Shown here: in pieces, positions 1 to 42,810 of the stretch | How positions within the stretch are numbered: the first letter of the stretch is position 1 | How the letters are laid out: the number at the start of each line of letters is the position of its first letter | NCBI GenBank assembly: GCA_025353015.1 | Contig: JANXRM010000464.1 | Location: forward strand, 1-42,810 | Reading direction: 5' to 3' | Length of the DNA: 42,810 nucleotides | DNA from: Hyphomicrobiales bacterium | GTDB lineage: Bacteria; Pseudomonadota; Alphaproteobacteria; Rhizobiales; Hyphomicrobiaceae | Notes under the pieces: model-generated | What the model was told of the DNA's origin: nothing | Seen by the model: the letters and a program-made list of their open reading frames with translations, nothing else | The model's database searches: none | Position numbers and translations under genes: made by a program

Positions 1-1
1 G

Positions 2-325
2 TTGCAGGCCAACCCTGTCATCATCGAGGACAACTGCTTTGTCGGCGCGCGATCGGAAGTCGTAGAAGGCGTGATCGTCGGCGAAGGCTCGGTGTTGTCG
101 ATGGGCGTCTTCATCTCGGCCACGACCAAAATCGTCGACCGCTCGAATGGCCGCATCCACATCGGCAAGGTACCGCCCTACTCGGTGGTTGTGCCGGGTT
201 CGTTGCCGGGACTGCCGCTGCCGAACGGCATGCCAGGGCCGGGCCTCTACTGCGCCGTCATCGTCAAGACAGTCGATGCACAGACCCGCGCCAAGACCAG
301 CATCAACGATCTGCTCCGGGATTGA
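2..325 (+). CDS. dapD: DapD C-terminal part (tetrahydrodipicolinate N-succinyltransferase), 5' end outside window
   Basis: This is the last 107 residues of the enzyme that succinylates tetrahydrodipicolinate with succinyl-CoA in the succinylase branch of lysine and diaminopimelate synthesis, in the cytoplasm. The visible part holds the end of the left-handed beta-helix: hexapeptide-type repeats run through [20 protein letters not shown] and [13 protein letters not shown]. The C-terminal tail [13 protein letters not shown] and the residues after it are typical of DapD. The reading frame is open to the left edge, so the true start lies upstream; the TTG at position 2 is only the edge of the window. 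The gene ends at a TGA, followed by a short tandem repeat and a convergent hydrolase gene. The family call is confident because the C-terminal signature is well conserved. Confidence 0.93.
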
Positions 326-341
326 GAGCTGGGATTGACCG

Positions 342-380
342 AAGGACTGGCTCGCAGGACTGGCTCGAAGGACTGGCTCG
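342..380. repeat. 13-bp tandem repeat, 3 copies
   Basis: Three adjacent 13-bp units read aaggactggctcg, caggactggctcg and aaggactggctcg, differing only at the first base or two. The array lies in the gap between the dapD stop and the end of the convergent hydrolase gene. The unit length is not a multiple of three and no gene crosses it. It looks like a slippage-type minisatellite, one of several in this window. Confidence 0.85.
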
Positions 381-406
381 ACGAAACGCCCAACAGCCGC
401 CGCATC

Positions 407-1246
407 TCACCAGCGCGGCGGTTTGTCGAGCCGCAGGATCTGGCCTTCGAAGCCGGGCGCGGCCGCAGGATAGGCTGATGTCACGCGGTAGTCGTGGCCC
501 GGAATGAGCAGGTCGCGTGAGCCAGCAAGCTTGTTCAGGCGGCGGTAGCCTTCCAGCATGCCCGGCAGATCGTAGAAGATCGCGAACGGCCGCTCATGGT
601 CCGTCTCCTCGAACACGTGCACGGCGTCGGACGCCAGGATCACCCAGCCGCGCGCCGTATGCACGCGCAGCACGGCTTGGCCGCGCGCGTGCCCACCGAT
701 GAGAATGAACTCGATACCCGGCGCCAATGTCACGTCGCCCTTGTGGAAGACCATGCGGTCGGCAAAAACGAGATCGACCAGCTGCTTGATATCCTCGGCG
801 TGATAGGCGGCCCGGAACGGCGCGTGCGTCATGTCGCGGCCGGTGACGTGCAGCATCTCCTCGTCCTGGATGTGGAAGCGCGCCTTTGGATAATCCTCCA
901 GCGTGCCGACGTGATCGAAGTGCGCGTGCGTCAGGATCACGTCCGGCTCCGTGGCGGCCGTGATGCCGATTTTCGCCAACGCCTCGCTCGGTCGGCAGAT
1001 GAAGTCGTATTTGCGGCCCATGCGTTCCGATTGCCTGGCCGTCATGCCGGTGTCGACGATCCAGTTCCGGCCGCCGCCTTTCAGCGCATAGGTGAAAAAA
1101 TCGAGGCCGTGGATCATCTTGGCGTGGTCGCCGCCGAGGAACATGTGGCCGTCAGACCGCAGCGCCTGCTTGGCGTAGCGAATGGCGTAGATCTCGTAGT
1201 CTGGCAAGGCGGAGTTTGGCAGCGAAGACATTGTTGGCGAAGGCAT
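407..1246 (-). CDS. MBL-fold metallohydrolase, N-acyl-homoserine-lactonase-like
   Basis: A 279-residue metallo-beta-lactamase-fold hydrolase. The dinuclear metal-binding motif HxHxDH is seen as HAHFDH at residues 107-112, with later ligand candidates in IGGHARGQAV, ILASDAVH and IPGHDY. The overall plan and length match the AttM/AiiA-type lactonase group of the superfamily, so cleavage of a lactone ring is a reasonable guess, but the substrate cannot be read from sequence. No signal peptide is visible, which suggests a cytoplasmic enzyme. The start at 1246 is supported by an AGGAGAG ribosome site about 6 bases upstream. The gene is convergent with dapD and has no quorum-sensing synthase or receptor beside it. 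Glyoxalase II-like or other esterase activity is possible. Confidence 0.8.
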   Translation of the reverse strand: MPSPTMSSLPNSALPDYEIYAIRYAKQALRSDGHMFLGGDHAKMIHGLDFFTYALKGGGRNWIVDTGMTARQSERMGRKYDFICRPSEALAKIGITAATEPDVILTHAHFDHVGTLEDYPKARFHIQDEEMLHVTGRDMTHAPFRAAYHAEDIKQLVDLVFADRMVFHKGDVTLAPGIEFILIGGHARGQAVLRVHTARGWVILASDAVHVFEETDHERPFAIFYDLPGMLEGYRRLNKLAGSRDLLIPGHDYRVTSAYPAAAPGFEGQILRLDKPPRW

Positions 1247-1382
1247 GGGGGGGCTCTCCTGGGGCTCGGCGATGGCCCGTAACGACGTCCGGACCGCTTC
1301 AACAAAAGCTTAGCCCGGCTTGCGTGAAGCGCAAACCAACAGCTGCGCAGTCCGCAAACCACTCTGAGCCTCGCCCCGAGCA

Positions 1383-1814
1383 TCACGCACGCAGCCCATC
1401 GGCCAGCGCCCGGAAATACCCTTCGGCTGCGGCCAGGCGCTCGATGTGGGCGCTATCGGCTCGCCGCACCGTCTCGGAGATCAACCGAGCCTCGGCCAGG
1501 TGTTCGAGCCGCCGCTTGACGCCAGCCAATCGCCGCCCATCGACGCGGCCGTCCAGCGTCACGACGATGTTCTCGATGTAGCCACTGAGCCGGCCGAACT
1601 CGCGCGTTGCGATGCGGGCGGCGGCTTTGTCTTGCGGGTCGCGATCCAACCGCTCGAAGGCTTCGGCGGCGCGCGCAAGGGTGCCGGCGATCTCGTCGGC
1701 GTAGCGGGCGATTTTCTCGCGCCGGCGGTCATCGACATCCGACACGACCAATTGGAAGCGGCGCATCGCCTCGGTGATGCCGAGAATTTTCAACGTGAAA
1801 TCGAAAAGGCGCAT
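1383..1814 (-). CDS. Hypothetical helical protein, 143 aa
   Basis: I do not recognise this protein. It begins MRLFDFTLKILG and is then almost entirely charged and helical, rich in Arg, Ala and Glu, with no signal peptide or membrane segment. The heptad-like pattern through residues 25-140 suggests a helical bundle or short coiled coil. I chose the ATG at 1814; the open frame continues upstream to 1994, but that stretch runs into the terminator of the preceding gene and has a low-complexity Arg/Pro composition unlike the rest. It lies downstream of the 1204-residue membrane protein on the same strand but is separated from it by a strong terminator, so it probably has its own promoter. Confidence 0.6.
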   Translation of the reverse strand: MRLFDFTLKILGITEAMRRFQLVVSDVDDRRREKIARYADEIAGTLARAAEAFERLDRDPQDKAAARIATREFGRLSGYIENIVVTLDGRVDGRRLAGVKRRLEHLAEARLISETVRRADSAHIERLAAAEGYFRALADGLRA

Positions 1815-1975
1815 GGGGCGAAGTCCCGCAACACGTGCGACGCGCACGCTGCCTGAAAATGCCTGATCGAGCGGGCGGGGGGATAAGTTTGTCGCGAGCG
1901 CTCGCCGCGAATGGGTGCGGGGCCGAATTGGGAGCCGTGGGGTTGGCGGCGGGCTCTCGGGGTTTGCGCGCCCAA

Positions 1976-2004
1976 CAAGAAAAAAGGCCCGCACGGTGCG
2001 GGCC
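1976..2004 (-). terminator. Rho-independent terminator of the 1204-aa membrane protein gene
   Basis: The stem ggcccgcac/gtgcgggcc (1986-2004) is a near-perfect GC palindrome around one central base, folding as about an 8-bp stem with a 3-nt loop. Read on the minus strand it is followed by TTTTTTCTTG. It starts about 27 bases after the stop codon at 2031. On the plus strand it is followed only by TTTGTT, and no plus-strand gene ends here. Confidence 0.88.
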
Positions 2005-2030
2005 TTTGTTGTGCGGCGAAACTTGCGGTT

Positions 2031-5000
2031 TCAGTTCAGCGTGTGGCGTCCCATATCGGCCTGTGCGGTATGGGATGGCAAGCGCTCGTCGTACTGATCG
2101 ATGATGCGGGCGACGCGGGCCAGACGGTCGGGACGGGTGTCGGACAAAGCACGCAGCGCGTCGATCTGCTGTTTCGAGCGGGCGAACATTGCCTTGTCCG
2201 TCGGGGCCAGTGTGCCTTCGGCGGCGCCCGGCTCGAGATCATAGACGATCCGCTCCAGAATCTGCTGGTAGGGCCCTTCCGGTGACAGGAAGAGAACCGG
2301 CAGCAGATGGTTCAGTTCACCAGCGACCGTTTCCAGGACCTGCAGGTAAACCGTATCGTGGTCGTGATGGCCACGCAACTGCTCATAAGCGCCACGGATG
2401 CCTTGCCGCGAGCCTTCGATCGCTTCCGCGACGAGCTTGGAAAGGTGCGGCGCCCGGCCCGTCAGGCGTCGCAACGACTGCTCCGGCTCCGAGTTTTCGC
2501 CAAGCTGCACCGCCATACTGATCTCGCGATCGTTCCAGGGGTAAAGCGCTGCGAGCTGAATGAGCTCGCCCCGGATACGACTGCCGAGGCCCGCGGCCAA
2601 ATCGTCGTTCTGCCGGCGCGGATCGGTCCGGGTGGCCGCCTCGGCACGTGCAACGCGGGGCACGTCGCGGTGCCTGTCATCGTCCATATGCGGCTCGAAA
2701 GGCTCGCCATGCGGGCCGGCCGGCAACGGTGGCGGGGTTGCGGCGCGGCGCGGTTGTGGCGCCTGCATATCGGGCGCGTCCTGCCATTGGGCGGATGGAT
2801 CGAAATTCGGGTCGACCTGGGTGGCAGGCTGCTGATTGGGGAGTGCGCGTTGACGGTCGGCTTGCAACGGGCGCGCTGGTCCTTGGGCCTGCGCCTGAAG
2901 GGAGCGGAGCGCTTTCGCAGCGGCCCGACTGGCAAGCGCGTCGTGATCGGTACGGAACGCCGGGATGGCAGCAGCGCGCATCAGCAGCAGCGTCTTGTAG
3001 AAATCCGACGAGACCACGTAGCGCGGCTGGTTATCCGCGTCCTTTTTGCTCGTGTCCGGCCGCTGCTCGACCGTATTCGGGATCGTGGCGCCAGCGCCAA
3101 GCGTGTTCATGACGAGGCGGCGCGCGATCTGGTCCTCGATGCGCGAAGGATAGGCGGCAGCCGAAAAGCCCTTCACATCAGAAATAGGATGCAGCTCGGC
3201 CAACACGATCTCCGCATTCGCCTGCGGATCGGGCAGCAGGGCGACGCCGATGACGTTGACCAGCTCCTTCTTGTCGACTTCGGCGGTCTTGATTTTCCAG
3301 TTCTTGCGCTGGGCAACCGCGAAATAGCGGGCGAGGCCGGTGCTGACCAGGAAGCGGACGCGGTCGCGATCCACCGGCCGGACGGCACCGATGGTCGCGC
3401 CCTGGGCGAGCACGGCGCGCATTTCGTCGACGTTGCCGTCGCGTTCATCGAGGATGATCTCGTTCGAGAACCCGTCCCGGCCCTGGATCGGGTGCATGGA
3501 TCGCAAGAGGGCTGCGAGCGTCGCTTTTGGATGTGGCGTATGCGAAAGCGCGGCGTCGATGGCGCCTTCGAGCTGATCGGCGGTGAGGTCGCTGCGCCCC
3601 TCGAGGTCGGTCAACGGCGACTTGACGGCGGTGGCGCCGAAGAGGCCTGACATGAAGACGAGGCCGTCGATGGCGATGGCGATGGCGAGCGCCAGATAGG
3701 CGAGGCGGTTGCCGTCCTGGAAGGCGTTCCAGGTGACGACGAAGCGATGCGCCTTATCGTCGCGATTGAGATCGATCGACGAAATCTTGGCCGCCATCTC
3801 GCTGGAATCGCGGCTCGGTAGTCCGCTGTCCTGCAGGCATTTACGCCCGAACGAGAGCAAGCCGTCGGTGCCGCCGGTCTGGGGCAGCTTGTCGCCGCCC
3901 GAGCAGTTCTTGGCGAAGCTTTCGAGACCGGCGTTGAGGGCGAACACGCGGGCCGCCGCCTCGCTCGCCTGCTTCGGATCGCAGTCGACGTCGCGGACGC
4001 GGTTCTTGGTTGCAGGCGTTGCGGCCATAGCGCCGTAAAGCTGCGCGCACTGGGTGGCGACGCCATTCAGCTTCTCGGCGGTTGGGTCCTGGCGGAACTC
4101 GGCGCGGACGCGCTCAAACGAGGCGCGAACGCGAGCGGGATCGACCTTCGGGCCTTCCTCGCTGGCTTTCGAGGTTTCGGCGACCTTGATACGGCTCTCG
4201 GCGGTCTGCGCCTCGCCCTTCAGCTTGGCGATGTCGCCATCGACGGCGGCAAGCTCACGCTCGATCTGGGCGATGCGGGTGTCGACGGTCGCCATGCGCT
4301 TCTCGGCATCGCGGACGCGTTCGTCCTGGATCTTGATGGCGTCCTGCAGGCGCGCCAGCTCGGACAGGCGTTCGCGGTAGAGCGGCCCCTTGCCAACCTT
4401 CAGCGAGCCTTCGGCGCCGCGCTCCTCGGCCATAGCCTCGACGCGCTTGGCGTCGATGGTTTTGACGCGGTTTTCGCGCTCGGTCTTCTTTTCGGAAAGC
4501 TCGGCTGAGAGCGTCGGGCGTTCGCCCTTGAGACGCGACAGCTCGTCGGTCAGCGTGCCTTTTTTCGACGACAGCCCGGCCTGACCGCTGGTCGAGGTGG
4601 CGATGCGCTCCTGCTGCTCGGCAATGGCGCGGCGGCGGCCTTCCATCTGCTGGACGAAATAGGCCTCGATGTCTTTTTCGGCGCCTTGGCTTTGTTTCGA
4701 GAGTTCGCCAAGTGTCTTCTCATAGGCCTTCCAGCCGTCGCTGTTGAAGAGGTGGTCGGCTTCCTCGGCCTGCCGTCGCTGGATCAAGGCGCCGACGTCG
4801 GCGACGACGGCCGCGACCTGATTGATGGAGCGGATCTCGGCGGCGCGCTTCCTCTCACTCTGCGGGAAAATGGAGGTGAACAGCGAGTCGAACGAGAAAA
4901 ACACGCTCGTCGCCATGGTCGAGATGAACATCACCCAGAGCACGGCATTCTTGGCCATGATGCGGGCGGACTGCACATAGGGCTGGGCAATGTCGCTCTT

Positions 5001-5645
5001 ATGGTTGAGGATCAACGTGGCCAGTAGCAACAGGCCGACGCCGAGATAAAGCGATTTGTCGGCGATCTGGCCCCAGGTGAGGGGGCCGGCCGACGCCGCG
5101 CGCGCATCGAAGGCGCCGAGGGCATTGGCGATCGCCGTCAACAGTCCGATGGCGAACAGGCAGCCGATCAACATGCCGATGACCGGCTCCAGCTTGGCCC
5201 AGGCTCCCTGGCCATTATCCAGATCGAACCGTTCGCGGCGGCGCGTCTGCATGCCAGATGCAAAGCTCTCGCCGATCAGCCAGGCGATGATCAACATTAC
5301 GCCCTGGATGCCGAACGTCACCATAAGCGAGAGAATGGGCTCGCCAGTGAAGTTTTTCATGCCGTCCCAGGTGGTCCACCCGGAGGCCAGCGACAAAACG
5401 AATGCGGTGGTCGCCAGCAGCGTCAGCTGCCAGTTGGTCGTGAAGGCGCGTAGAAAAAAGTTGCCCATGCGCGAGAGCAGGCCCGTGCCGTCACTCTTCA
5501 CGCGTTGCGGCAGGAGTTGCGGTAGGAACCGTGACAGCACCATCAGACCGACGGCGAAGGCGGCCAACGGCAGCAGGACGGCGCTATAGTCGCGAAGGGC
5601 GATAAGGAGGCGATCCAAAAGGCCACCGTTGAGTTGCTCTGTCAT
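2031..5645 (-). CDS. Large multi-pass membrane protein with central coiled coil, unknown function (1204 aa)
   Basis: I cannot name this protein. The N-terminal third has about six hydrophobic helices, near residues 18-40, 66-88, 104-126, 152-178, 196-216 and 232-256. Residues roughly 330-500 form a long polar coiled coil rich in Glu, Lys, Arg and Gln. A Cys-containing segment follows (CAQLYGAMAA, DCDPKQ, NCSGGDKLP, KCLQDSG), then another membrane helix near 660-685 (YLALAIAIAIDGLVFMSGLF). The C-terminal 500 residues are soluble, with a Pro/Gln/Arg-rich linker around 930-1010. The four cysteines lie between membrane segments, so they may be periplasmic and disulfide-bonded. Its ATG at 5645 has a GGGGAG site 8 bases upstream. 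It is monocistronic, ending at a strong terminator. A mechanosensing, envelope-spanning or scaffold role is only a guess from the architecture. Confidence 0.85.
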   Translation of the reverse strand: MTEQLNGGLLDRLLIALRDYSAVLLPLAAFAVGLMVLSRFLPQLLPQRVKSDGTGLLSRMGNFFLRAFTTNWQLTLLATTAFVLSLASGWTTWDGMKNFTGEPILSLMVTFGIQGVMLIIAWLIGESFASGMQTRRRERFDLDNGQGAWAKLEPVIGMLIGCLFAIGLLTAIANALGAFDARAASAGPLTWGQIADKSLYLGVGLLLLATLILNHKSDIAQPYVQSARIMAKNAVLWVMFISTMATSVFFSFDSLFTSIFPQSERKRAAEIRSINQVAAVVADVGALIQRRQAEEADHLFNSDGWKAYEKTLGELSKQSQGAEKDIEAYFVQQMEGRRRAIAEQQERIATSTSGQAGLSSKKGTLTDELSRLKGERPTLSAELSEKKTERENRVKTIDAKRVEAMAEERGAEGSLKVGKGPLYRERLSELARLQDAIKIQDERVRDAEKRMATVDTRIAQIERELAAVDGDIAKLKGEAQTAESRIKVAETSKASEEGPKVDPARVRASFERVRAEFRQDPTAEKLNGVATQCAQLYGAMAATPATKNRVRDVDCDPKQASEAAARVFALNAGLESFAKNCSGGDKLPQTGGTDGLLSFGRKCLQDSGLPSRDSSEMAAKISSIDLNRDDKAHRFVVTWNAFQDGNRLAYLALAIAIAIDGLVFMSGLFGATAVKSPLTDLEGRSDLTADQLEGAIDAALSHTPHPKATLAALLRSMHPIQGRDGFSNEIILDERDGNVDEMRAVLAQGATIGAVRPVDRDRVRFLVSTGLARYFAVAQRKNWKIKTAEVDKKELVNVIGVALLPDPQANAEIVLAELHPISDVKGFSAAAYPSRIEDQIARRLVMNTLGAGATIPNTVEQRPDTSKKDADNQPRYVVSSDFYKTLLLMRAAAIPAFRTDHDALASRAAAKALRSLQAQAQGPARPLQADRQRALPNQQPATQVDPNFDPSAQWQDAPDMQAPQPRRAATPPPLPAGPHGEPFEPHMDDDRHRDVPRVARAEAATRTDPRRQNDDLAAGLGSRIRGELIQLAALYPWNDREISMAVQLGENSEPEQSLRRLTGRAPHLSKLVAEAIEGSRQGIRGAYEQLRGHHDHDTVYLQVLETVAGELNHLLPVLFLSPEGPYQQILERIVYDLEPGAAEGTLAPTDKAMFARSKQQIDALRALSDTRPDRLARVARIIDQYDERLPSHTAQADMGRHTLN

Positions 5646-5998
5646 CCCAGTCTCCCCGCAGCCCTCTCAGGGTCAAGCAATCCCCCGAAAGTCCGCCACG
5701 CTAATACGACCTGATCATGGCAAACCGCAGACGACGGCGTGAACAACCGGTCATTTTGGGGCATCGGCGGATGGCTCATCGATCGATTTCCAAACGGCCT
5801 ATCATCAGCCAAGGTCGCGTGTCTCGCTGGATTTTTCACGTTAATTCGTAGTCATGAATTCTTAGTCAGGCGTGGACATGACGCCGACGGCATCGTCGCT
5901 TGCAGAGTTAATCATTCTTTACCGGGGTGAGCAAAGTAGCGTGAGGCAAAAAGCATGCCGTCCATCACAGAGCAACGTTGGCCGGCGATGTGGCCGCT
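5646..5998. other. Intergenic region, no gene supported
   Basis: About 350 bases between the start of the large membrane protein gene and the end of the epimerase-like gene, both on the minus strand. It must hold the promoter for the membrane protein gene, but I see no clear consensus pair. A 65-codon minus-strand frame (5642-5839) has no ribosome site or recognisable protein character. I see no repeat or RNA structure that I can support. Confidence 0.5.
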
Positions 5999-6439
5999 TC
6001 AAGCTGGCGTGTGAACGACGCCATGGCCCCCGGTTTTCGGCATTTCGGCCAATTCGATCACGAGGTTGCCGGTCGACTTGGGGTCGAGAAAAATTATCCG
6101 GCAGTTGCCGTGCCCAATCTTCGGCGCGTCGGATTGGAAGCCGATGCCTTTGCCGCGCAATTCGACAATAGCCGCGTCGATGTCCTCGACCTCCAGGCAG
6201 ATGTGGAACAGCCCCTCGCCGCGTTCGGCGATCCATTTGCTGGTGCCCGTGTCCGGTTTGTCGGACTGCAGCAACTCGAGGTATGTCTCGCCGACCGGGA
6301 ACATGGCGAGGCTGGTGCTGTGCTCGGGCAGATGCTCCTCGTATTCCATTGGAATACCTAGTTTTTCCTCGAAGATAGCCCGCATGGCCGGAATGCTTTT
6401 CACCGCAATGGCGATGTGCTCGATGCGTTTGATCTTCAT
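5999..6439 (-). CDS. mce: Methylmalonyl-CoA epimerase-like VOC/glyoxalase-fold protein
   Basis: A 146-residue vicinal-oxygen-chelate protein that probably interconverts (2R)- and (2S)-methylmalonyl-CoA in the propionyl-CoA to succinyl-CoA route in the cytoplasm. It begins MKIKRIEHIAIAVKSI, which carries the first metal-binding His of the family. It continues with ETYLELLQ (metal Glu), GEGLFHICLEVED (second His) and NLVIELAE (final metal Glu). The spacing and length agree with bacterial epimerases. I chose the ATG at 6439 because the family N-terminus starts exactly there; the longer frame to 6649 adds non-family residues. No mutase or carboxylase gene is adjacent. Another VOC enzyme is possible but less likely. 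Confidence 0.82.
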   Translation of the reverse strand: MKIKRIEHIAIAVKSIPAMRAIFEEKLGIPMEYEEHLPEHSTSLAMFPVGETYLELLQSDKPDTGTSKWIAERGEGLFHICLEVEDIDAAIVELRGKGIGFQSDAPKIGHGNCRIIFLDPKSTGNLVIELAEMPKTGGHGVVHTPA

Positions 6440-6752
6440 GGCAAACTCCTGCTGGCGGCTGTCAGGCCAAATGGTAAGCGCGATATCAGCCGGTATCAAC
6501 GCCGGTCGGCAATGGAGGCAGCGGCAGTGTTTGACCCAACCGTGATTGATCCTGCCGTGGAGAGACTGTGTCCATGTGGAGCCTTCGGCTGGGCCGTGAC
6601 CGGGGCGTGCCCGGAACTTTACAAGTCCTGGTTGAACCCATTTCGCCATGGAACGGCCATGATCCGCAGGGCTTCATGATGCGTATTCTAAACCTTCACC
6701 AAACGTAGATTGCGGTAAAACAACGGAATTTTGGAAATTCGGCGTTGTAGTC

Positions 6753-6781
6753 CTTGAAAACACCGAAGACCTCTCCCATCT
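6753..6781 (+). promoter_or_regulatory. Candidate sigma-32 heat-shock promoter upstream of rpoH
   Basis: CTTGAAA at 6753-6759 and CCCATCT at 6775-6781 fit the alphaproteobacterial sigma-32 consensus (CTTG, 17-18 bases, CYTATnT), with an 18-base spacer after CTTG and one mismatch in the -10 element. The predicted transcript would start near 6789 and give a leader of about 160 bases before rpoH. It suggests sigma-32 activates its own gene, as reported for Caulobacter rpoH. A vegetative promoter probably also exists, but I could not place one. Confidence 0.55.
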
Positions 6782-6948
6782 GGCGTCATCCAAACGTGAT
6801 CCATCGTGACGGGCGATGCACGGGAAGTTGGTTTGAGGTGTTTCGTGCAAGGGAGTAGAGCCTTCCCAAGGCCTACCGGCATCCCGCTGGTTGGCAAGAA
6901 ATGGCTCGAGGGAGCAGCTCTGGGCCTCCGCAAGGGGGTTAAGCTGAG

Positions 6949-7857
6949 ATGAGTATGGCAAGCAAAGCCCTTCCATCGATTTCTGGCGGTTCCAACGGTT
7001 TGGCGCGGTATCTCGAGGAGATCCGGCGCTTTCCGATGCTGGAGCCGAACGAGGAATATATGCTGGCGAAACGCTGGCAGGAGCATCAGGACGGCGATGC
7101 CGCCCAGAAGCTCGTGACGTCGCATCTGCGGCTCGTGGCGCGTATCGCGATGGGTTATCGCGGCTACGGCCTGCCCGTGGGCGAGGTGATCTCCGAAGGC
7201 AACGTCGGCCTGATGATGGCCGTCAAGCGGTTCGACCCGGACAAGGGGTTCCGCTTGGCGACCTACGCCATGTGGTGGATCCGCGCCTCGATCCAGGAGT
7301 ACATCCTGCGGTCGTGGAGCCTCGTGAAAATGGGCACGACGGCTGCACAGAAGAAGCTGTTTTTCAATCTCCGGCGTGTGAAGGGCCAGATCCAGGCGCT
7401 GGAAGAAGGCGACCTGAAGCCTGAACACGTGACACAGATCGCGACCAAACTCGGCGTGCCCGAGCAGGACGTGATCTCGATGAACCGGCGCCTGTCGGGG
7501 GATGCGGCGCTGAACGCGCCGGTTCGTGCGGACCAGGAGTCCGGCGAGTGGCAGGATTGGCTGGTCGACGAAACGCCCAATCAGGAGGAAACGCTGGCGG
7601 AATCCGAAGAACTCGGCATCCGCAAGGCCTATCTGGTGAACGCGATGAGTTCGCTCAACGAACGGGAAAAGCGCATCTTCGAGGCCCGCCGTCTGCAAGA
7701 GGACCCGGCGACGCTGGAAGACCTGTCGACGGAATTCGGCGTGTCGCGGGAACGCATCCGGCAGATCGAAGTGCGCGCGTTCGAGAAAGTGCAGAAGGCC
7801 GTGCAGAAGGCTGCAAAGACGAGCAATGGGCAGATCGAGGGCCGCGCGGGGGCGTAA
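6949..7857 (+). CDS. rpoH: RNA polymerase heat-shock sigma factor RpoH (sigma-32)
   Basis: A 302-residue group 3 sigma factor that directs RNA polymerase to heat-shock promoters. Region 2 is clear (LVTSHLRLVARIAMGYRG, then FRLATYAMWWIRASIQEYIL at 101-120). The RpoH-specific box QKKLFFNLRR at 134-143 separates it from RpoD and RpoS. Region 4 ends in a helix-turn-helix, TLEDLSTEFGVSRERIRQIE, near 251-270. The length is typical. The ATG at 6949 follows an AAGGGGG site about 10 bases upstream; a second ATG two codons later (6955) is an alternative. A candidate sigma-32 promoter precedes it and a hairpin terminator follows, so it is probably monocistronic. Many alphaproteobacteria have two rpoH paralogues, and this could be either. 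Confidence 0.96.
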   Translation: MSMASKALPSISGGSNGLARYLEEIRRFPMLEPNEEYMLAKRWQEHQDGDAAQKLVTSHLRLVARIAMGYRGYGLPVGEVISEGNVGLMMAVKRFDPDKGFRLATYAMWWIRASIQEYILRSWSLVKMGTTAAQKKLFFNLRRVKGQIQALEEGDLKPEHVTQIATKLGVPEQDVISMNRRLSGDAALNAPVRADQESGEWQDWLVDETPNQEETLAESEELGIRKAYLVNAMSSLNEREKRIFEARRLQEDPATLEDLSTEFGVSRERIRQIEVRAFEKVQKAVQKAAKTSNGQIEGRAGA

Positions 7858-7893
7858 CCTCGCGGTCAATAGCCAGACATCGCGATCAATGCG

Positions 7894-7925
7894 AAGCCCG
7901 TTCCTGGACCGAGGGGCGGGCTTTT
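7894..7925 (+). terminator. Probable Rho-independent terminator of rpoH
   Basis: AAGCCCG (7894-7900) pairs with CGGGCTT (7917-7923), giving a 7-bp stem. The 16-base loop can itself form a short CCT/AGG pairing, and the structure ends in a run of four T. It lies 37 bases after the rpoH stop. The T tract is short, so efficiency is uncertain. Confidence 0.6.
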
Positions 7926-8047
7926 CAGCGCTCGTAACGGGCGACGGGCGCAATTGGCATTGTGACGTTGACATGACAATCCATCACCGGCTACCCGACG
8001 CTTCGACCGGCCCCCACCGGCTTCATCGCTGACACTGCAGAGGCTCG

Positions 8048-8932
8048 ATGCGCCGGCGCTTTCATCTCATGGCCAACCCGAAGGCCGGGCGCGGGCGGCA
8101 AGGCCTGGTCGCCGATGTGGCGGCGCGGCTGACCGCTGCCGGCTGCGATGTCGGCTATAGCTCCGGTGCAACTGAAGCGGCGTGCTTGAGCGAAGCCCGA
8201 TCCATAGCCGAGAGCAAAGCCGCCGGCGTGGTCATTGCGGCCGGCGGCGACGGGACGATCCGGCTGGCGGCCAAGGCTGTGGCCGGAACCGGGGTCGCGC
8301 TCGGCGTCATTCCGCTCGGAACCGGCAATGTGCTGGCGCATGAAGCAGGGTTGCCGCGCGACGCTGACGGCCTCGCCCGCCTGTTGCTGACGGGGCAACC
8401 GCGCCGCATCAACACGGCGACCGCGAACGGCGAGCTCTTTCTGCTGATGGCGGGCGCCGGTTTCGACGGCCGCGTGATCGCGGCTCTGGACCATCGCCTG
8501 AAGAACCGGATCGGCAAGCTCGCGTTTTTTCCGCCGGTAGTGGAGGCGTTCGCGGCGGGCGCCGATCACCTGCACGTCGAGATCGACGGACGATTGCATG
8601 ACGCGACTTGGGTGGTCGTCGCCAATGCCAGCCGGTACGGTGGCGCGTTCGTAGTGGCGCCGGGGACGCGGATGACTGTGCCGGGCCTGGAGGTGGTGCT
8701 GTTCCACGGCCATCTCAGGCACCAGCGCGTGGCGCAGTTGCTGGCGCTTGGCCGCGGACGGCTTGGCGCGCATCCCGCGACTGGTGATGGCCGGATCGAG
8801 CGGGTCCAAGGTACCCGGGTCGAGATCACCAGCGCGCGGCCGGTTCCCGTGCAGCTCGACGGCGACGCGTTCATCGAAACACCGCTCTCCATCCGCGACG
8901 GCGGCCCGGATGTGCACCTCATCCTGCCGTGA
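8048..8932 (+). CDS. Diacylglycerol kinase-family lipid kinase
   Basis: A 294-residue member of the DAGK catalytic-domain family (YegS/DgkB/sphingosine kinase-like), which phosphorylates a membrane lipid such as diacylglycerol with ATP. The N-terminal nucleotide-binding signature is complete: NPKAGRG near residue 10, AAGGDGTIRLAAKAV near 64-78 and PLGTGNVLAHE near 92-102. The C-terminal half is the usual beta-sandwich, including VVVANASRYGGAFVVAPG and the late VQLDGDAF, which is typical of the family. No signal peptide is visible, so it should act at the inner face of the membrane. It stands alone between the rpoH terminator and a convergent gene. The exact lipid substrate cannot be told. Confidence 0.88.
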   Translation: MRRRFHLMANPKAGRGRQGLVADVAARLTAAGCDVGYSSGATEAACLSEARSIAESKAAGVVIAAGGDGTIRLAAKAVAGTGVALGVIPLGTGNVLAHEAGLPRDADGLARLLLTGQPRRINTATANGELFLLMAGAGFDGRVIAALDHRLKNRIGKLAFFPPVVEAFAAGADHLHVEIDGRLHDATWVVVANASRYGGAFVVAPGTRMTVPGLEVVLFHGHLRHQRVAQLLALGRGRLGAHPATGDGRIERVQGTRVEITSARPVPVQLDGDAFIETPLSIRDGGPDVHLILP

Positions 8933-8972
8933 GCGTTTTGTGCAAGTAACGGTGCCTCAAACCAGCCGCATC

Positions 8973-9929
8973 TCACACCAGCAAGGCTTTGCCGATCACC
9001 TGCCGGTCGACGACGAGTTTGAGCGCCTCGGCGGCCTGGGCCAAGGGCAGCGCGTGCGAATGGTAGGGCCGGATGCGCCCGGAGGCGAGCCAGCTCACCA
9101 GCACCTCGAGATTGGCCTTCGCCACGTCGGGTTTGAGCTTGGCAAGTGCACCGATCGTGAAGCCGATGACCTCGGCATCCTTGACGAGCAGATGATTGGT
9201 CTTGGCGACGGCCGGGCGCCCGCTGGTGAAGCCGACGATCAAAATGCGGCCGTAGGGCGCGATGCAGCGCAGGGATTCGTCGAACACGTCGCCGCCAACC
9301 GGATCGAAGATGACGTCGGCACCGCGGCCGCCGGTCAATTCGAGGACCTTCTCGCGGAAACCCTCGCTGTAGTCGACGACGTGGTCGGCGCCGAGTTCTT
9401 TGCACACTTCGAGGCGCTCGGGACTGCGGGCCGTGGCGATGACGCGGGCACCCATCAGCTTGCCGATGTCGACGGTGGCAAGACCGACACCGCCGGCAGC
9501 GCCGTGCACCAGCAACGTCTCGCCGGGCTGCAGGCGGCCCCGTTGCATGGCTGTCAGTGCGGTCATGTAGCTCGAGCGGAACGAAGCGGCGGCCTCGAAG
9601 CTGACGGTTGGCGGCAGCTTGATGACGCTGGCGGCCGCCTGCACGCACTCCTCGGCATAGCCGCCCGTGCACAGCACACGATCACCGACGGCAAGCCCCG
9701 TGACGTTGGTACCGAGGCCGATGATTTCGCCTGACGCTTCGCCGCCAGGAATGAAGGGCAGCTTGTTCTTGACGTGGTAGGTACCCGCGATCCGCAACAC
9801 ATCGGCGAAGCTGACGCCGCGGGCACGCAGCGCGATCTTGACCTCGCCGGGCCCCGCCGCCGGCGACGGCACTTGCCTGACAATGAGGCTGTCCGGCGGC
9901 CCATAGGCTTCACACATCACGACTTGCAT
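8973..9929 (-). CDS. Zinc-independent MDR-family quinone oxidoreductase-like enzyme
   Basis: A 318-residue medium-chain dehydrogenase/reductase of the NADPH:quinone oxidoreductase group. It has the GroES-like N-terminal domain (VSFADVLRIAGTYHVKNKLP, FIPGGEASGEIIGLG) and a Rossmann domain with LVHGAAGGVGLATVDIGK near 144-161, where AAGGVG binds the dinucleotide. The catalytic and structural zinc cysteines of alcohol dehydrogenases are absent, as expected for this group. It probably reduces quinones or enoyl-type carbonyls with NADPH in the cytoplasm. It begins 26 bases after the stop of the CoxL-like gene on the same strand, so the two are likely co-transcribed. The upstream ribosome site is weak (AAGAAAG). 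The substrate is unknown. Confidence 0.85.
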   Translation of the reverse strand: MQVVMCEAYGPPDSLIVRQVPSPAAGPGEVKIALRARGVSFADVLRIAGTYHVKNKLPFIPGGEASGEIIGLGTNVTGLAVGDRVLCTGGYAEECVQAAASVIKLPPTVSFEAAASFRSSYMTALTAMQRGRLQPGETLLVHGAAGGVGLATVDIGKLMGARVIATARSPERLEVCKELGADHVVDYSEGFREKVLELTGGRGADVIFDPVGGDVFDESLRCIAPYGRILIVGFTSGRPAVAKTNHLLVKDAEVIGFTIGALAKLKPDVAKANLEVLVSWLASGRIRPYHSHALPLAQAAEALKLVVDRQVIGKALLV

Positions 9930-9955
9930 TGGACGGGTCTTTCTTAAGTTGGAAT

Positions 9956-12271
9956 TTAAATCGTTGTCTTGGCCGCCTGCATGGCGCGCCAGAGGCGTTC
10001 CGGTGTGGCCGGGCCGTCGATCTCAACGTCGCCGAAGGCTGCGAGCGCATCAGCAATGGCGTTGCCGACGGCAGGAAAGGCCGCGATGGCGCCAGCTTCG
10101 CCGCAGCCTTTGACGCCGAGCGGGTTGGTGGTGCAGCGCGAGCCATTGAAGACCACATCGAAGCGGGGAAAGCTATCGGCGCGCGGCAGGGCATAGTCCA
10201 TGAAAGAACCGGTCAGCGGCTGGCTAGATTGGGCCTCATAGACGGCGGCTTCCATCAAGGCCTGCCCTAACCCTTGAGCGATGGCGCCATGCACCTGGCC
10301 GGCGGCGATCATGGGATTGATCAGCGTGCCGTAGTCGTCCACCGCCGTGTAGCGCGCAACTGTGAGTGCGCCCGTGTCCGGATCGATCTCGATTTCGACG
10401 ACGTGGGTGCCGTTCGGGAACGTCATCCACTCGCGCGTCCAGCTATAGTAGGTGTCGAGCGGCCGGCTGTGCTCGCGCGCCTTGGCCGCGACCTCCAACA
10501 GCGAGGCCGAGCGGTTGGTACCGGCGGCGATGAAGTGGCCGTCCTCGAACCGGATATCGGCTTCGGCTGCCTCCAACATTTGCGCAGCAAAAGCCGTGCC
10601 CTTGGCGATGATCTGGTCGGCGGCGCGCCAGATCGCAGTACCACCCATGTAGGTCGAGCGTGAGCTGCCGGAGCCGCCGCCGATGGCGATCAAATCGGTA
10701 TCCGCCTGGCGGAAATCAATCGCCGCGTTGGGCACGCCCAGACGTGTTGCGACGATCTGCGGGAACGTCGTCGCGTGGCCTTGACCGACGCTGTGCGTGC
10801 CGGTCGTGACCGTCACGCGGCCATCGGTTTCAAAGCGTATTTCGGCGTTTTCGTGCGGCGAGCCGCCGGTGCCCTTGACGTGATAGGCGTAGCCCAAACC
10901 GCGCAGCAGGCCGCGCGTTTCGCTGGCGCGGCGGCGGGCGGCAAAGCCTGCAACGTCGGCTTCGGCGAGCGCGCGGTCGAAGGTTTCCGGAAACGTGCCG
11001 CTGTCGACCTTCTGCCCGAACACGTTGGTCATCGGCATGGCTGATGACGGCACCATGTTCAGACGCCTGAGATGCGCGCGGTCGAAGCCGCCGTGCCGGG
11101 CTGCCTTGTCGATCAGCCGCTCGATGATGTTGACGGCTTCGGCAAATCCCGGCCCGCGCGTGACGCCAAGGGGTGCCGTGTTGGTGAGCACGCCGGCCAC
11201 CCGCAGCGCAATGGCAGGGATGCGGTAAACCGTGCCCGGTAGATGCAGGTACTGATAGGATTGCACGCCGCCGCAACTGACGAGATAAGCGCCGGCGTTA
11301 GCGGTGCTGTTAACGCGCAGCGCCAGGAAATGGCCTTGGGCATCGAGCGCCAAGGTGGCCACGGCTTGTTGATCTCGAGCCTGATGATCCGTGAGAAAGA
11401 CCTCGCTGCGGGACGCAATCCACTTCACCGGCCGGCCCATGACCTTGGCCGCCCAGAGCATCAGCACGTATTCGGGATAGATGAAGTTCTTGGCGCCGAA
11501 GTTGCCGCCGACATCGGGCGCGACGAAGCGAACGGCTGCTGGCGCCACTCTGAGTGCTCGGGCGGCATGATCGCGAATGCCGTGCAGGTTCTGGCTGGAG
11601 ACGTGCGCCGTGTAGCGGCCGGCGACAGCATCGTAGGTGCCAATGACGCCGCGCGGCTCCATCGGGTTCGTGATGATGCGATGATTGTTCAGGCTGAGCG
11701 TTACGCGATGGGCTGCTGACGCGAACGCGGCGTTGACGGCCGTCGTGTCGCCGGCCTCGAAGTCGAAGCAGACGTTGCCCGGCACACCTTCGGCAAGAGC
11801 AGGTGCACCCGCCGCGCGCGCGGCCTCAGGCGTCGATACTGACGGCAGTGGCGCGTAGTCGACAGCGATCAATTCAGCGGCAGCGACGGCCTGTTCCGAT
11901 GTCGCGGCAACGACAACGGCGACGGGCTCGCCGACGTAGCGGACTTTGCCGCGTGCCAGCAACGGTTGGGGGATAAAGGCGAACGGTTCGCCGGTCAGGA
12001 CGTTGGCCTCCATGGTCGGGCGCAGGTCCAGCAGGCCGTCGCGCGTGGCGTCCGCCGATGTCAAAACGGCGAGGACGCCGGGGGCTGCGCGGGCGACGGC
12101 CGTGTCGATCGAAACCACTGCCGCGTGCGCATGGAGCGAGCGCAGCACGACCGCGTAGGCCATGTTGGGGATGACCATATCGTCGAGATAGCAGCCACGG
12201 CCGATGAGGAAATTTGCGTCCTCGCTGCGCTTCGGGGCATCGCCAATCCTGGACTGAAGCATCGTTCGCAT
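9956..12271 (-). CDS. CoxL-type molybdenum hydroxylase large subunit (xanthine dehydrogenase family)
   Basis: A 771-residue molybdopterin-binding subunit of the xanthine oxidase/aerobic CO dehydrogenase superfamily, which hydroxylates a substrate with water at a Mo centre. It opens with SRIGDAPKRSEDANFLIGRG, the usual CoxL start. It carries the cofactor-contact region FVAPDVGGNFGAKNFIYPE and ends with GCGEAGAIAAFPAVGNAIADA, where the Glu of GCGEAG is the family's catalytic base. The active-site loop reads GVTRGPGFAEA, not the AYxCSFR loop of true form I CO dehydrogenase, so CO oxidation is unlikely. I chose the ATG at 12271, nine bases before a second ATG (12262) that directly starts the conserved block; neither has a good ribosome site. 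The FAD subunit and the 2Fe-2S subunit normally found alongside are absent, which makes this an orphan large subunit. Confidence 0.88.
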   Translation of the reverse strand: MRTMLQSRIGDAPKRSEDANFLIGRGCYLDDMVIPNMAYAVVLRSLHAHAAVVSIDTAVARAAPGVLAVLTSADATRDGLLDLRPTMEANVLTGEPFAFIPQPLLARGKVRYVGEPVAVVVAATSEQAVAAAELIAVDYAPLPSVSTPEAARAAGAPALAEGVPGNVCFDFEAGDTTAVNAAFASAAHRVTLSLNNHRIITNPMEPRGVIGTYDAVAGRYTAHVSSQNLHGIRDHAARALRVAPAAVRFVAPDVGGNFGAKNFIYPEYVLMLWAAKVMGRPVKWIASRSEVFLTDHQARDQQAVATLALDAQGHFLALRVNSTANAGAYLVSCGGVQSYQYLHLPGTVYRIPAIALRVAGVLTNTAPLGVTRGPGFAEAVNIIERLIDKAARHGGFDRAHLRRLNMVPSSAMPMTNVFGQKVDSGTFPETFDRALAEADVAGFAARRRASETRGLLRGLGYAYHVKGTGGSPHENAEIRFETDGRVTVTTGTHSVGQGHATTFPQIVATRLGVPNAAIDFRQADTDLIAIGGGSGSSRSTYMGGTAIWRAADQIIAKGTAFAAQMLEAAEADIRFEDGHFIAAGTNRSASLLEVAAKAREHSRPLDTYYSWTREWMTFPNGTHVVEIEIDPDTGALTVARYTAVDDYGTLINPMIAAGQVHGAIAQGLGQALMEAAVYEAQSSQPLTGSFMDYALPRADSFPRFDVVFNGSRCTTNPLGVKGCGEAGAIAAFPAVGNAIADALAAFGDVEIDGPATPERLWRAMQAAKTTI

Positions 12272-12578
12272 GGCTCGTTCGGTTGCGACCGTTGCGGTCG
12301 GGAATGCGAGCATGCTGACACGACGCGTGCAGGCGGTCTACGGGATCGCACCGGCAGCTTTGGACCTTCAGCCGAACGGTAGAGTCCGGAGGAGCTTCGG
12401 CCGCCCTCTGAACGCTAATCAGGCCGGCCCGTGACCAGCGGCCCCCATATGGTGGCAAATGCAGCACGCTTCCCGGTTAATTGTCGGGATAACCCAGCTT
12501 GCAGCAGTTCAATGCCTTGGCGTGGGCCACGCGTTCAACTAGTTTCCGGACAGGTATAAATCATTATTGGAGGGGCAA

Positions 12579-12878
12579 ATGCGTTCCTTGAAACACGTCT
12601 TGGCTGCGACGGCGATGATCTGCGCACTTTCGGCAACGGCTCAGGCGGCCGACTGCGTCAAGGTCGCAGTCTCAGGCGAAGCGGTGACCCACGATATCGC
12701 CGAACTCTTTTCGAAGAACGGTCTTAAAAACATCATGGCTGGGCAGGGCCGCGTCGGTAAAGGTCCGGTTACGACGACCTGCAAACCAGGCTCTGGTACG
12801 ACGACGTGCCACTCCTCGCAGATGGCGTGCAAAGGGCCAGCTCCGAAATCCTGCCTAGGCGCTTGGCTTTGTGTGTGA
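12579..12878 (+). CDS. Small exported cysteine-rich protein, unknown function (99 aa)
   Basis: A 99-residue protein with a clean Sec signal peptide: MRSLKHV, then a hydrophobic core (LAATAMICALSA) and cleavage likely after AQA at about residue 24. The mature part of about 75 residues holds six cysteines (ADC, TTC, TTTC, MAC, KSC, WLC), an even number that fits three disulfides in the periplasm. I do not recognise a family. The ATG at 12579 is preceded by a strong GGAGGGG site at about the right distance, which rules out the TTG at 12567 in the same frame. TATAAA at 12555-12560 could be a -10 element. The gene is isolated, followed by a repeat-filled non-coding stretch, and its third-base GC is lower than its neighbours. 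Confidence 0.65.
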   Translation: MRSLKHVLAATAMICALSATAQAADCVKVAVSGEAVTHDIAELFSKNGLKNIMAGQGRVGKGPVTTTCKPGSGTTTCHSSQMACKGPAPKSCLGAWLCV

Positions 12879-12892
12879 CCTCGCTGCCAAGT

Positions 12893-12920
12893 GTCAACGA
12901 AGACTAGTCAACGAAGACTA
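12893..12920. repeat. 14-bp tandem duplication
   Basis: The unit gtcaacgaagacta is present twice, head to tail and without mismatch, 15 bases after the stop of the Cys-rich exported protein. Confidence 0.9.
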
Positions 12921-12987
12921 GCGACACCTTGGAAATGTGTCTTGAACCGATTTGGCAGCATTCGTCCAATCAGTTCGGACGAAGGAA

Positions 12988-13015
12988 GCCGACTTTCGGG
13001 GGCCGACTTTCGGGG
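12988..13015. repeat. 14-bp tandem duplication
   Basis: The unit gccgactttcgggg is present twice, perfectly and in tandem. It is unrelated in sequence to the 14-bp duplication 68 bases before it. Confidence 0.9.
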
Positions 13016-13066
13016 AGCGTATCGGCGTCAAGCCAATTGCTGCGGTGCACAGCATCGATGCGCCAG

Positions 13067-13138
13067 CGTTTGAACTCTTAGCCGCGTTTGAACTCTTGGC
13101 CGCGTTTGAACTCTTGGCCGCGTTTGAACTCTGGGCCA
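13067..13138. repeat. 18-bp tandem repeat, 4 copies
   Basis: Four head-to-tail copies of cgtttgaactcttggccg. The first differs at one base (tta for ttg) and the last at two positions. The unit is a multiple of three, which is why frames stay open across it on both strands. No gene is assigned to it. Confidence 0.9.
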
Positions 13139-13292
13139 TAACAGTATTAAACATCGGCGCGATGTCTGTTGTGGGGCAATCACGTCGCCGCCAGTTCGCC
13201 GGCTCTCGGAGTAAAGCCGCCAAAGTCATTTGACGTGTGACTCGGCGCGTCAGTCTCGCTGATCCGAGCAACCGTACGTCGCCCCGCTGCGG

Positions 13293-15218
13293 TCAATTAA
13301 CCGCCATGCGCGGCCAGGTGGCGAAAAGGGCTTCGAGGCCGAGGCGGCGGGCGTCGGGCTCGAGGCCGGCGCGCTTCAGGGCGCGGATACTGTCGCCGAG
13401 TGCGATCATGTGCGCGGCTTCGGCGCCGTTCGGACCGAGGGCCCGCATCGCCAGCAGCACGGTGCGCGCAAACTCCCGGCGCTTGGCGGCGTCCTGCAGT
13501 TGCGAGAGGACGCCCGTTTCCGGCAGATGCCCGGTTTTCGGTTGCGGCGTTTTGCTGGCCGCCTCCCAGAGCGGGATCGGGATCTGATAATCGAGCGCGT
13601 CGAGCACCGTCGCCATACGATGCAGGAGATCGGCGGGAAGGCGGCCGCGTAGCGCCAATTGTTCGGCGTGGACAAGGGCCGCCCCGCGCGGTTCGCGCCA
13701 GGCCGGATCGGCAATGTCGGCGAGCACGAGCCAGTGCTGCAGGCTGTCGCCGCGATCGCGACGCGAAAACTCGATCCACGTCCGGGCCGCGTCATAGCGG
13801 CCGGCGGCCATGTTGATTTCGATGGCGGTTTCGGCGAACCAGCCGATCTCCTGCACTGGGGCCAGGCCCTCGATCGGGCGGGCGAGGATCGTGGCGACGG
13901 GGAGATAAAGCCCGTTGCGGCGGGCGTCATCGAGGAGCGCGCGGGCCAAGCGGGTCTTGCGCATCGGCGTGCGCTCGGTATCGACGGCCTTGAAGAGCAC
14001 CGCCCGTCGCAGTAAGGGCTCAGCTGAGGCCGTCAGCGGATCGGTTCCTGCTGCGGGCAATGGCTGCAGCCGGTAGATGCCCGCCAGCGCTTCCGGATCG
14101 AGGACGTTGAGCCGGGCGGCAGCTTCGCCGGCCACCACGCGCAAATTGGCGTTGGAGGTCTCGGCGGTGGCGAGTGCCACCAACAGCGCCGGCTCGGCGC
14201 GATCGAGAATTTCGGAGGGCTGGGCGGATTTCGCCAGCTCCAGGTAACGGTAATCCATCAGCGAGACGCGTTTGCCCAGCGCCGGCTTGAATGGCTGCTG
14301 GGCGGCAACCGCATCGAGTGCGGCAAGTGCCAGCGGCGCGGTGACGCCTTCGGCGCGGGCCAGTTCCGTGGCGAGGTTCGCCGCTTCCGTGTTGCCCTCG
14401 GCCGCCGCGCAATAGGCTGATAGCAGCAGCATGTCGGCTTTGACGTGCTTGGGCATATCCGAGCTTGCACGAACGGCCGCGCGGACATCCTTACAGCCCT
14501 GCTCACGGTCGCCGGAGCCGATCGCGATGCGCGCGCGGAGCGCTGTCAACAGCGGCTCGGCTGGGACGGCACCATCCTTGCTGCGCTGGGCCAGATCGGC
14601 CATCAGACCGGAGCGGTAGAGGGCTTCCAACCGCAAGGCTTCGAAATGGGCGGGGTGCGCGCCGCCATCGGGTGGGGTGGCATTCGTCGTCCAGAGCTTG
14701 CGCCACAGCGCGAAAAGTGCCGCAGAACGGGGCGGGATCTCGAGCTTGCCGACGAACTCTTCGACGGCTTTGGCCTCAAGGCCCTGCCAGAATTCCAGCG
14801 GCAGCCCGGTCCCGTCGTTGGTCATGACGGGTTGGAGTTCGGTTCGCTCGACGGCGCGGGATTTTTCATCGACCGGCGGCAGCGGTTGGCGATCGACATC
14901 TCCGGGGCCGGGTGCTGCACCTGGGCGCGGGTCGCCGGCCACGGGGCGGGCGTCCGGTTGCGATGGATTTTGCCAGGGTTTAGCGCTGACGCCATCCATC
15001 GGCGGCAAGGCGGGCGGCCCAGTCGTGGCTGGCGCGGCGACGGCGGGCCGGCGCTTGGACGGGGGGGCGTCCTTTTTCTCGAAGGGGTTCCAGGAGTCTT
15101 CGGCTGCAGCCTGGGATGGCCAACCCGCTGTCACAAACCCCGCCGTCACGGCGCTCAGCAGGGCTAAACCCAGCATCGCGACAACAGGGGGCCGACGGGA
15201 TTGACTGCGGACGGGCAT
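13293..15218 (-). CDS. Exported or membrane-anchored helical-repeat protein, unknown function (641 aa)
   Basis: I do not recognise a named family. The N-terminus has a basic stretch (MPVRSQSRRPP) followed by a hydrophobic segment at about 14-30 (AMLGLALLSAVTAGFVTAG) that acts as a signal peptide or anchor. A Pro-rich low-complexity linker covers about residues 45-115. The rest, from about 130 to 641, is Ala/Leu-rich and helical, with the look of TPR or Sel1-like repeats (for example FALWRKLW, LRARIAIGSGDREQGC and LLSAYCAAAEGNTEAANLATELARAEG). It therefore probably works in the periplasm as a protein-interaction scaffold. The ATG at 15218 has an AAAGGAT site about 10 bases upstream. It starts 26 bases after the stop of the 47-residue membrane protein, so the two likely form one operon, divergent from aroK. 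Confidence 0.8.
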   Translation of the reverse strand: MPVRSQSRRPPVVAMLGLALLSAVTAGFVTAGWPSQAAAEDSWNPFEKKDAPPSKRRPAVAAPATTGPPALPPMDGVSAKPWQNPSQPDARPVAGDPRPGAAPGPGDVDRQPLPPVDEKSRAVERTELQPVMTNDGTGLPLEFWQGLEAKAVEEFVGKLEIPPRSAALFALWRKLWTTNATPPDGGAHPAHFEALRLEALYRSGLMADLAQRSKDGAVPAEPLLTALRARIAIGSGDREQGCKDVRAAVRASSDMPKHVKADMLLLSAYCAAAEGNTEAANLATELARAEGVTAPLALAALDAVAAQQPFKPALGKRVSLMDYRYLELAKSAQPSEILDRAEPALLVALATAETSNANLRVVAGEAAARLNVLDPEALAGIYRLQPLPAAGTDPLTASAEPLLRRAVLFKAVDTERTPMRKTRLARALLDDARRNGLYLPVATILARPIEGLAPVQEIGWFAETAIEINMAAGRYDAARTWIEFSRRDRGDSLQHWLVLADIADPAWREPRGAALVHAEQLALRGRLPADLLHRMATVLDALDYQIPIPLWEAASKTPQPKTGHLPETGVLSQLQDAAKRREFARTVLLAMRALGPNGAEAAHMIALGDSIRALKRAGLEPDARRLGLEALFATWPRMAVN

Positions 15219-15244
15219 GCTCGGTCGATCCTTTAGTCAATCCA

Positions 15245-15388
15245 CTACCGGCGAATTTTGACGCCAGGCACGGGCTGGGTGACTTCCGTCGACTGCGGCT
15301 CGAAGAACTCGGACATGACGTACAAGCCGCCGTACGTCACGGCCGCGAGCAGCCCGAGTACAATGAGGAAGCGAAACAAGCTCGGCAT
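15245..15388 (-). CDS. Small single-pass membrane protein (47 aa)
   Basis: A 47-residue protein starting MPSLFRFLIVLGLLAAVTYG, with one transmembrane helix over about residues 7-25, then an acidic/polar tail that includes SEFFEPQSTEVTQPVPG and ends VKIRR. From memory, small proteins beginning MPSLFRFL with a similar layout are widespread in Rhizobiales and are often misnamed as histidine kinase; I cannot confirm this by search. The topology would put the short N-terminus inside and the tail outside. It is the first gene of a minus-strand pair with the 641-residue exported protein and is divergent from aroK. Its function is unknown; a helper or anchor for the downstream protein is an inference from the pairing only. 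Confidence 0.72.
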   Translation of the reverse strand: MPSLFRFLIVLGLLAAVTYGGLYVMSEFFEPQSTEVTQPVPGVKIRR

Positions 15389-15558
15389 GGTTGAAGACCT
15401 GCTGTGGGGGTTGGTATTCGGCTAAATTGACGTCATTATGTCTCGAAACAAGGATTGAACAATCGTACGATGGCCCAGATGCTGCTCAGTGTTCATTTAC
15501 CTGCCGCCATTTTGCCTGCCGCCATGGCGGCCTGCGGATCTGCGGGTTAAGGATGACC

Positions 15559-16170
15559 ATGATTCGCGCTGGTTGGAAAAAACAGGTCGTGCCACCCGAA
15601 GATGGTCAGTATGTGATTCGGACGTGGCTCGGGCGCCGCTCAATCGTCATGATCGGCCTCATGGGGTGCGGCAAGTCCTCCGTCGGGCGGCGACTGGCCG
15701 CAGCCATCTCCGTACCCTTCATCGATGCCGACGATGCGATCGAGGAGGCGGCCCACATGACCATACCCGAGATTTTCGCCGCCCACGGTGAGGCCTATTT
15801 TCGCAACGGCGAGCGCCGCGTGATTGCGCGCTTGCTGGCGGCCGGGCCGCAGGTCGTGGCGACGGGGGGCGGCGCCTACATGGATGCCGGAACGCGCGCC
15901 AACATCAGGGCATCCGGCTATTCCATATGGCTCAAGGCCGAAATGCCCGTGCTGATGCGCCGCGTCATGAAGCGCGATAATCGGCCGCTGCTCAAGACCG
16001 GCAATCCCGAGGCGATCATGCGCAATCTCATGGAGCAGCGGTATCCTGTTTATGCCGACGCAGATCTAACGATCGAGAGCCGGGACGTCGCCCACGAGGT
16101 CGTTGTCGCCGATATCGTATCGGCGTTGACCACAAGGGCCGCAGGGTCGAGTACGACTGGCGATCCGTGA
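15559..16170 (+). CDS. aroK: Shikimate kinase
   Basis: A 203-residue enzyme that phosphorylates shikimate with ATP, the fifth step of the chorismate pathway. The Walker A loop GLMGCGKSS lies near residue 34. The shikimate/Mg motif FIDADDAIEEAA follows, then FRNGERRV with the substrate-binding Arg, and TGGGAYMD. The LID arginine region is KRDNRPLL. The N-terminus has about 25 residues before the core. I chose the ATG at 15559 because AAGGA at 15549-15553 is properly spaced from it; the ATG at 15553 overlaps that site, and the frame open back to 15391 has no family character. aroB follows about 100 bases later, a standard order in this group. Confidence 0.94.
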   Translation: MIRAGWKKQVVPPEDGQYVIRTWLGRRSIVMIGLMGCGKSSVGRRLAAAISVPFIDADDAIEEAAHMTIPEIFAAHGEAYFRNGERRVIARLLAAGPQVVATGGGAYMDAGTRANIRASGYSIWLKAEMPVLMRRVMKRDNRPLLKTGNPEAIMRNLMEQRYPVYADADLTIESRDVAHEVVVADIVSALTTRAAGSSTTGDP

Positions 16171-16276
16171 TGGCGTATCGCGCGCCTGGCAGTCTCGATG
16201 GCCCGAAATTGGACTGGGAACCGAGCCGATCGTTGGGCCGAACTTGGACTATTGCTCGATTTTGACAGGAACCACC

Positions 16277-17422
16277 GTGCGTTCAAAACCGTCCTATACA
16301 TCGGTCCCGGTCGAGCTTGGCCAGCGTCGCTATGACGTGCTGATCGGTGCAGGGTTGTTGGCCCATGCCGCCGGGTTGATCGGCGACCGGCTCGAGGCCC
16401 GCAAATACGGCATTGTCACCGATGAAAACCTGGCCAAGCATCATCTCGCGGTGCTGGAGGCCGCACTCGGAGCGGCAGGCCGTCATGCCGGGACTGTTGT
16501 GCTGCCACCGGGCGAATCCACCAAGAGCCTGGCGCACCTGGGTGCCGTGACCGACCGGTTGATCGAGATGGGGCTCGAGCGCGGCGATCTGGTGATCGCG
16601 CTGGGCGGCGGCGTCATCGGCGATATCACCGGCTTTGCCGCAAGCATCGTCCGCCGCGGCATGCGCTACGTGCAGATTCCGACGTCGCTGCTGGCCCAAG
16701 TCGACAGCTCGGTCGGCGGCAAGACGGCCATCAACAGCCAGTACGGCAAGAACTTGATCGGCGCCTTCCACCAGCCGAGCCTCGTCATTGCCGACACAGA
16801 GGTGCTGTCGACACTCTCCCCGCGCGAACGCCGCGCCGGCTATGCCGAGGTCGTCAAATACGGCCTGCTTGGCGACAAGCCTTTCTTCGAATGGCTCGAC
16901 GTGCACTGGCGGTCGCTGTTTGGCAACGATCCCGCGGTCCTGGCGGAGGCGGTGGAGCGAAGCGTGCGCGCCAAAGCGGCCATCGTGGCGCGCGACGAGA
17001 CCGAGACCGGCGACCGCATGCTGCTCAATCTCGGGCACACGTTCGGCCATGCGTTGGAGGCGTGGGCGGGCTATTCCAGCCGGCTGTTGCACGGCGAGGC
17101 GGTCGCCATCGGCATGGCCCAGGCGTTCCGGTTCTCGGAGGCGCAGGGGTTGAGCGCCAAGGGGACGGCGGCGCGCGTCGAGGCGCATCTGCAAGGCATT
17201 GGGCTGCCGACACGCATTGCTGATATTCAGGGGCCGGATCGGCCCGATGTCGATACGTTGATGAAGCTGATGGCCCAGGACAAGAAAGTTCGTGCTGGCC
17301 AAATGACGTTCATTCTGGTGCGTGGCATTGGCGATGCCTTCGTCACTCGCGATGTCGATCCCGTGGCGCTCCATGGCTTCCTGGCGACGGAGGTTGCTGC
17401 ATGTCCCTCGAAATCGGTTTGA
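16277..17422 (+). CDS. aroB: 3-dehydroquinate synthase
   Basis: A 381-residue NAD- and zinc-dependent enzyme that converts DAHP to 3-dehydroquinate, the second step of the chorismate pathway. The NAD-binding region LVIALGGGVIGDITGFAA is near residues 110-127. The substrate/zinc region includes VDSSVGGKTAINSQYGKN, the ligand Glu in RAGYAEVVKYGLLGD, and the zinc His in NLGHTFGHALE. The GTG at 16277 is preceded by ACAGGA with 6-base spacing, and the family's N-terminal beta strand (VPVELGQRRYDVLIG) begins shortly after. A TTG at 16244 is a poorer start. The last 22 bases overlap the next gene, so expression is probably coupled. Confidence 0.95.
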   Translation: MRSKPSYTSVPVELGQRRYDVLIGAGLLAHAAGLIGDRLEARKYGIVTDENLAKHHLAVLEAALGAAGRHAGTVVLPPGESTKSLAHLGAVTDRLIEMGLERGDLVIALGGGVIGDITGFAASIVRRGMRYVQIPTSLLAQVDSSVGGKTAINSQYGKNLIGAFHQPSLVIADTEVLSTLSPRERRAGYAEVVKYGLLGDKPFFEWLDVHWRSLFGNDPAVLAEAVERSVRAKAAIVARDETETGDRMLLNLGHTFGHALEAWAGYSSRLLHGEAVAIGMAQAFRFSEAQGLSAKGTAARVEAHLQGIGLPTRIADIQGPDRPDVDTLMKLMAQDKKVRAGQMTFILVRGIGDAFVTRDVDPVALHGFLATEVAACPSKSV

Positions 17423-18720
17423 TTCTGGGCGCGATTGTCGCGTTGCTCGTGCTGTCGGCCTTCTTCAACTTGAGCGAGACGGCGTTGACAGCCGCCTCGC
17501 GGGCGCGGATGCATGCGCTGGAGCAGGAAGGCAACAAGCGCGCGATTCTGGTCAACCGGCTGCTGCGCGCGCCGGAGCGGATGATCGGCGCGGTGCTGCT
17601 CGGCAACACGCTGGTGGACGTGCTCGCCGCGTCGCTGGCAGCCAATCTGGCGGTGGCGCTGTTTGGCGATGTGGGCCTCGTCTATGCGTCGGCAGTGGTG
17701 ACTATTCTGATCGTCATCTTCTCGGCGGTGCTGCCGAAAACCTATGCGTTGGCCTGGTCGGATCGCACCGCGCTGCTGGTGGCACCTGCGATGCGCTTTT
17801 TCATCTGGCTCTTGATGCCCGCGACCATCGCCATCCAGGCGATCGTGCGGCTGCTGCTCAAGCTGACGCCCTCGAAACGCGACGATGCCGCCAACATCCT
17901 CGCGGCGGACGAGGAGATCCGCGGCACGATCGAGCTGCAAAAGCACGAAGGTGCGGTTGCGAAAATCGACGCGGCCATGCTCGGCGGCATCCTGGATCTC
18001 AAGGATCTGCAGGTGCTCGACGTCATGATGCACCGGACCAAGATGGAGACGGTGGATGCCGAAGAGCCGCCGCGCCTGATCATCCAGGTGGTCCTGAACA
18101 GCCAGTATTCCCGCTTACCGATCTGGAAAGACAGCCCTGATAACATCGTCGGCGTGCTGCATACCAAGGACCTACTGGCGGCCCTCAACCGGGCGGATTG
18201 GGATCCGGATAAGATCGATGTCCGGTCGATCGCCAGCGCGCCCTGGTTCGTGCCCGACACTACGAGCCTCAAGGACCAGCTCAGCCAGTTCCTGAAGCGG
18301 AAGGCACAGCTTGCTCTCGTGGTCGATGAATATGGCGAGGTGCAAGGGCTGGTGACGCTGGAGGATATTCTCGAGGAGATCGTCGGCCAGATCGCGGATG
18401 AGCACGATACCCATGAAACGCCGATCCGGCCGCAATCGGACGGCTCCGTCAGCGTCGACGGCACGGTGGCGATCCGCGATCTCAACCGGGCCATGGACTG
18501 GGATCTGCCGGACGAGGAGGCGACCACGGTTGCGGGCCTCGTGATGCACGAGGCGCAGACGATCCCGGAGGCGGGGCAGACGTTCACGTTCTACGGCTAT
18601 CGGTTCGAGATCGCGCGGCGGCAACGTAACCGCATCACAGGCGTTCGGGTGCGCCGGCTGAAGGCGAAATCGGCCTCAGGTTCGGAGGCTGGCCTATCGC
18701 CGGCGACCAAGGGCAGCTGA
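17401..18720 (+). CDS. CNNM/CorC-HlyC-family membrane transporter with CBS pair
   Basis: A 439-residue inner-membrane protein of the DUF21-CBS-CorC_HlyC family, often annotated as hemolysin. Members of the family are linked to Mg2+ or Co2+ efflux. The DUF21 domain covers about residues 1-190, with membrane helices near 5-25, 60-85, 95-115 and 125-150 and the motif NLSETALTAASRARM. A CBS pair follows (VLNSQYSRLPIWKDSPDNIVGVLHTKDLL; VVDEYGEVQGLVTLEDILEEIVGQI). The C-terminal transporter-associated domain is near 345-425 (GTVAIRDLNRAMDWDLP). The ATG at 17401 has GGAGG 7 bases upstream, inside aroB. Its place after aroB is common in Rhizobiales; no functional link to aromatic synthesis is known to me. 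Confidence 0.92.
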   Translation: MSLEIGLILGAIVALLVLSAFFNLSETALTAASRARMHALEQEGNKRAILVNRLLRAPERMIGAVLLGNTLVDVLAASLAANLAVALFGDVGLVYASAVVTILIVIFSAVLPKTYALAWSDRTALLVAPAMRFFIWLLMPATIAIQAIVRLLLKLTPSKRDDAANILAADEEIRGTIELQKHEGAVAKIDAAMLGGILDLKDLQVLDVMMHRTKMETVDAEEPPRLIIQVVLNSQYSRLPIWKDSPDNIVGVLHTKDLLAALNRADWDPDKIDVRSIASAPWFVPDTTSLKDQLSQFLKRKAQLALVVDEYGEVQGLVTLEDILEEIVGQIADEHDTHETPIRPQSDGSVSVDGTVAIRDLNRAMDWDLPDEEATTVAGLVMHEAQTIPEAGQTFTFYGYRFEIARRQRNRITGVRVRRLKAKSASGSEAGLSPATKGS

Positions 18721-18763
18721 GGGCTGCCGCTGGACATTCCGATCTTCAAGAGCGCTGCAAATC

Positions 18764-19144
18764 TCAGCGGCGCGGCTGTGCTTTTTGCGTGGCATCCACC
18801 ATCAACCGCCCGAGTTCCTGAGCCTGCAAGGCATAGGACTGCATTTGCGTCTGGGCAAAACGGCTTTGCACGGCGAGCACGTCCTTGATGTCCTTGGCAC
18901 TCGCGATCTCGTCGGCAAGCGCGAAGCAGGCCTCGGCATTCTGCTTGGCGAAACGAACGCTTTTCTCCTGGACCGCCTTGAAGCCCGATGTCGCCTCGTT
19001 GGCAGGGACAATGCCCATCCACATGCTGGTGGCCTGCACCATAGCATCCATGAATTGGGCGTAGGCGGCGCGGCCTTGTTCGACGTTCTTTTCCGCGAGT
19101 TCCTGGAAGTGCTTGGGCATCTCGAAGGGCTGATTGCTGGCCAT
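18764..19144 (-). CDS. Phasin-family protein
   Basis: A 126-residue amphipathic helical protein of the phasin family, which coats polyhydroxyalkanoate granules. It starts MASNQPFEMPKHFQELAEKN and has the typical pattern of a short lead, then long Ala/Gln-rich helices (YAQFMDAMVQATSMWMG, VRFAKQNAEACFALADEIASAKD, VQSRFAQTQMQSYALQAQELG). Both features and the length agree with short alphaproteobacterial phasins. No PHA synthase or depolymerase gene is nearby. The ribosome site is weak. It is convergent with the CNNM gene, 43 bases apart, with no clear terminator between them. Confidence 0.85.
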   Translation of the reverse strand: MASNQPFEMPKHFQELAEKNVEQGRAAYAQFMDAMVQATSMWMGIVPANEATSGFKAVQEKSVRFAKQNAEACFALADEIASAKDIKDVLAVQSRFAQTQMQSYALQAQELGRLMVDATQKAQPRR

Positions 19145-19552
19145 GGCGTGATCACTTTCTTTTGCAGGGGTTACATCGCAGAGGGCGGCGGCGGTCCTGG
19201 AGCCGTTGCTACAACATAGCGAGCCGGCTGCCTATGTGCGAGAAACATTGCTGTTATCCTCCTGCGGCTCATCCCGATGGGTGTGGAAAGCGGCCCTTGG
19301 CTGAATTGAGCGAACTATTAAGTTGAAATTGAAATCAATTCGGTCTACTACTACTTATCGAGCGTCGATCGCTCGTCAATCCAGCGCAGTTGTGCAGCTG
19401 AAGATCAAGCGGACGGCTCATGCGAGCCCGGTCCTGCCTCCCCTTCTCACCACGCATTGCTGACTACGTATCGCTGAATATCACCGCGTCGCGCGGGTGT
19501 GCATTTGCGTTCCGCCCAGACAGTCCAGAGGGATTGCGGGGACCGCTAGAGC
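19145..19552. other. Intergenic region with a 14-bp inverted repeat
   Basis: About 400 bases upstream of the phasin gene with no gene I can support. AATTGA-AA-TCAATT at 19327-19340 is a perfect inverted repeat in a locally AT-rich stretch and could be a protein-binding site, but its spacing does not fit the FNR/FixK pattern (TTGA, 6 bases, TCAA). The promoter of the phasin gene must lie in this region. Confidence 0.45.
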
Positions 19553-19636
19553 ATGCCGCCGAGCGCATTTTCAACAGGCATCTTCGGGATGCATCGGGCC
19601 GCGGATACGGTGGCCGGAATAATGGAATTACGAGTC

Positions 19637-19834
19637 ATGACGACCCACATGCAAAATCAATCGACGCGCCATCGAGCGGTAGCACTTCGGGCGCTTGGAG
19701 CGGCGCGCCTGACATTCGTGCCCACGAGCCGGCCAGCTGCGTCTCCTGTTGCACCGGAGCCTTCCGCGCGGCCGTTGCACTTCAGCTCGCTGGTGCAGGA
19801 CTTCATCGACGACTGCGGCTACTCCGACAAGTAA
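19637..19834 (+). CDS. Possible small protein, unknown (65 aa)
   Basis: A weakly supported frame starting MTTHMQNQSTRHRAVALRAL and ending LVQDFIDDCGYSDK. The second half has the codon pattern of a real gene (mostly G or C in third position), and the acidic, hydrophobic tail looks protein-like. The first half is poor. The same frame is open from 19553. No good ribosome site is seen. It is convergent with the threonine ammonia-lyase gene. I would keep it as a candidate only. Confidence 0.3.
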   Translation: MTTHMQNQSTRHRAVALRALGAARLTFVPTSRPAASPVAPEPSARPLHFSSLVQDFIDDCGYSDK

Positions 19835-19874
19835 AGCGTTCTACCTGTCGACGACACCGCACGCGCGCGCCGGA

Positions 19875-21137
19875 TCACCCCGCGCGCGCGCCGCCGGGAT
19901 TGGTCGCGAGCCTCACCGCGAAGCCCGCCCGCCGCAACAGTGCAACCGTATCGTCGAGATGCGCGCGGTCGCGCGTCTCGATGACGAGTTCAAGCAGCGT
20001 GCCCTTGGCCGGAAGATCGGAAAAGGTGCGCTGGTGCGAAACCTCGACGATGTTGGCGCCGGCCTCACCGACAAGGGTTGCGACCCGTGCTAGCTGGCCC
20101 GGTCGATCGACAAGGTCGATGGCCAGCTGCGACAGGCGGCCGTCGCGGGCGAGTTCCCGCGTCAGCACCGAGGCGAGGAGGCGCGTATCGATGTTACCGC
20201 CACAAAGGACCAGCCCGACGTTGCGGCCCGAAAACAGCGCTGGGTGTGCGACGATAGCTGCCAGGCCCGCGGCGCCCGCGCCTTCGACGACGGTCTTCTC
20301 AATGTTGATGAGCAGGCTCACCGCGTGCTCGAGTTGCGCCTCGGAGACGAGCACGATGTCGTCGACGAGGCGCTTGACGATTTCGGTTGTCAACCGGCCG
20401 GGTTTCTTCACCGCAATGCCTTCGGCCAGCGTGTCGCCGCGCATGGGCAGGCCAGTGCCCTTCACAGCGTTGAACATCGATGGATAGAGCTCGGCCTGGA
20501 CACCAACGATGCGCAGGTTCGGCCGGATCGACTTGGCGGCGATCGCTATGCCGCTGATGAGGCCGCCGCCGCCGATCGGCACGACGAGGGTGTCGATCTC
20601 GGGCGCCGCGGCCAGCATCTCGAGCGCGACCGTGCCTTGGCCCGCAATGACAAGCCGGTCGTCGTAGGGGTGGACATAGGTCAAGCCGCGAGCCTGCGCC
20701 TGGATTTCCACGTAAGCGGCCGACTCTTCGAGCGAGGCACCTTCGACGATCACCTCGGCGCCAAGCCGGCGCGTGTTCTCGATCTTCACCATGGGCGTGC
20801 CGACCGGCATGACGATGGTCGCGGGAATTCCGAGCCGGCGCGCGTGATAGGCAACGCCTTGGGCATGGTTGCCGGCCGACATGGCGATGACGCCGCCGGC
20901 GCGTTCGGTTGGCGTCAATGCAGCCAGACGATTGAGGGCGCCGCGTTCCTTGAACGCGGCCGTGAATTGCAAATTTTCGAACTTGAGCCAGATGCGTGCG
21001 CCGAGCATCCCCGAAAGCGTCAGGCTTTCGGTGCACGGCGTTTGCAGGATGGCGCCGCGCAACTGGACGGCTGCGGCCGCAATATCAGCCGGCGTCACAG
21101 GTAGACCGGTCAGGCCGGAATGGTTGAGCTTCGGCAT
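19875..21137 (-). CDS. Threonine ammonia-lyase (biosynthetic/catabolic short form with C-terminal ACT-like domain)
   Basis: A 420-residue PLP enzyme that deaminates threonine to 2-oxobutanoate, feeding isoleucine synthesis. The PLP lysine lies in FTAAFKERGALN. The phosphate-binding loop follows as SAGNHAQGVAYHARRLG, and a second glycine loop is VPIGGGGLISGIAIA. The C-terminal 80 residues form a single regulatory ACT-like domain (LLELVIETRDRAHLDDTVALLRRAGF), as in TdcB-like or short IlvA proteins. The ATG at 21137 has GGGAGGAC about 5 bases upstream; the frame extends to 21173 without support. It lies just after serA on the same strand, so the two amino-acid genes probably share a transcript. 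A serine/threonine dehydratase with broader use is possible. Confidence 0.92.
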   Translation of the reverse strand: MPKLNHSGLTGLPVTPADIAAAAVQLRGAILQTPCTESLTLSGMLGARIWLKFENLQFTAAFKERGALNRLAALTPTERAGGVIAMSAGNHAQGVAYHARRLGIPATIVMPVGTPMVKIENTRRLGAEVIVEGASLEESAAYVEIQAQARGLTYVHPYDDRLVIAGQGTVALEMLAAAPEIDTLVVPIGGGGLISGIAIAAKSIRPNLRIVGVQAELYPSMFNAVKGTGLPMRGDTLAEGIAVKKPGRLTTEIVKRLVDDIVLVSEAQLEHAVSLLINIEKTVVEGAGAAGLAAIVAHPALFSGRNVGLVLCGGNIDTRLLASVLTRELARDGRLSQLAIDLVDRPGQLARVATLVGEAGANIVEVSHQRTFSDLPAKGTLLELVIETRDRAHLDDTVALLRRAGFAVRLATNPGGARAG

Positions 21138-21172
21138 GTCGTCCTCCCGAATTGTTATGGGCACAGCCCGCA

Positions 21173-22441
21173 TTACGTCCGGCGATAAAGCATGCGGGCG
21201 CGGATCGTGCCGGGGAGGGCGCGGATCTCGGTGACGATGCCTTCGGCGTTAGCGACACTGCCGTCGGCGTCTAGCACGACATACCCGACAGTGCCCGCCG
21301 TCTGATAGTGCTGGGCCGCGATATTGACTTTGTGGCGGGCGAATACCTCGTTGAGGCGGCCAAGCTCGCCGGGCAAGTTGCGCTGCACCTGGATGAAACG
21401 GGTGCCTTGCGGTCTCGGCGATAGCTGCACCTGTGGGAAGTTGACGGCGCCTGTCGTGGAGCCAACGTCGGAATATTCGACGAATTTCTTGGCCACCTCG
21501 ACGCCGATGCGCTCCTGCGCCTCCGCTGTCGAGCCGCCGACATGCGGTGACAGGATGACGTTGTCGAGACCTTGAAGGGGTGACACGAACCGCTCGGTGT
21601 TGGATGACGGCTCCGTCGGGAACACGTCGACGGCGGCGCCGGCCAGATGCTTCGAGGCGAGCGCTGCTGCGAGAGCTGAGGGATCGAAGATCGTACCGCG
21701 GGCGTTGTTGATGAAGTAGGCGCCCTTCTTCATGCGCGCGAATTGGGCAGCGCCCATCATGCCGATGGTTGCGGGCGTTTCCGGAACGTGCAGCGTCACC
21801 ACGTCGGCGCGGGCGAGCAGTTCATCGAGGGATTCGACGGGCTCGGTGTTGCCATGCCGGAGCTTGTCGGTGTGATCGTAGTAGATGACCTGCATGCCCA
21901 TGGCTTCGGCCAGCATGGCGAGCTGCGTGCCGATGTTGCCATAGCCGACGATGCCGAGGGTCTTGCCGCGCACCTCGTGGCTGCCGACCGCGGATTTGTC
22001 CCAGCCGCCGGTGTGCGCAGACACGGATTTTGGAATGATGCGCCGGTACAGCATGACGATCTCGGCGATCGTCAGTTCGGCCACCGAGCGCGTGTTCGAG
22101 AACGGCGCGTTGAATACGGGAATGCCCATCTCGGCGCAGGCGTCGAGATCCACCTGATTGGTGCCGACCGAGAAGCAACCGACCGCCACCAGCGAGCGGA
22201 TGCCGTCGATGACATCGGCCGTGAGTTGCGTGCGAGAGCGAATGCCGAGCATGCGGATGCCCTGCAAGCGCTGGCGCAGTTCCCGTCCGTCGAGGGCGCC
22301 CGTCAAGCGTTCGATCTGCGTATAGCCAGCCCCGTTCAGCACATCGACGGCGCGGTTGGAAATGCCTTCGAGCAGCAGCACCCGGATCTGGTCCTTGGGC
22401 AACGAGGTGGCAAAGGGCTGCTTCAGGGTGGCGTTGGGCAT
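21173..22441 (-). CDS. serA: D-3-phosphoglycerate dehydrogenase
   Basis: A 422-residue NAD-dependent enzyme that oxidises 3-phosphoglycerate, the first step of serine synthesis. The nucleotide-binding motif is TLGIVGYGNIGTQLAMLAE. The catalytic Arg is in FINNARGTIFD, and the catalytic His is in ILSPHVGGSTAEAQERIG. The C-terminus is an ACT domain (FIQVQRNLPGELGRLNEVFA) that usually binds serine for feedback inhibition. The length matches the E. coli type and not the longer ASB-domain type common in other alphaproteobacteria. The ATG at 22441 has a GAGG site 8 bases upstream. It lies 78 bases downstream of boxR on the same strand and heads the serA-threonine ammonia-lyase pair. Confidence 0.95.
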   Translation of the reverse strand: MPNATLKQPFATSLPKDQIRVLLLEGISNRAVDVLNGAGYTQIERLTGALDGRELRQRLQGIRMLGIRSRTQLTADVIDGIRSLVAVGCFSVGTNQVDLDACAEMGIPVFNAPFSNTRSVAELTIAEIVMLYRRIIPKSVSAHTGGWDKSAVGSHEVRGKTLGIVGYGNIGTQLAMLAEAMGMQVIYYDHTDKLRHGNTEPVESLDELLARADVVTLHVPETPATIGMMGAAQFARMKKGAYFINNARGTIFDPSALAAALASKHLAGAAVDVFPTEPSSNTERFVSPLQGLDNVILSPHVGGSTAEAQERIGVEVAKKFVEYSDVGSTTGAVNFPQVQLSPRPQGTRFIQVQRNLPGELGRLNEVFARHKVNIAAQHYQTAGTVGYVVLDADGSVANAEGIVTEIRALPGTIRARMLYRRT

Positions 22442-22519
22442 GCGGGGGCCTCGTGGGTCGGGAATGAGTAGCGAATAGCGCGTGGGGTTGCTCTGCTTCT
22501 CAACAGAACATTTGGTCAG

Positions 22520-23416
22520 TTAGGTCGCACGCCACGTCAGCAAGGGGCCAGCGATGGTTTCGAGGTCCGCGAGACACGCGTCAATGGCGCGGCCTGACGT
22601 ATCGAGCACATATTCCGCCCGGGCATAGTCGGGCTCCCGGGCAGAAAGCAAGGCCTTCAAGTGTTCACGCGCCTGGGGATTGCCATGCATCGGGCGCAGG
22701 TCGCCCTGGTTCATGACGCGGGAGAGATGCTCGTCCGGCGTCGCCTTGATCCAGACGGTCTTAAACGCTCCCAGAACGCAGCCGAGCGCGTCCGAATTGC
22801 CAACGATACCGCCAGCCGTCTCGAGCACGACGTGATCGTTGCGGCGCAGGAGGTCGGCAATCACCTCGTTCTCTAAGGCGCGGTAGCCATCGGGGCCGCC
22901 GAGATTGAAGAGGTCGGCGAGGGTCATGCCCGCCCGCGCCTCGATTTCACGGGTAATCGACACGAACGGCAGGCGATGGCGCTCGGCGAACAGGGTTCCA
23001 AGCGTCGTCTTTCCGGCGCCGCGCAGGCCCAGCAGTGCAAGGCCCCTGATATTGCGGCGGCGGTCGGACAGCCAGCGCTCGATCAGCGGCGCCAGAGTGG
23101 ATTGCTCTGCGTCCGACAAGCCGGCCATCCGGGCGGCGACGGCTTGGGAGGCGGCCCCATTTGTGCTGCGAGGAGGCGGCAGAAAGCTTGCAACATCGAG
23201 GGACAAGGCGTCGGCCAACCGTGCCAGCAGACCGACCGAGGCGTTGGCTTGGCCGGTCTCGAGGTCGGCGAGATAGCGTTCGGAGACCCCGGCGACAGTG
23301 GCCAGCCGCTTGCGCGACAGCCCGGCTGTCCGGCGCAGGCTGCGGACCCGGTCGCCGACCGATTTTGCGATGTCGCTGTTGGCGGTGTCACTTTTTGCCG
23401 TATCGTTCGGTTGCAT
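22520..23416 (-). CDS. boxR: BoxR/BzdR-type regulator: Xre HTH fused to shikimate-kinase-like domain
   Basis: A 298-residue transcription factor of the BzdR/BoxR family, which represses benzoyl-CoA pathway genes and is released by benzoyl-CoA. Residues about 20-78 are an Xre-type helix-turn-helix (GLSRKRLATVAGVSERYLADLE). Residues about 122-295 are a shikimate-kinase-like effector domain with an intact P-loop, GLRGAGKTT, at 130-138. The Asp pair that binds shikimate and Mg in AroK (DADD) is replaced (FVSITREIEA), which fits ligand sensing rather than kinase activity. It is divergent from boxC and near perfectly placed for control of that cluster. The predicted leader contains a 17-bp repeat array right up to the ATG at 23416, and I see no normal ribosome site. 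The N-terminal 18 residues are low-complexity (DTAKSDTANSDIAKS). Confidence 0.92.
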   Translation of the reverse strand: MQPNDTAKSDTANSDIAKSVGDRVRSLRRTAGLSRKRLATVAGVSERYLADLETGQANASVGLLARLADALSLDVASFLPPPRSTNGAASQAVAARMAGLSDAEQSTLAPLIERWLSDRRRNIRGLALLGLRGAGKTTLGTLFAERHRLPFVSITREIEARAGMTLADLFNLGGPDGYRALENEVIADLLRRNDHVVLETAGGIVGNSDALGCVLGAFKTVWIKATPDEHLSRVMNQGDLRPMHGNPQAREHLKALLSAREPDYARAEYVLDTSGRAIDACLADLETIAGPLLTWRAT

Positions 23417-23420
23417 CGGA

Positions 23421-23539
23421 CGCTTTCGAGAGGGAGACGCTTTCGTTAGGGAGACGCTTTCGTTAGGGAGCCGCTTTCGTTAGGGAGCCGCTTTCGTTAG
23501 GGAGACGCTTTCGTTAGGGAGCCACTTTCGTGAGGGAGC
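23421..23539. repeat. 17-bp tandem repeat, 7 copies, in the boxR leader
   Basis: Seven head-to-tail units of consensus cgctttcgttagggaga. The last base alternates between a and c, and the outer units are the most diverged (cgctttcgagagggaga first, cactttcgtgagggagc last). The array starts 5 bases upstream of the boxR start codon and would lie wholly inside its predicted 5' leader. In boxR mRNA each unit reads as CTCCCTAACGAAAGCG, which carries a CTCCCT element complementary to a Shine-Dalgarno site. Confidence 0.93.
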
Positions 23540-23572
23540 CAGAGGCAAGCTGCGCAATGGAAGATAATATGC

Positions 23573-23599
23573 ATTATATATCATTTTATGAGCTGTCAA
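23573..23599 (-). promoter_or_regulatory. Candidate boxR promoter with TGCA element at its -10
   Basis: Read on the minus strand, TTGACA (23599-23594) and TATAAT (23578-23573) are both perfect vegetative consensus hexamers. The spacer is 15 bases, two shorter than ideal. The palindrome ATGCAT (23569-23574) overlaps the end of the -10 element. TGCA is the core recognised by BzdR/BoxR proteins, so this suggests autorepression. The transcript would start near 23566, about 150 bases before the boxR start. Confidence 0.55.
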
Positions 23600-23657
23600 T
23601 GTGAGCTTTGATGTGCGAGACGCGGAATTTGAGCCAGAAAATAACAATAAACGGCAC

Positions 23658-23686
23658 TTTACTGCAGAAAAATAGTGCACTATAGA
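23658..23686 (+). promoter_or_regulatory. Candidate boxC operon promoter with two TGCA operators
   Basis: TTTACT (23658-23663), a 17-base spacer and TATAGA (23681-23686) make a reasonable vegetative promoter. The palindromes CTGCAG (23662-23667) and GTGCAC (23675-23680) sit on the edge of the -35 element and against the -10 element, with centres 13 bases apart. This is where a BoxR-type repressor that recognises TGCA repeats would block RNA polymerase. Transcription would begin near 23693, which supports the boxC start at 23712. Confidence 0.6.
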
Positions 23687-23711
23687 CACGATGCGTCTCT
23701 CGGAGGGTAAC

Positions 23712-25421
23712 ATGAGCACTGAAGCAGGAACCGGAGCATCCGCCGTGTCTGGGTCTGCCACGCCTACGAAGCCGATCACATTCGAGCGGTCACCGGAGAG
23801 CTACCGGCACTGGAAGCTCAAGTTCAACGGCGACGTGGCAGAGCTGATCATGGATGTGGATGAAAACGCCACGCTCTTTCCCGGCTATCAGCTGAAGCTC
23901 AATTCCTACGACCTCGGCGTCGATATCGAGTTGGCCGACGCGCTGCAGCGGCTGCGCTTCGAGCATCCGGCGGTCAAGGTTGTCATTCTGAAGTCGGGCA
24001 AGGATCGCGTGTTCTGCGCCGGCGCCAATATCCGCATGCTTGGCAGCGCGACGCATTCCCACAAGGTGAATTTCTGCAAGTTCACCAACGAGACGCGCAA
24101 CGGCATGGAAGATAGCTCCGAGTTTTCGGGTCAGAAGTTTTTGTGCGCGGTGAAAGGCACCGCTGCGGGCGGCGGCTACGAGCTGGCGCTGGCGTGCGAC
24201 CAGATCATTCTCGCCGACGACGGCAATGCGACCGTGTCGCTGCCGGAAATACCGTTGTTGGCGGTACTGCCGGGAACCGGTGGCCTGACGCGCGTGACCG
24301 ACAAGCGCCGGGTGCGCCGCGACCGGGCCGATGCTTTCTGCACCATCGAGGAGGGTGTGAAAGGCCGCCGCGCCGTCGACTGGCGGCTGGTGGATGCGAT
24401 TGCACCCAGCTCGAAGTTCGAGGCGGCCGTCGCTGAGATGGCAAAAGCACTGGCGGCGACCTCGGATCGGCCAACTGGTGCCAAAGGAATTATGCTGACG
24501 CCGCTGGGCCGCGCGATTGTGGGCGATGCGATCAATTATTCGACGGTCAAGGTCGAGATCGATCGCGTGGGGAAGAAGGCTGGGATCACAATCCTGGGCC
24601 CGACCGATGCGGCGCCACATTCAGTTGCCGATATCGTAGCGCAGGGCGCGCAGTTTTATCCTTTGCGATTAGCCCGCGAGCTCGATGACGCCCTTCTGCA
24701 TCTGCGTACCAACGAACGCGACGTGGGTACGCTGGTGTTCAAGTCGCTGGGCGATCCGGCTAAAGTGCTGGCCTATGACGAGGCCATGGCCGCGACCCAG
24801 AACCACTGGCTGGTGCGCGAGATCCTCAACAACTGGAAACGCGTCTTGAAGCGCATCGACGTCACCTCGCGGTCGCTCGTTACGTTGATCGAGCCAGGAT
24901 CGTGCTTTGCCGGCACGCTGGGGGAGATCATCTGGGCGTCGGACCGGGCCTACATGTTTTCGGGTGTCATCAAAGGTGACAACAAACCGGAGGCGACCGT
25001 GACGTTGTCGGAGCTGAACTTCGGCCGCTACCCGATGTCGAACGGCATCACGCGGCTGCAGACGCGGTTCCTCGGCGAGCCGGAGAGCATCGGCAAGGTG
25101 CAGGCTCGTGTGGGCCAGGCGATCGACGCCTCCGACGCGGCGACGCTGGGCCTCGTTACGGAAAGCTTCGACGATGTCGACTACGCCGACGAGGTGCGCA
25201 TTTTCCTCGAGGAGCGGGCGTCGTTTTCCGCGGACGCGCTCACCGGTCTCGAGGCGAACCTGCGCTTTGCTGGCCCGGAAACAATGGAAACGAAAATATT
25301 CGGACGGCTGACGGCCTGGCAGAACTGGATCTTCCAACGCCCGAACGCAGTTGGCGCCGATGGCGCCCTCAAGCGCTACGGGTCAGGCGTGAAGGGCGAT
25401 TTCAATCCGGAGCGCGTGTGA
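23712..25421 (+). CDS. boxC: 2,3-epoxybenzoyl-CoA dihydrolase BoxC
   Basis: A 569-residue enzyme of the enoyl-CoA hydratase (crotonase) superfamily. It hydrolytically opens the ring of 2,3-epoxybenzoyl-CoA to 3,4-dehydroadipyl-CoA semialdehyde and formate, in the cytoplasm. The first crotonase-like half holds DRVFCAGANIRMLG and GTAAGGGYELALACDQI, the oxyanion-hole region, followed by SLPEIPLLAVLPGTGGLTR. The second half (LIEPGSCFAGTLGEIIWASDRAYMF onward) is the BoxC-specific tandem domain, and the length is close to the Azoarcus enzyme. The ATG at 23712 has GGAGGG directly upstream; the ATG at 23691 lies at or before the predicted transcription start. It leads the box operon, divergent from boxR. 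Confidence 0.94.
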   Translation: MSTEAGTGASAVSGSATPTKPITFERSPESYRHWKLKFNGDVAELIMDVDENATLFPGYQLKLNSYDLGVDIELADALQRLRFEHPAVKVVILKSGKDRVFCAGANIRMLGSATHSHKVNFCKFTNETRNGMEDSSEFSGQKFLCAVKGTAAGGGYELALACDQIILADDGNATVSLPEIPLLAVLPGTGGLTRVTDKRRVRRDRADAFCTIEEGVKGRRAVDWRLVDAIAPSSKFEAAVAEMAKALAATSDRPTGAKGIMLTPLGRAIVGDAINYSTVKVEIDRVGKKAGITILGPTDAAPHSVADIVAQGAQFYPLRLARELDDALLHLRTNERDVGTLVFKSLGDPAKVLAYDEAMAATQNHWLVREILNNWKRVLKRIDVTSRSLVTLIEPGSCFAGTLGEIIWASDRAYMFSGVIKGDNKPEATVTLSELNFGRYPMSNGITRLQTRFLGEPESIGKVQARVGQAIDASDAATLGLVTESFDDVDYADEVRIFLEERASFSADALTGLEANLRFAGPETMETKIFGRLTAWQNWIFQRPNAVGADGALKRYGSGVKGDFNPERV

Positions 25422-25519
25422 GCCGCCGGTTTGCCGGCATATATGATGGAGGCAATCACATGATGAACATCTTCTAACATGATCGCATCACGACTGGACT
25501 AGAAACGATAGAGAATGCT

Positions 25520-25822
25520 TTGTCGAAACTAAATTACGGTGATGCCAAAATGGCAGCTGATGCATGGATTGAGATTCGCGTTTTAATAGACTCGACGTAT
25601 GAGCTGTCGAAGCACGCGGAGCACATCTGGAACGAATGCGCTCGCGATGTCGAGCAGTCGGGCCCTATGGGAACCGCACCTGTCAATCCGCTAACTAGCG
25701 CCCCGTACACCTATGTTGATGAATGGGCGGCGCGCTATGAAATCATACGCCGAGAAATAGTTCGTACGCTTGGTAGCGGTTATTCAATTGAACTGGTTCA
25801 GCCGGTCGGGCGACTGGAGTAA
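25520..25822 (+). CDS. Small unknown protein between boxC and boxB (up to 100 aa)
   Basis: An unrecognised protein of 100 residues from the TTG at 25520, or 90 from the ATG at 25550. It reads as a real globular sequence (AWIEIRVLIDSTYELSKHAEHIWNE, then YTYVDEWAARYEIIRREIVR) and is probably mostly helical. There is no signal peptide, membrane segment or known motif. Its codons use A and T in the third position far more than those of boxC or boxB, which points to a foreign origin or recent insertion. Neither start has a strong ribosome site. It stands in a 577-base gap inside what would otherwise be a tight box operon. Confidence 0.5.
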   Translation: MSKLNYGDAKMAADAWIEIRVLIDSTYELSKHAEHIWNECARDVEQSGPMGTAPVNPLTSAPYTYVDEWAARYEIIRREIVRTLGSGYSIELVQPVGRLE

Positions 25823-25910
25823 CTCAAACCGAGCTTGAATTCATACGAGGATCAGATGCCCAGATCGACGCTTGCAGATGATGCAATCAGTACGACGGAA
25901 TTCGCTGCGC

Positions 25911-25960
25911 ATTCCCTCCCTTCCCGCCTTGCGGGGGAAGGGGCGGGGATGGGGGTGGGT
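25911..25960. repeat. REP-like GC-rich palindromic element
   Basis: The run cccttcccgc, ttgc, gcgggggaaggg can fold into an imperfect hairpin with a small bulge. It is followed by a G-rich tail (ggcggggatgggggtggg). From general experience, similar dispersed intergenic elements with a GGGGATGGGGGTG tail are common in alphaproteobacterial genomes; only one copy is seen here. It lies just upstream of boxB and could attenuate read-through from boxC. Confidence 0.45.
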
Positions 25961-25998
25961 GCTGCAGCCCGACCGACAGATGCAAAGGAACAAACCTG

Positions 25999-27477
25999 AT
26001 GACCCAGACGACATCTAACATGTCTGCATCCCCCGCCGGCGCCGTCGATTACACGACGAAGATTCCGAACAACGTCAATCTGGCGTCGGACAACCGCGTT
26101 TTGAAGGCGCTGGAGCAATGGCATCCGGGCTATATCGACTGGTGGAAAACGATGGGGCCGGAAGGCTTCCAGACGTCGGACGTTTATTTGCGCACCGCCG
26201 TTTCGATTGATCCGAAGGGCTGGGCGAAATTCGATTATGTGAAAATGCCCGAGTACCGCTGGGGTATTCTGCTGGCGCCGGAGGATGGCGAGCGCCGTGT
26301 CAATTTCGGCGCGCACAAGGGCGAGAAGGCCTGGAACGAAGTGCCCGGCGAATACCGCGCCATGCTGCGGCGCCTCGTTGTCATCCAGGGCGACACGGAG
26401 CCGGCGTCGGTGGAGCAGCAGCGTTTCCTCGGCAAGACCGCGCCGTCGCTCTACGACATGCGCAACCTGTTCCAGATCAACGTCGAGGAGGGGCGCCACC
26501 TCTGGGCGATGGTCTATTTGCTGCACAAGTATTTCGGCAAGGACGGCCGCGAGGAAGCCGACGGGCTGCTGCAGCGCCGCTCCGGCGACGTCGACAAGCC
26601 GCGTATGCTCGGCGCCTTCAACGAGGAAACGCCGGACTGGCTGTCGCTGTTCATGTTCACGTTCTTCACCGACCGCGACGGCAAGATGCAGCTGGAGAGC
26701 CTGGCGCAGTCGGGTTTCGATCCGATGTCGCGCACCTGCCGGTTCATGCTGACGGAGGAAGCGCACCATATGTTCGTCGGCGAGACGGGCGTTGGGCGGA
26801 CGATCGAGCGCACCTGCGAAGCGATGAAGGCTGCCGGCATCGAGGACCCGTTTGATCTGCCGCGCATTCGGGCGCTGGGTGTCATCGATCTGCCGACGAT
26901 CCAGAAGAAGGCGAACCTTCACTATTCGCTATCGCTCGATCTCTTCGGCTCGGAAGTTTCGACGAATGCCGCGAACTTCTACAATGCGGGCCTGAAGGGC
27001 CGCTTCATGGAAACAAAGATCGAAGACGATCACCTGCTGACCGGCGCGACCTATCCGGTGCTGAAATACATCGACGGCCAGATTCGCACCGTCGACGAAC
27101 CGGCGCTGACGGCGATCAACATGCGGCTGCGCGACGATTACTCGAAGGATTGCCAGGGCGGCGTGTCGCGCTGGAATCGCATCATCGAGAAGGCGGGCAT
27201 CAAGTTCGCGCTGACGCTCCCGAACGTTGCGTTCAACCGCGCGATCGGCGAGTTCAAGAGCATCGAGGCGTCGCCTGAAGGCAAGCTATTGACGGCGGAG
27301 CAGTGGATGCAGGCGCGCGACCAGTGGCTCCCCTCGAAGGCGGATGGTGATTACATCGCGTCGCTGATGCAGCCCTGCTGGGAGCGCGGTAAGTTTGCGA
27401 ACTGGATTGCAGCGCCGAAAATCGGCATCGACAACAAGGGCGGCGATTTCGAGTACGTAAAGGTTCACCGCGGGTAA
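25999..27477 (+). CDS. boxB: Benzoyl-CoA 2,3-epoxidase, diiron subunit BoxB
   Basis: A 492-residue class I diiron oxygenase that, with the reductase BoxA, epoxidises the ring of benzoyl-CoA with O2. Candidate iron ligands are visible: Glu134 (GDTEPAS), Glu164 and His167 in EEGRHLW, Asp225 (FFTDRDG), and Glu254 and His257 in EEAHHMF. The pattern equals, with a constant offset of 14 residues, the ligand set I recall for the Azoarcus evansii enzyme. The N-terminus is about 14 residues longer, with a Thr/Ser-rich start. The ATG at 25999 has AAAGGA 9 bases upstream; a Met at residue 8 is an alternative start. It is followed by a DUF305 gene, not directly by boxA. Confidence 0.95.
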   Translation: MTQTTSNMSASPAGAVDYTTKIPNNVNLASDNRVLKALEQWHPGYIDWWKTMGPEGFQTSDVYLRTAVSIDPKGWAKFDYVKMPEYRWGILLAPEDGERRVNFGAHKGEKAWNEVPGEYRAMLRRLVVIQGDTEPASVEQQRFLGKTAPSLYDMRNLFQINVEEGRHLWAMVYLLHKYFGKDGREEADGLLQRRSGDVDKPRMLGAFNEETPDWLSLFMFTFFTDRDGKMQLESLAQSGFDPMSRTCRFMLTEEAHHMFVGETGVGRTIERTCEAMKAAGIEDPFDLPRIRALGVIDLPTIQKKANLHYSLSLDLFGSEVSTNAANFYNAGLKGRFMETKIEDDHLLTGATYPVLKYIDGQIRTVDEPALTAINMRLRDDYSKDCQGGVSRWNRIIEKAGIKFALTLPNVAFNRAIGEFKSIEASPEGKLLTAEQWMQARDQWLPSKADGDYIASLMQPCWERGKFANWIAAPKIGIDNKGGDFEYVKVHRG

Positions 27478-27562
27478 CGGCCTGACGCAGGTCAAGCCCA
27501 TGTGTCGTTCAACGTTTATCAAGCGATGGCGCGAATTGGCGCGCAGAACGCAGGAGACATCC

Positions 27563-28054
27563 GTGACAACGCGTAATGCCGGTCTAGCCGTCGCCTTTAT
27601 TGCATGCATGACACCGACCGCCCTCCTGGCGCAGACGGCGGCACCCCCGGCGCATCAGCATCCCGCTCCCGCTGCGCAGCCGACGTCTGGCCTGCCCAAG
27701 GCGGGTGCGCCGACGACGGACGCATCGAAGGCGTACGAGGCGGCGGCCCAGACCATGCACAAGGACATGTCGTCGGAGTACACCAACGACGTCGATGTCG
27801 ATTTCGTGCGCGGCATGATTCCCCACCACCAAGGCGCGATCGACCAGGCCGAAATCCTGCTCAAATACAGCAAGAATCTTCGGCTTCGTCGTCTGGCCGG
27901 CGGTATCATCGCGTCGCAGCGTCGCGAAATCCGGTTCATGGTGAAGTGGCTCAAGGATCGCGAGCAGGGCATCGAGAGCAAGGATATGCCGGCGTGGCTG
28001 AGTAAAAATCCGTCGACTGTCGAAGACGCGAAGAAAACGGGCGATTTGGAGTGA
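27563..28054 (+). CDS. DUF305-family exported protein inside the box operon
   Basis: A 163-residue protein with a signal peptide (TTRNAGLAVAFIACMTPTALLAQ, cleavage near residue 23), a Pro/Ala/His linker (PPAHQHPAPAAQPT) and a DUF305 four-helix domain. The domain carries the conserved DFVRGMIPHHQGAIDQAE, whose Met-His-His pattern is a likely metal site. DUF305 proteins are exported, and some are linked to copper handling; no enzymatic role is established to my knowledge. The GTG at 27563 is chosen because of AGGAG with 6-base spacing and because the signal peptide begins there; the frame is open from 27500. Its stop codon overlaps the boxA start (GTGA), so it is translationally coupled to boxA. 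A periplasmic protein inside an operon of cytoplasmic CoA enzymes is odd. Confidence 0.85.
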   Translation: MTTRNAGLAVAFIACMTPTALLAQTAAPPAHQHPAPAAQPTSGLPKAGAPTTDASKAYEAAAQTMHKDMSSEYTNDVDVDFVRGMIPHHQGAIDQAEILLKYSKNLRLRRLAGGIIASQRREIRFMVKWLKDREQGIESKDMPAWLSKNPSTVEDAKKTGDLE

Positions 28055-29271
28055 CGAGCGCCGTGACGCTGGCAACTGAGGCCACCCTGCTCAAGCAGCA
28101 CCTGATCGATCCCGAGGTTTGCATTCGCTGTAACACCTGCGAGGCGACGTGTCCCGTGGGCGCGGTCACGCACGACGCCAACAATTACGTGGTCGATCCC
28201 GAGAAGTGCAATTTCTGCCTGGATTGCATCGCGCCGTGCCCGACGGGATCGATCGACAACTGGCGTGTCGTCGCCCGGGCCAAGTCCTATTCGGTGAACG
28301 AGCAATTCGGCTGGAACGAGCTGCCAAAGCAGGACGATCTCGGCGACGACGCTGCAGCGGCGGTGCAAGCAGTCGAGGACGAGGTTGAAAAACTGCTGGC
28401 TTCGGCGCACGCGGGCACCGGCGGCAAGGCGGTCGCGCCGCTATCGGCCTCCAAGCCGGCGATCAATCTCTATCGCCGCGACAAGGCGGCGGCGGCGGCC
28501 GTTCAGGGCAACTTCCGGATTACGGCGGCGGGCACGGAAAGCGATATCCGACACATCGTGCTGTCGTTCGGTGCGACGCAGTTCCCGGTGCTCGAAGGCC
28601 AGTCGATCGGCATCGTGCCGCCGGGCGTGCAGGCGAATGGGAAGCCGCATGATATCCGGCTCTACTCGGTGGCGTCGGCGCGGGACGGCGAGAAGCGCAA
28701 TGGCAACAATGTCGGCCTGACGATCAAGCGCGTCCAGAACGGCGTCGGCTCCAACTACATGTGCGACCTCAAGGTCGGCGACAAGGTTCAGGCGACGGGG
28801 CCCTTTGGCGCCACGTTTCTGATGCCGAACGACGCGAACGCGAATGTCGTCATGATCTGCACGGGAACAGGTTCCGCGCCCTTCCGCGCCTTCACCGAGC
28901 GCCGCCGCCGCGCGGCGCCCGGCGCGCCGGGCAAGTTCGTTCTTTTCTTCGGCGCCCGCACGCCGGAGGAGCTGCCTTATTTCGGCCCGTTGCAGAAAGT
29001 GCCGAACGCGATACTCGAAAAGCATCTCGTCTTCTCGCGCATTTCCGGCGCCGACAAGGAATATGTGCAGGACCGCGTCCGCAAGCGCGCCGACGACGTC
29101 GCGGCTTTGCTCGCTTCCGCGCAAACGCATATCTATATCTGCGGCCTCAAGGGCATGGAAAACGGCGTCGAGGAATCGCTCGCCGATGTCTGTCGCAAGC
29201 ATGGCCTCGACTGGAGCAAACTCAAGCCGGACATGCGCGCGCAGGGCAGGTTTCATGTCGAGACCTATTGA
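28051..29271 (+). CDS. boxA: Benzoyl-CoA 2,3-epoxidase, reductase subunit BoxA
   Basis: A 406-residue iron-sulfur flavoprotein that passes electrons from NADPH to BoxB. The N-terminal ferredoxin domain has two [4Fe-4S] motifs: Cys24, 27, 30 and 34 (CIRCNTCEATCP) and Cys53, 56, 59 and 63 (CNFCLDCIAPCP). A linker of about 80 residues follows. The rest is a ferredoxin-NADP reductase fold with the FAD motif IRLYSVASAR and the NADP-binding CTGTGSAPFRAF. The terminal YICGLKGMENGVEE and the C-terminal Tyr are also typical of that fold. It starts with GTG at 28051, overlapping the DUF305 stop by four bases; a second GTG at 28063 is possible. Benzoate-CoA ligase follows 32 bases later. Confidence 0.95.
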   Translation: MTSAVTLATEATLLKQHLIDPEVCIRCNTCEATCPVGAVTHDANNYVVDPEKCNFCLDCIAPCPTGSIDNWRVVARAKSYSVNEQFGWNELPKQDDLGDDAAAAVQAVEDEVEKLLASAHAGTGGKAVAPLSASKPAINLYRRDKAAAAAVQGNFRITAAGTESDIRHIVLSFGATQFPVLEGQSIGIVPPGVQANGKPHDIRLYSVASARDGEKRNGNNVGLTIKRVQNGVGSNYMCDLKVGDKVQATGPFGATFLMPNDANANVVMICTGTGSAPFRAFTERRRRAAPGAPGKFVLFFGARTPEELPYFGPLQKVPNAILEKHLVFSRISGADKEYVQDRVRKRADDVAALLASAQTHIYICGLKGMENGVEESLADVCRKHGLDWSKLKPDMRAQGRFHVETY

Positions 29272-29303
29272 CGCGGACCGGGGGCGAAACGGAGGGGCGC
29301 GGC

Positions 29304-30878
29304 ATGACTGACACGGAACGATTCTGGACGCCGCCTTCGTCGGGCTACAACGCGGCCGCCGACATGGTGGACCGCAATGTCCGGGAGGGGCGCGGCGCCA
29401 AGCTGGCGTTCATCGATCCAACGACGCGGATGACCTACGCGCAATTGCAGGAACGCTGCAACCGCGTCGCCAATGCGCTGCCGCGGCTCGGCGTATTGCG
29501 CGAGCAACGCGTCGTTCTGATCATGACCGACACCGTCGATCTGCCGGCGGTGTTCTGGGGCGCCGTCAAAGCCGGCGTTGTTCCGATTCCTCTCAACACC
29601 CTGCTGACGCCGGAACAATGGACTTACATGATCGAGGATTCGCGCGCCGAGGCCGTCGTCGTCTCAGCGGAATTGCTCGACCGCGTAGGACCGGTCGTCG
29701 ATGAAATTGCCCGGCGCCGCAAATTGCATGTCATCGTAAGCGGCGAGGCCGCCAGCGGCGGAACCTCCCTCGCCAGCCTGCTGTCCGCCAGCCCCGTGGA
29801 CGCGGCGACCGCCGACACGCACGCGGATGAAGTGGCGTTCTGGCTCTATTCATCCGGTTCGACAGGCGCGCCGAAAGGCACAAGACATCTGCACGCGAGC
29901 CCCATGCACACGGCGAAGCTGTTCGCGCAGGGCGTGCTCGGCTTTGGCCCCGACGACGTCGTATTTTCGGCGGCGAAACTGTTCTTCGCCTATGGCCTGG
30001 GGAACGCGATGTCGTTCCCCATGTCGGTTGGCGCGACGGCCGTGCTGCTGCCGGAACGGCCAACGCCCGACGCCGTCATGTCGGTCATGCGCGCCCATCG
30101 TCCCACTGTCTTTTGCGGCGTGCCAACGCTGTTCGCGGCGATGCTGGCGCACAAGGATCTTGGCCCCGGCGCCGGTTCCGATCGATTGCGCATCACCACG
30201 TCGGCTGGCGAAGCTTTGCCCGAAGATATTGGCTTGCGCTGGCAGGAGAAAGTCGGAACCGAGGTTGTCGACGGCATCGGCTCGACGGAGATGTTGCATA
30301 TCTTCGTGTCCAACCGGCCGGGCAATGTGCGCTATGGTTCTTCCGGCAAGCCGGTGCCCGGATACGAAGCGAAGCTGCTCGACGACGATGGCGGTCATGT
30401 GGCGCAAGGCGAGATCGGGGAACTCGTCGTCAAGGGACCTTCGTCCGCCGACGGGTACTGGCTGCAACGCGAAAAATCGCGCCGAACCTTTCGCGGCGAA
30501 TGGACCCACACGGGCGACAAGTACCGTATTGGAGACGACGGCTATTATTATTATTGCGGCCGCACCGACGACATGTTCAAGGTTTCCGGCATCTGGGTTT
30601 CGCCTTTCGACGTCGAGAGCGCGCTCATCACGCACAACGCGGTCCTGGAAGCCGCGGTCGTCGGCAAAGAAGACTCGGACGGGCTGATCAAACCCAAGGC
30701 TTTCGTCGTGTTGAAGCCGGGCGTCGCCGCCGATGAAAGTCTCCTTGAGGACCTCAAGGCGCATGTAAAGGCCAAAGCCGGCGCGTGGAAATATCCGCGC
30801 TGGATCGAAGTGCGCGCGGACTTGCCTAAAACCGCGACCGGCAAGATTCAGCGGTTCAAGCTGCGCGAGGAATCATAA
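29304..30878 (+). CDS. Benzoate-CoA ligase
   Basis: A 524-residue adenylate-forming enzyme that activates benzoate to benzoyl-CoA with ATP and CoA, the entry to the box route. The P-loop-like AMP motif is YSSGSTGAPKGTRHLH. The region KLFFAYGLGNAMSFPM is a hallmark of benzoate-CoA ligases and forms part of the acyl pocket. Further core motifs are DGIGSTEMLHIFVSN, HTGDKYRIGDDGYYYYCGRTDD and the C-terminal catalytic Lys in KTATGKIQRFKL. The ATG at 29304 has GGAGGG with 7-base spacing. It follows boxA and overlaps the next gene by one base (TAATG), so it is in the same operon. A 2-aminobenzoate or hydroxybenzoate ligase is possible but fits the context less well. The usual symbols are bclA or badA. 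Confidence 0.93.
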   Translation: MTDTERFWTPPSSGYNAAADMVDRNVREGRGAKLAFIDPTTRMTYAQLQERCNRVANALPRLGVLREQRVVLIMTDTVDLPAVFWGAVKAGVVPIPLNTLLTPEQWTYMIEDSRAEAVVVSAELLDRVGPVVDEIARRRKLHVIVSGEAASGGTSLASLLSASPVDAATADTHADEVAFWLYSSGSTGAPKGTRHLHASPMHTAKLFAQGVLGFGPDDVVFSAAKLFFAYGLGNAMSFPMSVGATAVLLPERPTPDAVMSVMRAHRPTVFCGVPTLFAAMLAHKDLGPGAGSDRLRITTSAGEALPEDIGLRWQEKVGTEVVDGIGSTEMLHIFVSNRPGNVRYGSSGKPVPGYEAKLLDDDGGHVAQGEIGELVVKGPSSADGYWLQREKSRRTFRGEWTHTGDKYRIGDDGYYYYCGRTDDMFKVSGIWVSPFDVESALITHNAVLEAAVVGKEDSDGLIKPKAFVVLKPGVAADESLLEDLKAHVKAKAGAWKYPRWIEVRADLPKTATGKIQRFKLREES

Positions 30879-32965
30879 TGATCGACGCATCGACATCGCC
30901 TGTGCGCATCGAATTTCACGACGGCGTTGCGCTCGTGTTGATCGACAATCCCCCCGTCAACGCAACGAGTCGGGCGGTGCGCGCGGGACTTCTCGAAGCG
31001 GTTCACAGCGCGCGGACGAATGTCGCGGTCAAGGCGCTGGTCATCGCCTGCGAGGGGCGCACATTCGTGGCGGGCGGCGACATCCGCGAATTCGGCAAAC
31101 CGCCGCTTGAACCGCTTTTGCCGGATGTGTGCGACGCCATCGAAACGTCCGCCAAGCCCGTCGTGGCGGCGCTGCATGGAACAGCGCTGGGCGGCGGATT
31201 TGAGATCGCGCTCGCCTGTCACGCGCGCGTCATGAACAACGATGCGCGAATTGGCCTGCCGGAAGTCAAGCTCGGCCTCATTCCCGGCGCCGGCGGCACG
31301 CAAAGATTGCCGCGCCTCGCGGGAATGCGGGCGGCGCTCGATATCATCGCAAGCGGACGACAGGTGAAGGCCGCCGAAGCGGTTTCTCTTGGCATCGCCG
31401 ATTGCGTCGCCGAAGGCGATTTACGCGGGGAAGCGATCGCTGTGGCGCGATCGCTCGTCGGCGCGCCGCTGCGGCGCATCGGTGAATTGGCGACGCCGGA
31501 CTTCGACGCGAAAGCCATCGAGGCCGCGCGCGGCGTCATCGAAAAAAAGGCGCGCGGCCAGATATCGCCCGTCAAAGCGGGCGAAATCGCCATGCTCGCG
31601 GCGACGCTTCCGTTGCGTCAAGGCCTCGCGCGAGAGCGAGCCATGTTTGTCGAGTTGATGGGTGGCGGCCAGTCCAGAGCTCTGCGCCACGCCTTTTTCG
31701 CCGAACGCGAAGCCTCGCGCGTTCCCGGCCTGGAGAACGCCGCGCCGCGCGCGTTCGAATCCATCGGCGTCGTCGGCGCGGGCACCATGGGCGCGGGCGT
31801 CGCCATTGCCCTGGCGGACGCCGGTCTGCGCGTCACCGTTGTCGAGACCGGCGCCGCAGCCCTTGAAGCGGGCCGGGCGCGCGTTCGATCGGCCTATGAA
31901 CGGCAAACAAAATCGGGCAGGATCGACGAAAGCCAATCCGCCGAGCGACAGGCGCGCATGGCCTTCGCCGAAGGGCTGGAAGCTTTATCGTCGTGCGACC
32001 TTGTCATCGAAGCGGTGTTCGAGGACATGGCGGTGAAGCAGGCGCTTTTTCGCCGCCTCGGCCTGATCGCCAAGTCCAGCGCGGTGCTCGCCACCAACAC
32101 GTCCTACCTCGATGTAAACGCCATCGCGGCCGCCAGCGGGCGCGCGCGGGACGTGATCGGGTTGCACTTCTTCGCGCCGGCCAACATCATGCGCCTGCTC
32201 GAAATCGCGCGCGGCGCGGACAGCTCTGCGGACGCCGTTGCGACTGGCCTGGCGCTCGCCAAACGCCTCGGAAAAATCCCGGTTGTCTGCGGCGTTTGCG
32301 ACGGATTCATCGGCAATCGCATTCTGGCGGCTTTTCGCGCGCAGGCGGAATTCGCCCTTGAGGACGGCGCCTTGCCGCACGAAGTGGACGCGGCCATGGA
32401 AGCGTTCGGTTTTCCGATGGGGCCTTTCGCTGTCTCCGACCTTTCCGGCCTCGACATCGCCTGGGCGCGGCGCAAACGGCTGGAGCCGTCGCGCGATCCG
32501 CAAACACGCTACGCCTCGCGCGTCGCCGACAGATTGTGCGCCATGGGCCGACTCGGCCAAAAGACAGGCGCCGGCTGGTATCGCTACGAGAGCGGCGAGC
32601 GCATTGTCGATCCCGTTGTGACCAAATTGATTGAGGACGTATCGGCGGAGTTCGCCATAAAGCGCGCGCCGATCGACGCGGAGACCATCCAGCGCAACAT
32701 TCGCGCCGCCATTGTCAACGAGGGCGCGAAAATTCTCGCGGAACGCGTCGCATCGCGCGCGCTCGACATCGACATGGCGATGATTCACGGCTTCGGCTAT
32801 CCGCCGTGGCGCGGGGGGCCGATGTTCGAAGCCGACGAAATCGGACTCCCGCTGGTGTTGAAGGATGTAGAGGCCGTCGCTCTGTCCTGTGGGCGCGGTT
32901 GGGAGCCGGCCCCCTTGCTCGTCGATCTCGCGCGAAGCAACCAGACGTTCGGAGCGACGGTTTAA
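30878..32965 (+). CDS. Bifunctional enoyl-CoA hydratase/3-hydroxyacyl-CoA dehydrogenase
   Basis: A 695-residue fusion of the FadB/FadJ or peroxisomal bifunctional type. Residues about 1-190 are the crotonase domain, with [34 protein letters not shown] (oxyanion hole) and [20 protein letters not shown] (catalytic Glu). Residues about 295-480 are the NAD-binding dehydrogenase domain, [18 protein letters not shown] and [19 protein letters not shown] with its active-site His. Two C-terminal dehydrogenase domains follow. The ATG overlaps the ligase stop by one base (TAATG). In this context it would hydrate and oxidise 3,4-dehydroadipyl-CoA or its isomer to 3-oxoadipyl-CoA; that substrate is inferred from operon position. 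It could instead serve general beta-oxidation. Confidence 0.9.
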
Positions 32966-32979
32966 TTCAGCGTCCCGAA

Positions 32980-33003
32980 GCGCTGGACCTCGGTTTCCAG
33001 CGC
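32980..33003. terminator. Weak hairpin between convergent genes
   Basis: GCGCTGGA (32980-32987) and TCCAGCGC (32996-33003) form a perfect 8-bp stem with an 8-base loop, 15 bases after the stop of the FadB-like gene. There is no T tract on either side, so it may only stabilise the 3' end of the transcript or help Rho-dependent termination. Confidence 0.35.
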
Positions 33004-33056
33004 GCTCGCATCCCGCAATGCGACGGTCACGCCGCTGCATTTCCAGGCCGCCGGCG

Positions 33057-34784
33057 TCAACCCTGTGGCGGACCGCCGCGATCGGCTTTGGCGACGTATT
33101 TCGGCTTCTTCTTTTTCTTCGGCGCGTCGTTCGCGACGACCTCGCCGTTGCCCGCCAGACGCTCGACGCGAATGTTCTCGCCGCCGGGCTTCTTCATGTT
33201 CTGTGCGAATTGCGCGGCCAGAGGCGCTGCGATTTCGAATTTGGTTTCATTGTCGAAAACGCGAATCGAACCAATATCCTGCTTGGTGACGCCGCCCTTG
33301 CGGCAAAGCATGGGGAGCAGCCATTTCGGGTCGGCGTTGCGGGTGCGCCCGATATCAAGACGGAACCAGACGCCGCCGCCCGCGACGCCGCGGTCGCGCT
33401 GCGGTTTGAAGCTTTTGGGCGGCGCGTCGCGTTGCTCGCGCGGCTCGCGGCCACGCCGCTCGGGCGGCGGCGTGCCGGGATCGCTCACATCCTCAACGGC
33501 CGGCAGGCGCGCGCGGTAGACGCGCACCAGCGCGGCGCCAAGCTGTTCGGCGGTGCGCTCGGAGAGCAAATGGCGCGCCAGTTCGATGTCCTCTTCCGAA
33601 CAGGGATCGGTCAAAAGCGGGTCTTGCAACATGCGTTCGCGGTCGAGCCTGCCGATGTCCTCGGCGGTCGGCGGCCCGCTCCAGGCGCAACGAATGCCGG
33701 CGTCGCGCAACAGCATCTCGGCTTTGCGGCGCCGCGAATCGGGAATGAGGATGGCGCTGACGCCTTTCTTGCCGGCGCGGCCGGTGCGCCCGCTGCGGTG
33801 CTGCAAGGCTTCCGCGTCGTTGGGCAGTTCCGCGTGGATGACGAGTTCACAACTGGGCAGATCGATGCCGCGCGCGGCGACATCGGTGGCCACGCAAACC
33901 CGCGCGCGTCCGTCGCGCAATGCCTGCATGGATTGATTGCGCTCATGCTGGCTGAGCTCGCCCGAGAGAAGCACGGAATTGAAGCCCCGCTCCTGCAGCG
34001 TCGCCTGCAGATGCCGCGTGGCTTCGCGCGTGTTGCAAAACACCATGGCGGTGCGCGCCTCGGCGAAGCGCAACAGGTTCACGACGGCGTGCTCGGTTTC
34101 CTTCGGCGCGACGCGGATGGCGCGATATTCGATATCGGCGTGGCCCTTCTCGCCGCCCGCGACATCGATGCGCAAGGCGTTGCGCTGGTAACGCCTGGCC
34201 AGCGCCGCGATGCCCTTGGGGATCGTCGCGGAGAACAACAGGGTGCGTCGGTCGTCCGGGGTCGCCTCGAGAATAAATTCGAGATCCTCGCGAAAGCCGA
34301 GGTCGAGCATTTCGTCGGCTTCGTCGAGAACGACGGCGGCGAGATCGGCGATGTTGAGCGCCCGGCGCTCGATATGGTCGCGCAGGCGTCCTGGCGTGCC
34401 CACGACGATGTGGACTCCGTCCATCAGCCTGCGGCGCTCGACCTTCGGGTCCATGCCGCCGACGCAGGCGACGATCCGCGCGCCCGTGTGCTCGTAAAGC
34501 CAGCGCAATTCGCGCTCCACCTGCAGGGCGAGTTCGCGCGTCGGCGCGATGATCAGCGCCAGCGGCGCGTTGCCGTCCAGAATCCGGCCGTCGGGATTGA
34601 GGATGCTGGCGGCGATCGCCATGCCATAGGCGACCGTCTTGCCCGACCCTGTCTGGGCGGAGACGACGATATCGCGGCCTTCGGCGTCCGGGGTCAGAAC
34701 GGCGGCCTGGACAGGAGTCGGTTCGTTGTATTGATGCTCGGCAAGGGCGCGAGCCAGCGTCGGGCTGGTTTCTAGAAAGGACAA
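33057..34784 (-). CDS. DEAD-box ATP-dependent RNA helicase, DeaD/DbpA-like
   Basis: A 575-residue RNA helicase. The core motifs are in order: the Q motif before residue 30 (YNEPTPVQAAVL), motif I SAQTGSGKTVAYG, PTRELALQ, GTPGRLRDHI, motif II DEADEMLD, SAT, and motif VI HRSGRTGRAG. The C-terminal quarter contains a DbpA-type RNA-binding fold (FRLDIGRTRNADPKWLLPML, GGVTKQDIGSIRVFDNETKFEIA) and a basic tail (KKKKKPKYVAKADRGG). Such enzymes remodel rRNA during ribosome assembly or unwind mRNA in the cold. The start is a TTG at 34784 with AAGG 7 bases upstream, and no ATG is available near the Q motif. It is convergent with the box operon and divergent from the cupin gene. Confidence 0.92.
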   Translation of the reverse strand: MSFLETSPTLARALAEHQYNEPTPVQAAVLTPDAEGRDIVVSAQTGSGKTVAYGMAIAASILNPDGRILDGNAPLALIIAPTRELALQVERELRWLYEHTGARIVACVGGMDPKVERRRLMDGVHIVVGTPGRLRDHIERRALNIADLAAVVLDEADEMLDLGFREDLEFILEATPDDRRTLLFSATIPKGIAALARRYQRNALRIDVAGGEKGHADIEYRAIRVAPKETEHAVVNLLRFAEARTAMVFCNTREATRHLQATLQERGFNSVLLSGELSQHERNQSMQALRDGRARVCVATDVAARGIDLPSCELVIHAELPNDAEALQHRSGRTGRAGKKGVSAILIPDSRRRKAEMLLRDAGIRCAWSGPPTAEDIGRLDRERMLQDPLLTDPCSEEDIELARHLLSERTAEQLGAALVRVYRARLPAVEDVSDPGTPPPERRGREPREQRDAPPKSFKPQRDRGVAGGGVWFRLDIGRTRNADPKWLLPMLCRKGGVTKQDIGSIRVFDNETKFEIAAPLAAQFAQNMKKPGGENIRVERLAGNGEVVANDAPKKKKKPKYVAKADRGGPPQG

Positions 34785-34984
34785 TGGGCTACCTTGGAGG
34801 CGAGAGGCGCCAGCGGCGGGATCGCGCGGCCGACGGGAAAAGCGCGCGGAACGAGTTGACCGATCCGCATTCTGGTGAGGTCTTTACGGCAGTCCGGGGC
34901 AAAGCGCCATCAAAGAGTCGGCAAAATTCCAATTTGCCATTAACAGACGACGACAAACCGGTTCCACCGCGCGACGAGCGAGCA

Positions 34985-35344
34985 ATGATTCAGTCTGAAA
35001 ATCTCTTTTCCAGCCCGTTTGATGGCGCAAATGGCGAGCATTTCATGGACATCCTGTCCGTTCCCGGAGTGCGGATCGAGCGCGTCGTCTCCACCGGGCA
35101 GGCGACGCCTGAGGGCGAATGGCTGGCGCAGGACTGGCTTGAATGGGTCGTTCTGTTGTCGGGAGCCGCTGCTCTGCGCGTGGAGGGCGAGCCCGAAGCG
35201 CGCGTGCTGAAACCGGGCGACTGGACGGCGTTGCCGGCCCAAACGCGGCATCGCGTCGAGTGGAGCGACGCGCGGACGCCCACCGTCTGGCTGGCGGTGC
35301 ATGTGGGCGAGCCGGCGAAGGACGCGCCAGCGGGCGCGCGATAG
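34985..35344 (+). CDS. Small cupin-domain protein
   Basis: A 119-residue single-domain cupin. It has the small beta-barrel pattern of the fold: EWVVLLSGAAALRVEGE, followed by KPGDWTALPAQTRHRVEWSD. The usual metal-binding His and Glu of cupin motif 1 are degenerate here, and only the His in TRHRV is clear, so catalysis is uncertain. No signal peptide is seen. I chose the ATG at 34985, where family-like sequence starts; the frame is open back to 34784 but with no protein character. It lies 13 bases before the TctC-type gene on the same strand, so the two likely form a pair. A sensor or isomerase role is possible; function unknown. Confidence 0.72.
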   Translation: MIQSENLFSSPFDGANGEHFMDILSVPGVRIERVVSTGQATPEGEWLAQDWLEWVVLLSGAAALRVEGEPEARVLKPGDWTALPAQTRHRVEWSDARTPTVWLAVHVGEPAKDAPAGAR

Positions 35345-35357
35345 ACGGGAGGCAAAC

Positions 35358-36398
35358 GTGCGGCGTTCGGGACGGTGGCTGGCGGCGGCTCTTGCGGGTT
35401 TGAGCGGAGCTTTGTCCGCGCAAGCGCAGAGCGTCGGAGAATTTTACAAAGGCCGAACGGTCAAGCTCGTCGTCGGCTCCTCGACCGGCGGCGGCACCGA
35501 CATCATGGCGCGGTTGCTGGCGCGGCACATGAGCAAATATATTCCCGGCAATCCCTCCATTGTCGTGCAAAACCAACCAGGAGGCGGCGGCATTGTCGGC
35601 GCCAACCGCATCGCCAACACGGCGGAGCGCGACGGCTCCGAGTTTGCCACCATGGAGCGCGCCATTCCGCAATTCGCCGTCATGGGCGATCCCAACGCGC
35701 GGTTTGATCCGCTGGCGCTGACGTGGATCGGCAGCCTGTCGTCCTATCGCGACGACGCCTTCATGCTGATCGTGAACGCCTCGCACAAGGTGAGGCGCGT
35801 GGACGAACTGCGGCAGCCCGGCGTTTCCATTCATGTCGGCGCGAGCCAGCAGGGGTCCACCAACCTTACCTTCGCGCTGATCGCCAAACAGGTGCTCGGC
35901 CTCCATGTCGAGACCATCTCGGGCTACGCGGGCTCGGCGAAAATAGCGCTCGCCATGCAGGCCGGCGAAGTCGACGGCGAACTGATTGGAATTGTGGCGG
36001 TCCAGGCCAGTCAGAAACACATGTGGGACAACAAGCTTGTGCGTCCGCTGGCGCAATTCGCGCGCAAGACGCGTCATCCCGATCTGCCCGATGTTCCCAC
36101 GGGCCGCGAACTCGTGCGCGCGCCGGAAGGCGCGGCTTTGCTCGAATTCGCCGAATTGCCTTTCTTCATGGCGCAGTCGTTTGTCGCTCCCGCCGGGGTG
36201 CCGCCCGAGCGCGCGGCGGCGCTGCGCGACGCTTTTCTACGCGCGACGCGGGACCCGGAATATGTCGCGGAAGCAAAGAAGCTCGAGATCGACAACAGCC
36301 CCATCGATCATCTGGAGATCGAAGCCCTGTTGCGCCGCGCCGCCGCAACGCCAAAGCCGGTGATCGCCGAGTTCGAAAGGCTGGTGAACCGTAGGTGA
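35358..36398 (+). CDS. TctC/Bug-family periplasmic substrate-binding protein
   Basis: A 346-residue exported binding protein of the tripartite tricarboxylate transporter (TctC/Bug) family, which binds organic acids in the periplasm. The signal peptide is MRRSGRWLAAALAGLSGALSAQAQ. The mature protein starts with SVGEFYKGRTVKLVVGSSTGGGTDIMARLLARH, the characteristic first ligand loop, followed by VVQNQPGGGGIVGANRIAN. The GTG at 35358 has GGGAGG 5 bases upstream. No TctA or TctB membrane genes are in the window, as is common for orphan Bug proteins that share a transporter elsewhere. Its ligand is unknown; an aromatic or sulfur-containing acid used by neighbouring genes is only a guess. Confidence 0.88.
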   Translation: MRRSGRWLAAALAGLSGALSAQAQSVGEFYKGRTVKLVVGSSTGGGTDIMARLLARHMSKYIPGNPSIVVQNQPGGGGIVGANRIANTAERDGSEFATMERAIPQFAVMGDPNARFDPLALTWIGSLSSYRDDAFMLIVNASHKVRRVDELRQPGVSIHVGASQQGSTNLTFALIAKQVLGLHVETISGYAGSAKIALAMQAGEVDGELIGIVAVQASQKHMWDNKLVRPLAQFARKTRHPDLPDVPTGRELVRAPEGAALLEFAELPFFMAQSFVAPAGVPPERAAALRDAFLRATRDPEYVAEAKKLEIDNSPIDHLEIEALLRRAAATPKPVIAEFERLVNRR

Positions 36399-36429
36399 GC
36401 CGGCGCAAACGGCGTTGCGCGGACGCGGC

Positions 36430-37824
36430 TCACTTGCCGGCGCGAACGCTTGCCCGCGCCGCGCGCGCGCCGGGATGCGCGTCGCTCAATCTGTCGCCGC
36501 GCCCGAACAATTTGTTGCGCATGGCGCCTTCGCCGTAGGCCGTCTTGTAATAGCCGCGGTTTTGCAATTCGGGCACCACGAGATCGACGATGGAGGCGAG
36601 GCCGTCGGGCTCGACGGTGCGCACGAAATTGAACCCATCGATGCCGGTTTCCTCGATCCATTCAATCATGGCGTTGGCGACGGTCGAGGGCGAGCCCACG
36701 AGAAAGACGCCGGCGGTCGGCGAATCCGCTCGAAAGGCGGTGAGGTCCTTCACGCGAAACTCACGCCCTTTGCTGAGAATTGTAATGCGTTCGATGAACG
36801 ACCGATTGGCGTCGTTCTTCACGTATTCGACGGGATCGTCCGGATCGTATTTCGAAAAATCGATCCCCGCCAGGCCGGAAAAAACCGAAAGGCTGCCGCG
36901 CACGTCGAGATATGGCCGTATCGCTTCATATTTTTCCCGCGCCTCCTTGTCGGTGGGCGCGACAATCACGGTGGAGCCCACGATGACCGCGACATCGCCG
37001 GGATCGCGGCCGTTGTCCTTCATGCGGAGGCGAATGTCGTCGACGTGGCCCCGCGCCATCTGCTTGGTGAAACTTGTCAGGAAGACGCATTCGGCGTGTC
37101 TGGCGGCGAAGGCGCGCCCGCGCGTCGAGGCGCCGGCCTGAAAGAGCACCGGAGTGCGTTGCGGCGAGGGCTCGCACATGTGCACGGCGGAGACGCGAAA
37201 ATTCGCGCCCGCATGATCGATGCGATGGACTTTGTCGGGCCGCGCGAAAATCCGGCTGGCGCGGTCGCGCAGCACAGCGTCGTCCTCCCAACTGGCCTCC
37301 AGCAGCTTGTAGACGACCTCCATATATTCGTCGGCCATGTCGTAGCGCGCGTCGTGCTCCTGGACGCGGTCGAGCCCGATGGCGCGCGCGCCGGAATCGA
37401 CGAAGCCCGCGACGATGTTCCAGCCGACGCGGCCGCGCGTCAGATGGTCGAGGGTCGACAGGCGCCTCGCCATGATGAAGGGATGCTCGTAGGTGAGATT
37501 GATGGTGACGCCGAAGCCCAGCCCCTGCGTCGCCATGGCTATGGCGGGAATAGCCAGCGTCGGGTCGTTCATCGGCGCCATGGCTCCAGCGCGCAGGGCT
37601 TCCGAGGGATCGCCGCCGTATTTGTCCATCAGACCGATAGAATCGGCGAAAAATATGCTGTCGAACAGGCCGCGTTCGGCGACCTTCGCCAGCTCCAGGT
37701 AATAATCGAGCGTGTTGTAACGCAGCCCCTGATCGTCGGGGTGTCCCCACATGCCCGCCCATTGTTGACTGGGCGAGCACATGTGAAAGGCGTTGAACAG
37801 GATTTTCTTGCGCTTTTGATTCAT
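36430..37824 (-). CDS. LLM-class FMN-dependent monooxygenase (NtaA/SnaA/DszA-like)
   Basis: A 464-residue bacterial luciferase-like monooxygenase. It is FMNH2-dependent and needs a separate flavin reductase, which is not in the window. The N-terminus MNQKRKKILFNAFHMCSPSQ and the segment FFADSIGLMDKYGGDPSEALR are typical of the nitrilotriacetate/DszA/dimethylsulfone group. So are RLSTLDHLTRGRVGWNIV and VLFQAGASTRGRAFAARHAECVF. Known relatives cleave C-N or C-S bonds of nitrilotriacetate, dibenzothiophene sulfone or small sulfones. The ATG at 37824 lacks a clear ribosome site and lies 16 bases after the stop of the propeller protein, so it may rely on coupling. It is the last gene of the six-gene minus-strand block. 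The exact substrate is unknown. Confidence 0.9.
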   Translation of the reverse strand: MNQKRKKILFNAFHMCSPSQQWAGMWGHPDDQGLRYNTLDYYLELAKVAERGLFDSIFFADSIGLMDKYGGDPSEALRAGAMAPMNDPTLAIPAIAMATQGLGFGVTINLTYEHPFIMARRLSTLDHLTRGRVGWNIVAGFVDSGARAIGLDRVQEHDARYDMADEYMEVVYKLLEASWEDDAVLRDRASRIFARPDKVHRIDHAGANFRVSAVHMCEPSPQRTPVLFQAGASTRGRAFAARHAECVFLTSFTKQMARGHVDDIRLRMKDNGRDPGDVAVIVGSTVIVAPTDKEAREKYEAIRPYLDVRGSLSVFSGLAGIDFSKYDPDDPVEYVKNDANRSFIERITILSKGREFRVKDLTAFRADSPTAGVFLVGSPSTVANAMIEWIEETGIDGFNFVRTVEPDGLASIVDLVVPELQNRGYYKTAYGEGAMRNKLFGRGDRLSDAHPGARAARASVRAGK

Positions 37825-37840
37825 GCGGCGGCGCGCCCGG

Positions 37841-39676
37841 CTACGGCGCCGACCGCGTCTTCAGATCGGCGATGTCCGCCTCGCTGCGAAAGGTCATGAC
37901 CGCAACCTTGCTGGTGCGCGAATAGGGCAGCACGACCTGCAACTTGCCGTCCTTCTCCAGCAGCGAAATGTAACGCGCCTCGGTGCCGCGCGTCGGCAGA
38001 TCGTAGGTCGTCCATTGCTTGCCGGCGGGATCGTATTTGAGGATCACGTCCGAGGTCCAGATATTGAGCCAGGCGTTGTGGCCGCTGTCGACGGCGACAT
38101 GATAGGGCTGCATCAGGCCGGGGCCGGGCAGCGGCACGAAACTCGTCTCCATCGTGTGCGTGTCGATGCGCGCCAGCGAGCCGCCCCATGAATTGCCGAC
38201 CCAGAGCACGTCGGCGTTCTTGTCCGTGCCCATGCGGCGCGGCCCCTGATTCCACGGCGCCGGCTGGTTGAAATCGGCCGAGACGTATTTCTCGTAGAAG
38301 GCGCGCTGCGCGTCGTTGATCTGCTCCTTGTCCACGGCGACGCGCGGCAGTTTCAGTTCCAGCGACTTGCCGGTGGCGATGTCGCCCTTGCCGATCATGT
38401 CGATGGTCATTTCCGCCCACCAGCCATTGCCGTCGCGGTCGCCCGCCGCGCCATAGGTGACGCCGTTGCCGTTCGCGGTCTTGAAGGTGAGCGATTTGAA
38501 CTCGGTGAATTTCTGCGTCTCGGGATCAAAGCGCAGGGCGCCCTCCGGCGCCGACGACCAGATCTGCCCCTTGCCGTCCCAGTCGACGGTCGTGGCGCCG
38601 CCCGTCGGCTGCATGCCCTGGGGCGGAACGAAAACTTCGATCTGGTTGGTTTTAGGATCGACCTTGCCGAGGCTGCCGCGCCCGGTGTTTACGTTGAACC
38701 ACATGATGCCCTTGGGATCGCGCGTGATGCCGTGGGTGTTGCCGGCAAAGCCGTTCTGCCCGTTGACGCGCATGAACTCGACCGCGCCCGTCTGCGCGTT
38801 GATCTTGCCGATGCTCATTTTGCGGTTCGGCACGTTGGAGGTAAACCAGAGATTGCCGTCGAGATCGGCGAAGGCGTCGTGCACCAGCGAGCCGATGCGC
38901 GAAGGCGTGCCAAGCGACCAGTCGGCGCCGTCGTTGACGGGATATTTCGACGGCATGCCGGCGTCTTCCTGAACGGGTACGTCATATTCCTTGAAGACGA
39001 CGCGCGCGTTCTCGCCCGAAGGGCGGGGACGCAGCTTGATCTTCATCGAAGTTTCACCGGGGCCGCGCGCGTGGGCGAGATAGGCGGCGAGTTCCTTCTG
39101 GTTGAAGTCGAGATGGCCGTTTATCTTGTCCTCGCCCTGATAGATGCCGGAAACGTTGACCTTCTTCATGAGATCGATGATGCGGCTCCAGCCGGCTTCG
39201 TCGAATTTGTGCTGCAACGTGTAGCTTGGCGTGTGGCATCCCGTGCAATTGTTGCGCACCAGCGCCTGCAGGCGCGCCTCCTCCGGCGTCGCGTTGGGCA
39301 GGGACGCGGCGATGAGATCGCCCGGCAATTGCCGCACAAAATCCGTCAGCGCGTCGAGGGTGAAATCCTGTTTCCTGTTGGCGCCGAGATCGACTTCGCC
39401 TTTGGCTGTCGCAAAGGTCAGGGCCTGCGCCCAGACGCGATATTTTCCCGAGGGCAGGGGCGGAAAATAATAGCCGCCGTTTTCGTCGGTAAAGACCGTC
39501 GTCGTGATCGTGCCGCCGTCGGGCTTGGCGGAAACCGTGACGCCGCCAAGTTTTTCGCCGGCGACGGACTTGATGTTGCCGCTGAGCAGCGCGTCGGCGG
39601 CGAAGGCGGGGAGCGAGGCGCCGAGGCCGATAACCGCGGCGAGGGCGGCGAGGGAAACGTTGCTTGCGTGTTTCAT
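37841..39676 (-). CDS. Periplasmic fusion: carboxypeptidase-regulatory-like domain, haem c motif, Vgb-like beta-propeller
   Basis: A 611-residue exported protein. The signal peptide ends at about residue 27 (PAFAADA). Residues about 30-110 are a carboxypeptidase regulatory-like/CNA-B type beta-sandwich (GNIKSVAGEKLGGVTVSAKP, ENGGYYFPPLPSGKYRVWA). A single haem-binding CTGCH is at 144-148, in a cytochrome c-like segment of about 90 residues. From about 220 on, repeated blades (DLDGNLWFTSNVPNRKMSIGKIN, DPKGIMWFNVNTGRGSLGKVD, DGKGQIWSSAPEGALRFDP) form a virginiamycin B lyase-like propeller. The gene has AAGGAG 8 bases upstream and follows the small cytochrome c gene by 29 bases. It probably transfers electrons from an oxidation reaction or binds a substrate in the periplasm. 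True streptogramin lyase activity is unlikely given the haem domain. Confidence 0.85.
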   Translation of the reverse strand: MKHASNVSLAALAAVIGLGASLPAFAADALLSGNIKSVAGEKLGGVTVSAKPDGGTITTTVFTDENGGYYFPPLPSGKYRVWAQALTFATAKGEVDLGANRKQDFTLDALTDFVRQLPGDLIAASLPNATPEEARLQALVRNNCTGCHTPSYTLQHKFDEAGWSRIIDLMKKVNVSGIYQGEDKINGHLDFNQKELAAYLAHARGPGETSMKIKLRPRPSGENARVVFKEYDVPVQEDAGMPSKYPVNDGADWSLGTPSRIGSLVHDAFADLDGNLWFTSNVPNRKMSIGKINAQTGAVEFMRVNGQNGFAGNTHGITRDPKGIMWFNVNTGRGSLGKVDPKTNQIEVFVPPQGMQPTGGATTVDWDGKGQIWSSAPEGALRFDPETQKFTEFKSLTFKTANGNGVTYGAAGDRDGNGWWAEMTIDMIGKGDIATGKSLELKLPRVAVDKEQINDAQRAFYEKYVSADFNQPAPWNQGPRRMGTDKNADVLWVGNSWGGSLARIDTHTMETSFVPLPGPGLMQPYHVAVDSGHNAWLNIWTSDVILKYDPAGKQWTTYDLPTRGTEARYISLLEKDGKLQVVLPYSRTSKVAVMTFRSEADIADLKTRSAP

Positions 39677-39705
39677 GGCGAAGTCTCCTTGGGGCGGGCG
39701 CGGGA

Positions 39706-40062
39706 TCAGCGTTGGGTGGAGGCGGGCGCGGGTTGCGGCGGCAGCGCCATAACGTAGGAGGCGATGAAGCCGATCTGTTCGGGCGAGAATTGATATTTGA
39801 AACCAGGCATGCGCGGCGTGCCCTCGGAGATCACCTGCCGCATGGCCGAATCATTGCCGCTGACGGATTCCTTCGACAGCGCGGGCGCGAATTGCGGCGC
39901 GGTGATTTGCGGCTTGAGATGGCAGACGCCGCAGGACTGGTAGAAAAGCTTCTGGCCGTCGCGCTGCGTGGCGGTGAGGGTTTCGGGCGCGGGCGCGTTT
40001 TGCGCCGCCGCCGCCCCGATGGCCGTCAGAATGAAAGACGCGGTCAATGCGATGCGGTTCAT
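39706..40062 (-). CDS. Small exported class I cytochrome c
   Basis: A 118-residue periplasmic cytochrome c. The signal peptide is MNRIALTASFILTAIGAAAA. The haem site is CGVCH at 44-48, and the axial Met is probably in GTPRMPGF. The C-terminal helix EQIGFIASYVMALP is typical. The ATG at 40062 follows AGGGAG closely and starts the signal peptide; the longer frame to 40215 is not supported. It precedes the haem-containing propeller protein by 29 bases, so the two are a likely electron-transfer pair feeding a terminal oxidase. Its gap to the preceding binding-protein gene (124 bases) is the largest in the block and could hold a second promoter. Confidence 0.9.
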   Translation of the reverse strand: MNRIALTASFILTAIGAAAAQNAPAPETLTATQRDGQKLFYQSCGVCHLKPQITAPQFAPALSKESVSGNDSAMRQVISEGTPRMPGFKYQFSPEQIGFIASYVMALPPQPAPASTQR

Positions 40063-40186
40063 CAAACGAACTCCCTGAAAGCCCGCGCTGGTTTGCCGTC
40101 GGCTTGACCGACGCCGCCGGCGCTTTTGTTCAGGCCACACTGGCGCCAAACAAGCCTCGCTGCAAGGACGGAGTTTCAACGGGGTT

Positions 40187-41161
40187 TCAACGCGGCAGAT
40201 AGGCCGCGTCGACAAACCGCGAGGGCCTGTAATCGTCGCCCGTTTTGAAATCGCCCATCTCGATCAAGGTGCCGATCAGCAGCTCGATCTGCCTGTCCGG
40301 CAAGTCGAGCGACTTGTCGAACGGTTTCAGGTCCTTCGCGTAATAATCCCAGGAGCGCAACGCGTTCGGCTTGTCGAGCTTCGTCGGCGGCATCAGGATG
40401 TCGGCGCACGCCTCGCGGTTGGCGGGATCGTAAAAGAACGGGATGGCGCGGGACACAGCGCGCAAAAACCCCTTCATCGCGCCTTCGTTCTTCGCTATCC
40501 AGTCGGGCCGCGCGACGACGGCGCTGAAGCCGTATTCGCGGGCGCGGGCGCCAAGATCGAGCAGGCGGTGGAAGCCGTCCGTTTCCGCCATCCAGTCGAA
40601 TGGCTGGCCGAGCACCGCCGCCTGCGCCGTGCGGCTTTTCAACGCGGCGAAGCGGTTCGGCGTGGCGGGATCGTAGACCTGATCGACATCGGCCGCCTTC
40701 ATGCCGTTCTCGACGAGCCAGCGGTTCCAGAACACGGTGATCAAACTTTTCGCCAGCGGCAGCACCACGGTCTTGCCCTTCATGTCGGCCGCCGATTTAA
40801 CGTCCCGGCTCGACATGATCATGTAGGGATAGCCGCGCATGATCGAGCCCACGAGCTTTAACGGCGCTTCGTTGACGATGGCGCGCACGCCGGTCTCGTA
40901 GGTCGTCACGCCGATGTCGAAATTGCCGGCGACGGTCTGCTGCGCCACGGCCGGATTTGATCCCGTATAGACGGTTTCGACGGCGAGGCCTTCGTCGCGG
41001 AAATAGCCCTTTTTGTCGGCGATGTAGATTGGCCAGGCGAAGGGCAGCGCGGACGTGTCGCCAAGGCGAATGACGCGCGTCTGCGCGATGGCCGGCGCGG
41101 CGAGGCCAAGCCCCGCGCTGGCGGCGGCGCCGCCCAAAAATGCCCGTCTGGACGCACGCAT
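40187..41161 (-). CDS. Tat-exported ABC transporter substrate-binding protein (SsuA/NMT1-like)
   Basis: A 324-residue periplasmic binding protein of the nitrate/sulfonate/taurine (SsuA/TauA) type. The N-terminus MRASRRAFLGGAAASAG is a twin-arginine signal (SRRAFL), with cleavage after AIA near residue 26. The mature part begins with VIRLGDTSALPFAWPIYIADKKGYFRDEGLAVE, the usual first lobe, and later NFDIGVTTYETG and DVKSAADMKGKTVVLP. The ATG at 41161 has GGGGAG 6 bases upstream, and the gene starts 14 bases after the ferredoxin stop. Permease and ATPase genes are not in the window but could lie beyond the right edge. A sulfonate or related organic ligand is plausible from family and context only. 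Confidence 0.88.
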   Translation of the reverse strand: MRASRRAFLGGAAASAGLGLAAPAIAQTRVIRLGDTSALPFAWPIYIADKKGYFRDEGLAVETVYTGSNPAVAQQTVAGNFDIGVTTYETGVRAIVNEAPLKLVGSIMRGYPYMIMSSRDVKSAADMKGKTVVLPLAKSLITVFWNRWLVENGMKAADVDQVYDPATPNRFAALKSRTAQAAVLGQPFDWMAETDGFHRLLDLGARAREYGFSAVVARPDWIAKNEGAMKGFLRAVSRAIPFFYDPANREACADILMPPTKLDKPNALRSWDYYAKDLKPFDKSLDLPDRQIELLIGTLIEMGDFKTGDDYRPSRFVDAAYLPR

Positions 41162-41175
41162 GGCTTTCTCCCCGT

Positions 41176-41457
41176 TCAGTATCGTTTGGCGCCCGCTTCG
41201 GGCGCGAGCACCAGCTGTTCATCGGCGAGATCGGCGTAGACGCTGCGGTGCCGGTGATTGGCGAGCGAATGATCGAGGCTGATGGCCCGGGGCTTGCAAT
41301 CCTCGACGCAAAGAAAGCAAACGTGGCAATCCTCGGGATACGTCACGACGGCCTTGCCGCCCGCCGCGTCCATGCGCATGACGTCCGTCGGGCAGATGGT
41401 CACGCAGCGCGCGCATCCATCGCACAGGCTTGCGTCGATGATCACCGGGCTGTTCAT
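41176..41457 (-). CDS. 2x[4Fe-4S] ferredoxin, AprB-like partner
   Basis: A 93-residue ferredoxin. The first cluster motif is Cys12, 15, 18 and 22 (CDGCARCVTICP) and the second is Cys44, 47, 50 and 54 (CHVCFLCVEDCK), so it carries two [4Fe-4S] clusters. A polar tail of about 35 residues follows. The layout is like the iron-sulfur beta subunit of adenylylsulfate reductase, though it is shorter than typical AprB. There is no export signal, so it is cytoplasmic. It starts 18 bases after the flavoprotein stop and should be its electron partner. The ribosome site is AAAGGAC, about 10 bases upstream of the ATG. Confidence 0.92.
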   Translation of the reverse strand: MNSPVIIDASLCDGCARCVTICPTDVMRMDAAGGKAVVTYPEDCHVCFLCVEDCKPRAISLDHSLANHRHRSVYADLADEQLVLAPEAGAKRY

Positions 41458-41475
41458 GCGCGCGCCGCGTCCTTT

Positions 41476-42810
41476 TCAGCTGTATGTTTCGGGCTTGTAG
41501 GTCCCATCCATGATCGCGGCGATGGGACTTGGATATTTGTCGCGCATGGCGGGCGGTTTCAAGGCGCCGTCGAGGGGGATTTCCCGCCGGTCGAAGCGGG
41601 CGCCCTCCTGCGTCAACGTCAGCCCATGCCAGCAGAACCACGCGTGGTCGTCGGTGTCGGGATAGTCCTCGCGGTAAAATTGCTCGCGGCTTTCGGTGCG
41701 GTCGAGGGCGGAAAGGTAGATGGCTTCGGCGGTTTGCGCGATGTTGGCGGCTTCGTTGAGTTTTACAAGATCATGCAGGCTGCCCGCCTTCGTCACGCGC
41801 GTCGCCGCGTGCAACTCGCGGGCGCGCTCGGTCATGTGTTCGAGCTTGCGTCCGTTCATCCGCATGGTGTCGATCACGGAGGCTTCAAGCGCGCTCAAAC
41901 CATCGTGAATGAGATCGGGCGTCAGCGTCGAGGCGGCGCGCGTCAACGGCGCCATCGTCGTCTCCGCGAGATCGTCGACGAGGCCCTTCGGCAGCGCGGG
42001 AAAATCGACGCGGGCGGCTTCCCGCGCCGCGCTTTCGCCGGCGAAGTAACCTGAATTCATGGAATAGGCGGTCGGCACGCCGGCGCTCGCATGGGTGCCG
42101 GTCGCGAGATTTTTCGACGCGACGCCGGCGGCGAGAAGGCGCGGCAGGCTTGAACGGCAGTCGAGATCGATGGAGACGCCGCTGCGGCCGCCGTTCCACA
42201 AGCCCCACGTCGGCTCGACGGCGAGCGGAAACACTTTCGCGTTCGGCACTTTGTTCGACAGCAGGATATTCTGGCCGCGTCCCGCCGAAAGCGCGGCGAT
42301 GTCGGTCCAGTAGCTTTCGTCGCAATGGCGCAAGTCGACATAAACCGGCCCGCGCCCGTCGACCATTTCCTTCACGAAAGCGGCGACGACGCGGTTGAGC
42401 TCGCTGCGCTCGAAGCGCACGGGGTCGTATTTCTCCATGAAGCGCTCGCCGCGCGCGTTGACGAGCCGCGCGCCGTGGGCGATGGCCACATTGTAGCTGC
42501 CGAAATTGAACTCGCGCATGAGATGCGAAAATGTGCCGCCGAACGAAAACTCAAGATCGACGAGCCGCGCGCCCGTGCGATACGCCATGGCCGCGCCGTC
42601 GCACACGACGTTGTCGATGCCGTGCGTGCCCTTCATCGACATCGCGCCCGTGGCGATGATGGTCTGTTTCGCGCGCACGGCGAGGCAACGCCCGGTGCGC
42701 GCGTCGAAACCAAAAGCTCCGGCGACCTCGCCGCGCGTCGGCATTTGTCCGTCGCTTGTCATCAGGTCCGTGACGCACACGCGGTCGATGACGCGCGCGC
42801 CGCGGGCGAC
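41476..42810 (-). CDS. AprA/FrdA-superfamily FAD flavoprotein, N-terminus outside window
   Basis: The last 444 residues of a flavoprotein of the fumarate reductase/succinate dehydrogenase/adenylylsulfate reductase alpha superfamily. The visible part starts within the FAD domain (QTIIATGAMSMKGTHG) and contains VEPTWGLWNGGRSGVSIDLDCRSSLPRLLAAGV. The FAD-closing motif reads ATGTHASAGVPTAYSMNSGYFAGESAA, closer in plan to AprA than to succinate dehydrogenase. The C-terminal helical domain is complete (LSALEASVIDTMRMNGRKLEHM, YREDYPDTDDHAWFCWHGLTL). The frame is open to the right edge, so the first part, with the dinucleotide-binding glycines, is not seen. It heads the visible part of the block and pairs with the ferredoxin. 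Whether it acts on APS/sulfite or another substrate is unknown. Confidence 0.88.
   Translation of the reverse strand, partial: VARGARVIDRVCVTDLMTSDGQMPTRGEVAGAFGFDARTGRCLAVRAKQTIIATGAMSMKGTHGIDNVVCDGAAMAYRTGARLVDLEFSFGGTFSHLMREFNFGSYNVAIAHGARLVNARGERFMEKYDPVRFERSELNRVVAAFVKEMVDGRGPVYVDLRHCDESYWTDIAALSAGRGQNILLSNKVPNAKVFPLAVEPTWGLWNGGRSGVSIDLDCRSSLPRLLAAGVASKNLATGTHASAGVPTAYSMNSGYFAGESAAREAARVDFPALPKGLVDDLAETTMAPLTRAASTLTPDLIHDGLSALEASVIDTMRMNGRKLEHMTERARELHAATRVTKAGSLHDLVKLNEAANIAQTAEAIYLSALDRTESREQFYREDYPDTDDHAWFCWHGLTLTQEGARFDRREIPLDGALKPPAMRDKYPSPIAAIMDGTYKPETYS

Follow-up and report, generated by a model that had tools for sequence, protein, structure and literature searches.

A six-gene redox and transport block at the end of a Hyphomicrobiales contig: two recurring gene modules beside an FMN-dependent oxygenase

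The PAPS reductase of Methanothermococcus thermolithotrophicus (MtPAPSR) is reported to have a ferredoxin subunit and an FAD subunit belonging to the fumarate reductase family, with catalytic residues retained (PMC10322725). In the XoxF-XoxG-XoxJ methanol dehydrogenase a periplasmic propeller enzyme is grouped with a cytochrome c and a binding-protein-like component (PMC7391723, PMC10875860), and both XoxG and XoxJ are required for XoxF function (PMC7391723). Orphan TctC-type solute-binding proteins (SBPs) are known from the binding-protein expansions of Rhodoplanes and Bordetella, and their role in alphaproteobacteria is raised as an open question in the same source (PMC5994714). The block described here shares features with each of these systems, as well as with the monooxygenases DmoA and LadA and with virginiamycin B lyase (Vgb). 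We call this gene set undescribed solely because no description of it was found in open-licence PMC texts, to the extent that these were accessible.

Layout of the block and of the contig

The window, i.e. the whole 42,810-nucleotide stretch of DNA analysed, is an entire contig (G000:C473:1-42810), at the right end of which six co-directional minus-strand genes occupy 36430..42810 with intergenic gaps of 18, 14, 124, 29 and 16 nt. All six open reading frames lie where the sequence-only reading had placed them, and its family calls are backed by Pfam or NCBIfam for every protein; the run is tightly spaced, the proper count being four of five gaps under 30 nt instead of "five of six genes". Since the window is the whole contig, the flavoprotein gene at its edge is 5'-truncated, and the upstream side of the block beyond 42810 is cut off. 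No ABC permease or ATPase gene is found among the six genes (ORF list, Pfam), in a run whose upstream side ends with the contig. A promoter scan returned 0 sites, and terminator-like sites (6 observed vs 7.7 expected) are uninformative.

Convergent with the oxygenase gene, and separated from it by 31 nt, lies a plus-strand gene for a TctC-type SBP (35301..36398; Pfam) with a 78.5% orthologue in L146. The adjoining plus-strand gene at 34784..35344 encodes a small protein, cupin-like by eye only, and a 60% homologue (119 aa) likewise adjoins the TctC orthologue in L146. A minus-strand helicase gene (33057..34784; DEAD-box by inspection) provides a lineage marker: it matches G991 at 78% and two of three genus mates at 57-58%, with no match in the third genus mate at that limit, and a second helicase copy is found elsewhere in the same genome.

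By DNA matches, the duplicate helicase and a tetranucleotide classifier, the last ~10 kb of the contig resembles another lineage than the remainder, a difference that is either transfer or a chimera. The six genes may be catabolic genes without relation to one another, brought together by rearrangement or assembly and lacking a common substrate; this reading is favoured by the lineage difference, by the frequency of SBP and oxygenase genes in the background of these genomes and by an oxygenase gene that does not travel with the other block genes. However, the change of lineage falls outside the block, at about 27.5-33 kb, and the block's composition is uniform at the 4.9-kb chunk resolution of the classifier; the gaps in the run are of 14-29 nt save the one of 124; and the sub-module pairs are conserved elsewhere together with a cassette common to both. 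Accidental adjacency appears unlikely while keeping a substantial minority share of our confidence.

The flavoprotein-ferredoxin pair and the oxygenase

The flavoprotein (41476..42810, minus strand) carries FAD_binding_2 and Succ_DH_flav_C domains (Pfam), and its partner P0002 (41176..41457, minus strand) is a Fer4 protein (Pfam) whose two CxxCxxCxxxC motifs, seen by inspection, agree with its earlier description as a 2x[4Fe-4S] ferredoxin. The pair is in this way like MtPAPSR (8a8o) and dissimilatory AprBA, in which a fumarate-reductase-family FAD flavoprotein is joined by a small two-[4Fe-4S] ferredoxin subunit. As it stands the flavoprotein has 444 aa against ~580-590 aa in full-length relatives; ~140 N-terminal residues are missing, for which the rest of the genome gave only a 22% match. 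Its best solved relative is 8a8o, both in a profile search and in a fold search with a poor model, that of a full-length relative in L006 (pLDDT 59), whose best fold matches (TM ~0.54, rmsd ~15, ~20% identity) amount to a weak fold check only.

The likeness does not extend to the Apr-specific models: the truncated flavoprotein scores 34.9 with aprA (cut-off 641.75) and 87.6 bits with PRK06854 (cut-off 557; NCBIfam), a full-length relative likewise stays under both (69.4 and 142.4), and the ferredoxin scores 41.6 bits with aprB (cut-off 135.65). Unlike in 8a8o, where the His of GGHGQAG is presumably catalytic, Ser or other residues align at this position here. In a HMMER alignment to the SDH/FRD structure 6lum, FHPT is replaced by GGTF, the R of RDIV by L, PTCHY by PTWGL and GANRLG by GTHASA. 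We take these positions to be the dicarboxylate-binding and proton-transfer His/Arg catalytic set of succinate dehydrogenase and fumarate reductase, which the flavoprotein lacks. The flavoprotein is assigned to a subfamily of the Apr/PAPSR/Frd fold with a predicted active site unlike that of APS/PAPS reductase. In plasmid records it has matches in 111, with at most 30% identity among the best 25 of 111.

The last gene of the run (36430..37824, minus strand) encodes the FMN-dependent LLM monooxygenase P0006 (Bac_luciferase, Pfam), which like DmoA and LadA belongs with the NtaA/DmoA family TIGR03860 (501.6 bits, above the cut-off of 279.7). Its best solved relative is the DMS monooxygenase 6ak1 (437.6 bits), with LadA (3b9n) close behind (408.5), both over nearly full-length alignments, and HcbA1 is matched at 332 bits. 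Since P0006 is nearly equally close to DmoA and LadA, the C-S or C-N bond cleavage previously assigned to it is not implied, and its substrate could be one of C-S, C-H or C-Cl chemistry. In contrast to DmoA and LadA, no flavin reductase is found among the seven right-end proteins scanned (Pfam, NCBIfam). At E<=1e-100 there are no relatives of P0006 in G990-G994, and the oxygenase is not conserved along with the other five genes; among plasmid records it has matches in 1264, the best at 52% identity.

The sequence-only reading had proposed use of an organosulfur compound; spelled out for the present proteins, a sulfonate, sulfone or thioether would be taken up and cleaved by the LLM enzyme, after which the Apr-like pair would oxidise the sulfite set free. 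The DMS monooxygenase and PAPS reductase as best solved relatives, weak SsuA and SaoX matches of the binding protein, and low matches of two neighbours in relatives, one with 4-sulfomuconolactone hydrolase as its nearest model (166 vs cut-off 500) and a TPP enzyme to sulfoacetaldehyde acetyltransferase (83.9 vs 676), would all be in keeping with it. However, every sulfur-specific model, SsuA, aprA, aprB and PRK06854 included, is far under its cut-off, the GGHGQAG His and the succinate/fumarate catalytic set are replaced, LadA and HcbA1 are strong LLM matches as well, the LLM gene is not conserved with its block partners, and the neighbours in relatives resemble aromatic ring-cleavage genes, with no sulfur gene recognised among the selected neighbour proteins scanned. 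The low model scores, the replaced His and an LLM enzyme nearly as close to LadA removed this pathway from the leading position, and it is now judged very unlikely. What stands of the earlier proposal is a mixed redox and uptake block of cytochrome c parts, binding protein, FMN monooxygenase and Apr/Frd-fold pair, stripped of organosulfur specificity.

The predicted periplasmic trio and its neighbourhoods

Three genes on the minus strand encode proteins with export-type N-termini by inspection: the NMT1-type SBP P0003 (40187..41161; NMT1, Pfam), a mono-haem cytochrome c (39706..40062; Cytochrome_CBB3, Pfam) and the haem-propeller fusion P0005 (37841..39676), in which CarboxypepD_reg, a cytochrome c motif CTGCH and a Vgb-like beta-propeller are combined. 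Tat export of P0003 is consistent with SRRAFLG near its start, which we take to be a Tat motif, on the basis of inspection rather than signal prediction. SsuA-type specificity is not borne out, as its match to SsuA is a weak one (48.6 bits vs 163.5; NCBIfam), like that to SaoX. P0003 recalls the orphan TTT/TctC expansions of Rhodoplanes and Bordetella in that binding-protein genes are very frequent in the sampled relative G991; it differs in being of the NMT1 family and in standing in a run with cytochrome genes.

Inspection shows one CxxCH in P0005, in accord with the haem part first read in it. Its propeller scores 53.0 against a Pfam Vgb_lyase cut-off of 50, a marginal likeness to Vgb from which it departs by falling far under the NCBIfam Vgb(A) (streptogramin lyase) model (26.1 vs 600), by its haem motif and by another genomic setting. 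A Pfam scan found no PQQ family in P0005, and an AlphaFold single-sequence model (mean pLDDT 35) was excluded from evidence. The fusion is multi-copy in some Hyphomicrobiales MAGs; plasmid records hold 6 matches of 21-24% identity, with no similar cluster annotated in two of three contexts viewed, the third (L181) being unannotated.

The trio could also be a self-standing dehydrogenase like XoxF-XoxG-XoxJ, with the binding protein as activating partner and the flavoprotein pair and LLM enzyme handling the product. A propeller protein, a cytochrome c and a binding-protein fold stand in one run both in the window and in L097, the run has no permease or ATPase gene, and XoxF itself depends on its two partners (PMC7391723). 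However, the propeller here is Vgb-like, lacks a PQQ domain and brings its own haem motif and CarboxypepD_reg, and binding proteins do not follow the fusion consistently. By eye, each fusion had seemed adjoined by a binding protein and an oxygenase, a rule that failed against background. With home-made HMMs and crude ORF calls, 17 of 24 fusion ORFs have an SBP gene at a distance of up to 3 kb, compared with 56 of 125 genes of the background (p 0.025; 16 of 23 and p 0.04 once an ORF of L173 that had been counted twice is dropped), and the figures for LLM or Rieske genes at that distance are 3 of 24 and 19 of 125. With that ORF counted twice, same-strand SBP genes within 200 nt (2/24 vs 7/109) or 700 nt (5/24 vs 12/109) show no significant excess, and none lies within 700 nt of three of the six close fusion copies (both of L098, and L099). 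The fusion ORFs are from G000, G991, G992 and G993, and the background only from 14 of 20 stretches of G991; of the six omitted, one is the remainder of the L097 contig and five lie on contigs that match the window, whereas the 14 still comprise the beginning of one fusion contig (C343) as well as contigs with weaker matches to the window (C300, C375). Near fusion paralogues, oxygenases are thus at background and binding proteins barely higher. A self-standing XoxFGJ-like enzyme is judged quite unlikely.

Recurrence of the modules and a proposed catabolic role

Among the genomes examined, only this contig has the six genes in this order; conservation of gene order holds instead at the level of sub-modules. 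The sequence-only reading had named an unconserved order as refuting it, which applies to the run of six but not to its sub-modules. In each of the five other close copies (L003-L006, L145) the flavoprotein gene has the ferredoxin gene next to it, with no ferredoxin match for a 36% Chloroflexi flavoprotein copy (L010). A cytochrome c homologue lies directly 5' of the fusion in six of six close copies, window included, and in L097 binding protein, cytochrome and fusion recur in the same order (78/67/84% identity). Because they are conserved elsewhere, the flavoprotein-ferredoxin and cytochrome-fusion pairs are more than chance.

The linkage of the two pairs across genomes is upheld by co-occurrence and by a common cassette. 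A VOC-FAH-TctC cassette adjoins flavoprotein-ferredoxin in G991 (L004) and G992 (L005), and in G993 (L099) it is ~1.2 kb away from cytochrome-fusion, with identities of 67-76% for VOC and FAH and 72% or 52% for TctC; MarR and PPOX genes each accompany it in two of these three genomes. The fusion is present in three of four genomes with a close flavoprotein and in 0/248, 0/384 and 0/397 others (Fisher p < 2e-6); these others were drawn, with overlap, at the levels of order, class and phylum and searched with stricter E limits. G990 carries the flavoprotein but no fusion. As all four genomes are Hyphomicrobiales MAGs, the co-occurrence could reflect common descent. The two modules are probably parts of one catabolic system.

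The flavoprotein pair has VOC, FAH and FAD-hydroxylase genes as neighbours in relatives, and the L004 contig also has FAD_binding_3, Amidohydro_2 and Glyoxalase-domain genes, with extradiol dioxygenases as nearest models, below cut-off. By these family matches the neighbours look like aromatic ring cleavage, and on their account the substrate class is given below as aromatic or ring-derived.

The preferred explanation, held tentatively and with somewhat less than even confidence, is that the block combines two independently recurring modules and one oxygenase for catabolism of a single organic, probably aromatic or ring-derived, substrate. The families, the tight co-directional order, the export-type N-termini seen by inspection and the recurrence of both modules with a common cassette are observed; each catalytic step, the order of steps and the substrate class we infer. 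In the cytoplasm, the flavoprotein-ferredoxin heterodimer, of dissimilatory APS/PAPS reductase architecture with a different active site, would reduce or oxidise an intermediate of the pathway by two electrons, which would pass via two [4Fe-4S] clusters. In the periplasm, the propeller domain of the fusion would act on the substrate and pass electrons, by way of the fusion's own haem and the small cytochrome c, to an oxidase; the orphan binding protein would deliver substrate or product. The LLM enzyme would then add one oxygen in the cytoplasm with reduced FMN.

A bolder and improbable proposal sees in the fusion a PQQ-free periplasmic oxidoreductase of a new type that is linked to cytochromes, works as in XoxF-G-J with its own small cytochrome c and a binding protein dedicated to it, and is coupled to a flavoprotein-ferredoxin reductase, likewise new, of the Apr/Frd fold with a third active site. 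If so, the orphan binding proteins of these genomes would, at least partly, serve periplasmic enzymes as partners instead of belonging to transporters. The block also cautions that an AprA/FrdA-like annotation should not be equated with sulfur or fumarate metabolism. If the linkage of the modules holds, two uncharacterised families, the flavoprotein and the haem-propeller fusion, would belong to one catabolic route and could be tested together, and the block would offer one concrete case for the role of orphan binding proteins in alphaproteobacteria, the question raised for TctC-type proteins in PMC5994714.

The six-gene run and its flavoprotein

The right end of the window carries six minus-strand ORFs that lie where the sequence-only reading had placed them, and family searches agree with the labels given there: from 5' to 3', a flavoprotein (42810>-41476, cut at the contig end), a ferredoxin (41457-41176), an NMT1 binding protein (41161-40187), a cytochrome c (40062-39706), a fusion protein of CarboxypepD_reg, cytochrome c motif and Vgb-like propeller (39676-37841) and an LLM monooxygenase (37824-36430). 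The intergenic gaps are 18, 14, 124, 29 and 16 nt; four of the five are below 30 nt. A plus-strand TctC-type gene (35301-36398) converges with the LLM gene, 31 nt away. The source assembly (530 contigs, 92% complete) is probably a MAG, and because the window is one entire contig the flavoprotein gene is cut short; full-length relatives have ~580-590 residues, and a genome search did not find the missing N-terminus elsewhere in the genome. Far to the left, a called ORF at 12952-13233 in which the short peptide ELLAAF is repeated several times is possibly a tandem repeat or spurious.

A profile built from five full-length relatives plus the window flavoprotein has as its top match the PAPS reductase alpha subunit of M. 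thermolithotrophicus (187 bits), followed by succinate dehydrogenases, and 8a8o, the structure of that reductase, also came first in a fold search, for which the model was poor (pLDDT 59). Four SDH/FRD positions that we take to be catalytic are replaced in the alignment (FHPT to GGTF, the R of RDIV to L, PTCHY to PTWGL, GANRLG to GTHASA), as is the presumably catalytic His of the PAPS reductase GGHGQAG, and the Apr, Sdh and Frd models listed all score far below cut-off. The flavoprotein is read as an enzyme with an Apr/Frd fold.

Recurrence of the two modules

A scan of 84,980 species genomes by exact peptide patterns, which can miss relatives, yielded 251 relatives of the flavoprotein. Among the best 80 of the 251, the four closest (L003-L006; 54-59% identity) all come from MAGs classed as Hyphomicrobiales, Rhizobiales or Beijerinckiaceae; next is a Chloroflexi locus (L010) at 36%, with the others lower. 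In a further 59 genomes drawn from the genus, family and order, no homologue reaches E<=1e-30. A ferredoxin homologue directly follows the flavoprotein in L003-L006, with no such match at the Chloroflexi locus; G991, one of the four genomes, has a second pair (L145; 57% and 59%). TctC genes occur in the neighbourhoods of the pair in relatives. The first G991 locus (L004) also holds a FAD_binding_3 protein, VOC and FAH genes, an Amidohydro_2 protein whose nearest model is 4-sulfomuconolactone hydrolase (166 vs a cut-off of 500), and a Glyoxalase-domain protein nearest to catechol 2,3-dioxygenase and its kin, below cut-off.

The fusion protein has no homologue in 248 further genomes from the order (E<=1e-60), 384 from the class (E<=1e-30) and 397 from the phylum (E<=1e-20), draws that overlap one another. 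It is found in three of the four genomes behind L003-L006, namely G991 (84%, 60%, 59%), G992 (56%) and G993 (56%), where the limit was a looser 1e-5 and the five named hits all fall below 1e-220; it is absent from the fourth, G990, and from the Chloroflexi genome (G994). Against the draws its co-occurrence with a close flavoprotein gives Fisher p < 2e-6, for genomes that are related and of which the four were picked for holding the flavoprotein. Each of the six close copies of the fusion (one in the window, one at L097, two at L098, one at L099 and one at L100) has a homologue of the small cytochrome c immediately on its 5' side. At L097, in G991, binding protein, cytochrome and fusion stand in the window's order (78/67/84% identity); nothing in the 14 kb of that locus matches the flavoprotein, the ferredoxin or the LLM gene.

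Proteins of this CarboxypepD_reg-cytochrome c-propeller type, with 23 matched stretches in G991 and 8 in G992 (including L101, L102, L104 and L168-L180), look like a large paralogous family, and among the proteins encoded beside them are Rieske, LLM, cupin, DctP and molybdopterin proteins. One ORF of the fusion family is followed, at L173:8485-12434, by genes for an Fe-S protein and for a molybdopterin oxidoreductase that has an AhtL-like domain resembling pyrogallol hydroxytransferase. By eye, binding proteins often stand beside the paralogues. Measured against 125 background genes from 14 G991 stretches, a binding protein lies within 3 kb of 17 of 24 fusion ORFs vs 45% of background genes, and adjacency on the same strand shows no excess over background. 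Comparison of the propeller/cytochrome/binding-protein trio to the XoxF-G-J system, as described in PMC7391723 and PMC10875860, is therefore confined to the window and L097, and it fails on PQQ.

A VOC-FAH-TctC cassette is conserved in G991, G992 and G993 (VOC 73-76%, FAH 67-75%, TctC 72% or 52%), with MarR (72%) and PPOX (73%) each in two of the three. It adjoins the flavoprotein-ferredoxin pair in G991 (L004) and G992 (L005), and in G993 (L099) lies ~1.2 kb from the cytochrome-fusion pair, an NMT1-like ORF on the opposite strand standing between; in the window both modules form one run. The common cassette and the single run are taken as moderate evidence for one system. An Isochorismatase-family hydrolase gene follows the fusion in G992 and G993 (68% identical to each other), the G992 protein having an N-terminus that resembles a signal peptide. 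Two such genes lie near each cytochrome-fusion pair (L099:3143-4414 in G993; L100:6378-8833 in G992), and by eye at least two of the four products have export-type N-termini.

Lineage of the right end of the contig

Between 10 and 30 kb the window has 6-7 DNA matches (E<=1e-60, 68-84%) in each of three genus mates (G001-G003), with a single match in G991 and another in G992. From ~33 kb on, the LLM gene excepted, the best matches among those listed for seven genomes searched are in G991 (68-83%). A helicase gene at 33057-34784 is 78% identical to the G991 copy and 57-58% to those of G002 and G003, with no match in G001 at the limit used; another copy elsewhere in the source genome is 59% identical. 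A tetranucleotide classifier (21 chunks of the source genome, 43 of G991; cross-validated accuracy 1.0), which knows two classes only and whose G991 chunks include stretches picked for matching the window, put the probability of being G991-like at 0.007-0.17 in chunks that end by 27 kb and at 0.38 and 0.57 in the two that follow; from 29.4 kb onwards it is 0.71-0.76. The switch, from resembling the genus mates to resembling this Hyphomicrobiales MAG as far as 42810, falls at 27475-33057, outside the six-gene block. The DNA matches, the helicase and the classifier thus leave two readings, a chimeric contig or horizontal acquisition of the block.

The LLM monooxygenase and a proposed catabolic system

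The LLM monooxygenase is a clear TIGR03860 member; compared with solved structures it scores 437.6 bits with DMS monooxygenase, 408.5 with the alkane monooxygenase LadA, 332 with HcbA1 and 281 with riboflavin lyase. Homologues in the genus mates are 49-51% identical, and at E<=1e-100 no relative occurs in G990-G994. LLM and Rieske genes near fusions show no enrichment over background. At L174:4050-6844 an LLM gene (Bac_luciferase) directly precedes a distant fusion paralogue, with a 4-nt overlap between the called ORFs; this makes two instances of an LLM gene adjoining such a fusion.

The most likely reading, though a tentative one, is that the six genes form a single system that breaks down an organic compound, probably one derived from a ring. 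What has been observed is the protein families, gene order and recurrence; the chemistry, the sequence of steps and the substrate are inferred. In this proposal the fusion and the small cytochrome c would carry out a periplasmic cytochrome-linked step, the binding protein would capture the compound, the LLM enzyme would oxygenate it, and the flavoprotein and ferredoxin would provide a flavin/iron-sulfur redox step.
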